Positions 1 through 64,000 of a DNA stretch of 64,000 bases are shown here, piece by piece. A model generated the notes under the pieces. The model did not search any database and was not told where the DNA came from. It saw only the letters and a program-made list of their open reading frames with translations. The stretch is from Hallerella succinigenes (GTDB lineage: Bacteria; Fibrobacterota; Fibrobacteria; Fibrobacterales; Fibrobacteraceae), in assembly GCF_002797675.1 (NCBI RefSeq), contig NZ_PGEX01000001.1:1798001-1862000 (forward strand), read 5' to 3'. Positions within the stretch are counted from its first letter, which is position 1. Each line of letters starts with the position of its first letter. A program made the translations under genes and the position numbers.

Positions 1-877
1 CCATGTCCCAGTTGAACATGATCGAAGAAGCGGTGGCGGATTCCGGACCGAGGGCGTGGAACATCAAAATCAAAAGCTGGAAAGCAGCCATGTTCAAGAA
101 CATTTCGACGCCCGAGGGAATGCCCTTTTTCAAAAGTTCCACCGTCAAAGGCTTGCTGAAGGCGAAGGAATGACGCGTGTTGAAACGCTTGTGGTAAGAC
201 TTGCTGAAAAATTTGGCAAAAAGGATTACCGTGGAGACGAAGTTTCCGATCAGCGTTCCGTAGGCGGCGCCTGCGATGCCCATTGCGGGAATTGGCCCTG
301 CGCCGTAAATGAGGAAAAAGTTGCAGACCACGTTTATGATCATGCCCACGAATGCAGCCTGCATCACGATTTTGGTCTCGCCGATGCCGCTAAAAAAGCA
401 CGGAGCCGCGTTTCGCACCAGGTTGATGATGCCACCGAACATCAAAATATTGAAGTAGGTCTTTTGATACTGTAACTGGTCGGCGGGGAGGTTCTCCATT
501 CCGAAAATGATGTGCCCTAGGGGAATCGACAAGTACAAAAGCGGAACGCAGATGAACGACAGGTAGATCGCTTGCATAAAGACCTTGGCGCAGTCGCGGT
601 GTTTTTTGGCACCAAGACGTTGCGCGACCATGGCGGTCGTGTAGCTGATGGCTCCCGTAAAGAATGTAATCAGCGCAAGTTGAACTGCCCCTGCACCTAG
701 GGCTGCGTTCATTTCGGCAGGTCCGAGTTTTGAAAGGAAAAGCCTGTCGATAAAAGTCATGAATGTGTCGAAGCTCATCGAAAGGAGCATCGGCAAAGCT
801 ACGACGAGTACGTCTTTGACGTCACCGTTCTTTTTGAATTTCCCTGGCTTGTATAACTTATTGAAAAATGCAAACAT
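1..877 (-). CDS. MATE family efflux protein, 3' end cut by window edge
   Basis: Translation of the minus strand from the ATG at 877 gives about 292 residues that stay open to base 1, so the C-terminal part lies outside the window. The start reads MFAFFNKLYK and is followed by hydrophobic segments typical of the MATE (NorM/DinF-like) fold, for example VLVVALPMLLSMSFDTFMTF and the later NVVCNFFLIYGAGPIPAMG, the usual conserved loop before the fifth or sixth helix. By family knowledge such proteins export drugs or metabolites across the inner membrane in exchange for Na+ or H+. A weak AGAGAAT sits just before the ATG. The substrate cannot be told from sequence. Confidence 0.88.
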   Translation of the reverse strand, partial: MFAFFNKLYKPGKFKKNGDVKDVLVVALPMLLSMSFDTFMTFIDRLFLSKLGPAEMNAALGAGAVQLALITFFTGAISYTTAMVAQRLGAKKHRDCAKVFMQAIYLSFICVPLLYLSIPLGHIIFGMENLPADQLQYQKTYFNILMFGGIINLVRNAAPCFFSGIGETKIVMQAAFVGMIINVVCNFFLIYGAGPIPAMGIAGAAYGTLIGNFVSTVILFAKFFSKSYHKRFNTRHSFAFSKPLTVELLKKGIPSGVEMFLNMAAFQLLILMFHALGPESATASSIMFNWDM

Positions 878-965
878 ATTCTCTAATTTAGAAAAGATGT
901 TCGCCTAGGGGACGTTCTGCCATTGCGAGGAACCACACTTGCTCCGAGCGAAGCGCGGGAAGGAA

Positions 966-2081
966 TTAAATGTCCAGATCGGGGGCGATGTGGACGCTGA
1001 ATTCGGGATAAGCGGCGCTCAGGTCTTTATTCAAAATTTCAAGAGCTTCTTCCGGCATAATGTCGAAACTTAAAACGACGTCGAAACGAATCGTTTTTTC
1101 TTCGAAATCCACAAAGAATCCGTGCATTTGCAAAGCCCATTCGTGAGCCTTTACAATGTGTAAAATGTCGTTGCGGATTTTTGCGGCTTCGTTATTGCCC
1201 GTATTGTAAGAATATACGCCGACACCGGTCAAGGTAACGCCCGTTTCTTTATGGACTTTCGTTTGGAGCTTTCGAGTGAGCGCATCGAGTTCTTCGACGG
1301 TCATCGTGTCGGGAAGTTCCAAATGAACGGATCCGATTAATTTGTTTGGACCGTAATCGTTCAAAAATACGTCATAGGCTCCGCGTACGGAAGGTTCGGA
1401 CGTGAGGATTTTTTTTATCTGCTTGACTTTTTCACGGTCGTTGCGCTTTCCCAAAATATCGTCGAGAGTGTCCTTGAGCATTTCGATGCCGGACTTGATG
1501 ATGAAAATGGAAATCACAATGCCCACATAGGCTTCGAGTGAAATGCCCGTGGTGATGAAAATAAGCGCAGAGGCGAGAACGGAAAGCGAAAGAATTGCGT
1601 CGAAAAGCGCATCTGCGCCGGATGCGATAAGAGCCCCTGAATTGACACGTTCGCCTTGGCGTTTGACAAACTTGCCGAGAACAAGCTTGACGACAACCGC
1701 AGAAGCGATAATCACAAGAGAAGCGGTGGAATAGTTGGCTTCTTCGGGGTGGATAATCTTTTTCACGGATTCCACGGCAGAGGTTCCGCCGGCGTAAAGA
1801 ACGATCACGGCGACGACCATTGCGCTTAAATATTCCATTCGGCCGTAACCGAGCGGATGCTTTTTATTCGGAAGCTTGTTCGAAAGCTTGGCGCCTACGA
1901 TTGTGATGACTGAGGAAAGCGCATCGGAAAGATTGTTCACTGCGTCGAGAGTGACAGCGATGGAACCTGTGACAAATCCGACTGCCGCTTTGAAGGCGGA
2001 GAGGATAACGTTCGTGACGATGCCCACAATACTTGTGCGGACAATAACTTTACTGCGATTTTCAATTTCGGTCTCTATCAT
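966..2081 (-). CDS. Cation diffusion facilitator (CDF) family metal transporter
   Basis: The 371-residue protein has the CDF layout: several membrane helices in the first 210 residues, then a soluble ferredoxin-like C-terminal domain from about 215. The helix-2 metal site reads DAVNN (residues about 46-50), DxxxN instead of the commoner D/HxxxD, and the helix-5 site reads DALFD (DxxxD, about 157). The motif PLGYGRMEYLSA follows the second helix, as in the family. CDF proteins export divalent metals (Zn, Mn, Fe, Co) using the proton gradient; the metal is not predictable here. It is codirectional with the MATE gene with an 88-base gap. Confidence 0.92.
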   Translation of the reverse strand: MIETEIENRSKVIVRTSIVGIVTNVILSAFKAAVGFVTGSIAVTLDAVNNLSDALSSVITIVGAKLSNKLPNKKHPLGYGRMEYLSAMVVAVIVLYAGGTSAVESVKKIIHPEEANYSTASLVIIASAVVVKLVLGKFVKRQGERVNSGALIASGADALFDAILSLSVLASALIFITTGISLEAYVGIVISIFIIKSGIEMLKDTLDDILGKRNDREKVKQIKKILTSEPSVRGAYDVFLNDYGPNKLIGSVHLELPDTMTVEELDALTRKLQTKVHKETGVTLTGVGVYSYNTGNNEAAKIRNDILHIVKAHEWALQMHGFFVDFEEKTIRFDVVLSFDIMPEEALEILNKDLSAAYPEFSVHIAPDLDI

Positions 2082-2187
2082 ACATAGTAGGGAATGTAGT
2101 ATTATTTTTTAGTCTTTGACGCAACGGACAGAAAATGCGTTGGCAGCGGATGATTTCTTTAATGAAAAATGTGAAAAGCCTGCACGT

Positions 2188-2646
2188 TTAATTTTGTACG
2201 GCAGGAGAATCCTTTAGAACGGCATCGATTTGTTCGACGACTTTGGTGATGTCGGCTTCATGCAACAAATGGTAATTGGAAAGGATTCTTTCCAGTGGAT
2301 AGAGTTCTAGAATTTCTGAAAATGCTTTGCCTGTTTTCCACTGACAATAAGCGATAACGGTTCCGCTCCAATATTCCGCCTGCGGGTAGAATGGTTCAGC
2401 GAGTGCTTTTTCAAGAATTGAATCGGTTAATAAATTTGGGAAAGCAATCAACGCAAGCTCGTAACCTGATTTTCCGCACAAATAGTCGGGATTCCCCATC
2501 TGAATCTGTTCTGGAATTTCGGAAGAGAGAAAACCTTTTTGTACCTGAGATGCAGATAAATTCAATTCGTTGAGAGAAATCTGAAAAAAGAATCCCAAGT
2601 TTTCTTGCACGGAAGCAAGATACATTTCGTCATAAGGCAAGATCAT
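2188..2646 (-). CDS. Small DUF3791-like partner of the DUF3990 protein (possible antitoxin)
   Basis: This 152-residue protein overlaps the 3' end of the upstream DUF3990 gene by 17 bases, so the two are probably translated together. Its C-terminal part (YCQWKTGKAFSEI ... LSNYHLLHEADITKVVEQID) has the spacing of DUF3791: a YxxxTG segment, then an LLxxYxxLH segment, then an ID near the end. DUF3791 and DUF3990 genes are commonly paired and are regarded as toxin-antitoxin-like. The family match is from memory of the pattern and the antitoxin role is inference. The N-terminal 90 residues were not recognised. Confidence 0.7.
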   Translation of the reverse strand: MILPYDEMYLASVQENLGFFFQISLNELNLSASQVQKGFLSSEIPEQIQMGNPDYLCGKSGYELALIAFPNLLTDSILEKALAEPFYPQAEYWSGTVIAYCQWKTGKAFSEILELYPLERILSNYHLLHEADITKVVEQIDAVLKDSPAVQN

Positions 2647-3298
2647 TCAACAGCTCCGGATTTCGAACGAGATCAATCATGTAAACAGCATCACTTGGCG
2701 AAACTTTTCGTAAGCCTTCTAGATAGGATTTGCGGGCTGCTGTATCGCGTTCTTTATATTTTGAATAGTACTTCTCTTTTGGTGAAAAAATTGTTTTCAC
2801 AAAGGTGAGACGTTCAAAACTTTTTTTTGATTTCAAAACGGTTTGCAAACCAAGACTGCCAAGTTTCATTGACGAAGCGAGATTTTGCACTGGAATGATG
2901 TTTTCCAGGAAATCGCTTGCAAAAGAGAAATAAGAATCGTTAGCACGATAGCCACGAATGATGTCGTACTGTTGATAATCTAAATGGAAACGGTCTGTTA
3001 AGAATTGCAAGTTCTGTTTTCCGATGGGAGATTTTGGCGAAAAGACCCGGTTTTGCATCAAGATGGTGAGCCAATGGAGTAGATTAAACGGCTCCTGCGA
3101 TAAATCCAAAACATCTAGTCCCTGAGTGTTCAGCTCATACTGGTTAGCATACCCGTCAGTATTCTTTTGACAAGCCCATTCCTTGGCGAGTTCTAGTGAT
3201 TCCGTACAATAAAAACCCTGCCCATAATCGTTTCTCGGGTTGCCTTTGCCCCATTCAGGAGTTGGTATTTGTTTGTCGGAACCATGATATAGAATCAT
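2630..3298 (-). CDS. DUF3990 protein, ADP-ribosyltransferase-like (possible toxin)
   Basis: The 222-residue protein opens with MILYHGSDK and continues with DYGQGFYCTESLELAKEWA, the two signature blocks of DUF3990: YHG plus a GxGFYxT segment then a helix ending in W. This resembles the NAD-binding core of ADP-ribosyltransferase folds, where the first block contributes the His/Tyr-Gly and the second the ST(x)-like strand. It is the first gene of a two-gene unit with the overlapping 152-residue protein. A role as a modifying toxin held in check by its neighbour is inference; the target is unknown. No clear SD is seen before the ATG at 3298. Confidence 0.75.
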   Translation of the reverse strand: MILYHGSDKQIPTPEWGKGNPRNDYGQGFYCTESLELAKEWACQKNTDGYANQYELNTQGLDVLDLSQEPFNLLHWLTILMQNRVFSPKSPIGKQNLQFLTDRFHLDYQQYDIIRGYRANDSYFSFASDFLENIIPVQNLASSMKLGSLGLQTVLKSKKSFERLTFVKTIFSPKEKYYSKYKERDTAARKSYLEGLRKVSPSDAVYMIDLVRNPELLNDLAL

Positions 3299-3360
3299 AG
3301 ACAGAATATACTTTATTTAGTTGGTTGCATCAAGAAGCATTTATGGAGCACTCATAAATC

Positions 3361-3392
3361 AAAAATCCCGAGCAGTGAAGCTCGGAAAAAAA
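3361..3392 (-). terminator. Rho-independent terminator after the three small genes
   Basis: A perfect 6-bp stem CCGAGC (3368-3373) with GCTCGG (3380-3385) and a six-base loop is followed on the minus strand by GATTTTT. It lies directly after the TAG of the 59-residue gene (3397). The other side carries a run of A, so it may also stop transcription coming the other way. Confidence 0.75.
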
Positions 3393-3396
3393 GGAG

Positions 3397-3576
3397 CTAT
3401 CTGCCAAACCAGTAGCGGTGCATTTCTGCCACGAAGTCCCTATCCAGCGGGATTCCGGATGCGTCCGGAAGTACGGAATCGATGAAGCAGTCAGAGCAAA
3501 TCTTCGATCTTTTTACAAGATCTTTGTTGTGGGAAGAAGCCTTGTGCGCGTCACGCAGTTTTTGAATATTTCTCAT
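3397..3576 (-). CDS. Small hypothetical protein, 59 residues, last of three tandem small genes
   Basis: Minus-strand ORF from ATG at 3576 to TAG at 3397-3399. The protein begins MRNIQKLRDAHKASSHNKDL and ends EMHRYWFGR, with a CxxC pair (CSDC) in the middle that could bind a metal or form a disulfide. A clear AAAGGA lies 7 bases before the ATG, and a strong terminator follows the stop, so it looks like a real gene. It starts 18 bases after the stop of the 77-residue gene. The family was not recognised. Confidence 0.6.
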   Translation of the reverse strand: MRNIQKLRDAHKASSHNKDLVKRSKICSDCFIDSVLPDASGIPLDRDFVAEMHRYWFGR

Positions 3577-3594
3577 ATTTTTTCCTTTATGTTG

Positions 3595-3828
3595 TTATTG
3601 AATCCATCCTATATGGATGAGATATTTTCGAAGAAAGCGATTGTACTCCTTGCGGAAATTCGCAAATGCGCGAGAATCGCTAGGGGTGCCTGGAATGATG
3701 AAAAATTTTGAGGACGTTAGATGCTGTAAAATAGGGTGCTTAGAATGACGAGAAAGTCTCCAGCAGCCGCTATTGAGCATCGCGTTGCACATTTCATTGA
3801 TGCGTGAATCTTTTGATAAAGTTTGCAT
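3595..3828 (-). CDS. Small HicA-fold-like protein, 77 residues
   Basis: The ATG at 3828 is preceded by AAAAAAGGAGA, a strong ribosome binding site. The protein follows the pattern of short HicA-like dsRNA-binding-fold proteins: a first helix (INEMCNAMLNSG), then W-x-L-x-R-x-x-K-H, a strand (KFFIIPGTPSD) and a final helix with RAFANFRKEYNRFLRK. The TPSDxRAxxNxR segment is often seen in small phage or TA proteins of this kind. The fold assignment is pattern recognition, not a search result. The catalytic His of true HicA toxins is not securely placed. It sits between two other tiny genes and has no HicB-like partner nearby. Confidence 0.6.
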   Translation of the reverse strand: MQTLSKDSRINEMCNAMLNSGCWRLSRHSKHPILQHLTSSKFFIIPGTPSDSRAFANFRKEYNRFLRKYLIHIGWIQ

Positions 3829-3843
3829 GAATTTTCTCCTTTT

Positions 3844-4008
3844 TTAGAAATTTGGATTTGATAAAGTCCTTGAGCCTTTACGGTCCAAGAACTTTTGAGT
3901 TATCCCGTAGAGGGATTCCCGCTGCGGCCACCGCCGGATTTGTTTCCGGTGCTGGAAGGCCATCCGGCCCTGTTCGGTGATGGGTGGTTGTCCGTTGTGC
4001 TTTGACAT
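3844..4008 (-). CDS. Small basic hypothetical protein, 54 residues, first of three tandem small genes
   Basis: I start this gene at the ATG at 4008 because AAAAGGAGGTAATACCC directly precedes it, the best SD in the area. Longer reading frames reaching 4068-4075 lack such a site. The product is rich in Arg, Lys and Gln (MSKHNGQPPITEQGRMAFQH then RKQIRRWPQRE), so nucleic-acid binding is possible. It ends 15 bases before the next small gene. The three genes form a compact unit ending in a terminator. The family was not recognised. Confidence 0.6.
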   Translation of the reverse strand: MSKHNGQPPITEQGRMAFQHRKQIRRWPQRESLYGITQKFLDRKGSRTLSNPNF

Positions 4009-4209
4009 GGGTATTACCTCCTTTTCTTTCTTTGAAGGAAAAGGCTCTGCTCGATTCCGTAATGTCAATCAGCATATCAAGCTTGCAGCTTGATTTGTAT
4101 CGAAGGCTTTCTGTCGTCTTCGTTTGTAGATGAAGAAACCTTAAAAGGGACTAGTTCTCACTTGCTTGCGAGAGCTCCTTGGCAGGGTTTCTCAGGACAC
4201 TGAGATAAG
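4009..4209 (-). other. Leader region of the three small genes, about 200 bases without an ORF of its own
   Basis: Between the sigma-54-like site and the first small gene lies a leader with several inverted repeats: TCTCAG/CTGAGA (4190-4205), AAGCT-TGC-AGCTT near 4080-4095, and a TCTC/GAGA pair near 4160. A TTGACA-like hexamer lies near 4060 but no good -10 was found. The leader could be structured RNA or a small RNA; nothing tRNA-like or riboswitch-like was recognised. Confidence 0.35.
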
Positions 4210-4227
4210 AGCAAAATGCGCGCCAAA
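4210..4227 (-). promoter_or_regulatory. Sigma-54-like -24/-12 element before the small-gene unit
   Basis: On the minus strand the sequence is TTTGGCGCGCATTTTGCT. It has GG (4224-4223) and GC (4212-4211) with exactly 10 bases between, as sigma-54 promoters need. It differs from the TGGCAC-N5-TTGCW consensus only by G for A in the first block. It points at the small genes at 4008. A one-mismatch hit can occur by chance in a window of this size, so this is tentative. Confidence 0.4.
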
Positions 4228-4306
4228 GTTTTGAAATGGCTAAATATGGCGAAAAACTGGCTTTGTGTAAGCGGAACTATATTTAGTAAGAAATATTTTT
4301 CACAAA

Positions 4307-4366
4307 CAAGAAATATTTTTCTTGTTATACTGGGTTTTATGATTTGAAATAGAATGTTATTTCAAA
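4307..4366 (-). terminator. Possible terminator hairpins at the end of the seven-gene operon
   Basis: Two AT-rich perfect inverted repeats follow one another: TTTGAAATA/TATTTCAAA (4343-4351 with 4358-4366), which overlaps the stop codon at 4357, and CAAGAAA/TTTCTTG (4307-4313 with 4318-4324). A direct repeat AAGAAATATTTTTC occurs twice (from about 4289 and 4309). The stems are weak, so efficient termination is uncertain and some read-through into the small genes is possible. Confidence 0.4.
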
Positions 4367-6144
4367 TTACTTTTAAAAGGCTCCCATTTTCCATGAAGTT
4401 TCATATCTTCGTCTTTGAAGAACCATTTTATGGTATTCCCGTTTCTGCTCCAACGACTGTGACAGTTCCGGCACTCGAATAAGAAGTTATTTTCGGTAGA
4501 GCCCTTCGCCCTAGTAGCGTCAGCTTTACAGCAGGGACATTTTTGGATGAGGCTTATTAGGGCGTTCCCGGTCTTGAGAATTTCTATGTCTTCATCGCGG
4601 TTTTTGCGATAGGTACTCAGGTCCCTTTTCTGGATTCTGTCAGTATGCTCTCTTTTATCAACCTGCTTCTTGAATTCATTGTCGTCGTAACAATCGAGCA
4701 GGTATTTACCGTCTAGCATATTGGGGACAAGTTCCTTTATAAATCTATTCTGGGGCACCTTGAACGGATACTGGCACATGAGCATTGCCCAAATCCACTG
4801 GAAAATAATCCTTTGGATTAGGAGTTTTGGGAAGATGGATTGCGGTGCTATGCCCAGTACCATATAGGCTTCGTTGTTTTTGAACATATCATGCAATATG
4901 GTAAAGTTGTCTTCGTCTTCGCTCAGGTAGGGGTTACATTGTGGATATACAAGGACCGATACATCGCCTGTATAGGGGTTAGACTCATTAAGGACGTTGT
5001 CGATATAGCAGCTTGTGGGTTTTGAGGTAACGAAAACAAAGCGCAGCTTTTTGCCGTTTGCTTCTAGTTCAAGGCTGTAGGGTGTTTCTCTATATTCCGG
5101 CTTGATATAGTTCCAGCAATCCCAATCCATGTTTATGGTTCTGAAATCTTCGATGCACCTCTTGACGAATTCTTTTTCGTTGTTCTGCAGCAGGACCTGT
5201 TCTTCTTTTTTTTCTGCTTTAGAAAGGACTTTGATTCGTGCGCGCTTGACCTCTTTCTGTATCTTGGGTAAGTACCGGTAATGTTGGTTGTTCATCAGGA
5301 CGTTTGTCATGATGTCGTGATTGATGTCCACTTCGACGTTGGGAATGATTTTAAGGTTACTGAACAGTAACGTATTCCAAAAGGAGGAGATGACGCGCTG
5401 CAGGTATTTTAAGAAATCAATAGTCCGCTTCAGGAATTCCCTATTCTCCTTGACTTTCTCGATGCTGTATTCCTTGAGTAGGGAACTCAGTTCCGATTCC
5501 ATAGATAAGTAATCTACATAGCTGACTTCTTGGTAATACAATTCTATTTCATAATAGGCGTTGTCGATATTCTTGAGTTTCTGCAATCGCTGGTTTATTA
5601 ACGAAATCAGTATTTTGCAAAGTGTGAACATTAAGCGGTTTTCGTACGTTTCCCATTTGTCGTCCCTGACTAAAGAAAGCAGACGCTGTGGGTGGACTCC
5701 GACAAACGAACGGTTTCTCCAGTCCTCGGAATGCCCTGCCAGATATTCAAGGGCGCGAGATGCGAATTTTTTGACACGGCTAGTTGGCTGCTTTATTTCC
5801 TCTTCCTTCAGGTCAAGAATTGGTCTAGCTACGGCCTCCTTTAGGTGAGTGAGAGGGTCGTTTCGCTTAATTTGTTCAATGTCTTTTTGTAGGAACTTTT
5901 CTAGCTGGTTGCGTTTAAGGTCGTCGGGATTGTTGCACAGCGAAAAGAACGAATCCTTGTCTTCGTCAAGCAGCCGAAATGCGGCAAGGATATCGTTGGT
6001 GATAGGCTCGGATTCCTTGACTTCGATGTCGTCAAAGTGGTAGATGACGTTCCCCTTTTGTGCATCCTCTCTGCTTTGGGCATAGAGGCCTCCGCAATTA
6101 GGGGTGTCAATATTGATATCTTTTTGCAAGAAGATATCGAACAT
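4357..6144 (-). CDS. McrC/DUF2357-like partner protein with C-terminal zinc ribbon
   Basis: The 595-residue product starts at an ATG that overlaps the stop of the McrB-like gene (TAATG), so it is the last gene of the operon and the likely partner of that ATPase. The middle part (FVGVHPQRLLSLVRDDKWE then TYENRLMFTLCKIL) resembles the core of DUF2357/McrC-type proteins, which pair with McrB AAA proteins and often carry a PD-(D/E)XK nuclease. I cannot place the catalytic D-ExK residues securely. The C-terminus has a CPCC (about 535) and CRNC (about 557) zinc ribbon, useful for nucleic-acid binding. The partner role is inferred from position. Confidence 0.6.
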   Translation of the reverse strand: MFDIFLQKDINIDTPNCGGLYAQSREDAQKGNVIYHFDDIEVKESEPITNDILAAFRLLDEDKDSFFSLCNNPDDLKRNQLEKFLQKDIEQIKRNDPLTHLKEAVARPILDLKEEEIKQPTSRVKKFASRALEYLAGHSEDWRNRSFVGVHPQRLLSLVRDDKWETYENRLMFTLCKILISLINQRLQKLKNIDNAYYEIELYYQEVSYVDYLSMESELSSLLKEYSIEKVKENREFLKRTIDFLKYLQRVISSFWNTLLFSNLKIIPNVEVDINHDIMTNVLMNNQHYRYLPKIQKEVKRARIKVLSKAEKKEEQVLLQNNEKEFVKRCIEDFRTINMDWDCWNYIKPEYRETPYSLELEANGKKLRFVFVTSKPTSCYIDNVLNESNPYTGDVSVLVYPQCNPYLSEDEDNFTILHDMFKNNEAYMVLGIAPQSIFPKLLIQRIIFQWIWAMLMCQYPFKVPQNRFIKELVPNMLDGKYLLDCYDDNEFKKQVDKREHTDRIQKRDLSTYRKNRDEDIEILKTGNALISLIQKCPCCKADATRAKGSTENNFLFECRNCHSRWSRNGNTIKWFFKDEDMKLHGKWEPFKSNLK

Positions 6145-8591
6145 TAGGCGACTCGTTCCTTTGCTGCGATGTCCTGGTCAATGAGCCTGATGGTTGCCGA
6201 GTTGTCGTCTAGTTTTATATTTTTTTGAATTTCTTCTTTAAGTTTTACTAGAGAATCATCCTGCACGCCAAATAGACCCGTGATTTTGCCTTTTCGTACA
6301 ATCTTTGTGGCAAGGAGATGGTCTAGAGCGAGTTCTTTGGACCCTCCTGTGGCACAGACCACAGGAACGAAATTCCTGATTTGCCTTTCGAGACGGTTTC
6401 CGAAAGATACATCAAATTCCGACTTTAGTACATCCTTGAGGGAATGCATTTTTTCAGTGACCCAGGCAGCTTGCTGTTCTCCTTCATCTGATTCCTGTGC
6501 TTCGACAAATGCGTTTCTCAAATCCTCGGCGGACCAGTGGGCCGCACCTTGTCTTACCTTTTGGTAGGACGGTTTTTGAGTATTGCGCTCCATCACCATG
6601 ACGTGGGCGCGGTCGTACGTCTTGTCGGCGAATTCCATGGTGGTTTCGTCATGGTTTGCGGTGCCGATAAACCACACGTTGGGAGGAACAATGATTTTTT
6701 CATTTTGGAGGTATTTGGGCCAACGGTCTGATTCCATAGTTTCTTTGGGCATTCCCGAAAGCAGCTCAACTGTTAGGGGATCAAATATGGAGCTATTTGC
6801 TTGCTCCATTGCTGAAATGAAGTCTGCAAAATATTGTTCGGGATGTGACAAGTTCATTTCGTCGAGAATTAGGAAAAATAGGCGGTTTTTGAACTGAGGC
6901 GTAGATGCGGTATAGAGCCCCTTGGAGAAGGTTTTTTCGTAGAACTTCTTTTCGAAGGCATTGTAGTAACCCAGCAAATCCTGGTTGTCGCGCCATCCGG
7001 CCTGAACAGGGATTATGCAGCTACAGGAACCGTTATCCTTCTCTGACTTGCTACCATCGGAATTATCTCCAACGATAGAAGCGAACGCTTGTGCTAATTT
7101 GGTCTTGCCTGTTCCGCTAATACCCTGTAGTAAAATGAGGCGGCTCATGGCTAGGCCACCAACAAACAGTTGCAGAGTTTCGGGTGTATAGAAAAGGTGG
7201 GGCTGATATTGCGTCAACTGGTAGCCGACTGCATTCACGAATTCTTTAAGGTCACCGGAATTTTGGGTGAAACTGATGTATTCGCGGTTGCATCTGCTAT
7301 CGATGTTCTTGAATTCAGCAAAAATGTCCTTATTCTGGTCTTTTGCGGTAAGCTCATCGAGCTCTTTACGCAACTGGTTTTGCGCTTCTTTGAGAGCCGC
7401 GTTGTGCGTTTCCAAAGTTTTATTTAAAGCAATTAAACCTTCTGTGTCTACAATTTTTCTTCGATAATCCATTACCTGTTTAGAGAGCGCATTCTTTTCG
7501 GCGATGGCTGATTCGCATTGGTCTTTGAAACTCTGCAAAGCATCTTCCATCTCCTGCTGGTGTTCCGGGCTCCAGGCAGAATTAAGTTCCAACTTGAGAG
7601 TTGCATTTTTATTGCGAAGATTGTTTATCAACTCCTTGGCCTCTTCGGCACTCATCCCATCGAGCTGTGACTTGATATCCTTGTAGCTCTTTAATTGCTT
7701 TTGCAGGTTCTTATTTTCTTCATTTAAGTCTTTAATTTGATTTTCAAAGGCTTCTTTCTTTTGTGTAAGTCTATTTTCATAATCACGCTGAATATCTTCC
7801 CTGATTTCATCAAATGCCTTTTTCCTGTTTTCATATTCCGTTTTCTCAAGAATGCATTTTTCTTGCTCTTTGCTTAAAGAGGCGAGTTTGTTTTTGTAAT
7901 CTTCAGATTGCTTTTGCAGCGAGTTTCTTGTTGATTCCAGATCTTTATTGAGTTTTTCGGTAATCTCATTTTTCCATTTGGTCTCGTTTGCGATAAAGCC
8001 TGCATCGGCTTCGGCTTCTCTTTGCTTAATCTGAGCTTTAAGCCCTTCTAGGCGTTCGTCTTCTTTTTTGTTTGCGTCTTCTTTTATCTGAGCCTTGCCT
8101 TCTCTGTCAGCGATTTCATTTTCGTTTTCTTTTGCTTTGCGTTCTCTTTCGGTAACTTCGTCTTCACGTTCTTTGACTTTATCTTCTCTACCCTTTAATT
8201 CGCCGTCTTTGGCTTCTTGCTCGTTAGCTGTTTTCCCTAATTCTGCAATTTTAGAGTCATAATCAGTCTTGGCGTTGTCACAATCTTTCTTGGCTATCTT
8301 GTACAAGTCAATTAAATTGTTGAGCTCTGTTTGCAAAGCATTAAGAGTTTCTTTTTCTTCATCGGACAGTTTGTTCTCTAAAGGGATTATTTTTTTGATT
8401 TTATCCAGTATAGAATCCTTGGACACTTTGATTTCCGGCGAAGTGCCATCGGGACTAGAAACGACAGGCGCACTTTCGACGGTGGTCTTTACCGGGGAAA
8501 AAATACTTTTCACATCGGCCGCGCTTATGGGTTCACGACGCTGCGGAGTAGAGGGCTGGTACTTGTTCTTATTTTTGTTTTTCTTGCTCAT
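6144..8591 (-). CDS. McrB-like AAA+ protein with long N-terminal coiled coil
   Basis: The 815-residue protein has a charged N-terminal half, residues about 70-450, with Lys/Glu-rich heptads (KEREDEVTERERKAKENEN) that indicate a long coiled coil. The AAA+ motor follows: Walker A GISGTGKT (about 490), the McrB-type GWRDNQDLLGYYN loop, Walker B LILDEMNLSHPEQYF (about 575) and the sensor FIGTANHDET. In McrBC this motor drives translocation on DNA with its nuclease partner; here it would drive the 595-residue neighbour. The fused coiled coil is unusual for McrB and may scaffold a larger assembly. The start ATGA overlaps the preceding gene's stop. Confidence 0.88.
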   Translation of the reverse strand: MSKKNKNKNKYQPSTPQRREPISAADVKSIFSPVKTTVESAPVVSSPDGTSPEIKVSKDSILDKIKKIIPLENKLSDEEKETLNALQTELNNLIDLYKIAKKDCDNAKTDYDSKIAELGKTANEQEAKDGELKGREDKVKEREDEVTERERKAKENENEIADREGKAQIKEDANKKEDERLEGLKAQIKQREAEADAGFIANETKWKNEITEKLNKDLESTRNSLQKQSEDYKNKLASLSKEQEKCILEKTEYENRKKAFDEIREDIQRDYENRLTQKKEAFENQIKDLNEENKNLQKQLKSYKDIKSQLDGMSAEEAKELINNLRNKNATLKLELNSAWSPEHQQEMEDALQSFKDQCESAIAEKNALSKQVMDYRRKIVDTEGLIALNKTLETHNAALKEAQNQLRKELDELTAKDQNKDIFAEFKNIDSRCNREYISFTQNSGDLKEFVNAVGYQLTQYQPHLFYTPETLQLFVGGLAMSRLILLQGISGTGKTKLAQAFASIVGDNSDGSKSEKDNGSCSCIIPVQAGWRDNQDLLGYYNAFEKKFYEKTFSKGLYTASTPQFKNRLFFLILDEMNLSHPEQYFADFISAMEQANSSIFDPLTVELLSGMPKETMESDRWPKYLQNEKIIVPPNVWFIGTANHDETTMEFADKTYDRAHVMVMERNTQKPSYQKVRQGAAHWSAEDLRNAFVEAQESDEGEQQAAWVTEKMHSLKDVLKSEFDVSFGNRLERQIRNFVPVVCATGGSKELALDHLLATKIVRKGKITGLFGVQDDSLVKLKEEIQKNIKLDDNSATIRLIDQDIAAKERVA

Positions 8592-10036
8592 TTGTAGGCC
8601 TCGTGTAAAATATTCAACTGTTTTTCAATTCTGTTGTAAATGTCATTGTAGGGATACGGAATGGTTTTTCTGTTCGCGTTAAAATGGTCGTAGATGTTGC
8701 GCGTGTCTACCAGTTCAAGAATGAATTTAAGGTCATCGCTCAATGATTTATTTTTTACCAGTCTTGCCGTAAACCAAGCTAGTGAGTTTTGGGGATGATA
8801 AAGGTAAAAGATAAGATGCCTAATGAGTAGCGATTTTAGTGAGGGTTTCAATCGAGTCATGTTCCCCCATACATCATCATTTGTTAATTTTTTCTTAATG
8901 TTTTCATCCAGCTTTAGATTGCGTATCTTTAGGCCGCCTTCCAAATAGTAATGACGGTCTTGATCTTTTTTGAATGCAACCTTTTTGAGTTCGTCATTAA
9001 AGGGCGTATTCCTTGTCCTAAGGATGCTTTCGTACATATTTTGCATTCTAGTAAGGAATGCGTCGCCTAGATCAAACGAGTTGTCTGTATCGTCGGCAAG
9101 AATGTCTTTTAAAACAAAGAATCTGCAAATTTCAATAATAATGTCTTCCTCAAAATGTGGATATCTGCCTTGAATACGGTCTTGAAGCGTAATGGGAATC
9201 TCTATTGATTTAATTCCTAAAAAAGCTCCCATTTTTTCATTCTGTTCTAGGGCTGTATCTAGTTCGTTTTTGAGGAACTCCATTGGAATTTTGGATTGTT
9301 CTTCTAGCATGTCGATGCATTGAAAGTCTTCGCCTTCAGAAATCTTTTTGACCTGGACAAGCAGAAAATTGCATATATCAGGTTCTTGGTTCCGCTTCTC
9401 AATAGAAATTATTTTATCGGGTTGTTCAATGTAGCTTGACTTTATGTCATTGTAGTCGGACAAGGCAATATCGCAGTCAATTTGCTGGTATTCCTTCCAC
9501 ATATTGTAAATGTCTTCTTCCGAAATGTCTGTTGAGTTTTCTCTAATTTTGTTGGTGCGTGGGTACACAACAAACGGCTTGATGTTGCAGGGCATGCCCT
9601 TGGACCCGCCGGCAATTGTGATTCCTTTTTCGTTTTGTTGGTAATCAATGGACGTGAGTTCCCCATTCATTAAGGGGTGAGGAATTAATTGTCCCGTCAA
9701 CATAGATTGTAGCACTACGATTCGCTTCTTCTTGATTTTGGTCTCTGTACTGGAGACGACTTCTGGTATGTGCCACTTGTCAATCCCTTTTGTGACGTTC
9801 TGCTTGAGGTCGTGTTCAAGAATGTAACGAATTAGGGCTTCATCCAGGTTGGTCAATTCGTGGAGTTCTTGAACAGTCTTGTCTCCGGTCAGGAGAAAGT
9901 TTATGATCAGATCCGAAAAAAAGTTTTCGGGGATATTTGCTTCTGCTACCAGAATATCCCATACAACGACAGGCAAGGTGAAATAATCTCCCTTGGAGAG
10001 TTCACTTGAATTGCAAAATAAATTAGCAATTTCCAT
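8588..10036 (-). CDS. Operon protein with N-terminal winged helix and C-terminal HEPN-like motif
   Basis: I start it at the ATG at 10036, one base after the helicase stop and behind GAGGAAAAATAAT, giving 482 residues; an upstream in-frame start overlaps the helicase gene. Residues about 30-90 look like a winged helix (INFLLTGDKTVQELHELTNL). The C-terminal 100 residues are helical, and RNIYDH near residue 447 fits the RNxxxH active-site motif of HEPN RNases, followed by a typical amphipathic last helix. No family name was recognised for the whole protein. RNase activity is inference. The 3' end overlaps the McrB-like gene by ATGA. Confidence 0.6.
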   Translation of the reverse strand: MEIANLFCNSSELSKGDYFTLPVVVWDILVAEANIPENFFSDLIINFLLTGDKTVQELHELTNLDEALIRYILEHDLKQNVTKGIDKWHIPEVVSSTETKIKKKRIVVLQSMLTGQLIPHPLMNGELTSIDYQQNEKGITIAGGSKGMPCNIKPFVVYPRTNKIRENSTDISEEDIYNMWKEYQQIDCDIALSDYNDIKSSYIEQPDKIISIEKRNQEPDICNFLLVQVKKISEGEDFQCIDMLEEQSKIPMEFLKNELDTALEQNEKMGAFLGIKSIEIPITLQDRIQGRYPHFEEDIIIEICRFFVLKDILADDTDNSFDLGDAFLTRMQNMYESILRTRNTPFNDELKKVAFKKDQDRHYYLEGGLKIRNLKLDENIKKKLTNDDVWGNMTRLKPSLKSLLIRHLIFYLYHPQNSLAWFTARLVKNKSLSDDLKFILELVDTRNIYDHFNANRKTIPYPYNDIYNRIEKQLNILHEAYK

Positions 10037-10037
10037 A

Positions 10038-13000
10038 TTATTTTTCCTCGTCTGCAAGTTTAATAAATTCTTTTAATGCGGGAACTTCCTCTTGTGCTTT
10101 TTCTGTTTCATACATTTTTCTATTTCCTACAACCACGAGAAGTTTCTTTTGACGCGAAAATGCGACGTTCAGGCGGTTTTCCGATTTTAGGAACCCGAAG
10201 ATGTTTCTGTCGTTGCTACGAACGACGGAGAAGAACACGATATCGAATTGTCGACCTTGGAAGGCGTCGATAGATCCGATTTCTAGTTGTTTGCTGTCAA
10301 TTTTTTTCTTGAGTTCTGCGTCTGACTTAGCAATTTTATCAATGAGTCGTGTTTGTGCACTGTATGAGGCAATAACACCAATAGTTTCGTCAGTTTCCTT
10401 GATAATTTCCTTTATGCGCTTAATAATTAGCTCAGCTTCAGCCTCGTTCGTTTTGCTTATTTTTCCAGATTCCTTGCTATCGACATTTTCCCAAACCGCA
10501 CACTTGCAATCTCCATTTTTCTTAGTGTATCTTGAAACATGATGAATGCAGTCATTGGGATTTTTGCCGGTTTGAATATGTGTCTCGTCTCCGTAAAAAT
10601 TTCGACTTACAAAGTCGCTTAGTTTTTGCGGCATACGATATTGAGTGTCGAGAGTTACCGTGCGTACAATGCCATCATTTCGTTCTGTTTTTAAATAATC
10701 CCATAAAGATTCGAATAGAGACTTTTCCATAAAGCCCTTCAATTCTTCGAACCGTTCCCTAGAATCATTGCTGGATTCCATTTGCTCTAGAATATCTTGA
10801 TTAACAAGTTGGGGGAGCTGCTTGTGGTCGCCTACTAGTATAACTTTTTTTCGGGCTAAGGTGATGGGTATGAATAGATCAAGAGGATTTGCTCGAGCGG
10901 CTTCATCGATGATGACGTAATCAAACTCAAAGTTTTTCTTACCAAGAAGCCTTACAAAAGATTCACTTTTTGATTGCTGTACTGTTGCCGCATAGGTCAT
11001 GGCGTAACGGAGCATCGCGTTTCTGATGGATTTGAATTTGACATTCTCCTTATAGCCGTTTAAAACAATCAGTTTTTGTAGGTCGGTTTGCCTGATGCGT
11101 TCTTTGATGTTGGGCTCGATGGTCGTGTCAATATAATTCTTTAGACTTGTGAACAGATGATTGTCAAAGGAATCCGTTGGATTGGGTACCATTTGCTCAA
11201 TGCACTTGTTTCTGAGTTCTTCAATCCAGTCAAGGTCATTTTGGCTAGGATTGGAGTTCGCTAGTTTCTTTAGCTGATCATACCCTTTTTCCAGGGCGTA
11301 ACAATTCAAGGAATTCTTGCGTAAATCGTAGTATTCCAACACTCGCTCGATCATTCTCTTGCCGTCGTCATTGTATCCCGTGTTGGTTGTTCTTAATCCC
11401 ATTAGGCATTGGTAGAATTTATTGTTTATTTGCTTGACTTGGAATTTCTTTTTGAGTTCCTTAAGAGTATCCACTTCTGACGGAGAAAGGATGCTGTTTG
11501 TGACGGCAAGATTGATGATTTCTTGTAGTAGGTTTCGTATTTCGTAAGAAGAGCTTGCAGCGCTTAGTGCATTAAGGCTTATTTGCAATTTTTCGTATTC
11601 GATGTACTGCGAGTCGGACTGTAACTTATTTATCTGTTCGTCAATTTTTTTTGCGGTATCTTCTTGCCATTTCTGGAGTCCTCTGAAGATTTGTTCCTTG
11701 TCCTTTTGTTCACCATAAAAGCGAAATACGGGAAGTCCCCAAATTGAGCTTCCGTCAGCCACATTATCAACAGCTACATGTTGGAAACCTGTCAGCAATA
11801 TGCTAGGCATTTTTTCGGGATGCTTTGGGTCTATCGATTGTAGATATTTTTGTAATGCGTTGATAACGCTGGTCTTTCCTGTTCCGGGAGGTCCTTGGAT
11901 AAGGGCTATGTCAGGTGTGCTCAGACAAACCTTTAGTGCTCTTTTTTGTGCTTCATAGGGTTTTCTGTTACCGAATGCCGCTTCAATTTTTAGGTCATTC
12001 AGCCTTTTGGGAATGGCTGCGGAACCGAAGGCGGGAAGCGTCGTTTTATTTAAAATGTCTGTAATAGATGCAATGGGAATGTTGCGTGTTCGGATATTTT
12101 CTAGTGCTGCTGTTCTGCGGTTGGATGCTATAGACCATGGTTTAAAATCTATGGCGAATCCCTCAAGTTCTAGCTTTTCGCTATTGTCATATTTAGGTTT
12201 TCTTTCGCCCCATTTCCAGGAAACTGTTCTTGTTTTCTCGTCAATCCGTTCGTCGCAAATATTGTAACTCTTACGTTTCGAGAAAACGTAGATGGAATAA
12301 GAATTCTTTTGATTGGCGTTCAGCTGATCGTATATGTTCTTGAAATTTTCTATTTCTTCGGATTTGTTTTGAAGTGTTGCGCTACAGTTTTCTCCTTTGG
12401 CTGTTATCTTTTCGATGCGAAGGATGCCAGACTGGATTTTATAATCTTCCAGCATCTTTGCGTCAACCTGATTATACTTTTCCCAAAGGTTTATGATGGA
12501 GTTTGGGTCTGCTGCTTGCTTAGCTAACTGTGCATTCAAAATGGGATCGCTTACGATGACTTCTTGTTCTGATACGAATCGAATGTGTGCAATCCCTTTT
12601 TGTACATTCAATTTTTTTTGAGGAGACTTTTTTAGATTGCTGACAAAGAGATACTCCTTGCCATCTACCTTCTTACTTTCGATATTTGCAACATAATTGC
12701 ATCCGAGCCATCCTCCTTCCAAATTTGACGTATTGCTCAGAATTCTAAAAAATAAGTACGAATTTTCAGTGGTTTGGAAAAGAAACTCTTTTTTGAACCA
12801 TTCAAGTGCCTGTTCTGTTTCTTTAAAACCATGTTTCTTAGTGACTTCTATGAGCCTGTAGGTTGGAATGACGATGCAGCATGTCTGTTCGGTGTTTCCT
12901 ATAATGGTCGGTCCGCCAAAATCCCACTTGTTTAGGGTCACCTCGTATTTTTTTTCTGCTTGTTTTACGGAATCTACAATGTAGAGTGACTCCTGATTGT

Positions 13001-13184
13001 ATGGATGTGAATTTTGTGGCCAGAATATCCTTTCTGGATGATTGTAGTTTTTGAAATATCCGCTTGGGGTGAATTCCAAAACATCGTGTTTGGCGATTTC
13101 GAATTTTCCGTCATTGTCAAATATGGCGTCTATGACTTGTGCCGAAGAATTGCATGCAATGATATTCAGTTGCTCGTTATTCAT
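10038..13184 (-). CDS. UPF1/DNA2-like superfamily 1 helicase
   Basis: The 1048-residue protein carries all main SF1 motifs: Walker A ALIQGPPGTGKTSVI (about 431), DEAA box FDYVIIDEAARANPLDLF (about 760), VGDHKQLPQL (motif III), LDTQYRMP (motif IV), SIDAFQGRQFDIVFFS (motif V) and RLNVAFSRQKK (motif VI). The first 400 residues form a separate domain not recognised. By family it would unwind or remodel DNA, RNA or RNA-DNA hybrids with ATP. It starts at an ATG overlapping the kinase stop (ATGA). SF1 helicases have been noted next to TerY-P kinase/phosphatase triads, consistent with a nucleic-acid-processing role. Confidence 0.9.
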   Translation of the reverse strand: MNNEQLNIIACNSSAQVIDAIFDNDGKFEIAKHDVLEFTPSGYFKNYNHPERIFWPQNSHPYNQESLYIVDSVKQAEKKYEVTLNKWDFGGPTIIGNTEQTCCIVIPTYRLIEVTKKHGFKETEQALEWFKKEFLFQTTENSYLFFRILSNTSNLEGGWLGCNYVANIESKKVDGKEYLFVSNLKKSPQKKLNVQKGIAHIRFVSEQEVIVSDPILNAQLAKQAADPNSIINLWEKYNQVDAKMLEDYKIQSGILRIEKITAKGENCSATLQNKSEEIENFKNIYDQLNANQKNSYSIYVFSKRKSYNICDERIDEKTRTVSWKWGERKPKYDNSEKLELEGFAIDFKPWSIASNRRTAALENIRTRNIPIASITDILNKTTLPAFGSAAIPKRLNDLKIEAAFGNRKPYEAQKRALKVCLSTPDIALIQGPPGTGKTSVINALQKYLQSIDPKHPEKMPSILLTGFQHVAVDNVADGSSIWGLPVFRFYGEQKDKEQIFRGLQKWQEDTAKKIDEQINKLQSDSQYIEYEKLQISLNALSAASSSYEIRNLLQEIINLAVTNSILSPSEVDTLKELKKKFQVKQINNKFYQCLMGLRTTNTGYNDDGKRMIERVLEYYDLRKNSLNCYALEKGYDQLKKLANSNPSQNDLDWIEELRNKCIEQMVPNPTDSFDNHLFTSLKNYIDTTIEPNIKERIRQTDLQKLIVLNGYKENVKFKSIRNAMLRYAMTYAATVQQSKSESFVRLLGKKNFEFDYVIIDEAARANPLDLFIPITLARKKVILVGDHKQLPQLVNQDILEQMESSNDSRERFEELKGFMEKSLFESLWDYLKTERNDGIVRTVTLDTQYRMPQKLSDFVSRNFYGDETHIQTGKNPNDCIHHVSRYTKKNGDCKCAVWENVDSKESGKISKTNEAEAELIIKRIKEIIKETDETIGVIASYSAQTRLIDKIAKSDAELKKKIDSKQLEIGSIDAFQGRQFDIVFFSVVRSNDRNIFGFLKSENRLNVAFSRQKKLLVVVGNRKMYETEKAQEEVPALKEFIKLADEEK

Positions 13185-14626
13185 TCTTCACCCCAGTATT
13201 TGAATAGGATGACGCTCCTGAATTTCAAGGGATCGTTTTCTTTGGAATCATCATGTATAATGTTTGTTCGTGTGTATTCGGGGAAAAGAATTTGGTACTG
13301 TTTGCCTTCCTTGACGTCGATAAGGAGGGATATCCCCTTTTTTAGGGTGCAGCTTTTCGTGGTTTTTTCTTTGGGGATGTTTAATGTAACCTTCAGCTCC
13401 TTCTGATCGGTCAGTAGTATGCTCAGTTGCTGCTTGGATACGTTGAATGATGCTTCGATGTTGGCCGATTTGGTTTCTGCTATGGGAATGTTCATTAGGG
13501 TGGATGTATCCTCTAGCAGATACGCGGGATGGCTGAAACCTGTGTCTTGAATTTTGTTCCCTGCAAGAATGGTATTGAGTATAAGAATATATGGAGTATG
13601 TGATTCTTTGTCGCAAAACGGACATTCATGCTTCTTGCTGACTTTGATATAATGCTTTCCGCAATTCTTGCATTTCATAAAAGATGTTTCGCCTATTCGA
13701 AGCGTCTCAATCCATTCAAATAGGGCGGGCCTTGTCAAAAAACTTTTTTCACCGGAAAAAGTCCTTTTGAAAAGACTCTGTAGCATTTCTGTTTCCAAAA
13801 GATTGCGGAGAGCCGATGATTTGCCTGTGTTGTCTTTGTCCATGTCGTCAATAAAGGGAAGATCCGATTCCTCCTCTTTTTTTCCCATGGTGGATATTTC
13901 CATGGTTGCAGCATCGGTTACGAGTTTGCCGTGGAACGGCAACTCTTGTCGTAGAGTAAAGAATGCTATGACTGCAAAACTCCATGTGTCGCTCAAGGGC
14001 GTGTTGAACTTATGTTCTCTTACAACTTCAGGAGCGGAGAATCCTTTGAATGCAATAGAATCGTTGAAGTCGGCGGCAATGACCATGTTGTCACAGTCAA
14101 TTAATTGAACTTCATTATATTCTGTATTGCTTGAAATAAAAACATTATTAGGATTTAAGTCTCCGTAACAGTATCCTACGGAATGAATTTGTTCAAGAAT
14201 TTCAGCAAGCTTCCGCAAAAGTGTGTAGATGCGGCGGATGCCACCTAGTCGATCAAGATATAAAGCAAATGATTCGTTTTTTTTGCATTGAAGACTGCTT
14301 AACGAAACCATGTCTTCCATTAGTTCCATGACGTAACCATAGAAGATTTTGCCTCCTTTTTCTATAGGCTTGATTTCGTTTAGAGGCTTTGCGATATAGT
14401 CGGGCAAATCGATTCTAGAACGAAGATTCCTGTAGCGTCTATAGACTGTTTCCTGATTGAAGCCTTTTGAAGTGTAGCTCAGTTTGACGAGTAAGTTAGT
14501 CCGCTGGGTCTTATATACGGCTCCTTGGCCACCTTCACCGATGCATTCTTTTAGTTCGAAAATGCCTGCACTTTCGGTTTCAACATTAGTGATTTTATTT
14601 TGCTTTACAATTTCGTCTGTAAACAT
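13181..14626 (-). CDS. Ser/Thr protein kinase with C-terminal zinc ribbon (TerY-P kinase)
   Basis: The 481-residue protein has a kinase domain in its first 290 residues: glycine loop GEGGQGAVYKT, ATP-anchoring lysine in LLVKLSY, catalytic loop YCYGDLNPNNVFIS (HRD replaced by YGD, with the Asp and Asn kept), metal-binding Asp in LIDCDN (DFG changed to DCD), and SAPEVV. A zinc ribbon CKNCGKHY/CPFCDK follows at about 320-340, then a beta-rich tail. This layout is that of the kinase in TerY-P triads, where it is opposed by the PP2C phosphatase encoded just upstream. The gap to that gene is 6 bases and GAAGGTGA serves as SD. Confidence 0.9.
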   Translation of the reverse strand: MFTDEIVKQNKITNVETESAGIFELKECIGEGGQGAVYKTQRTNLLVKLSYTSKGFNQETVYRRYRNLRSRIDLPDYIAKPLNEIKPIEKGGKIFYGYVMELMEDMVSLSSLQCKKNESFALYLDRLGGIRRIYTLLRKLAEILEQIHSVGYCYGDLNPNNVFISSNTEYNEVQLIDCDNMVIAADFNDSIAFKGFSAPEVVREHKFNTPLSDTWSFAVIAFFTLRQELPFHGKLVTDAATMEISTMGKKEEESDLPFIDDMDKDNTGKSSALRNLLETEMLQSLFKRTFSGEKSFLTRPALFEWIETLRIGETSFMKCKNCGKHYIKVSKKHECPFCDKESHTPYILILNTILAGNKIQDTGFSHPAYLLEDTSTLMNIPIAETKSANIEASFNVSKQQLSILLTDQKELKVTLNIPKEKTTKSCTLKKGISLLIDVKEGKQYQILFPEYTRTNIIHDDSKENDPLKFRSVILFKYWGEE

Positions 14627-14632
14627 AATTAG

Positions 14633-15358
14633 TCACCTTCGTTCAATGACGACGATTGTCTTATCGTCTATGTGGTGTTGGGTTGGCCAATGAATCAATT
14701 CGTTTGTAAGTTCTTTTTGCGCTTGTTTTTTTGAACTTTTGAGAAAAATATCAAATGTGGAAACAAAATTTTCGATTGCCTCTGGTAAAATATCTTCGCT
14801 AATGCCGTCGGTCATCATGAGTAGTCGATCTTTTGATGAGGATAGGTCAATTTTGTTCATTCGCCAAAGGGGAGAAATGTCATAGTTTCCCATAGCGGAT
14901 GTTTCATTGCCGAAACCATTTTTATTATCTGCGAATACGTTGATTTTTTCATTGTGTTTTACAAGAGTCATTCCGTCGCCCAATTGGGCCAACCATCCCT
15001 TACCTTTGCTATTTATGATAGCTAGTTGGCAAGTGCTGCCGCACTTGTCTGCTCCATACTTGCGCGAATACATCAACCAATGACAATGCAGTAATCTTAG
15101 AAAATCTGTAAGATCGTGTGGCTTGATTTGATTCCATTCTTTAAAGCATGGAGTGAATAGCTTGCATAAAGTTTTTGCCCCGTAATCGCTGTGGGCGTGG
15201 GAGCCTAAACCGTCACAGACCATCACTAAAAGAAATTTACCAACAAAGCCGATGAACGTACTGTCTTGGTTTGGAATGTTCTCTCTGATGTGTCCGGGAC
15301 CACGTGCTGAGGCTTGGATATATTTCCATTTGCAACGAGTGAAAAATTCTGTAAGCAA
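14633..15358 (-). CDS. PP2C-family protein phosphatase (TerY-P phosphatase)
   Basis: The 241-residue protein shows the PP2C metal and catalytic motifs in order: VMVCDGLGSH (metal-binding DG), AQLGDGMTLV, LLMMTDGISE and, near the end, IDDKT. The start is most likely the TTG at 15358, behind GAGGAC and 2 bases after the vWA gene stop; no better ATG exists before the conserved N-terminal WKYIQASARGPGH block. It would remove phosphates placed by the kinase encoded next, with the vWA protein as the third member of the triad. It is cytoplasmic, with no signal or membrane segment. Confidence 0.9.
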   Translation of the reverse strand: MLTEFFTRCKWKYIQASARGPGHIRENIPNQDSTFIGFVGKFLLVMVCDGLGSHAHSDYGAKTLCKLFTPCFKEWNQIKPHDLTDFLRLLHCHWLMYSRKYGADKCGSTCQLAIINSKGKGWLAQLGDGMTLVKHNEKINVFADNKNGFGNETSAMGNYDISPLWRMNKIDLSSSKDRLLMMTDGISEDILPEAIENFVSTFDIFLKSSKKQAQKELTNELIHWPTQHHIDDKTIVVIERR

Positions 15359-15360
15359 AT

Positions 15361-16071
15361 TTAGTCCTCGTCAAATAGCTCTTTAACGTTTTCAGAAAGG
15401 CTGATGATATCGTTTGGGGCTATTTCGCCTGGCTTGGCGGATTGGGAACTTTTGATTGCGGACATGGTAACGCATTTGAAAAATTTTTGTATTTCAATGG
15501 CGTTGTTCGCCTTAAAAATGGGCATTTCTTCGTTGTTTACGAACTTTTTCAGCATGCTTTCGTCTGCGTCCGCGCCAATGGCGAGGGCGAGTCGATTTGC
15601 TTTTTTACTTCTTTCGTTATTAAGAAGCCTATCTAATGGTTGTTGCCAAAGGTCGTTAGGCATTCCGTCGGATGCTAAAACGATGAAAGGACGATATGCG
15701 CGGGAAGGGTAGATTTCTCTATTTTCTAGCAAATCAACAAGGCTAGTCAAAGCTTTGCCGAGAGGTGTGTCGCCTATAGCTTGCATTTTGTTAATGACGT
15801 TCATTTTAGAAGGATCATTGGCTATTTCACTAGCTGATTGTGGTTCCAAAATGATGTTTGCGGCTTGGTTGCCGAACGTTATGATTGAAACGTATATTTC
15901 AGCTTCTAGAGCTGACGATGAAGCGTCTTTGAATGAACTGATCATGTTATTCAAAGCGTGCTTTAACGAATCTAATTTTCCGATTTCATTCATACTGCCA
16001 CTTACGTCCGCAAGAATGATTACGGGAAGTGGACGAGATTGGATGCTTACGACGGTATCGAATACACTCAT
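15361..16071 (-). CDS. TerY-like von Willebrand A domain protein
   Basis: The 236-residue protein is almost entirely one vWA domain with a full metal-ion-dependent adhesion site: DVSGS (about residue 20), the Thr of GDTPLGKAL, and ASDGMPND. This matches TerY-type cytoplasmic vWA proteins. It is the first gene of the operon and has a strong SD (AAGGAG) 8 bases before the ATG. Its 5' end lies about 65 bases downstream of the start site expected from the sigma-54 promoter. In TerY-P systems vWA, PP2C and kinase act as a phosphorylation switch; that function is inference from the family. Confidence 0.9.
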   Translation of the reverse strand: MSVFDTVVSIQSRPLPVIILADVSGSMNEIGKLDSLKHALNNMISSFKDASSSALEAEIYVSIITFGNQAANIILEPQSASEIANDPSKMNVINKMQAIGDTPLGKALTSLVDLLENREIYPSRAYRPFIVLASDGMPNDLWQQPLDRLLNNERSKKANRLALAIGADADESMLKKFVNNEEMPIFKANNAIEIQKFFKCVTMSAIKSSQSAKPGEIAPNDIISLSENVKELFDED

Positions 16072-16148
16072 GATATACTCCTTTGTGTGACTATATACAT
16101 TTTTTACAAACGATGTATGCGGTTAAATGTGTTTTCTTTGGAAGTCTG

Positions 16149-16165
16149 TGCAAAAATTGTGCCAA
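16149..16165 (-). promoter_or_regulatory. Sigma-54 promoter of the seven-gene operon
   Basis: The minus strand reads TTGGCACAATTTTTGCA, a perfect TGGCAC-N5-TTGCA element: GG at 16163-16162 and GC at 16151-16150 with 10 bases between. Transcription should start near 16138 and run into the vWA gene at 16071. The divergent gene encodes a sigma-54 activator, so promoter and activator fit one another. Confidence 0.85.
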
Positions 16166-16190
16166 GTTTATGAATGTGGTTTTTGTAGCG

Positions 16191-16254
16191 TTTTTCGTGT
16201 TTTAAATATCAAGAATGCGAAAAGTTTTTCTTATTTATATAAAAATTTTTCGTA
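16191..16254. promoter_or_regulatory. Candidate activator-binding repeats upstream of the sigma-54 promoter
   Basis: TTTTTCG occurs at 16191-16197 and 16246-16252 and its complement CGAAAA at 16218-16223. A small palindrome GAAAA-GT-TTTTC spans 16219-16230. These lie 25-90 bases upstream of the -24 element, where enhancer sites of sigma-54 activators usually sit. The region is AT-rich, so the repeats may be incidental. Confidence 0.3.
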
Positions 16255-16267
16255 TATTCCAATTGAT

Positions 16268-17686
16268 ATGAAAACGAAAATCACATTGCTTACTTGGATG
16301 GCCGTCAATAATGATCCTAGTGCTTTAGAGTCTTTATTGAAAAAGTTGGGTCAGAAATATGACGTTGAAAAGGTTATATACCTTTATCAAAAAGAATATG
16401 TGGAAAAGTTGAAAGAAGTACAACCGCTTAGTTCAGCTATAAATCCGGTAGAGGTGAATGTCAAGAATCCGACTGCACATAAAGAGATTTATGAGATTAT
16501 AAAGCGAGAAATTCTCCCGATGGTGAATGATGAACCAAATTTGTTCATCAATGTCTCTTCGGGTACGCCGGCGATGCATGCTGTTTGGATTATTTTATAT
16601 GCTGGAGGCGTTTTCCCTGAAGGAACACAATTACTGTCCTCACAAATAAATCGAAAGACGGGAGCAACGACTTGTGACAAGGTTGATTTCCCGATTGATA
16701 CGTATTTAAGTGAACTCCGTCGATATGAAAGGGAAAACCCGAAAGAGGCTATTTATAAACCTGAGTCTGTAAAATCAGAAGCTCGTAAAAAGGCTTTAGA
16801 GCAAATTCGTGTTTTCGCGAGCGTTCAAGGCGTGCCGATGCTTTTGCTGGGAGAACGCGGCATTGGCAAAAGCCGTTTGGTTGAATCTGTTGTTTCTAAG
16901 ATTAAGAAAAAAGAAGTGGTTTCGGTAGCCTGTGGAACGTTGGATTCTAATTTGGCTGAATCTGCGATGTTTGGTCATAAAAAAGGTTCTTTTACTGGTG
17001 CTACGGCTGACAAAAAGGGCTATTTTGGAGAGGCTGACGGTAAAATTCTTTTTCTGGATGAAATTCAGGATTTGCCGAAAGGTGTACAACGCAAGTTGCT
17101 TCGAACATTGCAAGACAAAAAACATCGCTATCGCATTTTGGGCGATGACAAGGAATCTACGGCGGATGTGGAACTTGTCTGTGCATCAAATTTGACAGAA
17201 AAGGAACTTCGTCAAAAACTGGATCCTGATTTTTATGATCGAATTAGCTTCTATACCGTGAATATACCGCCTTTGCGGGAATGTCGTGAAGATATTGTGG
17301 GGGACTGGAATGAAGTGTGGAAGACAGTCCGGTTGGATAGCTCTCCTAAGGACGCTCCCATGGATAAGTATCTTGAAAAATATTTTAGGACTTCCAGGTT
17401 GTCTGGAAATTTCCGAACATTGCAGTCGGTTGCTTACCAGTTTATAGCATGGAATGGCAAAAAGACGATTGCGGAAATCCTGAAAGATCTTCCTGCGGAT
17501 GACTCTTCGAATGGAACTTTTGATATTGGGGAATTTTCAGAATTCCAAAACTTGACTTGGAAAGAGGCTACCAAGCTTTTCCAGCAAAAACTTGCTGAGT
17601 ATTCGTGCGAAAAATATGGAACTCAAGAAGCTGCGGCTCAAAAGCTTGATTGTACCTCAAAGACTTTGCAAAATGCGATGAAGTGA
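16268..17686 (+). CDS. CARF-domain sigma-54-dependent activator (RtcR-like)
   Basis: I use the ATG at 16268 (472 residues); an earlier in-frame ATG at 16127 would add 47 residues of low-complexity sequence across the promoter. Residues 1-150 form a CARF-like Rossmann domain with the hallmark NVSSGTPAMHAVW (about 94-106), the ligand loop seen in Csm6/Csx1 and RtcR. The AAA+ domain follows: Walker A GERGIGKS (about 195), the sigma-54-contacting loop GSFTGAT (about 240) and Walker B ILFLDEIQD. The end is a HTH (TQEAAAQKLDCTSKTLQNAM). It should activate the divergent operon when its CARF domain binds a cyclic oligonucleotide or 2',3'-cyclic-phosphate RNA; the ligand is unknown. Confidence 0.88.
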   Translation: MKTKITLLTWMAVNNDPSALESLLKKLGQKYDVEKVIYLYQKEYVEKLKEVQPLSSAINPVEVNVKNPTAHKEIYEIIKREILPMVNDEPNLFINVSSGTPAMHAVWIILYAGGVFPEGTQLLSSQINRKTGATTCDKVDFPIDTYLSELRRYERENPKEAIYKPESVKSEARKKALEQIRVFASVQGVPMLLLGERGIGKSRLVESVVSKIKKKEVVSVACGTLDSNLAESAMFGHKKGSFTGATADKKGYFGEADGKILFLDEIQDLPKGVQRKLLRTLQDKKHRYRILGDDKESTADVELVCASNLTEKELRQKLDPDFYDRISFYTVNIPPLRECREDIVGDWNEVWKTVRLDSSPKDAPMDKYLEKYFRTSRLSGNFRTLQSVAYQFIAWNGKKTIAEILKDLPADDSSNGTFDIGEFSEFQNLTWKEATKLFQQKLAEYSCEKYGTQEAAAQKLDCTSKTLQNAMK

Positions 17687-17701
17687 AGTTAATGCGCTAC
17701 G

Positions 17702-18997
17702 TCACCTGATCATAAACACAGCATAAAGTGGGACAGACTTGATTCCGTTTTCAATGCCGAAATTCTTTGCGGATATCCGGATGCTGTAGGGCGATTTGTG
17801 TTTTGAAACAAAGCTTTTGAGACTTTGTGATTTGTTGTGAGTTGACGACTTGACTTCAATGGGAATGATTTTGTTTTTTAGCCGAACGATGAAATCAATT
17901 TCGTTTTGATTGTTCTCGTTCCAGTAATACGTTTCTAGATGGTTGGCTTTTAATTGCGTATAAACGTAATTTTCAACAAGACCGCCTTTGAAGTCGTTGA
18001 ATAACGGATTCTCGTAGACGACGTCATCGTACGTGGCGTTTTGCGATGCACAACACAGGCCAACGTCGCTCATGTACAGCTTAAAATCAGAGTCGGATGC
18101 GTTTGCCTTGAACGGTAATGCCATATGCTCGAGGCGGGCAACTTTAGATGCGATTCCGGCAAGGGTAATCCATTCGAGTGCGTTTTCAAATTCGCTAGCT
18201 CGTGCGCCGGGCTTTAATCCTCTGTATTGGAATTTCTTGTTTTCCTTAGCGAGTTGTTTTCCTATGCTTGCGTAGACGAGTCGGGTCTTGGCAATTTCGC
18301 TTTGCTTGTTGTATTTGCTCATGTCATTTTGATAAGCCGCGAGAATGTCGTTCTTGATGATGTCCGTTTGGAGAGGATTATGATTTTGAACAAAGTTGCT
18401 GACTGCGGCGGGCATGCCTCCGACAAAAAGATATTCCCTATAGGCTTCTAAAGCCTTTTTGTGCAAAGCTTCTTCGAGCGGCTTGTTTTTTGCATAGCAT
18501 TCCTTGATTTGCTCAAGGAGAAAATTTTCTTCGCGTGCGGTTAAAAATTCTTCGAAATCCAGCGGGTGCATATCTATGATTTCAACCTTGCCGACAGGGA
18601 AGGAATACTGGTTTCGATTGACGGCAACTCCGAGGAGCGACCCCAATGCAATGATGTGGATGTCCGGAGCTTCTTCGCAAAAATATTTGAGCGATGTGAG
18701 CGCTTCGGGGCAGGCCTGCACTTCGTCGAAAATGACGAGAGTTTCGCGAGGAATCACTTTTTTTTGCTTGATGGCGGACAGTCTAGGCAAAATGTGGCTT
18801 GGTGCCAAGTTTGAAAAAATGGAGGAAAGGTCGGGGTCTCGTTCGAAGTTGCAGTAAATCACGTCGGAGTAATATTTTGCCCCGAATTCGGTGACGGAGT
18901 ATGTTTTCCCGGTCTGGCGTGCCCCTTGGAGAATCAGTGGCTTGCGTGACGGAGAATTCTTCCATTCAATCAATTTTTCGATGATTTTGCGTTCCAT
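17702..18997 (-). CDS. AAA_14/DUF4143 ATPase
   Basis: The product (432 residues from the ATG at 18997; an ATG at 19012 is also possible) has the AAA_14 motor at its N-terminus, PLILQGARQTGKTYSV (Walker A, about 20-35) and LVIFDEVQACPEALTSLKYF (Walker B), and a C-terminal DUF4143 domain with the restriction-like stretch NEIDFIVRLKNKIIPIEVKS. That D-(x)-ExK pattern suggests a nuclease-fold domain. Such ATPases are very common accessory genes in gut anaerobes and their function is not established. It is convergent with the CARF regulator (15-base gap) and is probably unrelated to it. Confidence 0.88.
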   Translation of the reverse strand: MERKIIEKLIEWKNSPSRKPLILQGARQTGKTYSVTEFGAKYYSDVIYCNFERDPDLSSIFSNLAPSHILPRLSAIKQKKVIPRETLVIFDEVQACPEALTSLKYFCEEAPDIHIIALGSLLGVAVNRNQYSFPVGKVEIIDMHPLDFEEFLTAREENFLLEQIKECYAKNKPLEEALHKKALEAYREYLFVGGMPAAVSNFVQNHNPLQTDIIKNDILAAYQNDMSKYNKQSEIAKTRLVYASIGKQLAKENKKFQYRGLKPGARASEFENALEWITLAGIASKVARLEHMALPFKANASDSDFKLYMSDVGLCCASQNATYDDVVYENPLFNDFKGGLVENYVYTQLKANHLETYYWNENNQNEIDFIVRLKNKIIPIEVKSSTHNKSQSLKSFVSKHKSPYSIRISAKNFGIENGIKSVPLYAVFMIR

Positions 18998-19012
18998 ATT
19001 AAAAATATACAT

Positions 19013-19497
19013 TAAAAAGTGTTAATTTTATGTGTGAATTTACATTTTTTAGTGCTTTGGGTTCGTTCTTAGCAGATTTGCGGAATGTTTTAAGCAACAC
19101 AAGAATTCTAAGGGTTGAATGGTTTTCCACATCAATAAAAGTTTGTTTTCTATATTCTTTCACGCTGATAATTAATCCTGCTGACAGCGTATTCGATTCG
19201 GGCAGGAAGTTTCACTATCTGCTTGAGGTCGTCTCCCTTTGCGAAATTGACGCTTTGCAAATCGAGACAGTTGCCCTGTGGGGAACCGGCCCCGTGGCTA
19301 TCAACGTAGAGCACCGTCTGCAAACGCGGACGTAAAAACCATGTCGTAAACTGGTTTGCAAACGATTGCCGATAATAATCGGCAGCGTTAGAAGTGCTCT
19401 AAGATTGTCCGGTAATTGTTTGTGAACTGCAATTTAAAATAAGGTGATAGAGAATTCTCGGTCGCCTATTCGCCGCTTGTCGGCAAAAGGATATTTA
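19013..19497. other. Intergenic region with a possible gene remnant
   Basis: About 480 bases between two divergently placed genes. A plus-strand frame ending at 19335 gives a stretch with protein-like composition (FHYLLEVVSLCEIDALQIET then VALWGTGPVAINVE), but its upstream part is not gene-like and no SD was seen, so it may be the 3' stub of a lost gene. An inverted repeat GCCGAT-AATA-ATCGGC lies near 19368-19383 without a T run. Nothing else was recognised. Confidence 0.3.
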
Positions 19498-20514
19498 GTG
19501 AATAGAGAACAGTACGCAAACATGCTCAAGGACATCTGCGAAACGCATAAGCAGGGAGGCGATGTCCCGGAGTGTATCGCAAAATACAAGGAACGTTACA
19601 AGTATGTCTACATTTATAACGACAACATTTTCAAGATGCTTTTCGGCACTCCTGAAAACGAGTCGATCACGGTAGATTTTTTGAATGCGGTCCTTTGCCT
19701 TCATGGAAGCGATTGCCTGGAGCATCTCGACTTTGTAAATCCGGCGGAGCCCGGGGCGTTTAGCAAGAGCATTACATCGGACGTTGTAATGACCGCGCAA
19801 AGCCTGGAACGGATTGTGCTGGAGGTGCAACACATTGAAGACGAAAGCTTTAGAGGTCGCCTCGTGTTTTATGCCGCAAAGCATACGGTTGCAAGTCTCG
19901 TGAAGGGACAGGGATATAATTTGCGCAATCTGAATTTGATCAGCTTGCAAATGTTTGACGCTTTCCCGGAATCGAGAAACTATTTGCACACGGTCCGACT
20001 CAAAAATCAGGAGAACAAGGATTTTTACAAGAAGCAGACGTTTACGCTTGTCGAAATCCCGAAATTTTTGAAGGGCAAATACGATGCAGACAATAGCATG
20101 TTGGCTCAATGGCTTCGAGTCATTGACGGTATGAATCGGGAATGTCCCGTGGCGGTGTCGGATGACTCGCCGTTTGCTCGATTGCAGGAAAAAGCCAGAT
20201 TGAGTATATTTACGGAAGAATTTCTGGTAAGTGAGGCTGTCAAAATGGCTGATCGTGAATATGAACTTTACGTTGAAAAGAAACATGCCCGTGCTGAAGG
20301 CCTTGAAGAAGGTCGTGCCGCGGGTCGGGTAGAAGGCCGTGCAGAAGGTCGCGCAGAAGGTCGTGCAGAAGGCTTGGTGGAAGGCCGTGCTGATGAACGT
20401 CGTGAAATGGCGAAAGCCATGCTTGCCGATGGCGATTCTGTAGAAAAGGTTGCGCGAATTTCGAAGCTTTCAGAAGAGGATGTCCTTTCCTTGAAAGCTA
20501 GCCTTGGTCGATAA
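19498..20514 (+). CDS. Rpn/PD-(D/E)XK nuclease family putative transposase
   Basis: I prefer the GTG at 19498, behind AAAGGATA (338 residues); a GTG at 19444 has no SD. The opening KYVYIYNDNIFKMLFGTPEN is the usual start of Rpn/PDDEXK_2 proteins (phenylalanine plus F-K-x-L/M-F). The nuclease core shows SDVVMTA and then RIVLEVQHIED (D and ExQ), followed by the QxxxF/Y helix. The C-terminus has GRAEGRAEGRAEGR-type repeats, encoded by near-perfect 12-base units around 20290-20395, and a short helical tail. Rpn proteins cut DNA and promote recombination; an antiphage role is also discussed for the family. Confidence 0.85.
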   Translation: MNREQYANMLKDICETHKQGGDVPECIAKYKERYKYVYIYNDNIFKMLFGTPENESITVDFLNAVLCLHGSDCLEHLDFVNPAEPGAFSKSITSDVVMTAQSLERIVLEVQHIEDESFRGRLVFYAAKHTVASLVKGQGYNLRNLNLISLQMFDAFPESRNYLHTVRLKNQENKDFYKKQTFTLVEIPKFLKGKYDADNSMLAQWLRVIDGMNRECPVAVSDDSPFARLQEKARLSIFTEEFLVSEAVKMADREYELYVEKKHARAEGLEEGRAAGRVEGRAEGRAEGRAEGLVEGRADERREMAKAMLADGDSVEKVARISKLSEEDVLSLKASLGR

Positions 20515-20538
20515 TTTCGCAACAGGTCTTCACAAAGT

Positions 20539-21309
20539 TCAATAACGTTGCCCGTCTTCGAGGAGGCGGGCATTTTCTGTTTTTTCTAGCGTTTGGATGT
20601 TGACATAGTTGTCAATAATCAGCACCGACTTCTTCGCCATGCCGTAAATCTGCGCGTAAGCGACGTCCGCCTCCAGCTTGTGGCCGTTCAGAATCAGGAA
20701 GTGCCTGAAAAACGAAGGATCAACGAAATTTTCCATGACCATCCGGAGGTCCACATTGATTTTTCCCAAATCGCTCCGGATATCGCGAACTTCGCCGGAA
20801 AGCTCCTTTACTTCAGCGGAAACCGTTGCGATTTCGCGCGTGTTTTGAACAGTCTGTGCTGCAATCTGGGCAATTCCCGCTGTCCCGAGCAATTGATGGT
20901 TTTCAGCAACGATATAGTCCTTCATCTGCTTGAAAAGGCGAATCAAAGCCTTGCTTTGAGCAGTCGCCCGTTCGCCCTTGAGCACAGTCATAAGCATGTA
21001 GATGCCCTGTTCGGTAAAAACGTAGGGACTGGTTTTTGAGTATTTTCCCTGTTCTAGGGTCAAAAATTTTGACCCTAGAATTTCGCGATATTCCGTCCTC
21101 GTCAACTGAAACCGGAAATCGTCATCGAATTTTTCGATATTATTCTTGACCTGCTGATTGAATGCTTTGGTCGTATACCCGTAAATCTCGGCAAAGTCGG
21201 CATCGAGCATCACCTTGACCCCGCGAATGGTGTATATCCGCGATTTCAGCAGGGTTTCGTCGATGAGTGGGAACTCTGCGACGGCCAATTTATCAGTTTT
21301 TCTTGCCAT
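20539..21309 (-). CDS. ORF6N domain protein
   Basis: The 256-residue protein has the ORF6N signature in its first 100 residues: SRIYTIRGVKVMLDADFAE then IYGYTTKAFNQQVKNN and RFQLTRTEY, followed by PYVFTEQGIYML. ORF6N is a DNA-binding domain shared with phage antirepressors and frequent in gut Bacteroidota and Fibrobacterota. The C-terminal half (EVKELSGEVRDIRSDLGKIN) is a coiled coil, suggesting oligomers. It is convergent with the Rpn gene with a 24-base gap. Its target is unknown. Confidence 0.88.
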   Translation of the reverse strand: MARKTDKLAVAEFPLIDETLLKSRIYTIRGVKVMLDADFAEIYGYTTKAFNQQVKNNIEKFDDDFRFQLTRTEYREILGSKFLTLEQGKYSKTSPYVFTEQGIYMLMTVLKGERATAQSKALIRLFKQMKDYIVAENHQLLGTAGIAQIAAQTVQNTREIATVSAEVKELSGEVRDIRSDLGKINVDLRMVMENFVDPSFFRHFLILNGHKLEADVAYAQIYGMAKKSVLIIDNYVNIQTLEKTENARLLEDGQRY

Positions 21310-21636
21310 AATAATCCTCTACTCGCACGGCATGTGCGAACGTTAAAAACGATTTTAATTGCGTCTGCATTGCGGACGCAATTAGGGTTTGTTTATATTT
21401 GGGATGCTCTTGCGGTGCTGTTGGCGAGGGTCTTCCCCGGCGTTACCTGGCGCGGCTTTCGCCACACACTCGAATAGGTCGTGTTCCTATCAGCTATCCA
21501 ACAACATCAACAAAAAGGTTGATGAACCCCACTGCGGATGCACGTACGGGCCGCAAGGCCTATGCCGACTGTCGCAGGGATTGTCGTAATACGGGGATAA
21601 ATGTACAAAGAGGCCAGCGGAAAGTCAACACGCGCG
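21310..21636. other. Gene-free stretch with a 9-bp hairpin
   Basis: About 330 bases without a supported gene. A perfect inverted repeat AATTGCGTC/GACGCAATT spans 21357-21383. The part from 21400 to 21600 is more GC-rich than its surroundings and gives ORF-like frames on both strands, but none with an SD or recognisable protein. It could be a decayed mobile or REP-like sequence. Confidence 0.3.
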
Positions 21637-23565
21637 CTATTTTTCGATGGCTTTCCATCCGCAATTTTTGCGAAGATCTTCGTCTTCCCATATTTCATGG
21701 GACCATATGTAAAAGACTTCGCATTTGGCTTCGTCAACAATCTTTCGGATTGCTCGGTAATCGTCTTTGTCGCCTTCTTTTGATTTGTCTACGACATCAC
21801 GTTCCAGCGCGAGTATCAGGCAATGTGGCGTTTCTGCAGGCTGGAATACGCGGCCCACTAGCGCACGGAAATGGCGGTCAACAAAATCCTGGAGCCGTTC
21901 GGCATAATCGGGTTTTTGCCAGTCCGGCAAATATATGGCCCAGAAATAATACTTATCTCTAAGTAAATTCAAAAAATTCTTTCGGAACTTCTCTCGGGCA
22001 TCGCGTTTGAATTCATCTCGCAAGGACGAACGTTTGGATGTGTACGCCTTGAGCACATACAAGAAGTTCACGTTGTACACTTGCAATAAAAGCGTGTCAC
22101 GGTCAAAGAGGCGGTTCTCGAAATGACGATTGCGCAGGTTCCAAAGAGACTGTCCTTTATTGGAACCGATTGGATTGCCCTCATCGTCTATGAGCTGATA
22201 GCTATTAGAATCTTCTTCGTTCTTTATCAACTCTTCCGATATGTCGTTTCTGAAATAGGGCTCACGAAACTGCGGCGATTCCTTATCGCCATCGCTATTC
22301 GGCAGATACCCGCGGATAAAGAAGTTCGGCGTAACGCTGTAGCCTTCAGTCAGCTCATCGCGATAAAGCAAGCCTTTGAAACTGTTCCCATTGTCCAGTA
22401 GTTCGCCAATGTTGTACTGAATGATGTTCTTCGCATAGGTGAATTGCTTGTATATGGAGGAACCCTCAATCTTTTTGCCATCGCTATAGTATTTGCTATC
22501 GCCAATGAACCAGATTTTCTGTTCTTCATCGGCAAATATGAGCTGGCGGTCTTTGTATAAATGATCGATGATTTTGCCGTCTTTCTGGTCCTTCAAATAT
22601 TTCATGCCATTGGGCAAGTCATCCCCCACCAGCTTGTCGATCATCGCCTCGAATACGTTGTTGTACTTGCTCGTGAGCAGGTATTCGCTGCTGTAATCGC
22701 TTGCGCTGAAGTTGCCGCCCCACTCTAAGAACGCTTTCACGATGTTGTAGAGTTTCAGGAACTTGTCGGCAAAATACTTGTGCTTTATGCGGCTCAGTTC
22801 CACGAGGCCGCGGTGCCCCAGCAAGCGACGGAATTCATTCACGCGCATGGGGGCGTAGAATTCGGAATGCGGCATCTTGAAGCCGAAAGTCTCTTCGATG
22901 TAGTGCATCGCCGAAAAGTACAGCACCAGCAGGCGGTCGTCCAGGTCGAAAACTTTTTTCTTGTTTTCCAGCTCCATGTAGATGGGCGCGTCACCTTGCA
23001 TAAACGGCTGCGTGTGTGCCACCGTGCGGCGCCAGTCAATGCGGTTGTTGCCGCTGTGCTTGTTCTTGGCCGTGAACACAAACAGGTTCTTGTTTTCGGT
23101 GTAGAACAGCTTCATCGCATTCATCACGTCGATGAGAGTCGGGGCTGCGGCATCGCTACCGAAACGGTGGACGTTCGGAGATTCTATAGCTCTGTCATTC
23201 GGATGCAGTTTCTGGTATTGCGCAATCGAGGAGCAGACCCACATCGAAAGGTTCGCGAGAAAATCCTTGGGTGCATTTTCAAGAGTGAAATTGGCGTCAC
23301 CTTTTACTTCTTTGCCGAACGCCCTGACGCCATCTTCCAAGAACACCTTGGGCAGCACGAAAACGATTTTGTCGTCAGAATCCTTCGCTGTGCCCTTTGC
23401 GGACTTGTTATAAAGATACCCTACGCCGTCTAGTACAAACTCGCCGGATTTTCTTTTTGTAACAAAACCCTTCGGCAAGTCCCAATTACCGCCCTTCTTT
23501 TCTAGCGGAAGGACGCTTTGCAGGAATTTTTCGCTATAGGCGAACTGTTCGAACAGGAAAATCAT
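21637..23565 (-). CDS. LlaJI-type McrC-like restriction endonuclease subunit
   Basis: The 642-residue protein resembles the second restriction subunit of LlaJI-type systems. Features are an N-terminal beta-rich part (MIFLFEQFAYSEKFLQSVL), a central block around DWRRTVAHTQPFMQGDAPIY and a likely nuclease core with FADEEQKIWFIGDSKYYSDG, where ... D-(x)-K after a hydrophobic strand fits a PD-(D/E)XK site. In such systems this subunit cuts DNA and a McrB-like AAA subunit drives it. That AAA gene upstream is broken here, so the nuclease may be inactive or may have lost its motor. Spacing to the Fic gene is 3 bases. Confidence 0.75.
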   Translation of the reverse strand: MIFLFEQFAYSEKFLQSVLPLEKKGGNWDLPKGFVTKRKSGEFVLDGVGYLYNKSAKGTAKDSDDKIVFVLPKVFLEDGVRAFGKEVKGDANFTLENAPKDFLANLSMWVCSSIAQYQKLHPNDRAIESPNVHRFGSDAAAPTLIDVMNAMKLFYTENKNLFVFTAKNKHSGNNRIDWRRTVAHTQPFMQGDAPIYMELENKKKVFDLDDRLLVLYFSAMHYIEETFGFKMPHSEFYAPMRVNEFRRLLGHRGLVELSRIKHKYFADKFLKLYNIVKAFLEWGGNFSASDYSSEYLLTSKYNNVFEAMIDKLVGDDLPNGMKYLKDQKDGKIIDHLYKDRQLIFADEEQKIWFIGDSKYYSDGKKIEGSSIYKQFTYAKNIIQYNIGELLDNGNSFKGLLYRDELTEGYSVTPNFFIRGYLPNSDGDKESPQFREPYFRNDISEELIKNEEDSNSYQLIDDEGNPIGSNKGQSLWNLRNRHFENRLFDRDTLLLQVYNVNFLYVLKAYTSKRSSLRDEFKRDAREKFRKNFLNLLRDKYYFWAIYLPDWQKPDYAERLQDFVDRHFRALVGRVFQPAETPHCLILALERDVVDKSKEGDKDDYRAIRKIVDEAKCEVFYIWSHEIWEDEDLRKNCGWKAIEK

Positions 23566-23568
23566 TTA

Positions 23569-24558
23569 TTATCCGACAATTTCCCAATAGCCGTTTTTGT
23601 CTGCGCCGTTGCGTTTCAGCATGCCTGCTTCTTGAAGCTTCTTTACATTTGCCGCAATGCTCTTGCGCGAAATGCCTATTTTTTTGGAAAGTTCGTCCAA
23701 AGTGACATGAGGATTCTTCTTGACGGCTTCCAGAATTTTCTTCTGATTTACAGTCACCTTTACAGTCACCTTTACAGTCACCTTTACAGTCACCCTCTTT
23801 TCGTTTTGGACGATTTCTTCAGCAGCCTTCAAAATCAACAAGAGCAGGAATTCAACAAAGGCGGTGCTGTCGGCTGTTGCATCGCAAGCTCTTAGCACCC
23901 TATAATATTTCGCTTGATTTTTCTGGATTAGAGATTCAACCGGAATCCACGCAAAAACTTTTTTCCAGTCCTTTAGAATTGCGCTCTGCCACAAGCGACC
24001 CAGGCGTCCGTTTCCATCTTGGAACGGGTGTATAAATTCAAACTCGTAATGAAAGACGCAAGACTTTACCAACGGGTGGATATCTGTCCTTTTCACCCAC
24101 CTGAACAGGTCTTTCATTAGCGCCGGAACGCTGCTCGCCGGCGGTGCGACGTGGACCACGTTTTGCCCATTGAATATGCCCACTCCGCCACTGCGGTATC
24201 TACCATTGTTGCGAACCAAATCTTTCATCATGAGGGCGTGGGCACGCAATAGATCTTTTTCTTTTGTTGAGTCCAATGACAATAGCAAATCGTATGCCTG
24301 GATGGCATTTTTTACTTCTTGAATTTCATTCGGAGCACCAAGAACCCGCTTGCCATTTATGATTGCAGTGATCTGCTCAAGACTCAGCGAGTTGTTCTCT
24401 ATCGCCAGTGTCGAGTGTATAGTCTTGATACGACTTTCCCTGCGGAGCTCGACATGGTGGGCACTAGATTCCAAGGAATTGATTTCGCCTATTTTTTCGG
24501 ATATCTTTGAGATAAGGTCGATTATTTTTGGCGTGATTTCAAAGGGAGGGACGTACAT
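23569..24558 (-). CDS. Fic family AMP-transferase with C-terminal winged helix
   Basis: The 329-residue protein has the complete Fic active site HPFQDGNGRLGR (about 180-191) and an N-terminal inhibitory helix STLAIENN (about 49-56), where the Glu would block ATP binding as in class II Fic proteins. The C-terminal 60 residues form a winged helix (HVTLDELSKKIGISRKSIAA). Between them lie four exact copies of a 4-residue unit (VTVK-like) encoded by a 12-base repeat. It lies with 3-base gaps between the McrB-like and McrC-like genes. Fic proteins usually AMPylate a target protein; the target and any link to restriction are unknown. Confidence 0.92.
   Translation of the reverse strand: MYVPPFEITPKIIDLISKISEKIGEINSLESSAHHVELRRESRIKTIHSTLAIENNSLSLEQITAIINGKRVLGAPNEIQEVKNAIQAYDLLLSLDSTKEKDLLRAHALMMKDLVRNNGRYRSGGVGIFNGQNVVHVAPPASSVPALMKDLFRWVKRTDIHPLVKSCVFHYEFEFIHPFQDGNGRLGRLWQSAILKDWKKVFAWIPVESLIQKNQAKYYRVLRACDATADSTAFVEFLLLLILKAAEEIVQNEKRVTVKVTVKVTVKVTVNQKKILEAVKKNPHVTLDELSKKIGISRKSIAANVKKLQEAGMLKRNGADKNGYWEIVG
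23747..23794. repeat. Four exact 12-bp tandem repeats inside the Fic gene
   Basis: The plus-strand unit TTTACAGTCACC occurs four times without error. Because 12 is a multiple of 3, copy changes would add or remove four residues without breaking the frame. It encodes the linker between the Fic domain and the winged helix. Confidence 0.95.
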
Positions 24559-25320
24559 ATATTACCCCTCTTCTTTTAATAATTCGTCCAAGAACAGCTT
24601 TAAAAGGTCCTTTTTCTTGTAAAGGTCCTGGAAAGTAAAGAAATCTTCCTTGTCATTGATTTTTGCACGGAAGAATGAGCCGTTCTTGTGTTCGTCCTTG
24701 CAGACTTCGTTCCAAAGGTAGAACATCACCTTGCCGAGGAACCGTTCCTTAGAAATGACATTGCCGCTATCGGGCTTGATGAAGAATTCGCCGAGTTGCT
24801 TGTCTTCGGATTCGGTGAGATCCAGAATCTTATCATTGACGGTTTCGACAAAATTTTTCCAAAGATAATTCTTCCCGTTAGCGTCAGGAATGTCTATTTC
24901 GTACTTGGCAGCTTCTTTTTCATTTCCTTCTTCGTCCGTAAACGAAATCGGCACATACTCCCAATCAAAGCGACGCTTGAACGCACTATCCATGGGGAAC
25001 AGCGACTGGTCGCTGGTGTTCATGGTGGCGAGAATGTTCAAGTTCGGCGGAAGGGCAATACTTCTTTCGGAAACAGGGTGTATTACTTTACCATCTTTTT
25101 CATAACTAAAGCCGATATAGTCGCTCCAAACGGTTTGCAATCCATCCTTTGAATCCTTTTTTAGCCAATCAGCAAAATCACTATCAATATCGATGCTGTA
25201 ATCAGAAAAACCTTTGCCATTCCTATCGAGCAATTGGAAAATATCTCCGAAAATCTGGGCGCAGTTCCCGCGGTTGATTTCTTCGATAACGAGATAGACT
25301 TGAATATCTTTCCCGCTGTC

Positions 25321-25349
25321 ATTCTGGAGGGGCGAAGCCCCGATAGAAT
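25321..25349. repeat. 29-base interrupted palindrome inside the broken AAA gene
   Basis: ATTCT (25321-25325) pairs with AGAAT (25345-25349) and GGGGC (25329-25333) with GCCCC (25337-25341) around a GAA loop. It encodes a Gly-Ala-Ser-Pro insertion-like stretch (DSIGASPLQND) between conserved AAA segments, so it may be a small inserted repeat. Confidence 0.5.
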
Positions 25350-25630
25350 CACGGGAATCTCTCTGCAAATACAGCTTCCAAGCCGCAGCGTAAGCCTTTG
25401 CGAAAACCTGCGGAACAAAGGAATAGGTGATTTTATCCTGATAGTCGTCTTTTTTTTCTAGGCTTGTATGCGCCTACAAACTGTGCGTAATCGTAATCCG
25501 GGTGAAATGTGGTGCGAAACTTGCGTTCAAACTTGTATTCTTTAAGGAATTTTATGTAAGCCTGAAGTGCGCTATGTTCAGGGTTGCTGACATTATCTTC
25601 TGAATCGACTTCAGAAAGTTTTTCTTCTAA

Positions 25631-27118
25631 CTAGTTGACCCTTAAAAAGTCACTTCGCGAGCGCAGGATAAGGAGGTTCGCCGTTTTTATTCACCCCTTC
25701 CCGGCAAAGGAAGCAACAGTATAGCCATTCCAACAGGACAAAAAAGCGCCTCATGGCCCTCTTGAAGTTGAACGCCGCTGCTGCAAGCTTTGCATTGAGC
25801 ATGTCGCCAAAGATTCCCTTGTAGAAATTTCTACCCATACGGTGGTCGCTTTTCAGGTGGCCGTTGATAGGCTCGATGCCTGCCCTCTTGCAAAAAAGCT
25901 TGTGAGCCTTTTCCTTCTGGTAGTAAGTCGCGTTTTTCTTCGGGACGTCCGGTATCACGATCTTTGTCGTTCCGGATTCCTTTTGTCCGCGGTAGCCTCG
26001 GTCGCATGCGGCCTGGCTCGGCCTGAATCCAAGCATTTGTTCAACATGGTCAAGCGTATCGTCTATCGTATGTCCGTCATACTCGTCCCGGAACGAGACC
26101 GCGCCGACAATGATGCCGCTGTAGCTCCGGGCGATTGACACCTTGTTGCCGAACTCGTATTTCTTGTGTTCCTTGCCCTTGCCGATGCATTTTACTTCGG
26201 GTTCGTGAAGCGAATAGACCTTGTCCTTGTCGCATTTCTTCTGTGCCAGAACTTTTTTGAAAAGCTCGATTTTTTCTTTGTACGTGTTCAACAAGTTCTT
26301 GCTGGCGAGATTTCGCTCTAATTCACGGACGAGCCGTCCCGCGATTGTCTTCAGCCTGCGATCTGCCTTGTGAGCCTTCTTGCCGTTCTTCGGGTGATTG
26401 CGGAAACGCTGGTCACGATGGACCTTCTTCAAGGTTCTCTTGTAGGACTGTCTTTGCGGAAGATCATGCTCTTCCACGATCCTCTGTACCTGTTCTATTA
26501 TCTTGTTCGCAAGTTTGGCGTCTGTAGGGAACGTGATGTTCTTTTCCTGCACGGTCGTGTCAAGAAAGACCGTGCCGCATCCTGTCGGTCCTTGTTTATC
26601 GTGGTCATCGTTGACGAGGATACTTTCCTTGAGGATCATGTCCATGCCCGCTTCGCCAATCATGTGCCGGAAGTGAACAAGTTCGCTCGGGTCGCAGGGT
26701 TGCTCCGTCGAGAAGAACCGTTCTCCGCAAAAATACTGGTAATAGGCGTTTTCCTGAAACTGCTCCACGACGGACTCGTCCGATACGTTGCGGATGTGCT
26801 TCAGGATGATGAGCCCGGTCATGAGACGGATCGGCTTGTTCGGCGCACCCATTTTGTCGTCAAACCGTTTCGAAAACTCGGTCTCGAACTTGTTCCAGTC
26901 AATCTTGTTCGCGAGAACGTAGAGGGAATGCTTGTGGTTCAACTGCTCCTCAAGGGAACAGAAAAGGCTTGTCTGTGCGTGGGATTTTGGCGGTCTGTAC
27001 ATAAAAAATTGCAAGGTTTTCAATCATATTTTAGAAAACCTTGCAATATTTTCACAGGGTAGAAATCAGTTTTTCCCAATAGTTATGCGGGCTGGGCGGG
27101 ATTTTAAGGGACGACTAA
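25631..27118 (-). mobile_element. IS5-like insertion sequence, copy 1 of a head-to-tail dimer (1488 bp)
   Basis: The element starts with CTAGTTGACCCTTAAAA and ends so that the reverse complement of its right end begins TTAGTCGTCCCTTAAAA, giving imperfect terminal inverted repeats. It directly abuts copy 2. The host tetramer CTAA occurs at 25627-25630 and again at 28607-28610 outside copy 2, and removing the dimer plus one CTAA rejoins the host reading frame. It carries one transposase gene. Confidence 0.92.
25650..27023 (-). CDS. IS5-family transposase (DUF772 type), copy 1
   Basis: The 457-residue transposase has the DUF772-type N-terminal block (MGAPNKPIRLMTGLIILKH and YYQYFCGERFF) followed by the DDE core, with the first Asp in FLDTTVQEKNITFPTDAKL, the second in the YSGIIVGAVSFRDEYDGHT/ACDRGYRGQ region, and a late Glu in GIEPINGHLKSDHRMGRN. 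The length is usual for IS5-like elements. It is identical to copy 2 except for one substitution (Ala for Gly in the segment RRLKTIAGRL), so both are probably functional. Confidence 0.95.
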   Translation of the reverse strand: MKTLQFFMYRPPKSHAQTSLFCSLEEQLNHKHSLYVLANKIDWNKFETEFSKRFDDKMGAPNKPIRLMTGLIILKHIRNVSDESVVEQFQENAYYQYFCGERFFSTEQPCDPSELVHFRHMIGEAGMDMILKESILVNDDHDKQGPTGCGTVFLDTTVQEKNITFPTDAKLANKIIEQVQRIVEEHDLPQRQSYKRTLKKVHRDQRFRNHPKNGKKAHKADRRLKTIAGRLVRELERNLASKNLLNTYKEKIELFKKVLAQKKCDKDKVYSLHEPEVKCIGKGKEHKKYEFGNKVSIARSYSGIIVGAVSFRDEYDGHTIDDTLDHVEQMLGFRPSQAACDRGYRGQKESGTTKIVIPDVPKKNATYYQKEKAHKLFCKRAGIEPINGHLKSDHRMGRNFYKGIFGDMLNAKLAAAAFNFKRAMRRFFVLLEWLYCCFLCREGVNKNGEPPYPALAK

Positions 27119-28606
27119 CTAGTTGACCCTTAAAAAGTCACTTCGCGAGCGCAGGATAAGGAGGTTCGCCGTTTTTATTCACCCCTTCCCGGCAAAGGAA
27201 GCAACAGTATAGCCATTCCAACAGGACAAAAAAGCGCCTCATGGCCCTCTTGAAGTTGAACGCCGCTGCTGCAAGCTTTGCATTGAGCATGTCGCCAAAG
27301 ATTCCCTTGTAGAAATTTCTACCCATACGGTGGTCGCTTTTCAGGTGGCCGTTGATAGGCTCGATGCCTGCCCTCTTGCAAAAAAGCTTGTGAGCCTTTT
27401 CCTTCTGGTAGTAAGTCGCGTTTTTCTTCGGGACGTCCGGTATCACGATCTTTGTCGTTCCGGATTCCTTTTGTCCGCGGTAGCCTCGGTCGCATGCGGC
27501 CTGGCTCGGCCTGAATCCAAGCATTTGTTCAACATGGTCAAGCGTATCGTCTATCGTATGTCCGTCATACTCGTCCCGGAACGAGACCGCGCCGACAATG
27601 ATGCCGCTGTAGCTCCGGGCGATTGACACCTTGTTGCCGAACTCGTATTTCTTGTGTTCCTTGCCCTTGCCGATGCATTTTACTTCGGGTTCGTGAAGCG
27701 AATAGACCTTGTCCTTGTCGCATTTCTTCTGTGCCAGAACTTTTTTGAAAAGCTCGATTTTTTCTTTGTACGTGTTCAACAAGTTCTTGCTGGCGAGATT
27801 TCGCTCTAATTCACGGACGAGCCGTCCCCCGATTGTCTTCAGCCTGCGATCTGCCTTGTGAGCCTTCTTGCCGTTCTTCGGGTGATTGCGGAAACGCTGG
27901 TCACGATGGACCTTCTTCAAGGTTCTCTTGTAGGACTGTCTTTGCGGAAGATCATGCTCTTCCACGATCCTCTGTACCTGTTCTATTATCTTGTTCGCAA
28001 GTTTGGCGTCTGTAGGGAACGTGATGTTCTTTTCCTGCACGGTCGTGTCAAGAAAGACCGTGCCGCATCCTGTCGGTCCTTGTTTATCGTGGTCGTCGTT
28101 GACGAGGATACTTTCCTTGAGGATCATGTCCATGCCCGCTTCGCCAATCATGTGCCGGAAGTGGACAAGTTCGCTCGGGTCGCAGGGTTGCTCCGTCGAG
28201 AAGAACCGTTCTCCGCAAAAATACTGGTAATAGGCGTTTTCCTGAAACTGCTCCACGACGGACTCGTCCGATACGTTGCGGATGTGCTTCAGGATGATGA
28301 GCCCGGTCATGAGACGGATCGGCTTGTTCGGCGCACCCATTTTGTCGTCAAACCGTTTCGAAAACTCGGTCTCGAACTTGTTCCAGTCAATCTTGTTCGC
28401 GAGAACGTAGAGGGAATGCTTGTGGTTCAACTGCTCCTCAAGGGAACAGAAAAGGCTTGTCTGTGCGTGGGATTTTGGCGGTCTGTACATAAAAAATTGC
28501 AAGGTTTTCAATCATATTTTAGAAAACCTTGCAATATTTTCACAGGGTAGAAATCAGTTTTTCCCAATAGTTATGCGGGCTGGGCGGGATTTTAAAGGAC
28601 GACTAA
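27119..28606 (-). mobile_element. IS5-like insertion sequence, copy 2 of a head-to-tail dimer (1488 bp)
   Basis: Same orientation and length as copy 1, with no bases between the two. The few differences I noticed include gcgattgt/cccgattgt near 27827, one base near 28094, one near 28163, and the right end TTTTAAAGGAC against TTTTAAGGGAC. The near identity points to a recent event. Confidence 0.92.
27138..28511 (-). CDS. IS5-family transposase (DUF772 type), copy 2
   Basis: 457 residues, same motifs as copy 1, with Gly instead of Ala in RRLKTIGGRL. It is intact and lies in the same direction. In tandem IS dimers the abutted ends can form a strong hybrid promoter and reactive junction, so transposition from this arrangement may be frequent; that is general knowledge of IS dimers, not shown here. 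Confidence 0.95.
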   Translation of the reverse strand: MKTLQFFMYRPPKSHAQTSLFCSLEEQLNHKHSLYVLANKIDWNKFETEFSKRFDDKMGAPNKPIRLMTGLIILKHIRNVSDESVVEQFQENAYYQYFCGERFFSTEQPCDPSELVHFRHMIGEAGMDMILKESILVNDDHDKQGPTGCGTVFLDTTVQEKNITFPTDAKLANKIIEQVQRIVEEHDLPQRQSYKRTLKKVHRDQRFRNHPKNGKKAHKADRRLKTIGGRLVRELERNLASKNLLNTYKEKIELFKKVLAQKKCDKDKVYSLHEPEVKCIGKGKEHKKYEFGNKVSIARSYSGIIVGAVSFRDEYDGHTIDDTLDHVEQMLGFRPSQAACDRGYRGQKESGTTKIVIPDVPKKNATYYQKEKAHKLFCKRAGIEPINGHLKSDHRMGRNFYKGIFGDMLNAKLAAAAFNFKRAMRRFFVLLEWLYCCFLCREGVNKNGEPPYPALAK

Positions 28607-29093
28607 CTAACACAGAAAGTTCATCTACATTCCAAATGTCGCCGAATTTTTCTTTGTTGTCAAGGACCTCTGCGTAATGAGCCTTTTTCGCCGTGTCAGA
28701 ATCAAGGAACAGCTGCTTTCTGATTTCACCAGGCACTTCCAAAAATATCTTCATTAGGAAGAATCGAGTTTACTTTAAAAGACTTGCCTGTGCCAGGAGC
28801 ACCAAAAAGAATTAGTTGGGTTGAATTGATATTTTGTATTTTGTCATTCAAACGAGAGAATCTTTCTTCAAACAACTGCTTTAAGTTTTTTACTTCTTAT
28901 TCTCCAAATTGTAAAACTTGCTTCGGTGAGAGCTCTCTATTAATATCCGCTTGGGAATATATTGTTATTTGAAAAAATTTCTCTCCATCGATTTTTTGAA
29001 TGAATATCTCGCCAAAACATCTTTTTTAATTTGAAAATCAATGTCAGACATTTGTATTCAATTAATGTTAATTCGAAACATTTGGCACCTCTG

Positions 29094-31172
29094 CTAATTT
29101 TGTTTTGGGTATCTTTCTTCCATATATTTTTCAAGATTTTCTACAATATAAAAATTCCATAGTTCTTTTATTGTTTCATCAAAATAATCCTCAATTTTCT
29201 GATTTCGCCTTTTTAACTCTATATCTTGAGGAATTTCAATATTGTCAAACGGCACAATCTCTTGATCATTATTAATCTTACGACCAGCATTCAAGTGGTC
29301 TATTATACGATTGAACATTTTTATGAAAAATAAATATGATTTGCGAGATAATAAAATTTTTTTATTTTCTTCTATCACGAACTCCATTTTCCCATTTGTA
29401 ATAAATTTGGGAAGTTCATCGTATGTAAGGGTCAGAGAGATGTAATCTCCAATGGCTCGAGTTGCCCATCCGGCACCTCCTTCAAACATGCAAAATTCAC
29501 TTTGCTTGTATTTATTACTTGTCAAATAAAGAAGTAAGACATTATCTTTCAGTATATTGTCTTTGATTTGTTTTGCAAGAGCGTCCTTATTGTCGTACTG
29601 ATCAACACTGTCTTCCTTTGATGTGTAAAAAATTTCTTCGTCTCTAGCGCCCCTATCTTTTAACGTATAGTAAATAAAATCAGAAATTGGTCTATCAGCT
29701 CGCGAATGTGAAATAAATAATTTATAATCATTTTTGGGAGCAACATCTCCCTTTATTTTGTTTGATAATGTTATGGACAACTCCTGTTTGGATTTTTCTG
29801 ACAGACCTTTTACGTTAGAAAGCTCTTCATCCATTTCCCTTGTAAATTGCTTTTTCGCATTGTCATCTTGTTTTTCTTTTAATCTTTTTTGTTTTTCTTT
29901 TATTTTATCTGCAAGAGCAGTCCTTTTACTTATTAGATGATAGACAATGTTTGATACAATATTTTTCAACAATAAAATACGTTCGTCTTGTTCGTCTAAG
30001 CCTTGTCTATTTGATGTTGCGATATCTGGCAAATCATCATCATCAAGTATATCAAAATGAATTTCACCTTCAATATAATTTACAAAGGCCTGTGTATTAT
30101 TTATGACATTTAAAAAATTTTCAATAGCAAGTTTATTTCGCACATACAATCTCAATTGGATTGGATTATAAAACTTGTCCTTAGAGAACAATGGATCATT
30201 CTTTTGTGCCGCTTCTTTATCAATTGTGCCGTGTAAACCAATCCAGCCGTTCAGCGAATATCTTTTTTTTATTTTTTCTCCATTTGCGGTTTTAAAATAA
30301 TCGTCACCCTCAATCTTAATATTTTCTTTTGTTGGAGAAAATTCAGAGATTTCAATGTTATGAGGGTACGATTGATTTCCATATAGTTTGGGATAAGGAA
30401 AACGGATTATGCAATCTTTTGCATTTTTGATTTCTTTGATTATTTTAGACCGTCCATTGCTTTTATATTCGATAAAAGCCATATTTTTAAAAGCAATTTC
30501 TTTTTGTACTACTTGAAAAGAAATCTTTTGATTATTTTTATCTCTTACGCAAAGATGAATCTTCCGATTATCCATCGAATCTAAGGCAAAAATATTCGAC
30601 AGCTTTCTTGCTAAAGCTGCATACGCAACTTCGCCAAGTCCTGTTAAATCTACATTCTCTAATCGTAGCGTAGTGCCGGTCTTGCACTCTCCCCATATAT
30701 CAGAACAATCTAAAATTATATCATCTTTAATATTGCGCAAAAAAGGTTTTTCTTCCTTATCATTGGCATTTTCGTGAAATTGCATTTCCCATTTCGAATT
30801 AGTATCCGTAGTTTTTGATATCAAATAATATTTATCTGTCAGATACAATGCAGCCAATTTCCCTATTCCTTTTCTCCCCATTAAAAGATATCCGTCATTA
30901 TATTTTTTTGCATTTACTCGTTTGTTAAAACCCACTTTTACATATGTACTAATTCCATCTCGATTCATGCCGGAGCCATCATCTATAATTTCTATAGTCG
31001 ATTTGTTTTTGTTTATGCAGTTTATATAAACATAAACATTCGTTGCTCCAGCATCGAATCCATTTGCAACCAATTCTGAAATCGCGCTCCATACATTTGA
31101 GTAAAGATTTTTTCCAAGTAATTTTAGTGCAAGCCAACCAAATTCAAATTTGACATCATTTAATTTGTTCAT
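29094..31172 (-). CDS. GHKL ATPase (MutL/MORC-like) fused to a C-terminal TIR domain
   Basis: The 692-residue protein begins with a GHKL ATPase domain: N-box SELVANGFDAGATNV, IIDDGSGMN (Bergerat G1) and LMGRKGIGKLAALYL (G2). A coiled-coil middle (about 420-460, KEKQKRLKEKQDDN) leads to a TIR domain from about 490: DYKLFISHSRADRPISDFI and later SNKYKQSEFCMFEGG, where the second Glu matches the catalytic Glu of NAD-cleaving TIRs. It is 3 bases from the C5 methyltransferase gene. GHKL ATPases related to MORC are known in restriction operons with Sau3AI/MutH-like nucleases; a fused TIR is unusual. The sequence is clearly AT-rich. Confidence 0.85.
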   Translation of the reverse strand: MNKLNDVKFEFGWLALKLLGKNLYSNVWSAISELVANGFDAGATNVYVYINCINKNKSTIEIIDDGSGMNRDGISTYVKVGFNKRVNAKKYNDGYLLMGRKGIGKLAALYLTDKYYLISKTTDTNSKWEMQFHENANDKEEKPFLRNIKDDIILDCSDIWGECKTGTTLRLENVDLTGLGEVAYAALARKLSNIFALDSMDNRKIHLCVRDKNNQKISFQVVQKEIAFKNMAFIEYKSNGRSKIIKEIKNAKDCIIRFPYPKLYGNQSYPHNIEISEFSPTKENIKIEGDDYFKTANGEKIKKRYSLNGWIGLHGTIDKEAAQKNDPLFSKDKFYNPIQLRLYVRNKLAIENFLNVINNTQAFVNYIEGEIHFDILDDDDLPDIATSNRQGLDEQDERILLLKNIVSNIVYHLISKRTALADKIKEKQKRLKEKQDDNAKKQFTREMDEELSNVKGLSEKSKQELSITLSNKIKGDVAPKNDYKLFISHSRADRPISDFIYYTLKDRGARDEEIFYTSKEDSVDQYDNKDALAKQIKDNILKDNVLLLYLTSNKYKQSEFCMFEGGAGWATRAIGDYISLTLTYDELPKFITNGKMEFVIEENKKILLSRKSYLFFIKMFNRIIDHLNAGRKINNDQEIVPFDNIEIPQDIELKRRNQKIEDYFDETIKELWNFYIVENLEKYMEERYPKQN

Positions 31173-31175
31173 ATT

Positions 31176-32396
31176 CTAAATCCCTTTTAGAAATTTTTCT
31201 ATTTGTTTAGACATTTCCAAAGCCAATAAAGGTGGAACAGCATTCCCTATTTGCATTGTCACATCATCTTTCCCTCCAAAAAATTTAAACCAATCTGGAA
31301 AAGACTGTATTCGCGCACCTTCTCTGGGCGACAGAGCTCTATTTTGATTATAATGAATACATCTCAATGACGATGGAGTTGATAAATTGTTTGTTATAGT
31401 AGGAGAAGGACTGCTTTCTATCAAACGACCATACGTATTGCCGTATCCAGATGTCAGTCTATATTTTTCGTCTATTTTGCCTTCATCAACTAACTTATTA
31501 AAATCATTTTTCCCCTGTCCTTGAGCTACATTTTCTATTACAGTTCGAATTTTTTCGCCATAAATACCACAATAATGTTGAGTTAGTGTATTATTACTTC
31601 CCCGCATCAATCGTTGATAATCGTTACAAGGATTTTGCGTATAGTTTTGAATGTTTTCCCCTTCATTCAATAATGGTAAATCAGAAATCGCCTGAGATAC
31701 TGAGATGGGTGTTGCGTCTAACGGCTCAGGATACACCCAATCTTGTTCAATATCAGACCTTACTCCAACAATAAACACTCGTTCTCTATTCTCGGGAACA
31801 CCAAAAGCTGAAGCATTTAATGTTTTACAACTGATTTTATACTTTAAATCCTTGTCTACTTTCGAAAAATGTTTTTTTATTTTATTTATTATTAAATCTC
31901 CATAATGATCAACAATAGGTTGGTTTACCGTTCTAGATTTTTTCTTTATTTTCTCGTATAAAATATTTCCATTTTCATCTTTTTTATAGAATATTTCCCG
32001 CATCGATAATATGCCCCTAACATTTTCAAATAGAAACATTTTGGGCCTAGTAACTTTTATGATTCTCAAATATTCTTTAAACATCTGAGCTTTTTCATCA
32101 TAGAGTCTTTTTCCAGCAGTGCTATATGATTGACAAGGGGGGCCACCAATAATTAAATCTACCAAATTATCTCCGATTAATTGTAATATTTCTTCCGAAT
32201 TTAATTCGCGAACATCTCGATTCACCATATGAATGTCAGGATAATTATCGGAAAAAGCTTGAGCAGCATTTTTATCAAATTCATTCGCAAATAGAAAATG
32301 ATTTTGATTATTACGTACAAAGGAAAATCCTTTTTTTTTGTAATAAAAACCAAAGGTCAATCCACCTGCTCCTGAAAAAAGATCAATTATATTCAT
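31176..32396 (-). CDS. DNA (cytosine-5) methyltransferase, AT-rich copy
   Basis: The 406-residue enzyme has the C5 motifs in order: IIDLFSGAGGLTFGF (I), IIGGPPCQSYSTAGKR with the catalytic Cys (IV), FLFENVRGIL (VI), ENRERVFIVG (VIII) and QIGNAVPPLLA (X). The target recognition region (about 215-330) is too divergent to assign a site. It methylates DNA, which should protect host sites from one of the linked endonucleases. It lies between the 471-residue Sau3AI-like nuclease gene (12-base gap) and the GHKL-TIR gene (3-base gap) in one minus-strand series. Its base composition differs from the other methyltransferase in the cluster. Confidence 0.93.
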   Translation of the reverse strand: MNIIDLFSGAGGLTFGFYYKKKGFSFVRNNQNHFLFANEFDKNAAQAFSDNYPDIHMVNRDVRELNSEEILQLIGDNLVDLIIGGPPCQSYSTAGKRLYDEKAQMFKEYLRIIKVTRPKMFLFENVRGILSMREIFYKKDENGNILYEKIKKKSRTVNQPIVDHYGDLIINKIKKHFSKVDKDLKYKISCKTLNASAFGVPENRERVFIVGVRSDIEQDWVYPEPLDATPISVSQAISDLPLLNEGENIQNYTQNPCNDYQRLMRGSNNTLTQHYCGIYGEKIRTVIENVAQGQGKNDFNKLVDEGKIDEKYRLTSGYGNTYGRLIESSPSPTITNNLSTPSSLRCIHYNQNRALSPREGARIQSFPDWFKFFGGKDDVTMQIGNAVPPLLALEMSKQIEKFLKGI

Positions 32397-32408
32397 GAAT
32401 AACTTTAT

Positions 32409-33824
32409 TTAGAAAGAATAGTTAAGTTGTTTCAGCACGTATTCCCGATTCAACCAATAGCACATCTTTTTCACTTGAAAACCTTGCGCACCTTCGGTTG
32501 TGTCGGCGGCGTTCTGTGCTTTGGGGCGAATATGGCAAATGGGGTTTTCTGAAGCTTTTATAAAATGCTCGTAATTTCCCACAGCAACTTTGGCACGAGT
32601 GTCTTCCCAGAGGATTTTTCCCTGTTCCAAATCCTTAAAGGGCATCGTCCAGAACATCACTTTCTCTAGGCGAACCTGCTTGTCGTTTTTCACGGCGGGT
32701 TTCCTGAATATGATGAACATAAACCGCTGCGTGAACATTTCATAAAGTGCGGAATCTTCCCAGAAATGTTCATGGACGATTTCCTTGTAATTCACGTTCG
32801 GGAACGACATCGCCTCTTTCAAGTTGCCGTTGGCTTCGAGCCGGATCGTCTTGATGGCGATTTCGGCTTTTTCGAATTCGGCAATCTTCTTCGACTTGAT
32901 GCCGAGAATGGCACGGCATACATTGTAAGCCATGGATTTGCTTTGACCGAATTCTACGCCCAAAATCTTTTCAATCTCCGCAATCGTCTTGCCATAATAC
33001 GGAGAGAATTTCCTTTCAATCAGCTGCTCAAAAGTTTCCGATTCGCGGTAATCAGAAATGCTGCGAACAACGCTTTCCGCAGTTTCTTGCGCCTTTAGGA
33101 TTTTCTTCTTTTGCAGTTCGCTTACAAAAAGGTCGTGATACATCTCCGGATGCTTCAGAGAATCCAGAATAATCGTATTGACATACCTCGACTTGATTGA
33201 ATACGCACGCTGGGGAGCCAACTCTTCGGATTTTGGCTGCTGGCGCATTTCAGCTCCTGCCCTTGACCCCTTTGTGCAAGCGGCAAGGTAAAGCGTATCG
33301 CCTTCCGAAATTTCATGGGCCTTTCCGGCAAGAATTTTATTGTGGATTATAGCCCAGTCGTCCTTGATGATTTTCAAATCCGTTTCAGGGAATTTCCAAT
33401 AGCGGACAATCTTGAAGATTACGTCAAACGGAAGTTTGCCCTCTTCGTGCAGATAGAACATCAGCAACAGCAACTCGTTCTTTTTCCAGAAACTGCTTGT
33501 ATAGAATGTCTTGGCAGCTTCTTCAACATAATCAATCATGTTGAGAACGAGACGTTCCTTTGAAAGCATGCTTCCATCAGACGCGGTTTTCAAAGGCGTA
33601 CATTTTAGCTCGACGCCCGCTTCCTTAAAATCCGGCTCCGACTTAGAATTCGGCTCATATTGAAAATGATACTTCTCGACGGCATTCCCTAAGCCTCCTT
33701 TACCCGATTGAACTAGTTTCGCTTCACCATACACATCCCACAAGGTCTTCCCAAGCATTTTCCTAGCATGCTCAAGAATGGACTCCTTGGAAGTTTTGTC
33801 ATATGGCAAGATTGATTCGTTCAT
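32409..33824 (-). CDS. Sau3AI/MutH-family type II restriction endonuclease, 471 residues
   Basis: The N-terminal domain holds the MutH/Sau3AI active site SEPDFKEAGVELKCTPL: D-x6-E-x-K with exactly the spacing of MutH D70/E77/K79. The whole protein has the two-domain length usual for Sau3AI. Sau3AI cuts GATC; the same site is likely because the linked methyltransferase at 35.5-36.8 kb looks like a Sau3AI-type GATC enzyme. Normal codon and base composition for this genome, unlike the next gene. Confidence 0.88.
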   Translation of the reverse strand: MNESILPYDKTSKESILEHARKMLGKTLWDVYGEAKLVQSGKGGLGNAVEKYHFQYEPNSKSEPDFKEAGVELKCTPLKTASDGSMLSKERLVLNMIDYVEEAAKTFYTSSFWKKNELLLLMFYLHEEGKLPFDVIFKIVRYWKFPETDLKIIKDDWAIIHNKILAGKAHEISEGDTLYLAACTKGSRAGAEMRQQPKSEELAPQRAYSIKSRYVNTIILDSLKHPEMYHDLFVSELQKKKILKAQETAESVVRSISDYRESETFEQLIERKFSPYYGKTIAEIEKILGVEFGQSKSMAYNVCRAILGIKSKKIAEFEKAEIAIKTIRLEANGNLKEAMSFPNVNYKEIVHEHFWEDSALYEMFTQRFMFIIFRKPAVKNDKQVRLEKVMFWTMPFKDLEQGKILWEDTRAKVAVGNYEHFIKASENPICHIRPKAQNAADTTEGAQGFQVKKMCYWLNREYVLKQLNYSF

Positions 33825-33847
33825 ATAAAAATAGAAAGGCTCTTCTT

Positions 33848-35452
33848 TTAAAGAATCTCTTTTATTTGTTCTAAAATATATTCATTGTTGAACCAAAAGC
33901 ACTGCTTTGTCATAACATCACCATTAGGCAAACAACTTCCATTGCACCGGGGATTGCCTGTATCTTTATATCCAATAGATTTTAAATCATAATACACTAA
34001 TGATGCATGAGGACGAATGGAAATAATACGGTTGTAAGGCTTTGGAGATGGGCACAACCTATATTCTTTACGATTCTTGTCTGTATTTCGTGAATCGGGG
34101 AAATTATTTAAAATTCGATTCTTTCCCCTTGTAGTCAATATTGGTGAACCATCATCATTTACATCTTTTACAAATTTTATTCCAGCTCGAATTATGTCTC
34201 TTATGTCTTCCCAACCCTTCTTTATTATTTTTTCATCATCTTGAGGCATGGACCAAAAAATAGCTCCATGAAAAACATATTCACCCTTTTCATTCTCTTT
34301 AAAAACCGACCACAAAAATTTGCGATTTACCATTTCCTCATAAACAGTTGATTCTTTCCATTTTTCTTCAAGTAAATCAGAGAAATCAAATGCCGAAAAT
34401 GAGATATTTTCGTTCATTGTTCCATTTTTGTTGACACGCAGGGTCTTGACATATATACCTGCTTTCACAAATTCTTCTGCTTGGTCTGTTTCAACACCAA
34501 GCATGGCCATTGTTGTACGTGCAAATTCGGCTTTGTCAACTGTATTTTTTTGATTCCACTTTTTAAAATCATTGGACTTCATTATCGATTGTCTAATCTG
34601 CCTTACAGTTTTTCCTTTATAGCGATTAAACCGTCCTTGAACAATTGTTTCAAAAGATTCCCTTTTTAAATCTTTGGGATTCCTTATTATTGATCCAAAA
34701 AAGGGAACAATTTTCGATTTTTTTTCAGGGTTATATAGTAATATATCTTTATTAATATATTCACTAAACAACCGATTCATATACGATAATTTTAACGAAA
34801 ATGCACGTCTATTATTTTTAGGGCATGGCGACAAATAATATGCGTTGCGTTCGTGCAATTCATCATATTTTTTCTTATTTACGCAATCTCTGATATACCT
34901 GTAATCTTGTTCAATCATCGCCATATCCGCTTCTGGAATCTTTACATATGCCGATTTGTAAAACGGAAACTTAAATGGTGTTACATTCTGATTAGATTCA
35001 TCTACATAGTACACCAACATCATTAATTTGCATTTTTCGTAAATATGGGAATCGCGAAAAACATCGGGCAGTTTTTCTTCTTTATTAATCATCCCTAAAA
35101 CAAGTCTTTCTTTTACTTTTAATCCCGCTCGGGGCTTTTTTATTAACGGGCTTACTTTTAATTCAACACCCGCTTCGTTTAAGTCGGATGTTGACTTATT
35201 ATCTTTGGGTTCATCAAAATAAATGTCTTGAACCAAAAAGCCAATAAGTCCTTTGTCTCCTTTATGTATGCCGCCATTTTTGTCAATCCATCCCATTATA
35301 TTTCTTTCGGCGTACATTTCCAGTCGATCTTGGCGTTTTTTACCATTAAGTTCAAGCGCATACACATCGCCAATTTGACATTTCTCTAATGCTTTTGCAT
35401 GACGCAAGATGTCTTTTTTTGATTGTTTGTTGTATTGATATGATAAAGCCAT
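33848..35452 (-). CDS. Sau3AI/MutH-family restriction endonuclease, 534 residues, AT-rich
   Basis: A second Sau3AI-like protein, with the active-site block TSDLNEAGVELKVSPL (same D-x6-E-x-K spacing). It is only distantly similar to its 471-residue neighbour and clearly more AT-rich. Two related nucleases in one operon could cut different sites, or form a heterodimer as in some R-M systems with two MutH-like subunits. The C-terminal part is the second Sau3AI domain, without a visible second active site. It follows the methyltransferase gene by 20 bases. Confidence 0.88.
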   Translation of the reverse strand: MALSYQYNKQSKKDILRHAKALEKCQIGDVYALELNGKKRQDRLEMYAERNIMGWIDKNGGIHKGDKGLIGFLVQDIYFDEPKDNKSTSDLNEAGVELKVSPLIKKPRAGLKVKERLVLGMINKEEKLPDVFRDSHIYEKCKLMMLVYYVDESNQNVTPFKFPFYKSAYVKIPEADMAMIEQDYRYIRDCVNKKKYDELHERNAYYLSPCPKNNRRAFSLKLSYMNRLFSEYINKDILLYNPEKKSKIVPFFGSIIRNPKDLKRESFETIVQGRFNRYKGKTVRQIRQSIMKSNDFKKWNQKNTVDKAEFARTTMAMLGVETDQAEEFVKAGIYVKTLRVNKNGTMNENISFSAFDFSDLLEEKWKESTVYEEMVNRKFLWSVFKENEKGEYVFHGAIFWSMPQDDEKIIKKGWEDIRDIIRAGIKFVKDVNDDGSPILTTRGKNRILNNFPDSRNTDKNRKEYRLCPSPKPYNRIISIRPHASLVYYDLKSIGYKDTGNPRCNGSCLPNGDVMTKQCFWFNNEYILEQIKEIL

Positions 35453-35472
35453 TCAAGTCTTCCAGAATCGAT

Positions 35473-36816
35473 TTAAATCCACTTTTCTAAAACTCGACCA
35501 ACATCTTCGACAATACCGGTCACAAGAGCATTACCCATCAGGAAGGCGCGTCGAAGATTGCTGGCTCCTTCCGTGTGGTTATCGGGGAACATATTCAAAC
35601 GCTCCAATTCGATAGGAACGAGTCTGCGATAGCGACCGGATTTTGTCATGATAACATGCTTGAAGCGAGATGGTCCCTTGCCGCCTTCGCCAGTGATAAT
35701 CGTGCGAGAAGGTTTGTCCAAGAAATCAGGGAACGCCATCGGGCCTTCGCTGTAATTGTATTCAAAGCCTTCTGCGGTTTTTCTTTTTTCAGATTTTCCG
35801 CCTTTCAAATATTCCCACTTAGGCAATTCCTTCTCATCGATAAAGAATTCTTCGGGAACATCTTTTTCGTCAATAAGCAATTCACCAAGAGTCAGCCTCT
35901 TTCCAGAATAGTCTGCGACGACATCAAAAGTACAGACTTTGCGATTGCTCATGAAACCCGCAGTGAAGAACGGAGAATTTTTCTGACCTTTATTGAATTC
36001 TTCCGTGACTTTAACCAAGTCGCCTTCAATTTCAAATTCATTTTTCTTCGCTTTTTCGGAAAGTTTGCACTTTAGCGCCTGAGCAAGGATTCCTTCATTC
36101 AAAATCCATTCTTCGGCAGCGGCTTTTGAACTTGCTTTTGCGAGTTTCGTACCATCCTTATAGGCGACAATGTATGTTCTGCGACGACGTTGCGGCATGC
36201 CATAGTCAGCAGCATTGACGACACGCCATTCCACAGAATATCCAAGATCTGAAAGCGAAGCCAAAATAATTGCAAAATCGCGACCGCGTTGTTTGACAGG
36301 CGATTTCAAAAGACGATCGACATTCTCGAGGAAGAGGTATTTCGGCGGGTTCTTGCTATCGCGAAGAATGCGGTGAATTTGCCACCAAAGAACGCCCTTT
36401 TTACCTTCGATGCCACCCGAGCGCTTCAAAGTTGATGCAACAGAGTAATCTTGACAGGGGAAACCGCCGACAAGCAAATTGCCCGGCCTAATATCTTCAA
36501 CTGGAACAGTCGCAATGTCAACATTGGAATGCCCCTCAATTCCAAAACGTTTCTGATAAATTGCAGAAGCATCTTGCGTCTTGGTAGAAGGCTCCCACTG
36601 GCTATTCCAGACCGTCTTGTACCTTTGCGAGGCGTGTTCAAGCCCTATGCGGAAACCGCCAACCCCGGCAAACAGCTCAATGACGCGAATATCGGTTGAT
36701 TTCGTCTGAACAGCATTATTGAAAAGATTGCATTGAGCCGCACTGGCACAATACTTGGCAATAGGTTCACAAAGGTTCTGGTCAACAATTTTTGCGGGTT
36801 TCGGGTATTTGAACAT
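35473..36816 (-). CDS. DNA (cytosine-5) methyltransferase, Sau3AI-like (GATC type)
   Basis: The 447-residue enzyme has motif I VIELFAGVGGFRIGLEH, motif IV GGFPCQDYSVAS with the catalytic Cys, motif VI YLFLENVDRLL, motif VIII QRRRRTYIVAY and motif X GNALVTGIVE. The stretch SGGIEGKKGVLWWQI after motif IV is typical for M.Sau3AI-like GATC methyltransferases, which I take as the probable specificity. It is the first gene of the restriction series, with SD TAAGGT just before the ATG. It should protect the host from one or both Sau3AI-like nucleases encoded next. Confidence 0.93.
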   Translation of the reverse strand: MFKYPKPAKIVDQNLCEPIAKYCASAAQCNLFNNAVQTKSTDIRVIELFAGVGGFRIGLEHASQRYKTVWNSQWEPSTKTQDASAIYQKRFGIEGHSNVDIATVPVEDIRPGNLLVGGFPCQDYSVASTLKRSGGIEGKKGVLWWQIHRILRDSKNPPKYLFLENVDRLLKSPVKQRGRDFAIILASLSDLGYSVEWRVVNAADYGMPQRRRRTYIVAYKDGTKLAKASSKAAAEEWILNEGILAQALKCKLSEKAKKNEFEIEGDLVKVTEEFNKGQKNSPFFTAGFMSNRKVCTFDVVADYSGKRLTLGELLIDEKDVPEEFFIDEKELPKWEYLKGGKSEKRKTAEGFEYNYSEGPMAFPDFLDKPSRTIITGEGGKGPSRFKHVIMTKSGRYRRLVPIELERLNMFPDNHTEGASNLRRAFLMGNALVTGIVEDVGRVLEKWI

Positions 36817-36907
36817 ACCTTAAAAATAAAAAATATAAATGGCACAAAATGACAAAATGGAGAAATTAGCCGATGAAATAATCAAACATTTTTAGGTCAT
36901 CGACAAT

Positions 36908-37777
36908 TCAATTTTTACCATGGCACTTCTTGAATTTCAAGCCAGAGCCACACCAACAAGGGTCGTTTCTACCAAGATTTCTTCGCGCAATTGCTTTTTT
37001 ATATGAATCACTCATCATTTTTAAGTAATTTATCTTATCCGATACAATTCGCTTTGATTCATCAATATATTCCCTCGCCTTTGCGTCCAAGCATTTGAAT
37101 TCCTGAGTCAAAGCAAGATACTCATTAGGAATTTCTTGAGTTCTAAAGAAAAACTCATTGTCAACCAACATTGGTTCGTATTGAAGCATTTCATTAACAC
37201 CCAATGTTTCTTTTAAACCATCTGGTTTTGACCATGGATATGTCAAACTACTATAGTCTTCTCCTAATGCAAGGACTAAATTATTGTCCGATAAATCCGA
37301 TTCCTTGAATATCTGCCGCTTCACCAAATTGAATTGAAGAGCGGGATCAATGATATAACGGTTTTTGTATGTCACCCAGCAATGTAGTTGCAATGGAAGA
37401 CTTGAATCATCTATCACTTGTTTTATGATAGATTTTGATGTATTGTACATCGGTTTCTGTTGAAAATAGACTTCCCCGACGGTCAAAGAGACTTCCTCTG
37501 GCTTTATTCCTTTCTCAATAAGAAATCTTCGGTGAATATCGGCCATGAAATGGCAAGTGCTTGTATAACCGGCCTTTCCGACGGTTTTCTCACATGCGTC
37601 AATAACTGTATAGATGTATCGATTCGCTAATTCGGAAACATAATCAACATCACGTTCCGTCACAGGAGCCTCAGAAAATCTCCTATAACAATCTAAATCT
37701 AGAGGTTCTTCAGGAAAGAACTCGTTATGTGTTTTAATGGCCTCATAAAAATCATTTATATATGACGCGGCATTCAT
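36908..37777 (-). CDS. SEC-C zinc-motif protein with transglutaminase-like core
   Basis: The 289-residue protein ends in the SEC-C motif GRNDPCWCGSGLKFKKCHGKN-type block (CxC...CH, about 270-288), a small zinc-binding tail that often contacts ribosomes, SecB or other partners. Upstream, YTSTCHFMADIHRRFLIEKG and LQLHCWVTYKNRYIIDPAL give a Cys, a His and an Asp in the order of a transglutaminase/papain-like triad. Whether it is an active protease is not known. A good SD (AGAGGAT) precedes the ATG. It lies upstream of the methyltransferase gene with a 91-base gap and may be an accessory gene. Confidence 0.7.
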   Translation of the reverse strand: MNAASYINDFYEAIKTHNEFFPEEPLDLDCYRRFSEAPVTERDVDYVSELANRYIYTVIDACEKTVGKAGYTSTCHFMADIHRRFLIEKGIKPEEVSLTVGEVYFQQKPMYNTSKSIIKQVIDDSSLPLQLHCWVTYKNRYIIDPALQFNLVKRQIFKESDLSDNNLVLALGEDYSSLTYPWSKPDGLKETLGVNEMLQYEPMLVDNEFFFRTQEIPNEYLALTQEFKCLDAKAREYIDESKRIVSDKINYLKMMSDSYKKAIARRNLGRNDPCWCGSGLKFKKCHGKN

Positions 37778-37814
37778 ATAAATCCTCTTTTTGTTTAAAT
37801 ATAGCTAAGAATCG

Positions 37815-38000
37815 CTATTCCCCTTTCTTCTCTGGCATGTGTCGCACGCCGAGGCCGCCCGGAGATTCCATCCATTCGGATTCCGGCCAGAGTTTGAATT
37901 CCAGTACGGGAACGCCCAGGAGTCCTTCGTAGGTGGCGACGTCGCCCGTCACGATTTTGCCGATGATCATGCCGCAGTCACAGGGATTTTCGAATGACAT
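37815..38000 (-). CDS. Small hypothetical protein, 61 residues
   Basis: The frame from ATG 38000 to 37815 gives a 61-residue protein with three cysteine or histidine clusters (NPCDCGMIIGK, GVRHMPEK) that could bind zinc. No strong SD was seen and no family was recognised. It keeps typical codon use and ends 37 bases upstream of the SEC-C gene start, in the same direction. Moderately likely to be real. Confidence 0.55.
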   Translation of the reverse strand: MSFENPCDCGMIIGKIVTGDVATYEGLLGVPVLEFKLWPESEWMESPGGLGVRHMPEKKGE

Positions 38001-38094
38001 AGCTAATATACGAAAAATAAAGATGAAAATCCACCCCCCATTGCGAATCCATACAAATGAATGTAGATTATAAGGGGCAAATGGTCATGGGGGT

Positions 38095-39216
38095 ATGATG
38101 CCTTTTTTATTCTGCATTATTTTATTTTGGCTCGTGGCTTGTGAAAATGATTCACTTTCGGCGAACGAGCCTCCTTTGAGTTCATCATCATCCAGTGAAC
38201 CGGTTCCATTTTCTTCGAGTGCATTCTTTTCGTCGTCCAGTGAGCTGCGAATGTCTAGTTCAAGTATTTTTGCGGAATCATCCAGTTCGTCTGTTTTAAA
38301 AAGTTCGGCATCTGTATCGGTATTCAAAGGCTTGATCATTCAAAATGGAGACGAAACAACGACGGTGAACCGATGGGAAGCCGATTCGGTTTTTATCCAA
38401 GCTCCGGGGCGTTTTTGGCTGCTTGCGCAAGAGCCTTTGGGTGAACTGGAAACAGAAACCCTAGAAGGAATGGGAATTTACAAACAACGTTGTTATGAAG
38501 GCTACCGATATTATCTGTACGATTATGAAGGACCTTATCAAGAAAATTTGTCAATCATGACGCTCTGTCTGATGAAATCCAAAAGAAGCGTTTCCAAGTC
38601 GGCGTTGGATGAAGTCGTGAATTATTCTCTGTATAACACGTTTGACGCCGATGAATCGGTTTTGGATGGCATTGTCTTTAAGAATCGGGGCAAAGAATTC
38701 TTGCTCAAAAGGATCGATGACGATTCGGTCTCCGTTCAAGCGGCTGGGCGTTTTTGGCTCGTTCTGGATTATCCGCTAGACAGGTTTGGTGCCGAGGCAC
38801 TTGAAGAAATCGGAGTGGGCAGGGTGACGTGTTCTGCTCTCCATCAAGATCAGTTAGAAATGACTATCTGCCTGATGAAATCGGAAATGGATGTGAATAA
38901 ATCGGCCATGGTTTCTGCACTGAATGGTTTTTACAACACATTCTCCGTGGATGATACGACAAAATTAGAAGTTGACTTTAGCGATGCGGATTGGGTTGTT
39001 GAAAATGAAATTGTCTATGCAAAGGTTTATTGCTGGGACGATGTTTCGATGGATGCATGCAAGGCGATTGTGGAATCTTGTCAGGGAGAAAACGTTTCCC
39101 TGGATCGAACTGTTGTTCTGTCGACGGCATCGCTAGAAGCAATCGATTGTCTTGCGGAAAATCGGGATGTTTTGGATATCGATGTCTTCCGTGAGAGATA
39201 TGAAATTTTAGATTAG
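38095..39216 (+). CDS. Serine-rich lipoprotein with two tandem repeats
   Basis: The start MMPFLFCIILFWLVACE is a lipoprotein signal with lipobox LVAC, so the protein should be anchored by the Cys. A long serine/Pro linker follows (SSSSSSEPVPFSSSAFFSSSS), common in secreted proteins of Fibrobacter. The rest has two copies of a roughly 90-residue unit beginning GRFWLLAQEPLGEL and GRFWLVLDYPLDRF, each followed by a conserved CLMKS block. Function unknown; it may be a cell-surface protein. The start is at the first of two adjacent ATGs; the region upstream has a possible SD (GGGGGT). Confidence 0.8.
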   Translation: MMPFLFCIILFWLVACENDSLSANEPPLSSSSSSEPVPFSSSAFFSSSSELRMSSSSIFAESSSSSVLKSSASVSVFKGLIIQNGDETTTVNRWEADSVFIQAPGRFWLLAQEPLGELETETLEGMGIYKQRCYEGYRYYLYDYEGPYQENLSIMTLCLMKSKRSVSKSALDEVVNYSLYNTFDADESVLDGIVFKNRGKEFLLKRIDDDSVSVQAAGRFWLVLDYPLDRFGAEALEEIGVGRVTCSALHQDQLEMTICLMKSEMDVNKSAMVSALNGFYNTFSVDDTTKLEVDFSDADWVVENEIVYAKVYCWDDVSMDACKAIVESCQGENVSLDRTVVLSTASLEAIDCLAENRDVLDIDVFRERYEILD

Positions 39217-39221
39217 CTTCC

Positions 39222-39614
39222 ATGAAGCATATTGAAGTTGTTGCGGGCATTATCCAATCCGGCGGTAAAATTTTCGCGACCCAGCGTGGTTATGGTGAAT
39301 TCAAAGACGGCTGGGAATTTCCCGGTGGGAAAATGGAACCCGGCGAATCTCAAAAGCAGGCCCTTGCCCGCGAATTAAAAGAAGAACTCGCGGTGAACGT
39401 GAATGTCGCAGACTTCCTTTGCACCGTGAATTATGACTATCCGGCTTTTCATTTGACGATGCACTGTTACTTTTGCGCTATCGCAGATGGTAAATTGCCT
39501 GAACTTCTCGAACATGAAGCGGCAAAATGGCTTTCCCCCGCGGAGCTTCAAAGTGTTGACTGGCTCCCGGCTGACGTGGAAGTGGTGAAGGCGCTAGAAG
39601 CAAATCTCCGATAG
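39222..39614 (+). CDS. mutT: NUDIX hydrolase, MutT/NudG-like
   Basis: The 130-residue protein carries the Nudix box GGKMEPGESQKQALARELKEE (G-x5-E-x7-REUxEE, about residues 35-57), and the substrate-binding EFPGG just before it. Such enzymes hydrolyse oxidised or non-canonical nucleotides such as 8-oxo-dGTP or 5-methyl-CTP. The start follows the lipoprotein stop by 5 bases. The short length and the beginning KHIEVVAGIIQSGGKIFATQR suit a MutT-type enzyme, but the exact substrate cannot be told. Confidence 0.9.
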   Translation: MKHIEVVAGIIQSGGKIFATQRGYGEFKDGWEFPGGKMEPGESQKQALARELKEELAVNVNVADFLCTVNYDYPAFHLTMHCYFCAIADGKLPELLEHEAAKWLSPAELQSVDWLPADVEVVKALEANLR

Positions 39615-39617
39615 CGA

Positions 39618-39646
39618 TTGACTGCATGATTCCGTTTGGTTATATT
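39618..39646 (+). promoter_or_regulatory. Sigma-70-type promoter that would give a leaderless mRNA
   Basis: TTGACT (39618-39623) and TATATT (39641-39646) are separated by 17 bases. The start would fall near 39653, which is the ATG of the DUF975 gene, so the message may begin at its start codon. No SD precedes that ATG. Confidence 0.55.
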
Positions 39647-39652
39647 AGAACC

Positions 39653-40354
39653 ATGGAACAAAACGAAAGTTTAGATCAGAACGAACAGCTCCAGATGGCT
39701 GTCGAAGAATTGAACGCAAACCGTCCGATAGATACAATCGGGTGCAAACAATTTGCCTGGGGTGCAATGCATGGAAACTGGCTTAGCGGGGCTTTTATCT
39801 TGCTGGTTTCTATTTTGCTTGGCTGGGCTTTGCAAATACCGTTAGCTTTTTTGAATGAAGATTCCGGAATATATTGGGCATGGACTTTAATTGCGACCTT
39901 GCTCGGTTGGATTATCGGGTTTGGCTTTTTTGTGAACTTTTTGAGATTTGCTCGAGGAGCGAAAAATTCGATAAAGTGTCTGTTTGTGGGATTTTCCAAT
40001 ATGGGTTTCTTTTTGCGGATTCTTGGAGCCGAATTCTTGCAGGGGATCTTTGTCTTTTTATGGTCTCTTCTTTTGTTCATTCCGGGCTTAGTCAAGATTT
40101 ATTCTTATACCATGACGGAATTTGTTCTGCTGGACCATCCGGAATATTCTCCGCTGCAGGCGATTACAGCAAGTAAGAAGATGATGTATGGACATCGCTT
40201 GGAACTCGTGATGTTGCAACTTCGTTTTTTGGGATGGTATTTGCTTTGCTTGGTGACGCTCGGCATTGCGTGCTTCTGGGTGGTGCCTTATTATATGACG
40301 GCCAAGAGCAAATTCTATATGGATCTTCTCGCTCGTGAGGGCGGAATTGCGTAA
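39653..40354 (+). CDS. DUF975 family membrane protein
   Basis: About 233 residues. Charged N-terminus, then at least five hydrophobic segments (GAFILLVSILLGWALQIPLA, TLIATLLGWIIGFGFFVNFL, GIFVFLWSLLLFIPGLVKIY, FLGWYLLCLVTLGIACFWVV). The sequence YSYTMTEFVLLDHPEYSPLQ followed by AITASKKMMYGHR is the DUF975 signature. Function not known; DUF975 proteins are inner membrane. A candidate promoter directly upstream suggests a leaderless transcript. The next gene, vsr, starts 11 bases downstream. Confidence 0.85.
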   Translation: MEQNESLDQNEQLQMAVEELNANRPIDTIGCKQFAWGAMHGNWLSGAFILLVSILLGWALQIPLAFLNEDSGIYWAWTLIATLLGWIIGFGFFVNFLRFARGAKNSIKCLFVGFSNMGFFLRILGAEFLQGIFVFLWSLLLFIPGLVKIYSYTMTEFVLLDHPEYSPLQAITASKKMMYGHRLELVMLQLRFLGWYLLCLVTLGIACFWVVPYYMTAKSKFYMDLLAREGGIA

Positions 40355-40364
40355 AAAGAAGCCG

Positions 40365-40775
40365 ATGGATCGTTCGCAGATGATGCGGGCGGTTCATTCC
40401 GAAGATACAAAGCCCGAAGTCGTTGTGCGGCGGGCTCTTTTTCGTGCAGGGCTGCGCTACCGTTTGCATCGAAGGGATTTGCCGGGGACGCCGGATATTT
40501 ATGTTCTCAGGTACAATGCGGTCATTTTTGTGAACGGCTGCTTTTGGCATCAGCATGGCTGCAAGTTCACCTCGCGACCAAAGACTCGTTCGGAATTTTG
40601 GAACAATAAGTTCGACAACAACGTGGCCCGCGATGTAAAAACTCTGCAACAGCTTTCGAATGAAGGCTTTCGCGTTGCCGTCGTTTGGGAATGTTCCCTC
40701 AAAAACTCTCCCGACCGCGCTACGGAACGCCTGGTGCAGTTTATATTAGGGAACGAAGAATTCTTGGAAATCTGA
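40365..40775 (+). CDS. vsr: Very short patch repair endonuclease (Vsr)
   Basis: The protein (137 residues from the ATG at 40365; an upstream GTG at 40335 is in frame and overlaps the previous gene) contains the full Vsr set: MRAVHSEDTKPEVVVRRALF, RLHRRDLPGTPDIYV (metal-binding Asp), VIFVNGCFWHQHGCKF (catalytic His) and RVAVVWECSLK. Vsr nicks next to T:G mismatches caused by deamination of 5-methylcytosine, so it belongs with the C5 methyltransferases encoded 3.5 to 9 kb away. Here it is separated from them by unrelated genes. Confidence 0.95.
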   Translation: MDRSQMMRAVHSEDTKPEVVVRRALFRAGLRYRLHRRDLPGTPDIYVLRYNAVIFVNGCFWHQHGCKFTSRPKTRSEFWNNKFDNNVARDVKTLQQLSNEGFRVAVVWECSLKNSPDRATERLVQFILGNEEFLEI

Positions 40776-40850
40776 ACGACAAGTCTAATTTTTGACATTT
40801 TCTGTCGCGGTAAAAAGTTATCTTTTTAGGGTGTTGATTTTGGGAGGTTT

Positions 40851-43800
40851 ATGCCGCAACATTTGCATTTGAAATTCGCTGTGAATCTGGAAACTTTGGC
40901 CGACGAGATGATTGAAGAAATCTCGAAGGCTTGGAAGTCTCCGTTGGATGCCCCGATCGTGATTTTTTCGGAATATAAGGTGGAGCAGTGGTTCCGCTTG
41001 CATTGGATCGAAAAGAAAGGCGTTCTTGCGAATTTGAATCGCAAAAGCTTGGATCGCTTTTTAATGGATATTTTGGTGGGGGACGATCCCACAAAAAAGA
41101 AGCTCACGAGCGATATGCTTCGCAACGTGATCCTTGCCTATTTGCAAAAAACGGGGGAAGATGATATTCCGAATTACAAAGCCTTGGACGAACGGGTTTC
41201 GGAATATCTGGTCGATCCGCTTTCGGGTGCGGTAGACGAAAATCGCCTTTTTGATTTTGCGAATAAACTTTCAGGACTTTTTTTGGAATACGAAACGAGC
41301 CGTCCGGGAGAATTTTTGAGCGGTGTCGACGGCTTTTTGGATTGTTGGAAACAAGGTGCCCTAAAGGACTTCTTCCTTTCTAAAACGGGAAAGCCTGTGG
41401 AAAACGAAGTCTGGGAACGCAAGCTTTATTCTGCGATTTTCCACAATGAAAATGGAGATTCCCTGCTGACCAAAGTCTTTAAGGCTGCGGCAAAAGATTC
41501 CGATCGGCAGGTGGAATATCTTACGTTGCCGTTTTTGTACCACATGAACCGTCAAGGCGGTAAAATGGAATTCCATTACGATTCCAAACAGCCCGTCTTT
41601 ATTTTGGGACTTTCGGGAATGGGGCAGTTCTACCGCGTGGTTCTGCAAGAGTTTGCCAAGGAGCACGAGGTGTACGCCTACATCCAGAATCCTTGCATGG
41701 AATTCTGGGAAGATATCGAAGATTCGAAGGTAAAGCGCGATATCAAACCTTCGTATTCTGCAAAAGAAGATCCGGATTCCGATGTGGAAAATGATCTGGC
41801 GGAAAATGAAAATACGCTCCTGGTGAACTGGGGGCGTGCAGGCCGCGACAACATTAAACTTTGGAGCCTTGCCGACGATTATCAGGAAGGCTTTGATGAA
41901 GACGTCAAAAGCCTTTATGAAAAAGAAAAGGACCATCCGGGCGATACGCTTTTGCATCAGCTTCAGTGGATGATTGCGCACCGCAAAAACGTTTTCTCGG
42001 ATGGTTACGTTTTTAAGAATGACGAATCGCTCACGATTACCGCAGCTCCTTCGAAGGTTCGCGAAGTAGAGGCGGTGCATACGCAAATCTGCAAGCTTTT
42101 GGAAAACGGCTCGGACATTCGAGATATTCTGGTGGTTTCTCCGAATATTGCCGCATACCGCACGGCGATTTACCAAGTTTTTGATCAAAGTGAAAAGACG
42201 ACGGCAAATGGCGTGCATGTCCGCTTTGCCATGCTCGATTCTGCACAAAAGAAGTCCCTTTTAGGAGAAGCGCTGGATGTGTTTTTTGCCATCCGCAAAA
42301 AGGGTGCTCTCGCCCGCGATGACTTTTTTGATTTTGTCCGGAGCCCGATTGTACAGAATGTGCGCCATATTTCTTCGGACGATGTGGATTGCTGGGAAAC
42401 TTGGGTGAGCGATATGAACGTGTACCGCGATCACCGCGCGGTGTCGAACGAAAAAGAAGACTGGCTTTGCAGTGTGCGTCGGATGCTCATGGCGCGCCTT
42501 TCGGATTCTGTGGTGAACGTTGCAGGGGAAGAGTATTTGCCCTATGCGAATATAAACAGCGAAAATGATTCGACGCTAAACCGTTTTGCTCAAATGGTGT
42601 TAGATCTGGAGACTTGGATTGCGAAGTCTCGCAAGCCCGCGGTGCAGACCGCCGTAGAAGACCGCTTTACGATTGCCGAGTTGCAGGAATTTTTGAACAG
42701 TTTCTTTTTGATGGGGAATGCGCCTGCGGCGTTGATGGGCGAGTCGATTATTTACAATAACGTGGTGAAGGCGGTCGACGAGTTGAAATATCAATTTGCG
42801 ACGGGGCTTTCGGAAATTTCTTGGAATGTGGTGGCGCAGACGGTGCAGTGTGCCGCGATTTCTTCGGAATATAGCTGCGGGAACCTTTTTGTGGGCGGTA
42901 TTTCATTTATGAAGTTTGCGCCGAACCGCACGATCCCGGTCAAGCATTTGTTTTTCCTGGGGGCGAATGCGGATGATTTTCCGGGGACCAAATCGTTCGA
43001 TACGCTGGACTTGCGAAAGTCCGTGGCGCGTTGGCCGGGTGACGATACGCCGGTAGAAAAGAACCGTTATGCGTTCCTTTGCCAGCTGATGAGTACGAGC
43101 GAAAGCTTGCACATTAGCTACCAGAATATGTACCTGCCGAAGGATCAGGAACTTTTCCCGTCGTCGGTGGTGAACGATTTGCTGAACTTTTTGAAGAAGG
43201 CGGTGAACGATCCGTCGATTGAAGTTTTGCCGGTTCAGAAAATATCGATCGATGAAAAACGCCCGTTGAACGATTTGTATACAGAACGTGAACTTCGCAA
43301 CAAGAGAACGGTTCAACAGTTCAATGCGGCTTCGCGGCAAGACGCTTCGGCGATTCGAAACTTTTTGGAAGGCATTCCTGATCAACCGGAAGATGCTTCG
43401 AAAAAACTTCCGGAAAGGGTGAGTTCTTATTCTTTCCGAAAATTCCTGGAAGATCCGTTTCAGTATCAGGCGAACCAGAAAATGTACTTCGAAGAAGAGG
43501 AAAATGTGGAAAAGCTTGCGATGGAACCGGTGAAATGGAACCATTTGCAGTCGAGTTCTGCATTGAAGTTTTTTGTGGCGCAAGAACTGGGCATTCCGCA
43601 AGAAAAAAAGTCCGAGATCGACAAAGAGCTTTTGCGTTTAAATGGAAGCCTGCCGCTTGGAAATTTTGGCGAAAAGACCTGGAATCTTTTGCAGCAAATG
43701 GCAAAGGGTTTTGCACAAAAAATTTTGGAAGAATGCCCTTCGGGAGAATGGGAATTTTCGTCCGAAAATTTTGAAGTGAATATTCCGCGGGAAGGGCATG

Positions 43801-44387
43801 CTTCTTGGACGCTCCTTTCGAGTGTAAAGATTGTGGCCAGGAATTGTTCGGGTGCAGTCAAGTTGATCGATGTGACAAGAGGCTTTGCGTTGGTATCGAA
43901 AGTCCTTTCCAATTACATTGCGGCGCTCGGGATGATTGCCAAGGGCCTTGTCGCAGAAAATGTCCCTGTGGAACTTCGAATTTTGGATAAAAATTCGCTG
44001 GATGGAAAAGAATCCAAAAATGCGAAGTTCTTGGTGACGCGAACGCGAAGTGGAGCGGTGGACCTGCTGAATAGGCTCTACGAAAAGATGTTCGTGGAGG
44101 GCTATCGAAAGATTGTGCCGATACAGTTGCTCATGGAAAATTTCAAAAACATTTTCGCTTTGAACGATAAACTTTTGGGAAGTAAAGGCCCGTGGGAATA
44201 TTTTGCCGGACGTCATATTTTTGATGCTCGCACAGAAGATGTTTCGGGCTTTAATGATCAGGATTCAAAACGATTTGTCGCAGAATGGAATGAAGCCGTG
44301 TTGATGATGAAAAATTTAATGCCGGACTTAGCAGAGGCTTTCCAACCGAAGGAAAAGAAGACGAATGCGAAAAAGGGGAAGAAGTAA
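40851..44387 (+). CDS. recC: Exodeoxyribonuclease V subunit gamma
   Basis: The 1178-residue protein starts behind a strong SD (GGGAGG) and opens the recC-recB-recD series. Block-like features of RecC include the N-terminal helicase-like fold (LHLKFAVNLETLADEM and SEYKVEQWFRLH), RKSLDRFLMDIL, the core VVSPNIAAYRTAIYQVFDQS and the conserved SYSFRKFLEDPFQY in the C-terminal third. RecC binds the 3' strand, recognises Chi and holds RecB and RecD together. The stop overlaps the recB start by TAATG, implying coupled translation. Confidence 0.93.
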   Translation: MPQHLHLKFAVNLETLADEMIEEISKAWKSPLDAPIVIFSEYKVEQWFRLHWIEKKGVLANLNRKSLDRFLMDILVGDDPTKKKLTSDMLRNVILAYLQKTGEDDIPNYKALDERVSEYLVDPLSGAVDENRLFDFANKLSGLFLEYETSRPGEFLSGVDGFLDCWKQGALKDFFLSKTGKPVENEVWERKLYSAIFHNENGDSLLTKVFKAAAKDSDRQVEYLTLPFLYHMNRQGGKMEFHYDSKQPVFILGLSGMGQFYRVVLQEFAKEHEVYAYIQNPCMEFWEDIEDSKVKRDIKPSYSAKEDPDSDVENDLAENENTLLVNWGRAGRDNIKLWSLADDYQEGFDEDVKSLYEKEKDHPGDTLLHQLQWMIAHRKNVFSDGYVFKNDESLTITAAPSKVREVEAVHTQICKLLENGSDIRDILVVSPNIAAYRTAIYQVFDQSEKTTANGVHVRFAMLDSAQKKSLLGEALDVFFAIRKKGALARDDFFDFVRSPIVQNVRHISSDDVDCWETWVSDMNVYRDHRAVSNEKEDWLCSVRRMLMARLSDSVVNVAGEEYLPYANINSENDSTLNRFAQMVLDLETWIAKSRKPAVQTAVEDRFTIAELQEFLNSFFLMGNAPAALMGESIIYNNVVKAVDELKYQFATGLSEISWNVVAQTVQCAAISSEYSCGNLFVGGISFMKFAPNRTIPVKHLFFLGANADDFPGTKSFDTLDLRKSVARWPGDDTPVEKNRYAFLCQLMSTSESLHISYQNMYLPKDQELFPSSVVNDLLNFLKKAVNDPSIEVLPVQKISIDEKRPLNDLYTERELRNKRTVQQFNAASRQDASAIRNFLEGIPDQPEDASKKLPERVSSYSFRKFLEDPFQYQANQKMYFEEEENVEKLAMEPVKWNHLQSSSALKFFVAQELGIPQEKKSEIDKELLRLNGSLPLGNFGEKTWNLLQQMAKGFAQKILEECPSGEWEFSSENFEVNIPREGHASWTLLSSVKIVARNCSGAVKLIDVTRGFALVSKVLSNYIAALGMIAKGLVAENVPVELRILDKNSLDGKESKNAKFLVTRTRSGAVDLLNRLYEKMFVEGYRKIVPIQLLMENFKNIFALNDKLLGSKGPWEYFAGRHIFDARTEDVSGFNDQDSKRFVAEWNEAVLMMKNLMPDLAEAFQPKEKKTNAKKGKK

Positions 44388-47300
44388 TGGCGGAAAATAA
44401 GGCTTTTAATATTGATGAATTTAAGTTGAACCAGAACCTTTTTATAGAAGCTTCGGCGGGAACAGGCAAGACTTTTACCATTCGAAAAATTGTGGCAAAA
44501 CTGGTGAAAGAAGGCGTTCCTCTTTCCAAAATTTTGCTCGTGACCTATACGGAAAAGGCGGCTGGAGAATTGCGTGACCGCATCCGCCAAGAAATGGAAG
44601 AATGCGGATTGCCCGGCGATGTGGATAGCGCAACCATCGGAACCATCCATTCTTTTTGTAAAAAAACATTGCACGATTTTGCAGTCGAATCTAAAGTGCC
44701 TTTCGACATGAAAATGACGGACGATTCTGCGATTGAAAATAAAGTCGATGCCTTGATTCGAGACGTTTGGGAAGAAGAATTGAACCAGGTCGATTTTTCG
44801 TTGGATGAAATCCGTACTGCACTGATCGATTCTGTGAAAAAGTATGATGGGACTCAAACGTTGCGCGATCAGTTTGCGACGGATCTGAAGGAATATCGAG
44901 GGTTGAATCCGAAATTCGATTTGAATTTGCAGATTCTGCAAGATCATGCCGGGGAATCTTTTACCATTCAAAGAGAGTGTTCCGGAGTAGTGACGGAAGC
45001 GCAAAAAACGGTTTCGGAAATGCTCGAAAAAGTGGAAGCGAATCTCGAAGCGAATGTAAAGTGGTCGGGAATTAACGCGGGAAGTCGTTTTGGAAAGAGG
45101 ACGGTTGCGGCGGATTCCCCGGAAGTTGTCGAAGCGACGAATTACTTTAGAAATCCCGAAATCAATTTGATGGACGCGGATAAAGCGGCCAAGTTCCGCT
45201 TTGTGCTCAAAAAATTAAAGGAAGTACACGAGGAGTATCAGGCGGATAAGCTTTCGAATAAGCAGCAGTCTTTTAACGATATGATTTTGCTTGTGCAAAA
45301 AGCGGTTCTCGAAAAGAATTCCACGCTTTGCCGTAAGCTGCGCGAAATGTACCGTTATGCGATTATCGATGAATTTCAGGATACGAATCAGGCGCAGTGG
45401 GATATTTTCAAAACGGTCTTTTTGAATTCCGGAAGCAACAATCTGATTGTGGTCGGCGATCCGAAACAGTCGATCTATTCGTTCCAGAATGCCGATTTGA
45501 ATGTGTACTTTAATGCAATTCATTCACCGGGATTTGAAGGCCGTTCGCTGGGGGTGAATTACCGTTCGACGAATGCGATGATTCATGCGTGCAACGAAAT
45601 GTTCAAGGCGCCTTTCTTTGGCGATTCGGAAAAGGCGATCCCTTTTAATGCGTCACTTGCACCGAGTGAAAGTTCTGCGTCGAATCCAGAAATTCCTTCG
45701 CCGACTTTCGATGGCCAGGTTCTAAAGCCGGTTTCGATTGTCAAAGGTTCTGCGGAAGAATTTGCCCGTTATGCGGCACAAAAAATTGCCGAATTCTGTG
45801 AAAAAGATTCGAACGGGAAAACGCGTTTGCAGGTTTTCCATAAAGAAGATCAGACGTTCCGGAATGTGAAATTTTCCGATATCGCACTTCTTGGCAGATC
45901 GCGCACGGAACTTGCAGAAATGGAATCGGTTCTTGCGCTTTCGGGAATTCCTTTTGCGCGGTATAAAGATGCGAACCTTTTTAAGGGGCGTGAATGTCAG
46001 CAATGGCTTGCGCTTTTCCGCGCGGTGGACGCTCCGGATTTTTCGGGCAGAAATCGTGCCATTTTGAATACGGCTTTGGTTTCGGACTTTTTCCGAATCT
46101 CTTTTGTGGATTTAGAAACCAAAAAATGGGAAGATCCGCGAAATCCGATTTTACTGCTCTTTGCCAAATGGAGAACTTTGGTGAAAAAATTCCGCTGGGC
46201 GGAATTGCAGGAAAGCATTTACGGCGAGACGCAAATCGACAAGTTCCTTTGTGAATCTTCCAAGCTGCAAAGCTTTGCGAAGGTCAAACAAATAGGCATG
46301 TACGCGTTTGATTATTTGTACAATAACCGTGTAAGCTTGGACGAACTGATTCACCATTTGGAAGGCCTGACGTCGAATTCGGAAGATGCCGATGAAGACG
46401 ATGGAAATTTGGTTTCCAAGGGCAGCGATCTAGATGCGGTACAGTTGATGACGATTCACGCGTCAAAGGGATTGCAGTTCCCGGTGGTGATTTCACTTGC
46501 GGGAAACAAGGGCAAATACGCCCAGGCACCTGGACCTTTTGTTTATACGGATGCCGAAAAGCGGAGAATCTTCGGCTTGGATGACGAGTCCAAGAAGACG
46601 CGTCAGGCAGAAGAACTCGAAGAATGGCGCCGCTTGCTGTATGTGGATTATACTCGTGCAGAAGCTTTGCTGATCGCGCCGTTATACTCTCATTGGTTTG
46701 ATGATAACGGAAATCTGAAGGGGGATTTCGTGTTCCTCGCTCAGGCGGAAATGTCGCTTCCCGAAGAATGGAAAGAAAGCGTGGATGCGACGGATTTGGA
46801 ATGGAATCGCAACGCCTTAAAGTCTCGTGTGGATGCGATTTTGCAGACCGCCGATTCCGAAACAAAAACGTTTGCGAAGGTGCCGGAGGAAGGCGAAGAA
46901 GAACATCGGCAAAGAATTTTAGCCTTGGACCAAAGCCTGGGTGAAAAAAGCATTTTCCCGTATTCGTATAGCTCTCTATCCGGTCACGGCGATACAGACG
47001 ATGTGACGAAAGACGGCTCCCGTGAAAATCAGGAAGACGGTGACACGGACGATGTAAAACCTTTGAAAATCGACTTGGATCCGGTGCGCGTTCTGCCCTT
47101 TGCTCCCACCGAAACCGTTCCTGCTTTGGAAACCGTCGAAGGATTCCCCAAGGGACGTTTGCTCGGTAATGCGATGCACGCCGTTTTTGAAAAGATGGAT
47201 TTTGAACGGAGCGATAACTGGGTAAGTGAAGATGCTGTCTTGAATGATTCTGCGTTCCGGGCTTTGATTGCGGAACAGTTTCAAGATCAAGGCTATGAAA

Positions 47301-47866
47301 TCCAGAGTAAGCCGGAATGGATTTCTCAGATGGCAAAATTCATTTATCATACGATGAATGCGACCCTCCCGGAAATCCACGGTTCCCGTTCGATGGGAAA
47401 GAACTTTGCTTTGAAGGAACTTCCGAAAAAGGATCGTTTGTCAGAAATGGAATTCCATTTGAAGGCGAATGATCTGGACATGGATTTGCACCAGTTCTGC
47501 AAAGGGTTTATGGACGTGCTTTTTGTGCGCGGTGATTACTTCTCCATTTTGGACTGGAAGTCCGATGTAATCCCGAATTACGGCGTGATGAATGCAGAAG
47601 GGGACGGAACGCAGACGACGGTTGACAAACGCTATGCGGTGCAACGGGTGCTGTATTCTTACTGCCTCATTCAATGGCTAAAATCTTTTGGTACGTTCGG
47701 CGATTCGGAAGAAGAAATCTTTGAAAAACATTTTGGTGGCGTTTATTACGTGTTTGCTCGTGGTTGCCGTTCGGGAGAAACGGCGGGCTTGTATGCGCAA
47801 ACGTGGAAAAACTACGAAGATTTGAAAAAAGAATATTTGGTTTTGAAAAAGATGATGAGGGCGTAA
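44387..47866 (+). CDS. recB: Exodeoxyribonuclease V subunit beta (helicase-nuclease)
   Basis: The 1159-residue protein has SF1A helicase motifs: Walker A LFIEASAGTGKTFTI (about 10-25), LLVTYTEKAAGELR (Ia), YAIIDEFQDTNQ (II), VVGDPKQSIYSFQ (III), LLGRSRTELAEME, MTIHASKGLQFPVV (V) and RRLLYVDYTRAEALL (VI). A C-terminal nuclease domain has ALKELPKKDRLSEMEFH (E) and YFSILDWKSDVIPNY (D-x-K). RecB is the 3'-5' helicase and the nuclease of RecBCD for double-strand break repair and foreign DNA degradation. It ends 4 bases before recD. Confidence 0.95.
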   Translation: MAENKAFNIDEFKLNQNLFIEASAGTGKTFTIRKIVAKLVKEGVPLSKILLVTYTEKAAGELRDRIRQEMEECGLPGDVDSATIGTIHSFCKKTLHDFAVESKVPFDMKMTDDSAIENKVDALIRDVWEEELNQVDFSLDEIRTALIDSVKKYDGTQTLRDQFATDLKEYRGLNPKFDLNLQILQDHAGESFTIQRECSGVVTEAQKTVSEMLEKVEANLEANVKWSGINAGSRFGKRTVAADSPEVVEATNYFRNPEINLMDADKAAKFRFVLKKLKEVHEEYQADKLSNKQQSFNDMILLVQKAVLEKNSTLCRKLREMYRYAIIDEFQDTNQAQWDIFKTVFLNSGSNNLIVVGDPKQSIYSFQNADLNVYFNAIHSPGFEGRSLGVNYRSTNAMIHACNEMFKAPFFGDSEKAIPFNASLAPSESSASNPEIPSPTFDGQVLKPVSIVKGSAEEFARYAAQKIAEFCEKDSNGKTRLQVFHKEDQTFRNVKFSDIALLGRSRTELAEMESVLALSGIPFARYKDANLFKGRECQQWLALFRAVDAPDFSGRNRAILNTALVSDFFRISFVDLETKKWEDPRNPILLLFAKWRTLVKKFRWAELQESIYGETQIDKFLCESSKLQSFAKVKQIGMYAFDYLYNNRVSLDELIHHLEGLTSNSEDADEDDGNLVSKGSDLDAVQLMTIHASKGLQFPVVISLAGNKGKYAQAPGPFVYTDAEKRRIFGLDDESKKTRQAEELEEWRRLLYVDYTRAEALLIAPLYSHWFDDNGNLKGDFVFLAQAEMSLPEEWKESVDATDLEWNRNALKSRVDAILQTADSETKTFAKVPEEGEEEHRQRILALDQSLGEKSIFPYSYSSLSGHGDTDDVTKDGSRENQEDGDTDDVKPLKIDLDPVRVLPFAPTETVPALETVEGFPKGRLLGNAMHAVFEKMDFERSDNWVSEDAVLNDSAFRALIAEQFQDQGYEIQSKPEWISQMAKFIYHTMNATLPEIHGSRSMGKNFALKELPKKDRLSEMEFHLKANDLDMDLHQFCKGFMDVLFVRGDYFSILDWKSDVIPNYGVMNAEGDGTQTTVDKRYAVQRVLYSYCLIQWLKSFGTFGDSEEEIFEKHFGGVYYVFARGCRSGETAGLYAQTWKNYEDLKKEYLVLKKMMRA

Positions 47867-47870
47867 TTCG

Positions 47871-49826
47871 ATGGAAGAAACGATTTTGAATGAAATTCCA
47901 AAAAGTTCGGAATTGAATCAAAAACTTTTGACGATGCTCGAACATTTTCAAAAGGATTTAAACGCTCTGGATGCAAAACAGATTTTTGCTGCTTACTTTG
48001 CGCTTCTGGATGACGGCAGTAGCTGTGTGACTTTAGACGCAGAGGCTTTGATTGCCAAGTGCGAAAAGAAATGGAAGCTCCCGTTTTCAAACGATCTGAA
48101 AACGATTTTTGAAAAAGGTTGTGGACAGATTTTAAACGGTGAACTTTCGCAAATCGTGACTTTTGTGCAGAACGACAACGAAATCGTTAAAACGCCTTTC
48201 GTCCTGGAAGAAAGTTCCAAGTCTCTTTTTGCGAGCAAGTACTGGACGGCAAAAAATGTCATCCTCAAAACCTTTGACGCTTCGAGCGGTATCTTTACGC
48301 AGAATGCACCGAAGGAATCCGAGGAAGATGTCAAACGTTATGTGAAGAGCGTTTTGCGAAAAGGCTCCCCGATTGAATTGAAAACGGCCCAGGCTCAAGC
48401 GATTCTGCGCGGGCAAAATTCCAACTTGCTGATTACAGGCGGTCCTGGCACCGGCAAAACGACCGTGGTGCTGTTTTTGCTGTGGAAGCTCCTTTCGGAT
48501 CATGACGATATGCGGGATTGGAACCTTTATTTTGCGGCGCCGAGCGGTAAGGCGGCAAACCGTTTAAAGGAAAGCTTGGACCTTTCGGAAATCAATCCGG
48601 AGCTTTTGAACAACGAGTCCGCGGGTTTAATCGTCGAAAAGTTCAAAAACGCTGAAGGCCTTACCATGCACCGTTTGCTCAAATACAATGCGGGCAAGAA
48701 CGCCTTTACGTTTAATGAGAACAATCCCTTCCCCGATAATTCGATTTTTGTAATCGACGAAGCGAGCATGATCGACATTTCGTTGTTCGCATCTTTCCTG
48801 AAAGCACTTCCAAAGGATCCTTCTAAGTTCAGACTTTTTATTTTGGGCGATAAGGACCAGCTGCCTTCGGTGAACGCGGGCGCGGTCCTTGGCGAAGTGC
48901 TCGGCAAATATCCGCAGTACATGGTGGAACTTTTGGAGTCGAACCGTTTCCAAGACGATTCTAAAATGGGACGCTTTGCGCATGCGATTCAAAAGGATTC
49001 TTTTGAAGATTGTGAAAAGTCTCTTGCAGAATGTGGAGACTTCCAAAAATGGGATGCTGCGAAAAAGTTCTGGCCTGCAGAAAGTTCACGGATGAACTTT
49101 GTTTCGTTCGACGAGAATATTCCTAAAAAGCAGCTGCAAGAAATGCTTTCGCAGTGGGTAAGTGCATATTGCGCTGCGCTTCCGATACTTGCAAAAGAAG
49201 TGAATCCGAGCGAGGAAGCGCCAAAAGGTTCTCGGGAATGGGACGCTCGGGAATGCCTATGGAAACGTGCCGAACAGGCGCGCATCCTTTCGGCAGAACG
49301 CCGAGGGCTTTTTGGCGTGGAATCGTTGAACCGGATGGTTCGCAACGCGATCCGCTCGATTCCGGAACTTGAAATTCCATACAGCACCTACTTCGCCGGT
49401 GAAATTCTCATGTTCAATCGCAATCAGAATATGATGAAGCTTTTCAACGGCGACTCGGGCGTTGTCGTGAAAAAAGATGGCGTCGATTATCTGATGATCA
49501 AAAAGGATGAGAACTTTGTCTGTTATCAGCTCGCGCTCTTCCCCAGCGATTGTTTGGAATCCGCTTTTGCGATCACCATTCACAAATCGCAGGGTTCGGG
49601 CTATGAAAATATCCTCATGTTCTTGCCACCAGAAACGGGCCATCCGCTGTTGAACCGTCAGATCCTTTATACGGGTGTGACACGTACCAAGGTGACACGC
49701 AAATACGGAGCGGATAAAGCCTCTTTTGTGGAAACGGGAACGCTGACTCTGGTGAGCGATTTGGATCACTTGAAGGAAGCGCAGCAGACGGTTCTTGAAC
49801 GCGATACGGGGATCTATAGCGCCTAA
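47871..49826 (+). CDS. recD: Exodeoxyribonuclease V subunit alpha
   Basis: The 651-residue protein has the RecD helicase motifs: Walker A NLLITGGPGTGKTTVVLF (about 183-200), Walker B FVIDEASMIDISLF (about 295), LFILGDKDQLPSVNAGAVLG, and the SF1B C-terminal ITIHKSQGSGYENILMFLP with YTGVTRTKVT. RecD is the fast 5'-3' motor of RecBCD. The last 146 codons are duplicated downstream at 51377-51814. The complete gene is intact and follows recB by 4 bases. Confidence 0.95.
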   Translation: MEETILNEIPKSSELNQKLLTMLEHFQKDLNALDAKQIFAAYFALLDDGSSCVTLDAEALIAKCEKKWKLPFSNDLKTIFEKGCGQILNGELSQIVTFVQNDNEIVKTPFVLEESSKSLFASKYWTAKNVILKTFDASSGIFTQNAPKESEEDVKRYVKSVLRKGSPIELKTAQAQAILRGQNSNLLITGGPGTGKTTVVLFLLWKLLSDHDDMRDWNLYFAAPSGKAANRLKESLDLSEINPELLNNESAGLIVEKFKNAEGLTMHRLLKYNAGKNAFTFNENNPFPDNSIFVIDEASMIDISLFASFLKALPKDPSKFRLFILGDKDQLPSVNAGAVLGEVLGKYPQYMVELLESNRFQDDSKMGRFAHAIQKDSFEDCEKSLAECGDFQKWDAAKKFWPAESSRMNFVSFDENIPKKQLQEMLSQWVSAYCAALPILAKEVNPSEEAPKGSREWDARECLWKRAEQARILSAERRGLFGVESLNRMVRNAIRSIPELEIPYSTYFAGEILMFNRNQNMMKLFNGDSGVVVKKDGVDYLMIKKDENFVCYQLALFPSDCLESAFAITIHKSQGSGYENILMFLPPETGHPLLNRQILYTGVTRTKVTRKYGADKASFVETGTLTLVSDLDHLKEAQQTVLERDTGIYSA

Positions 49827-49869
49827 AATGTAAACAAACTTTTTTGGCTTACAGTTTTTTGCGTAAACG

Positions 49870-51144
49870 CTACTGCCATTTTTCAAATCCCTTAAAATCA
49901 GACTGTCCCGCAATTGCAGAATCCAAATCCCTTAACGGCATTTTAAATAACCCTTCCCATGCAGCAGCATAGATAGTGTCCCCAACGATATCTAAACTAT
50001 ATGTAGCATCTTTAGAAACACAACCTCTTTTTTCGGCACACCAGCCGAGCATTATCGCACGCCATCCTTTAGGGATATTCCCATAGGGTTCGCCATAATC
50101 CCCCATATAAACTTTTGGGTAGGACGCATCTCCCGAGATAAAAAGGTGTTTTCCATCAGTAGCTAAATCCTTTATATCTCGCAGTGAACTTCTGTATATG
50201 TTATAAGACGAATCCCCGTTTCTTATTATAGTGGGAAGAATCATGCTATCTAAAGCAAGCCAATTACTCGAACCATCCCATTGATAGACTCGATCATTTG
50301 TTCCATCAACAGCAATCAATGCGCCCTTGTAAACGACTAGATCCTCAACCTCGTAGACATCATGATAATTAGCATTCCACTTCATCTTTGGAAATTTAGG
50401 CAACTCTGTCCATGAAAGGGAGGCTTCGTCCAGTTTCCATACCCCATCTCCAGTACCAACATACAGATTTCCATCCATTTCTGCAGCTTTCACACAAAGA
50501 AGGGGTTCCGTTTTACTTACATCATATATCACGCTATCTACAAACATTTCTTTGCGAATGCGAGGCAACTGTAATTCCAGCCATTCTGAGCCTTCTTGCA
50601 AAAGAAGTTTCGCATAATACCCCATAGATTCCGTGTAGCCAGCCATACTAACGATTAACCTACCGTTAAATCGTTGTATTCCATAAATATGATACCACAA
50701 AGAATCGTTTGTTTTTTTTACAGATAAGTTTTTCCATTCTTTTTTTTCTGGATTATACTCAAACACTTCGGAATTATAAGTACCAATATATACACCGAAA
50801 GAATCTGCATAAATCCGTTTGACATAGGCAGAAGTCGGCGGAACAAGGGTATCCCAAATGTCCGATCCAAGTCTAGAAATGAAAAGCCTCGGTGAATAAG
50901 TTGATTTTCCTGATTTTCCTTCTATAGGACTTGTCCACGCATCCATCAAGACTAGCCAATTTCCAGAATGCGTCACGTTTTGGAGACCACCGCCCCATTC
51001 AAAAGAAATCACGGGCGTAAAACCGGCACTTCGCCAACCGACAACGCTAGAAGGGACCTCTTCATGTTTAGAGTTCGTTCCCGTATCGTCAGAACACGCA
51101 AAGAATACAAATGCAGCTAATAACAGAGCAAGGATTCTTTTCAT
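49870..51144 (-). CDS. Lipoprotein, beta-propeller-like
   Basis: I place the start at the ATG at 51144, giving MKRILALLLAAFVFFACSD with lipobox FFAC; an upstream ATG at 51162 would add six residues. The mature part has repeated WD/Kelch-like patterns: RLFISRLGSDIWDTLVP, DSFGVYIGTYNSEVFEYNP, GNLYVGTGDGVWKLDEAS and GDTIYAAAWEGLFKMPL, each with a GxxxxY/W turn typical of blades. It is probably a cell-surface protein that binds a polymer or other ligand; nothing catalytic is visible. It lies between recD and the recD duplicate. Confidence 0.8.
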   Translation of the reverse strand: MKRILALLLAAFVFFACSDDTGTNSKHEEVPSSVVGWRSAGFTPVISFEWGGGLQNVTHSGNWLVLMDAWTSPIEGKSGKSTYSPRLFISRLGSDIWDTLVPPTSAYVKRIYADSFGVYIGTYNSEVFEYNPEKKEWKNLSVKKTNDSLWYHIYGIQRFNGRLIVSMAGYTESMGYYAKLLLQEGSEWLELQLPRIRKEMFVDSVIYDVSKTEPLLCVKAAEMDGNLYVGTGDGVWKLDEASLSWTELPKFPKMKWNANYHDVYEVEDLVVYKGALIAVDGTNDRVYQWDGSSNWLALDSMILPTIIRNGDSSYNIYRSSLRDIKDLATDGKHLFISGDASYPKVYMGDYGEPYGNIPKGWRAIMLGWCAEKRGCVSKDATYSLDIVGDTIYAAAWEGLFKMPLRDLDSAIAGQSDFKGFEKWQ

Positions 51145-51376
51145 CTTAGAATCCCCATGCATACTGATTCGTCAGCAAATTCGGGCCGTCGTAAGATTCA
51201 CATTTTTCAACAGAAGGAATTTGGCCGTATATTACATTTCCGAATCTAGTCTAAACGATAATAAAATCATTTTTTTTATCAAGTTGTATTCTATGCACAA
51301 ATCAGGATTAGCCCCAGTTCCGCAAAGGCTTTACGGACGTACTTTTGTGCGTAGCGAAGACTTCTTATGTGAAAAA

Positions 51377-51814
51377 TACTTCGCCGGTGAAATTCTCATG
51401 TTCAATCGCAATCAGAATATGATGAAGCTTTTTAACGGTGACTCGGGCGTTGTCGTGAAAAAAGAGGGCGTCGATTATCTGATGATCAAAAAGGATGAGA
51501 ACTTTGTCTGTTATCAGCTCGCGCTCTTCCCCAGCGATTGCTTGGAATCGGCATTCGCCATTACGATTCACAAGTCGCAAGGCTCGGGATACAAAAATGT
51601 TTTGATGTTCTTGCCACAAGAAACGGGCCATCCGCTGTTGAACCGTCAGATTCTTTATACGGGTGTCACGCGTACCAAGGTTACACGAAAATACGGAGCG
51701 GATAAAGCCTCTTTTGTGGAAACGGGAACGCTGACTCTGGTGAGCGATAGGGAGCTTTTGAAGGAAGCGCAGCAGACGGTTCTCGAACGCGATACGGGGA
51801 TCTATTCTGCGTAA
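51377..51814 (+). pseudogene. recD: Duplicated 3' end of recD
   Basis: The 438 bases repeat recD positions 49389-49826, both starting at TACTTCGCCGGTG and ending at the stop. I count about seven residue changes in the last 145 (for example KKDG to KKEG, YENILMFLPP to YKNVLMFLPQ and SDLDHLKE to SDRELLKE). It contains the last helicase motifs but lacks the ATP-binding part. A longer frame starts at 51221 but its first 50 residues are not like recD and are probably not real. It is read in the recD direction. Confidence 0.9.
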
Positions 51815-51852
51815 ATGTTCCTAAATTCACTACGAGTGGAAAAATCCGGCTT

Positions 51853-51880
51853 TTGACTTGGTTTTTCTTTTGTTTACAAT
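51853..51880 (+). promoter_or_regulatory. Sigma-70-type promoter of the xyloglucanase gene
   Basis: TTGACT (51853-51858) and TACAAT (51875-51880) are separated by 16 bases. It is expected to start near 51887, giving a leader of about 105 bases before the ATG at 51992. Confidence 0.55.
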
Positions 51881-51991
51881 GCTTGCATTTTCTTTTGCAA
51901 AACTTTTCGACGGAAAAAAGTTTGTAAGCCAGTTTTCCCTAGCAAATGAAATTCCGAGGATATAGTTTTACAAGAAATAAAAGGGTTGATT

Positions 51992-54565
51992 ATGCAGATT
52001 TTAAAATCTTTAACTCCGTTTGCCGTAAAGCTGGGCTTTGGCTTTGCTTTAGGTCTTGGTTTGTGCTCGCAGGCTTCTGCTGTAGAAGATTACGTGTGGG
52101 GTAACGTTCGTTTTGACGGTGGCGGTTTCGTTTCCGCAGTCATATTTCACCCCAAGTCCGAAAACGTGCTTTATGCCCGCACCGACGTGGGCGGCTTGTA
52201 CCGCTTCGATTTTGCGAACAATAGGTGGATTCCGCTGATGGATTGGATTAGCCAGACAGACGTGGGCCTTTACGGTACCGAAGCCTTTGCCTTGGACCCC
52301 ACCGACCCCAAGCGCATCTATGTTTTGGCTGGTACCGGCTACTTTAGCGACGGGCGTACCGCCGTACTCCGGAGTGAAGACTTTGGCGCCACCTGGGACA
52401 CCAGCTACGTAGAAATGTTGGCTCATGGAAACGGCATGGGCCGCCAGACCGGTGAAAAACTTGCGGTAGATCCGAATATGCCAAAAATTATCCTTTGTGG
52501 AAGCCGTTCCAAAGGCGTATATAAAAGTACGGACTACGGAAAAACGTGGACAAGCTTGTATGAAGTTGCGCTTTCTTCTGCGACGGGAAGCAGCCTGAAT
52601 GGCGTGAACGGGGTGAGCTTTGTCATGTTTGACCCGGCTCAGGGAAAGCTTTCCGACGGAAGTACCGCTACGATTTACATTGGTATTTCGGAAACGGCAA
52701 AGAGTTTGCAGGTGAGCCACGATGGTGGCGCTACATGGAAAGCCGTTGAGGGAGCTCCGGAAGGATTGATGCCGCACCGTGCAAAAATTGTAGATGGCAA
52801 TATGTACATTACTTTTGCCGATGGTCCGGGACCTTACAATATTTCTCGTGGAGGAGTTTTCAAGTACAACATCGCTTCGGGAACGTGGACAGATATCACT
52901 CCGTATGATGACAATAAAAAAGAAGACGGCTCGATTGTCCATGAAAAAAATGGCTGCTCCTATGGCGGTATTGCGATTGACCCGAAGGATTCGAAGCACA
53001 TTGTGGTTTCGACTCTTGGACAGTATACGGGTCGCCATCTGTTCAAGGATGGAACCGAAAATTATGGCGACCGCATTTATGTGACGACTGACGGCGGCGC
53101 CAATTGGACTTTTGGACAGCACTACGACGACGGTGTGAACATGGATGAAAATGGCAACAACTGGATCCATGGAAATGCGATCCACTGGGCCGGTTCCGTG
53201 GAATTCGATCCGTTTGACAGCAAAAAGGTTTGGGTCACAAGTGGTAACGGTATTTTCCAGACGGACGACATTACTTCCAAAGTTCCTGTGTGGAAATTCC
53301 AGTCTGTGGGCATTGAAGAAACGGTCCCGCTGGATATCGTGAGCATTCCGGACGGACCGCTTGTAACGGCGATCGGAGACTATGACGGCGCAGCTTACAC
53401 GAATATCGAAGAAAGCACGCCGCGCCATACACCGATTATAGGAACGACGGAGAGTATGGCTTACGCACCGCTTTCAGGAACACTTCTCCGTACAGGAGTC
53501 ATTACCAAGTATTACACTTATGAGTCCATCAATTACAACGTGATGTACCGCTCCGATGATCTGGGTAAAACTTGGGATTCCGTCAAGACAACGCTCAAAG
53601 GCGGCAAAGGCCTTGTTGTGCTTTCTGCAGATGGTAAGGTGATGCTTCACCGTCCGGATCAAAGTGCTACCGTTTATCGTTCCGATGATAACGGTGCTAC
53701 TTGGGAAGCTGTAGAAACGGGAACTCAAACGCAATACTCTCGAATTGTAGCAGATCCGGTAGATCCGAACGTTTTCTATGTCGTCGGTTCCATGGGAACG
53801 CTTTATAAGTCTACCGATGCGGCCAAAACATTTGTGGAACAGCCGGCTCGTCTTCAAAATGAACAGGCGGGAGAATATTATAATGGTGGCGGTTTGATTC
53901 GCACTGTCCCGGGTAAGGAAGGTCACTTGTGGGTCCCGATGGACCAGGCTCAAGTTTGGCAACCGAAGGGATTTACGGAATACGGTCTTGCTTATACGGA
54001 AGATGGCGGCGCTTCTTGGAATCGTTGCGAAGGCGCAAGCACGGCGATTGCGGTTGGCGTTGGCATGGCGAAGGAAGATGCTGACTATGAAACCATCTTC
54101 ATCTGGGGGGCTGCGAAGTCTGGAGATCCGATCGGCATTTACCGTTCGACGGACAAATGCAAAACCTTTGAACGCATCAATGACGATGCGCATCAGTATG
54201 GTGGCCCGGGCAACGGTAATTTTGTTGTCGGTGATATGAATCACTTTGGCGTCGTGTACATGAGCACGGTGGGCCGTGGACTTGTCGTAGGCGCTCCGAA
54301 GGGTTCCATTTTGCCGATCCCGACGATTCGGATGCAGGAATCTTCGATTGTGAGCATGCAACTTTCCGCCCGAAATTTACGGGTGAGTGGTCCGTCGGAA
54401 AGCTTGCTGCTCTTGTTTGATGCGCAAGGAAAGCTCTGTCTGCAGCAGCGGATCGGGCCGAATTCCGAAGTGTCCTTGGAAAAGCTCCCGGCGGGGAAGG
54501 TGCTCGCCCGTGTGATTTCAAAGGACGGAAAGGCGCTGCATCATCAGAGCTTGACTCTGCGGTAA
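51992..54565 (+). CDS. Secreted GH74 xyloglucanase with C-terminal sorting-like domain
   Basis: About 857 residues from the ATG at 51992 behind AAAAGGG. A signal peptide (KLGFGFALGLGLCSQASA) is followed by the GH74 core. VSAVIFHPKSENVLYARTDV with GGLYRFD holds a catalytic Asp in TDVGG and VTAIGDYDGAAY the second in the GDYDG block. At least eight Asp-box repeats follow, including SEDFGATW, STDYGKTW, SHDGGATW, TTDGGANW and TEDGGASW. GH74 enzymes cut xyloglucan chains (endo- or exo-type). The end (LLLLFDAQGKLCLQQRIG ... GKVLARVISKDGKALH) looks like a C-terminal sorting domain of the T9SS type, so secretion through the outer membrane is possible. Confidence 0.93.
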   Translation: MQILKSLTPFAVKLGFGFALGLGLCSQASAVEDYVWGNVRFDGGGFVSAVIFHPKSENVLYARTDVGGLYRFDFANNRWIPLMDWISQTDVGLYGTEAFALDPTDPKRIYVLAGTGYFSDGRTAVLRSEDFGATWDTSYVEMLAHGNGMGRQTGEKLAVDPNMPKIILCGSRSKGVYKSTDYGKTWTSLYEVALSSATGSSLNGVNGVSFVMFDPAQGKLSDGSTATIYIGISETAKSLQVSHDGGATWKAVEGAPEGLMPHRAKIVDGNMYITFADGPGPYNISRGGVFKYNIASGTWTDITPYDDNKKEDGSIVHEKNGCSYGGIAIDPKDSKHIVVSTLGQYTGRHLFKDGTENYGDRIYVTTDGGANWTFGQHYDDGVNMDENGNNWIHGNAIHWAGSVEFDPFDSKKVWVTSGNGIFQTDDITSKVPVWKFQSVGIEETVPLDIVSIPDGPLVTAIGDYDGAAYTNIEESTPRHTPIIGTTESMAYAPLSGTLLRTGVITKYYTYESINYNVMYRSDDLGKTWDSVKTTLKGGKGLVVLSADGKVMLHRPDQSATVYRSDDNGATWEAVETGTQTQYSRIVADPVDPNVFYVVGSMGTLYKSTDAAKTFVEQPARLQNEQAGEYYNGGGLIRTVPGKEGHLWVPMDQAQVWQPKGFTEYGLAYTEDGGASWNRCEGASTAIAVGVGMAKEDADYETIFIWGAAKSGDPIGIYRSTDKCKTFERINDDAHQYGGPGNGNFVVGDMNHFGVVYMSTVGRGLVVGAPKGSILPIPTIRMQESSIVSMQLSARNLRVSGPSESLLLLFDAQGKLCLQQRIGPNSEVSLEKLPAGKVLARVISKDGKALHHQSLTLR

Positions 54566-54601
54566 AAGATTCTCTTTTGCAACTGTTTGCGACTGGTGCA
54601 C

Positions 54602-54630
54602 AAAAAAGGTAGCTGAAGGCTACCTTTTTT
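54602..54630. terminator. Bidirectional rho-independent terminator
   Basis: AAAAAAGGTAGC (54602-54613) pairs with GCTACCTTTTTT (54619-54630) around a five-base loop: a GC-containing stem flanked by A and T runs on both sides. It lies 36 bases after the xyloglucanase stop. Confidence 0.9.
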
Positions 54631-54713
54631 GTTGCAGATGCTAGTAAACTTCACTATGCGTTTTGCACATACTGAGCATGAAAATTCGGTATTTTGCGCA
54701 TGCTCCGAAATGA

Positions 54714-54920
54714 TTTATCTTATGGGTAAAGCTTTTTCCCGAAACCATCTTGTTGATTGATGCGTGGGAAAGCCAGGCCGCCATCGACGCGCATCACGCT
54801 TCGCTCATGATGAAGACGATTGCGAAACTCCGCGACAAGTACGACTTGAAAATGACTGTCGAACGCTACACGCCCGACAACACCATGCCCAAGACCGACG
54901 AAAAGTTCATCAGGAAGTAG
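54714..54920 (+). pseudogene. Remnant of an antibiotic biosynthesis monooxygenase (YgiN-like) gene
   Basis: An open frame from an upstream TGA to the TAG at 54918-54920 without a start codon encodes ETILLIDAWESQAAIDAHH and later KYDLKMTVERYTPDN, the C-terminal half of the ABM/quinol monooxygenase-like domain. The 5' half is missing, so it is a 3' stub. It lies between the xyloglucanase terminator and the second defence island and may mark an old insertion or deletion. Confidence 0.65.
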
Positions 54921-55212
54921 TCCGATGAAATCGCGCGCGCTGTTTGGCGAGAAGGATTTTGGCGGGAAATAGCTTGGCTGAAAAATTCCGCTTTACTTCC
55001 TTTGCGAAGCTTGCCAATAAGACCATGGAGGGGAAAGCCTTCCCCTCGCTCGCACTTTGTTGCTCGCTACCCCTTCTCCTAGGGGTTTTCGCCCCTAAAA
55101 CCCGGAAAATCGCGGACTAAAAAAGGCCAAGCGCGAAAATGCCCAGCCCATTGTAGAGGAAATTGATAAGGTTTTGAAAAAATATAGAATAAAGAATATT
55201 GAATAGATGCTT
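54921..55212. other. Gene-free GC-rich stretch with palindromes
   Basis: About 290 bases. Repeated pieces such as GGGGAAAGCCTTCCCC (near 55032-55047) and CCTAGGGGTTTTCGCCCCT (near 55079-55098) look like hairpin elements of a dispersed repeat. No gene, SD or RNA was recognised. Confidence 0.35.
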
Positions 55213-56211
55213 TTAATGTTTGAATAATTTCATTATTTTATACGGAATCCGAATATACCAAGGTCCAAACATAGAATCAACATCCTTCCACGTTATAAAC
55301 TCGACTTTATTCTTTATTTGTTGAAACACGGCCGTTTCCTCAATATCTTCCTTTGAGCTTTCGTCATAATAACAAATAAACCATTTAGCATTTGGAGCAA
55401 TTTTATCTATTTCATTAAAATACACATAATCAACACTACTTAACGAATGCCCCAGAACGTAAATCTGCTTCAATCCGGCTAAGGATTCAAAATAAGCCCT
55501 ATTGCTCTGTGCTATTTGATTTACATCCTTTAAACATGCTTTATAATACTTTTCCATATATTTGTTCGCGTTAAAAGACGCGGCAGTTTTTTGCAATACA
55601 TTATCAATAATGGGATTCCCCGTAGAATAAACTGAAATCGGCTGCATCGTATCTTGAATGGCCTCATAATTAGCATGACCAAAAATTAGTTGTTGACCGA
55701 CCTTATTATGAATATGATTAACAAACTCTGACGGGATATTACAACTTTTTTCTAAAGTTTCCGTATAATTGAATGTTAAGTAGAATGCGTCACTTGTGGG
55801 CATTTTTAATCTACTTTTCTTTGGAATTTTTGTATTTATTTCATCTTTCATCCAATCAGAAATCTTAGTTGTTATGTTTTTCGCAAAATTTATAGCAGTA
55901 GGACCATCAGAAATTCCATTTACATATCCTAACATAGCTTCTAAGCAACGCCATGTATTCAGCTTAGGCAATAACCAATAATTTTTCGCCAATATCGTTC
56001 CATATTTTTTTCTATCTCCATGACATTCCTCTAAGCCCTTATGAATTTTTGTGTATTCTTCCGGCAAATCAAAAGGAAGATAATTGCGGTCGTAAAAATC
56101 TACAACCCTCTCCAGACCATTATTCTTCAAATAGACTTTATAATCGTCATAAGAGCAGGGTACATTATGATGTAAATCAAATCCATTGCCAATGATAAAG
56201 AGTTTTTTCAT
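55213..56211 (-). CDS. AbiH family abortive-infection protein
   Basis: The 332-residue protein opens with KKLFIIGNGFDLHHNVPCSY, the nucleotide-binding-like start of AbiH (GNGFDxxH), and continues with YLLPKLNTWRCLEAMLG and FYLTFNYTETLE. The C-terminal part has IYVLGHSLSSVDYVYF, another conserved AbiH block. AbiH proteins stop phage growth by a mechanism that is not worked out. It is divergent from hsdM, with a G9-containing hairpin in the gap. The gene is AT-rich compared with its neighbours. Confidence 0.88.
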   Translation of the reverse strand: MKKLFIIGNGFDLHHNVPCSYDDYKVYLKNNGLERVVDFYDRNYLPFDLPEEYTKIHKGLEECHGDRKKYGTILAKNYWLLPKLNTWRCLEAMLGYVNGISDGPTAINFAKNITTKISDWMKDEINTKIPKKSRLKMPTSDAFYLTFNYTETLEKSCNIPSEFVNHIHNKVGQQLIFGHANYEAIQDTMQPISVYSTGNPIIDNVLQKTAASFNANKYMEKYYKACLKDVNQIAQSNRAYFESLAGLKQIYVLGHSLSSVDYVYFNEIDKIAPNAKWFICYYDESSKEDIEETAVFQQIKNKVEFITWKDVDSMFGPWYIRIPYKIMKLFKH

Positions 56212-56242
56212 TTAGTTCTTTTTCCTTCCCCAAATACGAACC

Positions 56243-56275
56243 GCATGGCAAAAAGGGGGGGGGCTCCTGCCATGC
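56243..56275. repeat. 8-bp inverted repeat enclosing a G9 tract
   Basis: GCATGGCA (56243-56250) and TGCCATGC (56268-56275) form a perfect stem; the 17-base loop includes nine Gs (56255-56263). It lies 32 bases upstream of the abiH start and 160 bases upstream of hsdM. A G9 homopolymer in a promoter-like region can slip and change expression; that is inference. Confidence 0.8.
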
Positions 56276-56437
56276 GTCCATATACACTCGGCCAAATTAT
56301 ACACAAATTCACCAAAAAAGCACATATTTTGACGAAATTTTACAAAATTCAGTAATGTGCCGATTCTTTGACAATTTGTGACAGTTCGATTTGTTTATAT
56401 TTCAAAAAAATCAAAGGCACTTTAAAGGATTTTCAAA

Positions 56438-58000
56438 ATGGCTGACAACAAGAAAGAGCAGGAACGGGCAGAGCTGCACCGCGCCATCTGGAACATCGCC
56501 AACGACCTTCGCGGTTCAATCGACGGATGGGACTTCAAGCAATATGTACTTGGGATGCTCTTTTACCGATATATATCCGAAAACTTGACGAACTACATCA
56601 ACCAATCGGAAAGGGAATCGGGAGACAAGGATTTCAATTACGCCGACTTGAACGACATGGATGCAAAACAAGCAAAAGATCAGATGGTTCAGGAAAAAGG
56701 CTTCTTTATGTTGCCGAGCCACCTCTTTTGCAACGTACTGAAAAAAGCAGAAAAAGACGAAAACCTGAACATAACTTTGGAAGGGGTCTTCAAATACGTG
56801 GAAGAATCCGCCAAGGGTACGGCTTCCGAAGAAGACTTTGCCGGGCTTTTCGATGATTTTGACGTAAACAGCAATAAGCTCGGAAAAACGGTCGCACAAA
56901 AATGCGATAAGCTGGTGAAGCTGATGAAGGGCGTTGCCGAAATGAAATTGGGCAGCTACCAGGACAACACGATAGACGCCTTCGGTGATGCCTACGAATT
57001 TCTAATGTCCATGTACGCAAGCAATGCGGGGAAATCAGGCGGAGAATTTTTCACGCCGCAAGAAGTTTCCGAGCTGCTGGTACGCATCGCCGTTTACGGC
57101 AAGAAGAACATCAAGAAAATTTATGACCCTGCAAGCGGTTCGGGTTCCCTGCTGCTGAAAGCCCGTAAAGTTCTTGGACCTAATGGAGTGCGCAAGGGCT
57201 TCTTCGGGCAGGAAATCAACCTTACGACATACAACCTTTGCCGCATCAACATGTTCTTACATGATGTGGGCTACGAAAAATTCGACATTGCTCTTGGCGA
57301 CACCCTAACCGACCCGAAGCATTGGGACGAAGAACCTTTTGAAGCAATCGTCTCCAATCCGCCATATTCCATCAAATGGGCGGGCGATAGCGATGCGACC
57401 CTGATAAACGACCCGCGTTACGCGCCGGCCGGTGTTCTCGCTCCGAAATCCAAAGCGGACCTCGCTTTCGTAATGCACATTCTCAAATGGCTGTCGACCG
57501 ACGGAACTGCTGCCGTGGTGTGCTTCCCTGGCATAATGTATCGCGGCGGCGCAGAACAGAAAATTCGCCAATATCTTGTTGATAACAACTTTGTTGATTG
57601 TATCATCCAGTTGCCCGACAACCTTTTCTTTGGAACGAGCATCGCAACGTGCATTATGGTGCTCAAGAAAAACAAGGCCGACAACAAAATTCTTTTCCTC
57701 GATGCAAGTAATGAATGCGTCAAAGTGACAAATTCCAATAAGCTCACAGACGAAAACATCGAAAACATTATAGGGAACTGGGCTAACCGCAAGAACAAGA
57801 AACATATCGCAAAGCTCGTTACAATCGACGATGTTGCCGAACAGGATTACAACCTTTCTGTCTCAACATACGTGGAACAGAAAGATACGCGTGAACAAGT
57901 TGACATCAAGAAGCTCAACGCAGACCTTGCTGAAATCGTAAAGCGCGAAGACGAACTACGCAGGGCGATTGACAAAATCGTGAAGGACTTAGAGAAGTAG
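56438..58000 (+). CDS. hsdM: Type I restriction-modification methyltransferase subunit
   Basis: The 520-residue protein has the N6-adenine methyltransferase motifs [15 protein letters not shown] (SAM-binding, motif I) and [15 protein letters not shown] (motif IV, NPPY), and the N-terminal HsdM helical domain ([14 protein letters not shown] then [20 protein letters not shown]). It methylates adenine within the site chosen by HsdS. Its start is ATG at 56438 after AAAGGA. A TTGACA (56368-56373) lies upstream, but its -10 is poor. No hsdR is seen in the window, so modification may stand alone or hsdR may lie beyond. Confidence 0.95.
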
Positions 58001-58036
58001 ACAATTCAGACACCGTCTGAACTATCTTGGAACGGT

Positions 58037-59395
58037 ATGTACATGAACAAGGAAAGTCATCTTGTAGAATATAAGCGGGAACTCCCGGAAGGTTTGGAGC
58101 GCTCCGTTATTGCTTTCTTGAATTCCGGCACCGGTGGGCATATCTATATCGGCATAGACAACGACGGCTCGGTATATGGAATCAAGGACGCCGACGGACT
58201 CCAGCGCCAAATCGCCGATAGAATTTTAAACAATATCAAGCCGAATGCTATCGGATTGTTCGAAATCGTCGTTGAAGAAAACGAAAGCAAAAATGTCATC
58301 CATGTCATCGTTTCTGGGGGAACGGAAAAACCATACTATCTGAAAAAATTCGGAATGACGCCAAACGGCTGCTTTGTCAGAGTCGGCAGTACGGTGCATG
58401 AAATGAGCGAAAAAATGATTCTCGAATCATTCGCCTCCCGTGCAAAACTTTCCCTCGCCAAGATACCTTCACCACGCCAGGACCTGACCTTCAGCCAACT
58501 GAAAATATATTATGAAGAAAGCAAAAAGGCTCTGAACAGTCAATTTGCCAAGACTCTCGAATTGCTTACACCTGATGGTAAATACAACTACAACGCTTAC
58601 CTGCTTGCTGATGAAAATGGGGTGTCTATCAAAGTCGCTCGTTACAGAGGCAAGGACAAATACGACCTTATCGAAAGCGAAGAATTTGGTTATTGTAGCC
58701 TTATAAAGGCGGTAAAGTCTGTCCTCACTCGGTTGAAGGTGGCGAACATCACGCAAACAAAAATTACCCCCATGGAACGGATTGAAAAACCTCTGGTTGA
58801 CCCAGTCGCATTGCGGGAGGCCGTAATTAACGCAGTCGTCCATAACGACTATACAAGGGAAGTGCCGCCCCTGTTCGAGATATTTTCCGACCGTATGGAA
58901 ATCACGACCTATGGCGGACTTGTCGAAGGGCTTTCAAAAGCGGACTTTTTTAACTGCTGTTCCATGCCAAGAAACCGTGAACTTATGAGAATATTCCATG
59001 ATTTGGATATGGTAGAGCAGTTGGGAAGTGGAATGCGACGAATCTTGAGGGCCTATGATGAAAATTCGTTCTCGTTTACGGACCACTTTATGCGGACCTC
59101 TTTCTATTTTGATGCTCCGCAAAAACAGGATGATAGAATAAATGACAAGTTGGGAAGCCGGTTGGGAAGTAAGTTGGGTAGTGAGTTGGGTAGTACTCGT
59201 TCGGAACTGACCTATACACGGAGGCGGATTCTTGAACTTATGGAAATCGACTCTCGGATTTCCATAGCGCAAATTTCGGAAAAACTGGGATTCAGCACGA
59301 CTGCCATTGAAAAGAATATAGATTATTTGAAAGTGAACGGATATCTTCAGCGAAAAGGAAAAACTAGCGCAGGCTATTGGGAGATTCTGAAATGA
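58037..59395 (+). CDS. AlbA_2/Schlafen-like ATP-binding protein with winged helix
   Basis: The 452-residue protein starts with an AlbA_2 domain (ESHLVEYKRELPEGLE then AFLNSGTGGHIYIGIDNDG), has a middle HATPase-like domain (ALREAVINAVVHNDYTREV; ADFFNCCSMPRNRELMRIF then EQLGSGMRRIL), then four 12-base repeats (LGSK-like linker) and a C-terminal winged helix (ISIAQISEKLGFSTTAIEKN). Such proteins are frequent in R-M and transcription-regulator loci and may bind DNA and ATP. The role here is not known. The ATG start at 58037 is weakly supported; an ATG at 58043 is an alternative. Its stop overlaps the small hsdS-start remnant. Confidence 0.88.
   Translation: MYMNKESHLVEYKRELPEGLERSVIAFLNSGTGGHIYIGIDNDGSVYGIKDADGLQRQIADRILNNIKPNAIGLFEIVVEENESKNVIHVIVSGGTEKPYYLKKFGMTPNGCFVRVGSTVHEMSEKMILESFASRAKLSLAKIPSPRQDLTFSQLKIYYEESKKALNSQFAKTLELLTPDGKYNYNAYLLADENGVSIKVARYRGKDKYDLIESEEFGYCSLIKAVKSVLTRLKVANITQTKITPMERIEKPLVDPVALREAVINAVVHNDYTREVPPLFEIFSDRMEITTYGGLVEGLSKADFFNCCSMPRNRELMRIFHDLDMVEQLGSGMRRILRAYDENSFSFTDHFMRTSFYFDAPQKQDDRINDKLGSRLGSKLGSELGSTRSELTYTRRRILELMEIDSRISIAQISEKLGFSTTAIEKNIDYLKVNGYLQRKGKTSAGYWEILK
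59147..59194. repeat. Four 12-bp imperfect tandem repeats
   Basis: Units AAGTTGGGAAGC, CGGTTGGGAAGT, AAGTTGGGTAGT and GAGTTGGGTAGT lie end to end and encode the LGSx linker in the AlbA/ATPase gene. They are in frame, so changes in copy number would alter linker length only. Confidence 0.9.
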
Positions 59396-59427
59396 GCAAG
59401 ATTGATGAGATGATTAATAATACATAA
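59392..59427 (+). pseudogene. Remnant of an hsdS start (11 codons)
   Basis: The frame ATG AGC AAG ATT GAT GAG then ATG ATT AAT AAT ACA TAA gives MSKIDEMINNT. The first 17 bases are identical to the true hsdS start at 60556. The stop of the upstream AlbA gene overlaps this ATG (ATGA), as the DUF1016 stop overlaps the hsdS start, so it looks like the original junction before DUF1016 was inserted. Confidence 0.75.
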
Positions 59428-59440
59428 TGGAGAATGGACT

Positions 59441-60559
59441 ATGAAAAACGAAAATATCCCTGAAGAAAAAGATGCGCGGAAGGGTTTTTCTGATGAAAGC
59501 GGGCTTGTTCGTTTTACAGCTCCGCCAGAGAGCGTTGAAATGGACAAAACTTATAGCGATTTCATAAATAGTCTTGTTCAAGATGTTCATAAAACAAGAA
59601 TTTCCGTAGTTCTTGCGTCCAATTCCGCGATGATTACTCTTTATTGGAATATCGGAAATGAAATTTTGAAAAAGCAGAAAGAACTAGGTTGGGGGGCAAA
59701 AGTTATAGACAGAATTGCTTTTGATTTGAAAAAGGCGTTTCCTGAGATGAAAGGCTTTTCTCCCAGAAACATCAAGTATATGCGAAAATTTGCAGAAACT
59801 TGGGTTGATAAAGAAATTATGCAACAGGTTGTTGCACAAATACCTTGGAGAAGCAATCTTATTTTACTTGAAAAGCTAAACGACCAGGAAAAACGTATTT
59901 GGTATGCAAAAATGACTCTCAAAAACGGTTGGAGCAGCAATATCCTTCAGTTACAGATAGAGAGTAAAGCAAAAGAGCGTATGGGGAAAGCTTTGAGCAA
60001 TTTTAAACTTACGCTTCCGGATAAAGAAAGCGATTTGGTAAACAACATCTTCAAGGACCCCTATCTTTTTGATTTCTTGGGAACCGATGTTCCTCGACGA
60101 GAGGTAGAAGTTGAAAAGAAACTTACTGAACATATACAGGAATTTTTGCTTGAACTTGGACAAGGCTTTGCATTTGTTGGTCGTCAGGTACATCTTGAAT
60201 TGGGCGGTGATGATTTTTACATAGATATGCTTTTCTATCATTTAAAACTTCGTTGTTATGTTATTGTTGAATTGAAAGTATGCGAATTTGACCCGGGTTT
60301 TGTGAGTAAACTGAATATGTATGTAAATGCAGTGAACAGAATTTTGAATCACCCTGATGACAAACCTGCAATAGGGCTTTTGCTTGTAAAAGGAAAAAAT
60401 GAGACTGTTGTAAAGTATTCTCTTGATGGACTTACAAATCCAATTGGAGTTGCAGATTGGCAGGACAAACTGAATGGTTCTTTGCCTGCAGAACTAAAAA
60501 GTTCTTTGCCGAGCATAGAAGAAATTGAAGCAAGCTTGAAAGATGGAGAAGCCTTATGA
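59441..60559 (+). CDS. DUF1016/YhcG-type PD-(D/E)XK nuclease
   Basis: The 372-residue protein has the DUF1016 N-terminal block (ASNSAMITLYWNIGNEILK then QKELGWGAKVIDRIAFDL and GFSPRNIKYMRKFAETW) and a C-terminal PD-(D/E)XK domain: QVHLELGGDDFYIDMLFYHL then RCYVIVELKVCEFDPGF, with the D-ExK spacing. Such proteins are common passengers of type I R-M loci. The nuclease activity is inferred from the motif. Its stop overlaps the hsdS ATG by TATGA, and a duplicate of the hsdS start precedes it. Confidence 0.92.
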   Translation: MKNENIPEEKDARKGFSDESGLVRFTAPPESVEMDKTYSDFINSLVQDVHKTRISVVLASNSAMITLYWNIGNEILKKQKELGWGAKVIDRIAFDLKKAFPEMKGFSPRNIKYMRKFAETWVDKEIMQQVVAQIPWRSNLILLEKLNDQEKRIWYAKMTLKNGWSSNILQLQIESKAKERMGKALSNFKLTLPDKESDLVNNIFKDPYLFDFLGTDVPRREVEVEKKLTEHIQEFLLELGQGFAFVGRQVHLELGGDDFYIDMLFYHLKLRCYVIVELKVCEFDPGFVSKLNMYVNAVNRILNHPDDKPAIGLLLVKGKNETVVKYSLDGLTNPIGVADWQDKLNGSLPAELKSSLPSIEEIEASLKDGEAL

Positions 60560-61128
60560 GCAAGATTGATGAACTTATAAAAAAGCATTGCCCCGATGGC
60601 GTGGAAACCAAGGCTCTTGGGGATGTGTCAAAAATCAATCGCGGAGTTCGTGTAACGCGTGATATGTTGACTACAGATGGAAAAATTCCTGTTTATCAGA
60701 ATGCGTTGACTCCACTTGGATATTTTGATAAATCAAATCGCAAGGCTTATTCGACATATTTGATTGGTGCTGGTGCCGCTGGTAAAATCGGCTTTTCCGA
60801 TGTTGATTTTTGGGCCGCTGATGACTGCTATACTTTTGATGAATTAGACAATGTTAATGATAAATTCTTGTATTACTTCCTACAAACGCAACAAAATTAT
60901 ATTGACACAAGGGTGAGAAAAGGGAGCATTCCAAGAATTAGTAGGGATGTTTTTGAAAAAATTCAAATCCCCGTTCCTCCGCTAGAAATTCAGGAAGAAA
61001 TCGTAAAGACCCTGGATGCGTTTACATCGCTTACAGCAGAGCTTACAGCAGAGCTTACAGCGCGTCGCAAGCAGTATGAATACTACCGCGACGCGCTGCT
61101 GTCCTTCGGAAAAGTTAGCCCCCCCTAA
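60556..61128 (+). CDS. hsdS: HsdS half-subunit 1, ends at a C7 tract
   Basis: The 190-residue protein starts MSKIDELIKKHCPDGVETK and has one target recognition domain (about 20-150) followed by the conserved helix DAFTSLTAELTAELTARRKQ, where the TAEL repeat matches EcoR124-type subunits, and KQYEYYRDALLSF. It ends SPP at a C7 tract (61119-61125). With one more C the frame runs on into half 2. It can act as a half-subunit or as part of a full HsdS; EcoR124-type half-subunits are known to form active dimers, which is family knowledge. Confidence 0.93.
   Translation: MSKIDELIKKHCPDGVETKALGDVSKINRGVRVTRDMLTTDGKIPVYQNALTPLGYFDKSNRKAYSTYLIGAGAAGKIGFSDVDFWAADDCYTFDELDNVNDKFLYYFLQTQQNYIDTRVRKGSIPRISRDVFEKIQIPVPPLEIQEEIVKTLDAFTSLTAELTAELTARRKQYEYYRDALLSFGKVSPP
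61029..61060. repeat. 12-bp TAEL-type repeats within hsdS half 1
   Basis: GCTTACAGCAGA occurs at 61029-61040 and 61041-61052, with a partial third unit to 61060. It encodes the LTAE repeats of the inter-domain helix. In EcoR124 the number of such units sets the distance between the two half-sites. Confidence 0.9.
61119..61125. repeat. C7 homopolymer at the junction of hsdS halves 1 and 2
   Basis: With seven Cs half 1 ends TAA right after. Inserting one C gives the reading AGC CCC CCC CTA ACA TTT GGC and continues in frame through GTA AGG TGG ATG, the start of half 2. Homopolymer slippage could therefore make and break a two-domain HsdS. Confidence 0.9.
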
Positions 61129-61160
61129 CATTTGGCTTAAACAACGAAGAAGTAAGGTGG

Positions 61161-61781
61161 ATGACCTTGGGCGAGATTTGCAAAAATATCTGTTCTGGCG
61201 GAACACCCTTAAAAGGCAATTCCGAGTTTTATGAAAATGGTACAATTCCATGGCTTCGCACGCAGGAAGTCGTTTTTAACGAAATTACAAAAACAGAATG
61301 TTTTATAACTGAAACCGCTGTTAAGAAAACTTCTGCAAAGTGGATTCCCGCAAACTGTGTTATCGTGGCGATTTCAGGAGCTTCTGCGGGCCGATGTGCT
61401 ATAAACAAAATTCCTCTTACAACAAACCAACATTGCCTAAACATGGAAATAAATAGCAATGTTGCCCACTACAAATATGTTTTCTATTGTGTTCAAAATC
61501 AATATAACGAACTTCTTGATAAAAAAGAAGGTGCTAGAGGTGATTTAAACGCTTCACGTATAAAGTCTTTAAAAATCCCTGTTCCATCACTTTCCGTGCA
61601 GGAGCGCATCGTGAACGTCCTCGACAACTTCGATGCCATCTGCTCCGACTTAAATATCGGACTTCCTGCGGAAATCGACGCACGCAAAAAACAATATGAA
61701 TATTACCGCGATTTGCTTCTGAATTTTGATCCGCTTGGCACGGTTCTTGCACAAGCAAGCAAGCAAGCAAGCAATAATTAG
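61161..61781 (+). CDS. hsdS: HsdS half-subunit 2, joined by simple repeats on both sides
   Basis: Nominal start ATG 61161 (GTAAGGTGGATG; its SD overlaps poorly), so it is probably read mainly as a fusion with half 1. It has a second target recognition domain (MTLGEICKNICSGGTPLKG, RTQEVVFNEITKTECFI, CVIVAISGASAGRCA) and a conserved helix ending LPAEIDARKKQYEYYRD. It ends inside a CAAG repeat at a TAG (61779-61781). Losing one CAAG unit would read on into half 3. Confidence 0.9.
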   Translation: MTLGEICKNICSGGTPLKGNSEFYENGTIPWLRTQEVVFNEITKTECFITETAVKKTSAKWIPANCVIVAISGASAGRCAINKIPLTTNQHCLNMEINSNVAHYKYVFYCVQNQYNELLDKKEGARGDLNASRIKSLKIPVPSLSVQERIVNVLDNFDAICSDLNIGLPAEIDARKKQYEYYRDLLLNFDPLGTVLAQASKQASNN

Positions 61782-62382
61782 CCTCTATCGGTATGTGTTC
61801 GGGTATGCGGTCGTGCAGCTGGGAGATGTGGCGAAATATTCAGACACCCGCATAAAGAATTCCGAATTAAAACCTTTTACCTATGTAAGCGTAGAAAATC
61901 TTTTGCAACAAAAACAAGGTGTCGAATTTTCTGATAAAATCCCAGACGGTAATAATTCAATCGAATACAAAAAAGACGATATTCTGATAGGAAACATTCG
62001 CCCTTATTTAAAAAAGATTTGGAAAGCCGACAGAAACGGCGGAACAAATGGAGATGTTTTGACGATACGAATCATTGACGAATGCAAGGACGTAATTACG
62101 CCGAACTATTTATACTATCTACTTTCTTCGGATGATTTTTTCAACTATGATATGCAATTTGCAAAAGGCGCAAAAATGCCGAGAGGTTCAAAGGAAGATG
62201 TTATGAATTTTGAATTTTCCCTTCCCCCCCTCGCCGAACAGGAACGCATTGTCAAAATCCTCGACCGGTTCGACGCCCTGTGCAACGACATCAGCACAGG
62301 GCTTCCCGCCGAAATCGAAGCACGCAAAAAACAATATGAATATTACAGAGACAAACTGCTCTCGTTCCCTAAAATAGGCTAG
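61726..62382 (+). CDS. hsdS: HsdS half-subunit 3, out of frame with half 2 in this sequence
   Basis: The frame is open from a TTG at 61726 through the CAAG repeat; no good start of its own was found. It carries a third target recognition domain (YAVVQLGDVAKYSDTRIKN, LKPFTYVSVENLLQQ, DDILIGNIRPYLKKIWKAD, NFEFSLPPLAEQERIVKIL) and the C-terminal helix LPAEIEARKKQYEYYRD, then LLSFPKIG. With one CAAG unit fewer it would fuse to half 2. As sequenced it is likely silent. Confidence 0.85.
   Translation: MIRLARFLHKQASKQAIISLYRYVFGYAVVQLGDVAKYSDTRIKNSELKPFTYVSVENLLQQKQGVEFSDKIPDGNNSIEYKKDDILIGNIRPYLKKIWKADRNGGTNGDVLTIRIIDECKDVITPNYLYYLLSSDDFFNYDMQFAKGAKMPRGSKEDVMNFEFSLPPLAEQERIVKILDRFDALCNDISTGLPAEIEARKKQYEYYRDKLLSFPKIG
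61752..61774. repeat. CAAG tetranucleotide repeat, 5.75 units
   Basis: CAAGCAAGCAAGCAAGCAA and on to 61774: five full units plus CAA. The frames of halves 2 and 3 differ by one base, so removing one unit (4 bases) or adding two puts them in frame. Tetranucleotide repeats are known slippage-prone phase switches. Confidence 0.92.
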
Positions 62383-62428
62383 ATCTTCCAGGAATTTGAC
62401 AACGCCAGAACTAAAAAGTTGAAGTGGT

Positions 62429-63097
62429 CTAAAGGGCTATATTACAAATAGAATCTCCGTAATTGCTTGTCAGAAATAGAGAAATGGTAACTTCCTTTCC
62501 TAGAATTTTTGTGGATATTTTATTTTTCAGTTCTTCAGGTATTAATGGAATTTCGCCAATTTTCAACTTTATTGTTGATGGCATTTGAGATTTCTGTATA
62601 GCTTGTAAGAATAAATTTTGATAAGAATTTTCGCCTATTTGCTGCATTTGAGACACTGCATGTTCAATGCTGGTTTTTTGGTCGTCGTTAGCGAAAGTTT
62701 GACAAACGATAACGAAAAATACACAACATTTATCAACATCAAAGTCGCAAACGGACAACATCATCAGCAATTTAACGAAAGAAGAGGATGTTTGTTTAAT
62801 GGCTTTATCAATATCATGGGTGTCGAAGTTTGATTTTAGCTCGACAAAATGCAACGCAATATTGCCTTTTTCAGAAATGATGATTCCATCGCATTCATTC
62901 TTCATCAGCGAAGACGAAAGATTCTCTAGGCCGAGTTTCCCCTTTGTCAAATTCTGGTCGTAACAGATATAATCGCTAGATGTCAATTGGACTTCTACAT
63001 GCCGTAAAGATGCTTGCGGGTCTTGTTCTGATATGTGAGTATTAGTTAATGGCTTTATTTTGTCGTACAGTTTTTTAAATTGGTCGATAAGTGCCAT
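62429..63097 (-). CDS. PD-(D/E)XK-like accessory protein of an ATPase pair
   Basis: I start at the ATG at 63097 behind GAGGGACGTA, giving 222 residues; upstream starts (63118) lie further into the ATPase gene. CDGIIISEKGNIALHFVELKSN has the D-x13-ExK pattern of PD-(D/E)XK nucleases, and VFFVIVCQTF is a strand often seen after it. It overlaps the ATPase gene by 23 bases, so the two are probably one unit. No family name was recognised. An ATPase with a small nuclease is a common defence layout, but the fit to a named system is not clear. Confidence 0.6.
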   Translation of the reverse strand: MALIDQFKKLYDKIKPLTNTHISEQDPQASLRHVEVQLTSSDYICYDQNLTKGKLGLENLSSSLMKNECDGIIISEKGNIALHFVELKSNFDTHDIDKAIKQTSSSFVKLLMMLSVCDFDVDKCCVFFVIVCQTFANDDQKTSIEHAVSQMQQIGENSYQNLFLQAIQKSQMPSTIKLKIGEIPLIPEELKNKISTKILGKEVTISLFLTSNYGDSICNIAL

Positions 63098-64000
63098 TAC
63101 GTCCCTCGTCATCCTCAAAGAAGTCTTCGATTTTACCCGGAGTGTATAAATTTTTTTCTATAGCCTTTTTAAACGATTTAAAAGGAATTCCTTTGTCAAG
63201 ATTTTCTTTTTGTATGGAAACAAAACCGTCTCTTTTTTCAAGATAATATGCCGAAATTTTGTTTCGATCTAATGTTACGATAGGATTGATTCCTTCCTCT
63301 TTACAATACTTATCGAACTGCTCTTGAGATTTTTCTTTTAAATCGTTCAGAAAAATCAATTCATTTAACCTTCGTAAAAAATAATCGCTATGAGTTGTAA
63401 TCTGCATAGAAGCTCCTGTATTTACAAAAGCCCCAATGATGTCTGCGGCATCTCGCTGTTTTTGTGGATGTAAATGCGCCTCCGGTTCTTCAAACAAAAT
63501 AGATATAGTTCTTATGTTTTCTTTTTGAGCTATTAAAGCCAAAGGAGCTAATTCCCTAATGGAAGCTGCTGCCGCTGATAAAGGCATTCTTTTTGAATCT
63601 TCAGTTACATAAGAATACTCCCCATTAGAATCTCGCAACACGTCGCCTTCTAAAATATGACGGATAATATTTAAGACATCTTTGGAGGAGGACCTTGTGG
63701 ATTCTTTGGCGGCTTCAAGAGATTCTTTTTGACGAATAAATTCTTTATACAATCCTGTTTTTCCTGTGATACCTTCCGTCATAACAGGTCCTCTTGATGG
63801 AGGAAGACTGTATGTGCCCGTCAAGTTTCTAAAATCGCCAAATATAAGGTTGACCAATTCAGCACCTAAAAGAAATGAATATGGAGATTCAAAATCGTCT
63901 GTCAAATTATCGTCTCTTTTATTTCCGGCACGATAGCTTAAATTTGGGCCGGAAAGCAGAAGATAAACTTCGTCCTTGTTAACTAGACCAGCTAGTTCCT
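63075..64000 (-). CDS. SMC/OLD-type AAA ATPase, 5' end beyond window
   Basis: The frame stays open to base 64000 (ELAGLVNKDEVYLLLSG upstream of the TTG that the frame would otherwise start at), so the N-terminus with its Walker A is outside. Visible parts are the ABC-like signature region LSAAAASIRELAPLALIAQ, Walker B SILFEEPEAHLHPQKQ and the H-loop QITTHSDYF, all typical of OLD/RecF-like AAA_15/21 ATPases. A TOPRIM domain was not seen; instead the next gene supplies a possible nuclease. Confidence 0.85.
   Translation of the reverse strand, partial: ELAGLVNKDEVYLLLSGPNLSYRAGNKRDDNLTDDFESPYSFLLGAELVNLIFGDFRNLTGTYSLPPSRGPVMTEGITGKTGLYKEFIRQKESLEAAKESTRSSSKDVLNIIRHILEGDVLRDSNGEYSYVTEDSKRMPLSAAAASIRELAPLALIAQKENIRTISILFEEPEAHLHPQKQRDAADIIGAFVNTGASMQITTHSDYFLRRLNELIFLNDLKEKSQEQFDKYCKEEGINPIVTLDRNKISAYYLEKRDGFVSIQKENLDKGIPFKSFKKAIEKNLYTPGKIEDFFEDDEGRNGTYRPI

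Follow-up and report, generated by a model that had tools for sequence, protein, structure and literature searches.

Organization of the locus

The window, a stretch of 64,000 nucleotides from the Hallerella succinigenes genome, contains a seven-gene operon and a divergent gene for a regulatory protein, with a promoter element and a predicted enhancer in the gap between them. The features are listed by window position, with the strand in brackets:

16071-4357 (-): seven-gene operon, divergent from the activator gene
15361-16071 (-): TerY-like VWA protein, first gene of the operon
14633-15358 (-): PP2C-type phosphatase of the TerY-P triad
13181-14626 (-): Ser/Thr kinase of the TerY-P triad with a C-terminal zinc ribbon (Pkinase match over the cut-off; zinc ribbon weak)
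10038-13184 (-): CnuH-like, UPF1/IGHMBP2-like SF1 helicase (IGHMBP2 family E=1.5e-48, below the equivalog cut-off)
8588-10057 (-): CnuE-like effector with a single C-terminal HEPN-type RxxxxH motif (RNIYDH; Pfam HEPN match weak)
6144-8591 (-): CnuB-like protein with a long predicted coiled coil and a McrB-like NTPase with an NxDE motif (GTANHDETT)
4357-6144 (-): CnuC-position protein of 595 aa with a C-terminal CxCC...CxxC zinc ribbon, McrC-like by place
16268-17686 (+): activator of the RtcR_PspF1 subfamily, with a CARF sensor, an AAA+ sigma-54 activator domain and a C-terminal HTH
16164-16149 (-): P1, sigma-54 -24/-12 element TGGCACAATTTTTGCA, with an expected transcription start at 16138; kept at the orthologous locus
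16215-16255 (-): predicted P1 enhancer (UAS), two imperfect 16-bp palindromes 21 bp apart (ACGAAAAATTTTTATA / AAGAAAAACTTTTCGC)

Judged by the sequences of its products, the operon most likely encodes a Type II CoCoNuT together with a TerY-P triad, a predicted anti-phage system with a putative defensive role. R453 and H458 of the CnuE-like HEPN-type motif were invariant across four genomes, and the NxDE motif was invariant in six CnuB-like proteins. The kinship of the CnuB-like protein to McrB is by motif and context (its Pfam AAA_5 match is only weak), and its coiled coil was judged from the sequence. The zinc-ribbon cysteines of the CnuC-position protein are conserved; McrC homology of this protein was not shown by Pfam (no DUF2357 match), a PDB profile search, hhalign (uninformative) or AF2 (low-confidence model).

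The activator matched the PADLOC RtcR_PspF1 CARF_AAA_HTH model over residues 3-472 (E=4e-172) and the sigma-54 interaction domain PF00158 (E=5e-38). Because it reached only 188 of the 650 bits required by the NCBIfam RtcR equivalog, we regard it as an RtcR-like protein and not as RtcR itself. Its AAA+ domain has a Walker A motif (GERGIGKS) and an L1 loop that reads GSFTGA instead of GAFTGA; we counted this substitution against the sigma-54 reading, and it recurs in three relatives with intact sites. A search of phages for the activator found none, and viral contigs yielded one partial match. Adjoining the activator gene is a gene for an AAA_14-DUF4143 ATPase (17702-19012, (-); PADLOC candidate PDC-S01, E=2e-171), and similar genes lie near several other loci.

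P1 is a complete sigma-54 promoter element

P1 (TGGCAC-AATTT-TTGCA, 16 bases), which lies in the gap separating the activator gene from the operon, is a complete -24/-12 element. Its GG at 16163/16162 and GC at 16151/16150 give N10 spacing, and its weighted score is 19.8 bits (maximum possible 20.6). The element lies 77 bases from the first ATG of the operon (16071) and 103 bases from the divergent activator ATG (16268), and the predicted start is ~66 bases from the operon ATG. An earlier, sequence-only reading had described a TGGCAC-N5-TTGCA element with GG-N10-GC spacing ahead of the operon, and we found it complete on the minus strand. The range given there, 16149-16165, was one base too long, since the element occupies 16149-16164. 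Its placement about 65 bases ahead of the first gene holds for the leader, from predicted start to ATG, but not for the distance of the site itself. The expected start at 16138 was obtained again from the GG/GC positions, and the GG-N10-GC bases survive in the corresponding gap of an orthologous locus, a gap that is otherwise largely diverged, as well as at the other close CARF-activator loci.

The same reading held that a complete match in so short a gap was unlikely to arise by chance, and the counts bear this out. Allowing up to two mismatches, a scan of the window gave 42 matches against 29.6 ± 5.8 expected, of which only two were exact; the other exact match, at 61736 (+), falls within overlapping ORFs and has no enhancer, and was therefore taken as chance. 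Across the whole 3.13-Mb genome, the consensus had 17 exact matches and the reversed-pattern control 4, which makes the chance occurrence of P1 in such a gap improbable. Four control matches in 6.25 Mb correspond to a probability of ~1e-4 for one exact match per 200-bp gap.

The genome has the machinery to use such an element. The rpoN gene, whose presence the sequence-only reading had asked to have confirmed, was found (E=3e-55), together with about eight clear sigma-54 activators. Most of the other exact sites that lie ahead of gene starts have plausible targets (GroES, DnaK, ClpB, PII), and the consensus is therefore one that this organism really uses. We conclude that P1 is almost certainly a real, switchable promoter.

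The exact sites elsewhere in the genome deserve a description of their own. Those at loci L017, L020 and L023-L028 lie 20-125 bases before genes for GroES, DnaK, ClpB, HtpG-like and small heat-shock-like proteins, PII, a sigma-70-family factor or a glutamine-synthetase-like protein. Much of the organism's heat-shock set thus appears to be run on sigma-54; in Bacteroidota, chaperones are reported to be under sigma-54 control (PMC12316311). One further exact site (L018, G000:C1:515911-515926) lies 256 bases before a gene for a small protein that, judged by eye, looks like TIR-type defence proteins (RTYNLFISHSW...); its first 60 residues had no match in Pfam.

A paired palindrome marks promoters of the CARF-activator family

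The predicted P1 enhancer lies ~50-90 bp upstream of the -24 box and ends ~13 bp before the activator ATG. Close activator loci of the family share this pair of palindromes ahead of their sigma-54 sites, and at one of these loci (L055) both palindromes are perfect. The tandem palindrome scored 27.8, and the shuffled maximum was 17.8.

Because the palindrome was first noticed by eye at these same loci, we used two independent tests, and only the held-out search and the controls count as independent support. The tandem palindrome was absent from the genome's other exact sigma-54 sites. A model of the enhancer built from other genomes only was then run on the 3.13-Mb genome; its top three places were P1, the second promoter described below (P2) and the promoter of a paralogous activator. 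These three had E values of 3e-4 to 1.4e-3 and were the only ones at or below 0.0015, the next being 0.02. In 284 kb of locus sequence, the enhancer accompanied 15 of 17 strong sigma-54 sites; at L057 the sigma-54 site is strong and the enhancer is absent.

In relatives on Proteobacterial plasmids (helicase, hypothetical protein, PLD, activator), the AT-rich palindrome is absent. Two Vibrio plasmids have a weaker TGGCA[CT]-N5-TTGAT ~54 bases before the first gene and other palindromes, which is suggestive only. On the plasmid of Vibrio aerogenes (L133), the set of helicase, hypothetical protein, PLD and CARF-activator lies beside a type III-B CRISPR locus with Cas10, and it is possible that this Cas10 is the source of the CARF ligand there.

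The promoter and enhancer occur with the activator

Orthologues of the operon that differ in the presence of the activator serve as natural controls. Where the VWA orthologue lies next to a member of the activator family, both the sigma-54 site and the enhancer were present (4/4 genomes); where there was no activator match, neither element was found (0/5), even though two of these five keep the same seven genes in order (Fisher probability 0.008 for the split). The sequence-only reading had tied the activator to the operon from the position of the promoter. Two further findings bear out that link: the paired palindrome is confined to activator loci, and operons without an activator gene have neither element. 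The reading is right both on the promoter and on its connection to the activator.

Activator, sensor domain and cargo have not always travelled together. The activator at L049 (L049:9986-11413) is 95-98% identical to the window protein in its AAA and HTH parts and only 52% in its CARF domain; it is chimeric, with a CARF from another lineage (85% to that of L053). At one locus the activator is 93% identical and the CoCoNuT proteins only 24-39%, whereas at another the cargo is 71-81% identical and the activator 63%. Other cargoes at activator loci include helicase-wHTH-PLD and TerY-P-like sets. These mismatched identities show a reshuffling of the sensor, the DNA-binding part and the cargo against a constant promoter and enhancer; in related bacteria, the same switch is coupled to other defence genes.

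A second predicted promoter precedes a small-gene cassette

A second sigma-54 element lies just beyond the far end of the operon and is directed away from it:

4225-4210 (-): P2, sigma-54 element TGGCGCGCATTTTGCT, with an expected start at ~4199; in the same place in L052 at 15937 (+)
4287-4323 (-): predicted P2 enhancer, AAGAAAAATATTTCTT and a second copy 20 bp on
3890-4008 (-): remnant of a gene for a 37-aa GWPSTTGxKSGGGRG peptide, split here by a frameshift
3595-3828 (-): HicA-like small protein, 77 aa, intact
3397-3576 (-): small cysteine-motif protein, shortened here by an internal in-frame deletion; L105 has an intact relative

The orthologous locus L052 is arranged alike, and at four other loci P1 and P2 stand back to back with one common enhancer. 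The sequence-only reading contained neither this second promoter of the same regulon nor a name for the system.

A frameshift disrupts the peptide (MSKHNGQPP..GWPSTTG.KSGGGRGGNPPKG), and the cysteine-motif protein lacks part of its CxxC region, which leaves the HicA-like gene as the one undamaged member of the three behind P2; we counted this damage against the mechanism proposed below. The cassette (3397-4008) is decaying here; an intact version occupies the syntenic position in a sister genome (L105), where neither a CoCoNuT nor a sigma-54 site is present. A DUF3990 protein (2630-3298, (-); PF13151 E=4e-43) is encoded directly after the cassette.

The model of the HicA-like protein (AF2 mean pLDDT 89.6) has an alpha-beta-beta-beta-alpha order. 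HicA chains recur among its best structure matches, at a weak level (Z 4.2 to a HicA toxin chain), and Pfam HicA (PF07927) matched the L052 copy at E=0.0014, below the cut-off, and did not match the window copy. Unlike HicA toxins (PF07927), the protein has a longer C-terminal helix, and no HicB partner was seen. The cassette recurs at activator loci, yet homologues of the protein occur in 31 of 167 genomes of the phylum, mostly with no sigma-54 site in front, so that the cassette is not confined to the CARF-activator regulon. Searches of plasmids for the GWPSTT peptide and the HicA-like protein gave no match.

An Rfam scan of the window returned nothing at gathering thresholds. The P2 leader folds slightly more stably than its shuffled versions (z -2.7), but no conserved relative was found and we make no claim of a structured RNA.

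Proposed mechanism and alternatives

Taken with the site, the enhancer, the genome-wide specificity of both and their co-occurrence with the activator, we consider it very likely that P1 is a sigma-54 promoter at which RtcR-like dimers on the paired palindromes, given a CARF signal, switch on both the P1 operon and the P2 cassette, with probable self-limitation. Activator dimers would bind the two palindromes 21 bp apart upstream of P1, and the CARF domain would respond to infection or RNA damage through a nucleotide or RNA-end signal, phage being the presumed inducer. The AAA+ ring would then open the sigma-54 polymerase complex at two promoters: at P1, which would activate the TerY-P/CoCoNuT operon, and at P2, which would do the same for the putatively defensive cassette with the HicA-like protein. 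Because the enhancer covers the start region of the activator gene, in this divergent layout the activator probably limits its own synthesis (auto-repression); at loci where the P1 operon ends with the activator gene, the result would be positive feedback. Escherichia coli RtcR requires RtcAB for activity (PMC9650030), and neither rtcA nor rtcB was detected in this genome, so that the ligand logic of E. coli RtcR is not simply transferable and signalling must take another path.

A low constitutive promoter near the first gene could act beside the inducible P1, providing a guard level that is boosted on demand. We hold this addition, which is compatible with the CARF-activated mechanism, to be possible but tentative. 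A ATGTATATA-like stretch ~25 bases before the ATG is common to operons with and without the activator (one without), and this conserved stretch could be part of a further promoter; however, no -35 box of the sigma-70 type was recognisable before the first gene.

P1 might instead be worked by another of the roughly eight activators, with the divergent gene acting elsewhere. One candidate is the paralogous CARF activator (G000:C1:2689439-2690812), whose HTH region is 70% identical to that of the window activator and whose promoter has the same enhancer, making cross-activation likely. However, the local activator gene lies ~13 bp from the P1 enhancer, and across genomes the element co-occurs with an adjacent or co-operonic activator; we therefore think it unlikely that another activator, and not the local one, works P1. 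The paralogue (L048, L060) has its own sigma-54 promoter, and its targets are two small proteins, one with a cysteine motif and one coiled-coil-like, with no large defence operon.

That P1 is a chance match, and that transcription of the operon begins at an ordinary promoter of the sigma-70 type closer to its first gene, is very improbable: orthologous operons elsewhere do manage without sigma-54, and several have the ATGTATATA-like stretch before the first gene, but no sigma-70-like pair was found in the region 15900-16400, the chance rate per gap is low, and element and enhancer stand at all close activator loci and are gone where the activator is gone.

Returning to the CARF-activated switch, a broader reading may be offered with some reserve. 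The Fibrobacteraceae CARF-sigma-54 switch might be a portable control module, in which one enhancer type and interchangeable activators with a swappable sensor drive two outputs at once: a large defence operon of variable content (Type II or III-A CoCoNuT, helicase-PLD, TerY-P) and, apart from it, a cassette of HicA-like and glycine-rich small proteins that acts as a second, dose-sensitive arm or a built-in toxin/immunity element. We regard this as possible, though on balance it may well not hold.

Comparison with known systems

The published suggestion that RtcR homologues may switch on CoCoNuTs is here turned into exact, testable promoter and enhancer coordinates and extended to a regulon of three promoters in one genome with an added small-gene unit. 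The sister operons without the switch provide natural controls, and a reporter for P1 or P2 would directly reveal what the CARF domain senses in the absence of RtcAB.

As in the RtcR-rtcBA RNA repair operon of E. coli and Salmonella (PMC9650030, PMC7790460), a CARF sensor is joined to a sigma-54 activator that has an upstream activating sequence; unlike that operon, the target here is a predicted nuclease defence operon and not RNA repair. The closest likeness is to the CoCoNuT systems and their frequent association with RtcR homologues (Bell et al. 2024; PMC11090510), as far as the available part of that paper describes them. Common to both are a CARF-AAA-HTH RtcR homologue with an operon of TerY-P, CnuH, CnuE, CnuB and a protein in the CnuC position, an NxD GTPase motif and one HEPN RxxxxH motif; in the same part, the authors state that the TerY-P triad is not a core CoCoNuT feature and propose that the HTH of the RtcR homologue binds an upstream activating sequence. 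The systems described there have the activator upstream in the same direction, whereas here it is divergent; no -24/-12 elements or binding sites are given in that part, whereas both, as predicted from sequence, are located here; and where that paper reports BrnT-like toxin genes, we find P2 with its HicA-like cassette. Systems of this kind are already known, and the new details are the divergent layout, the mapped predicted enhancer, the three-promoter regulon and the small-gene arm.
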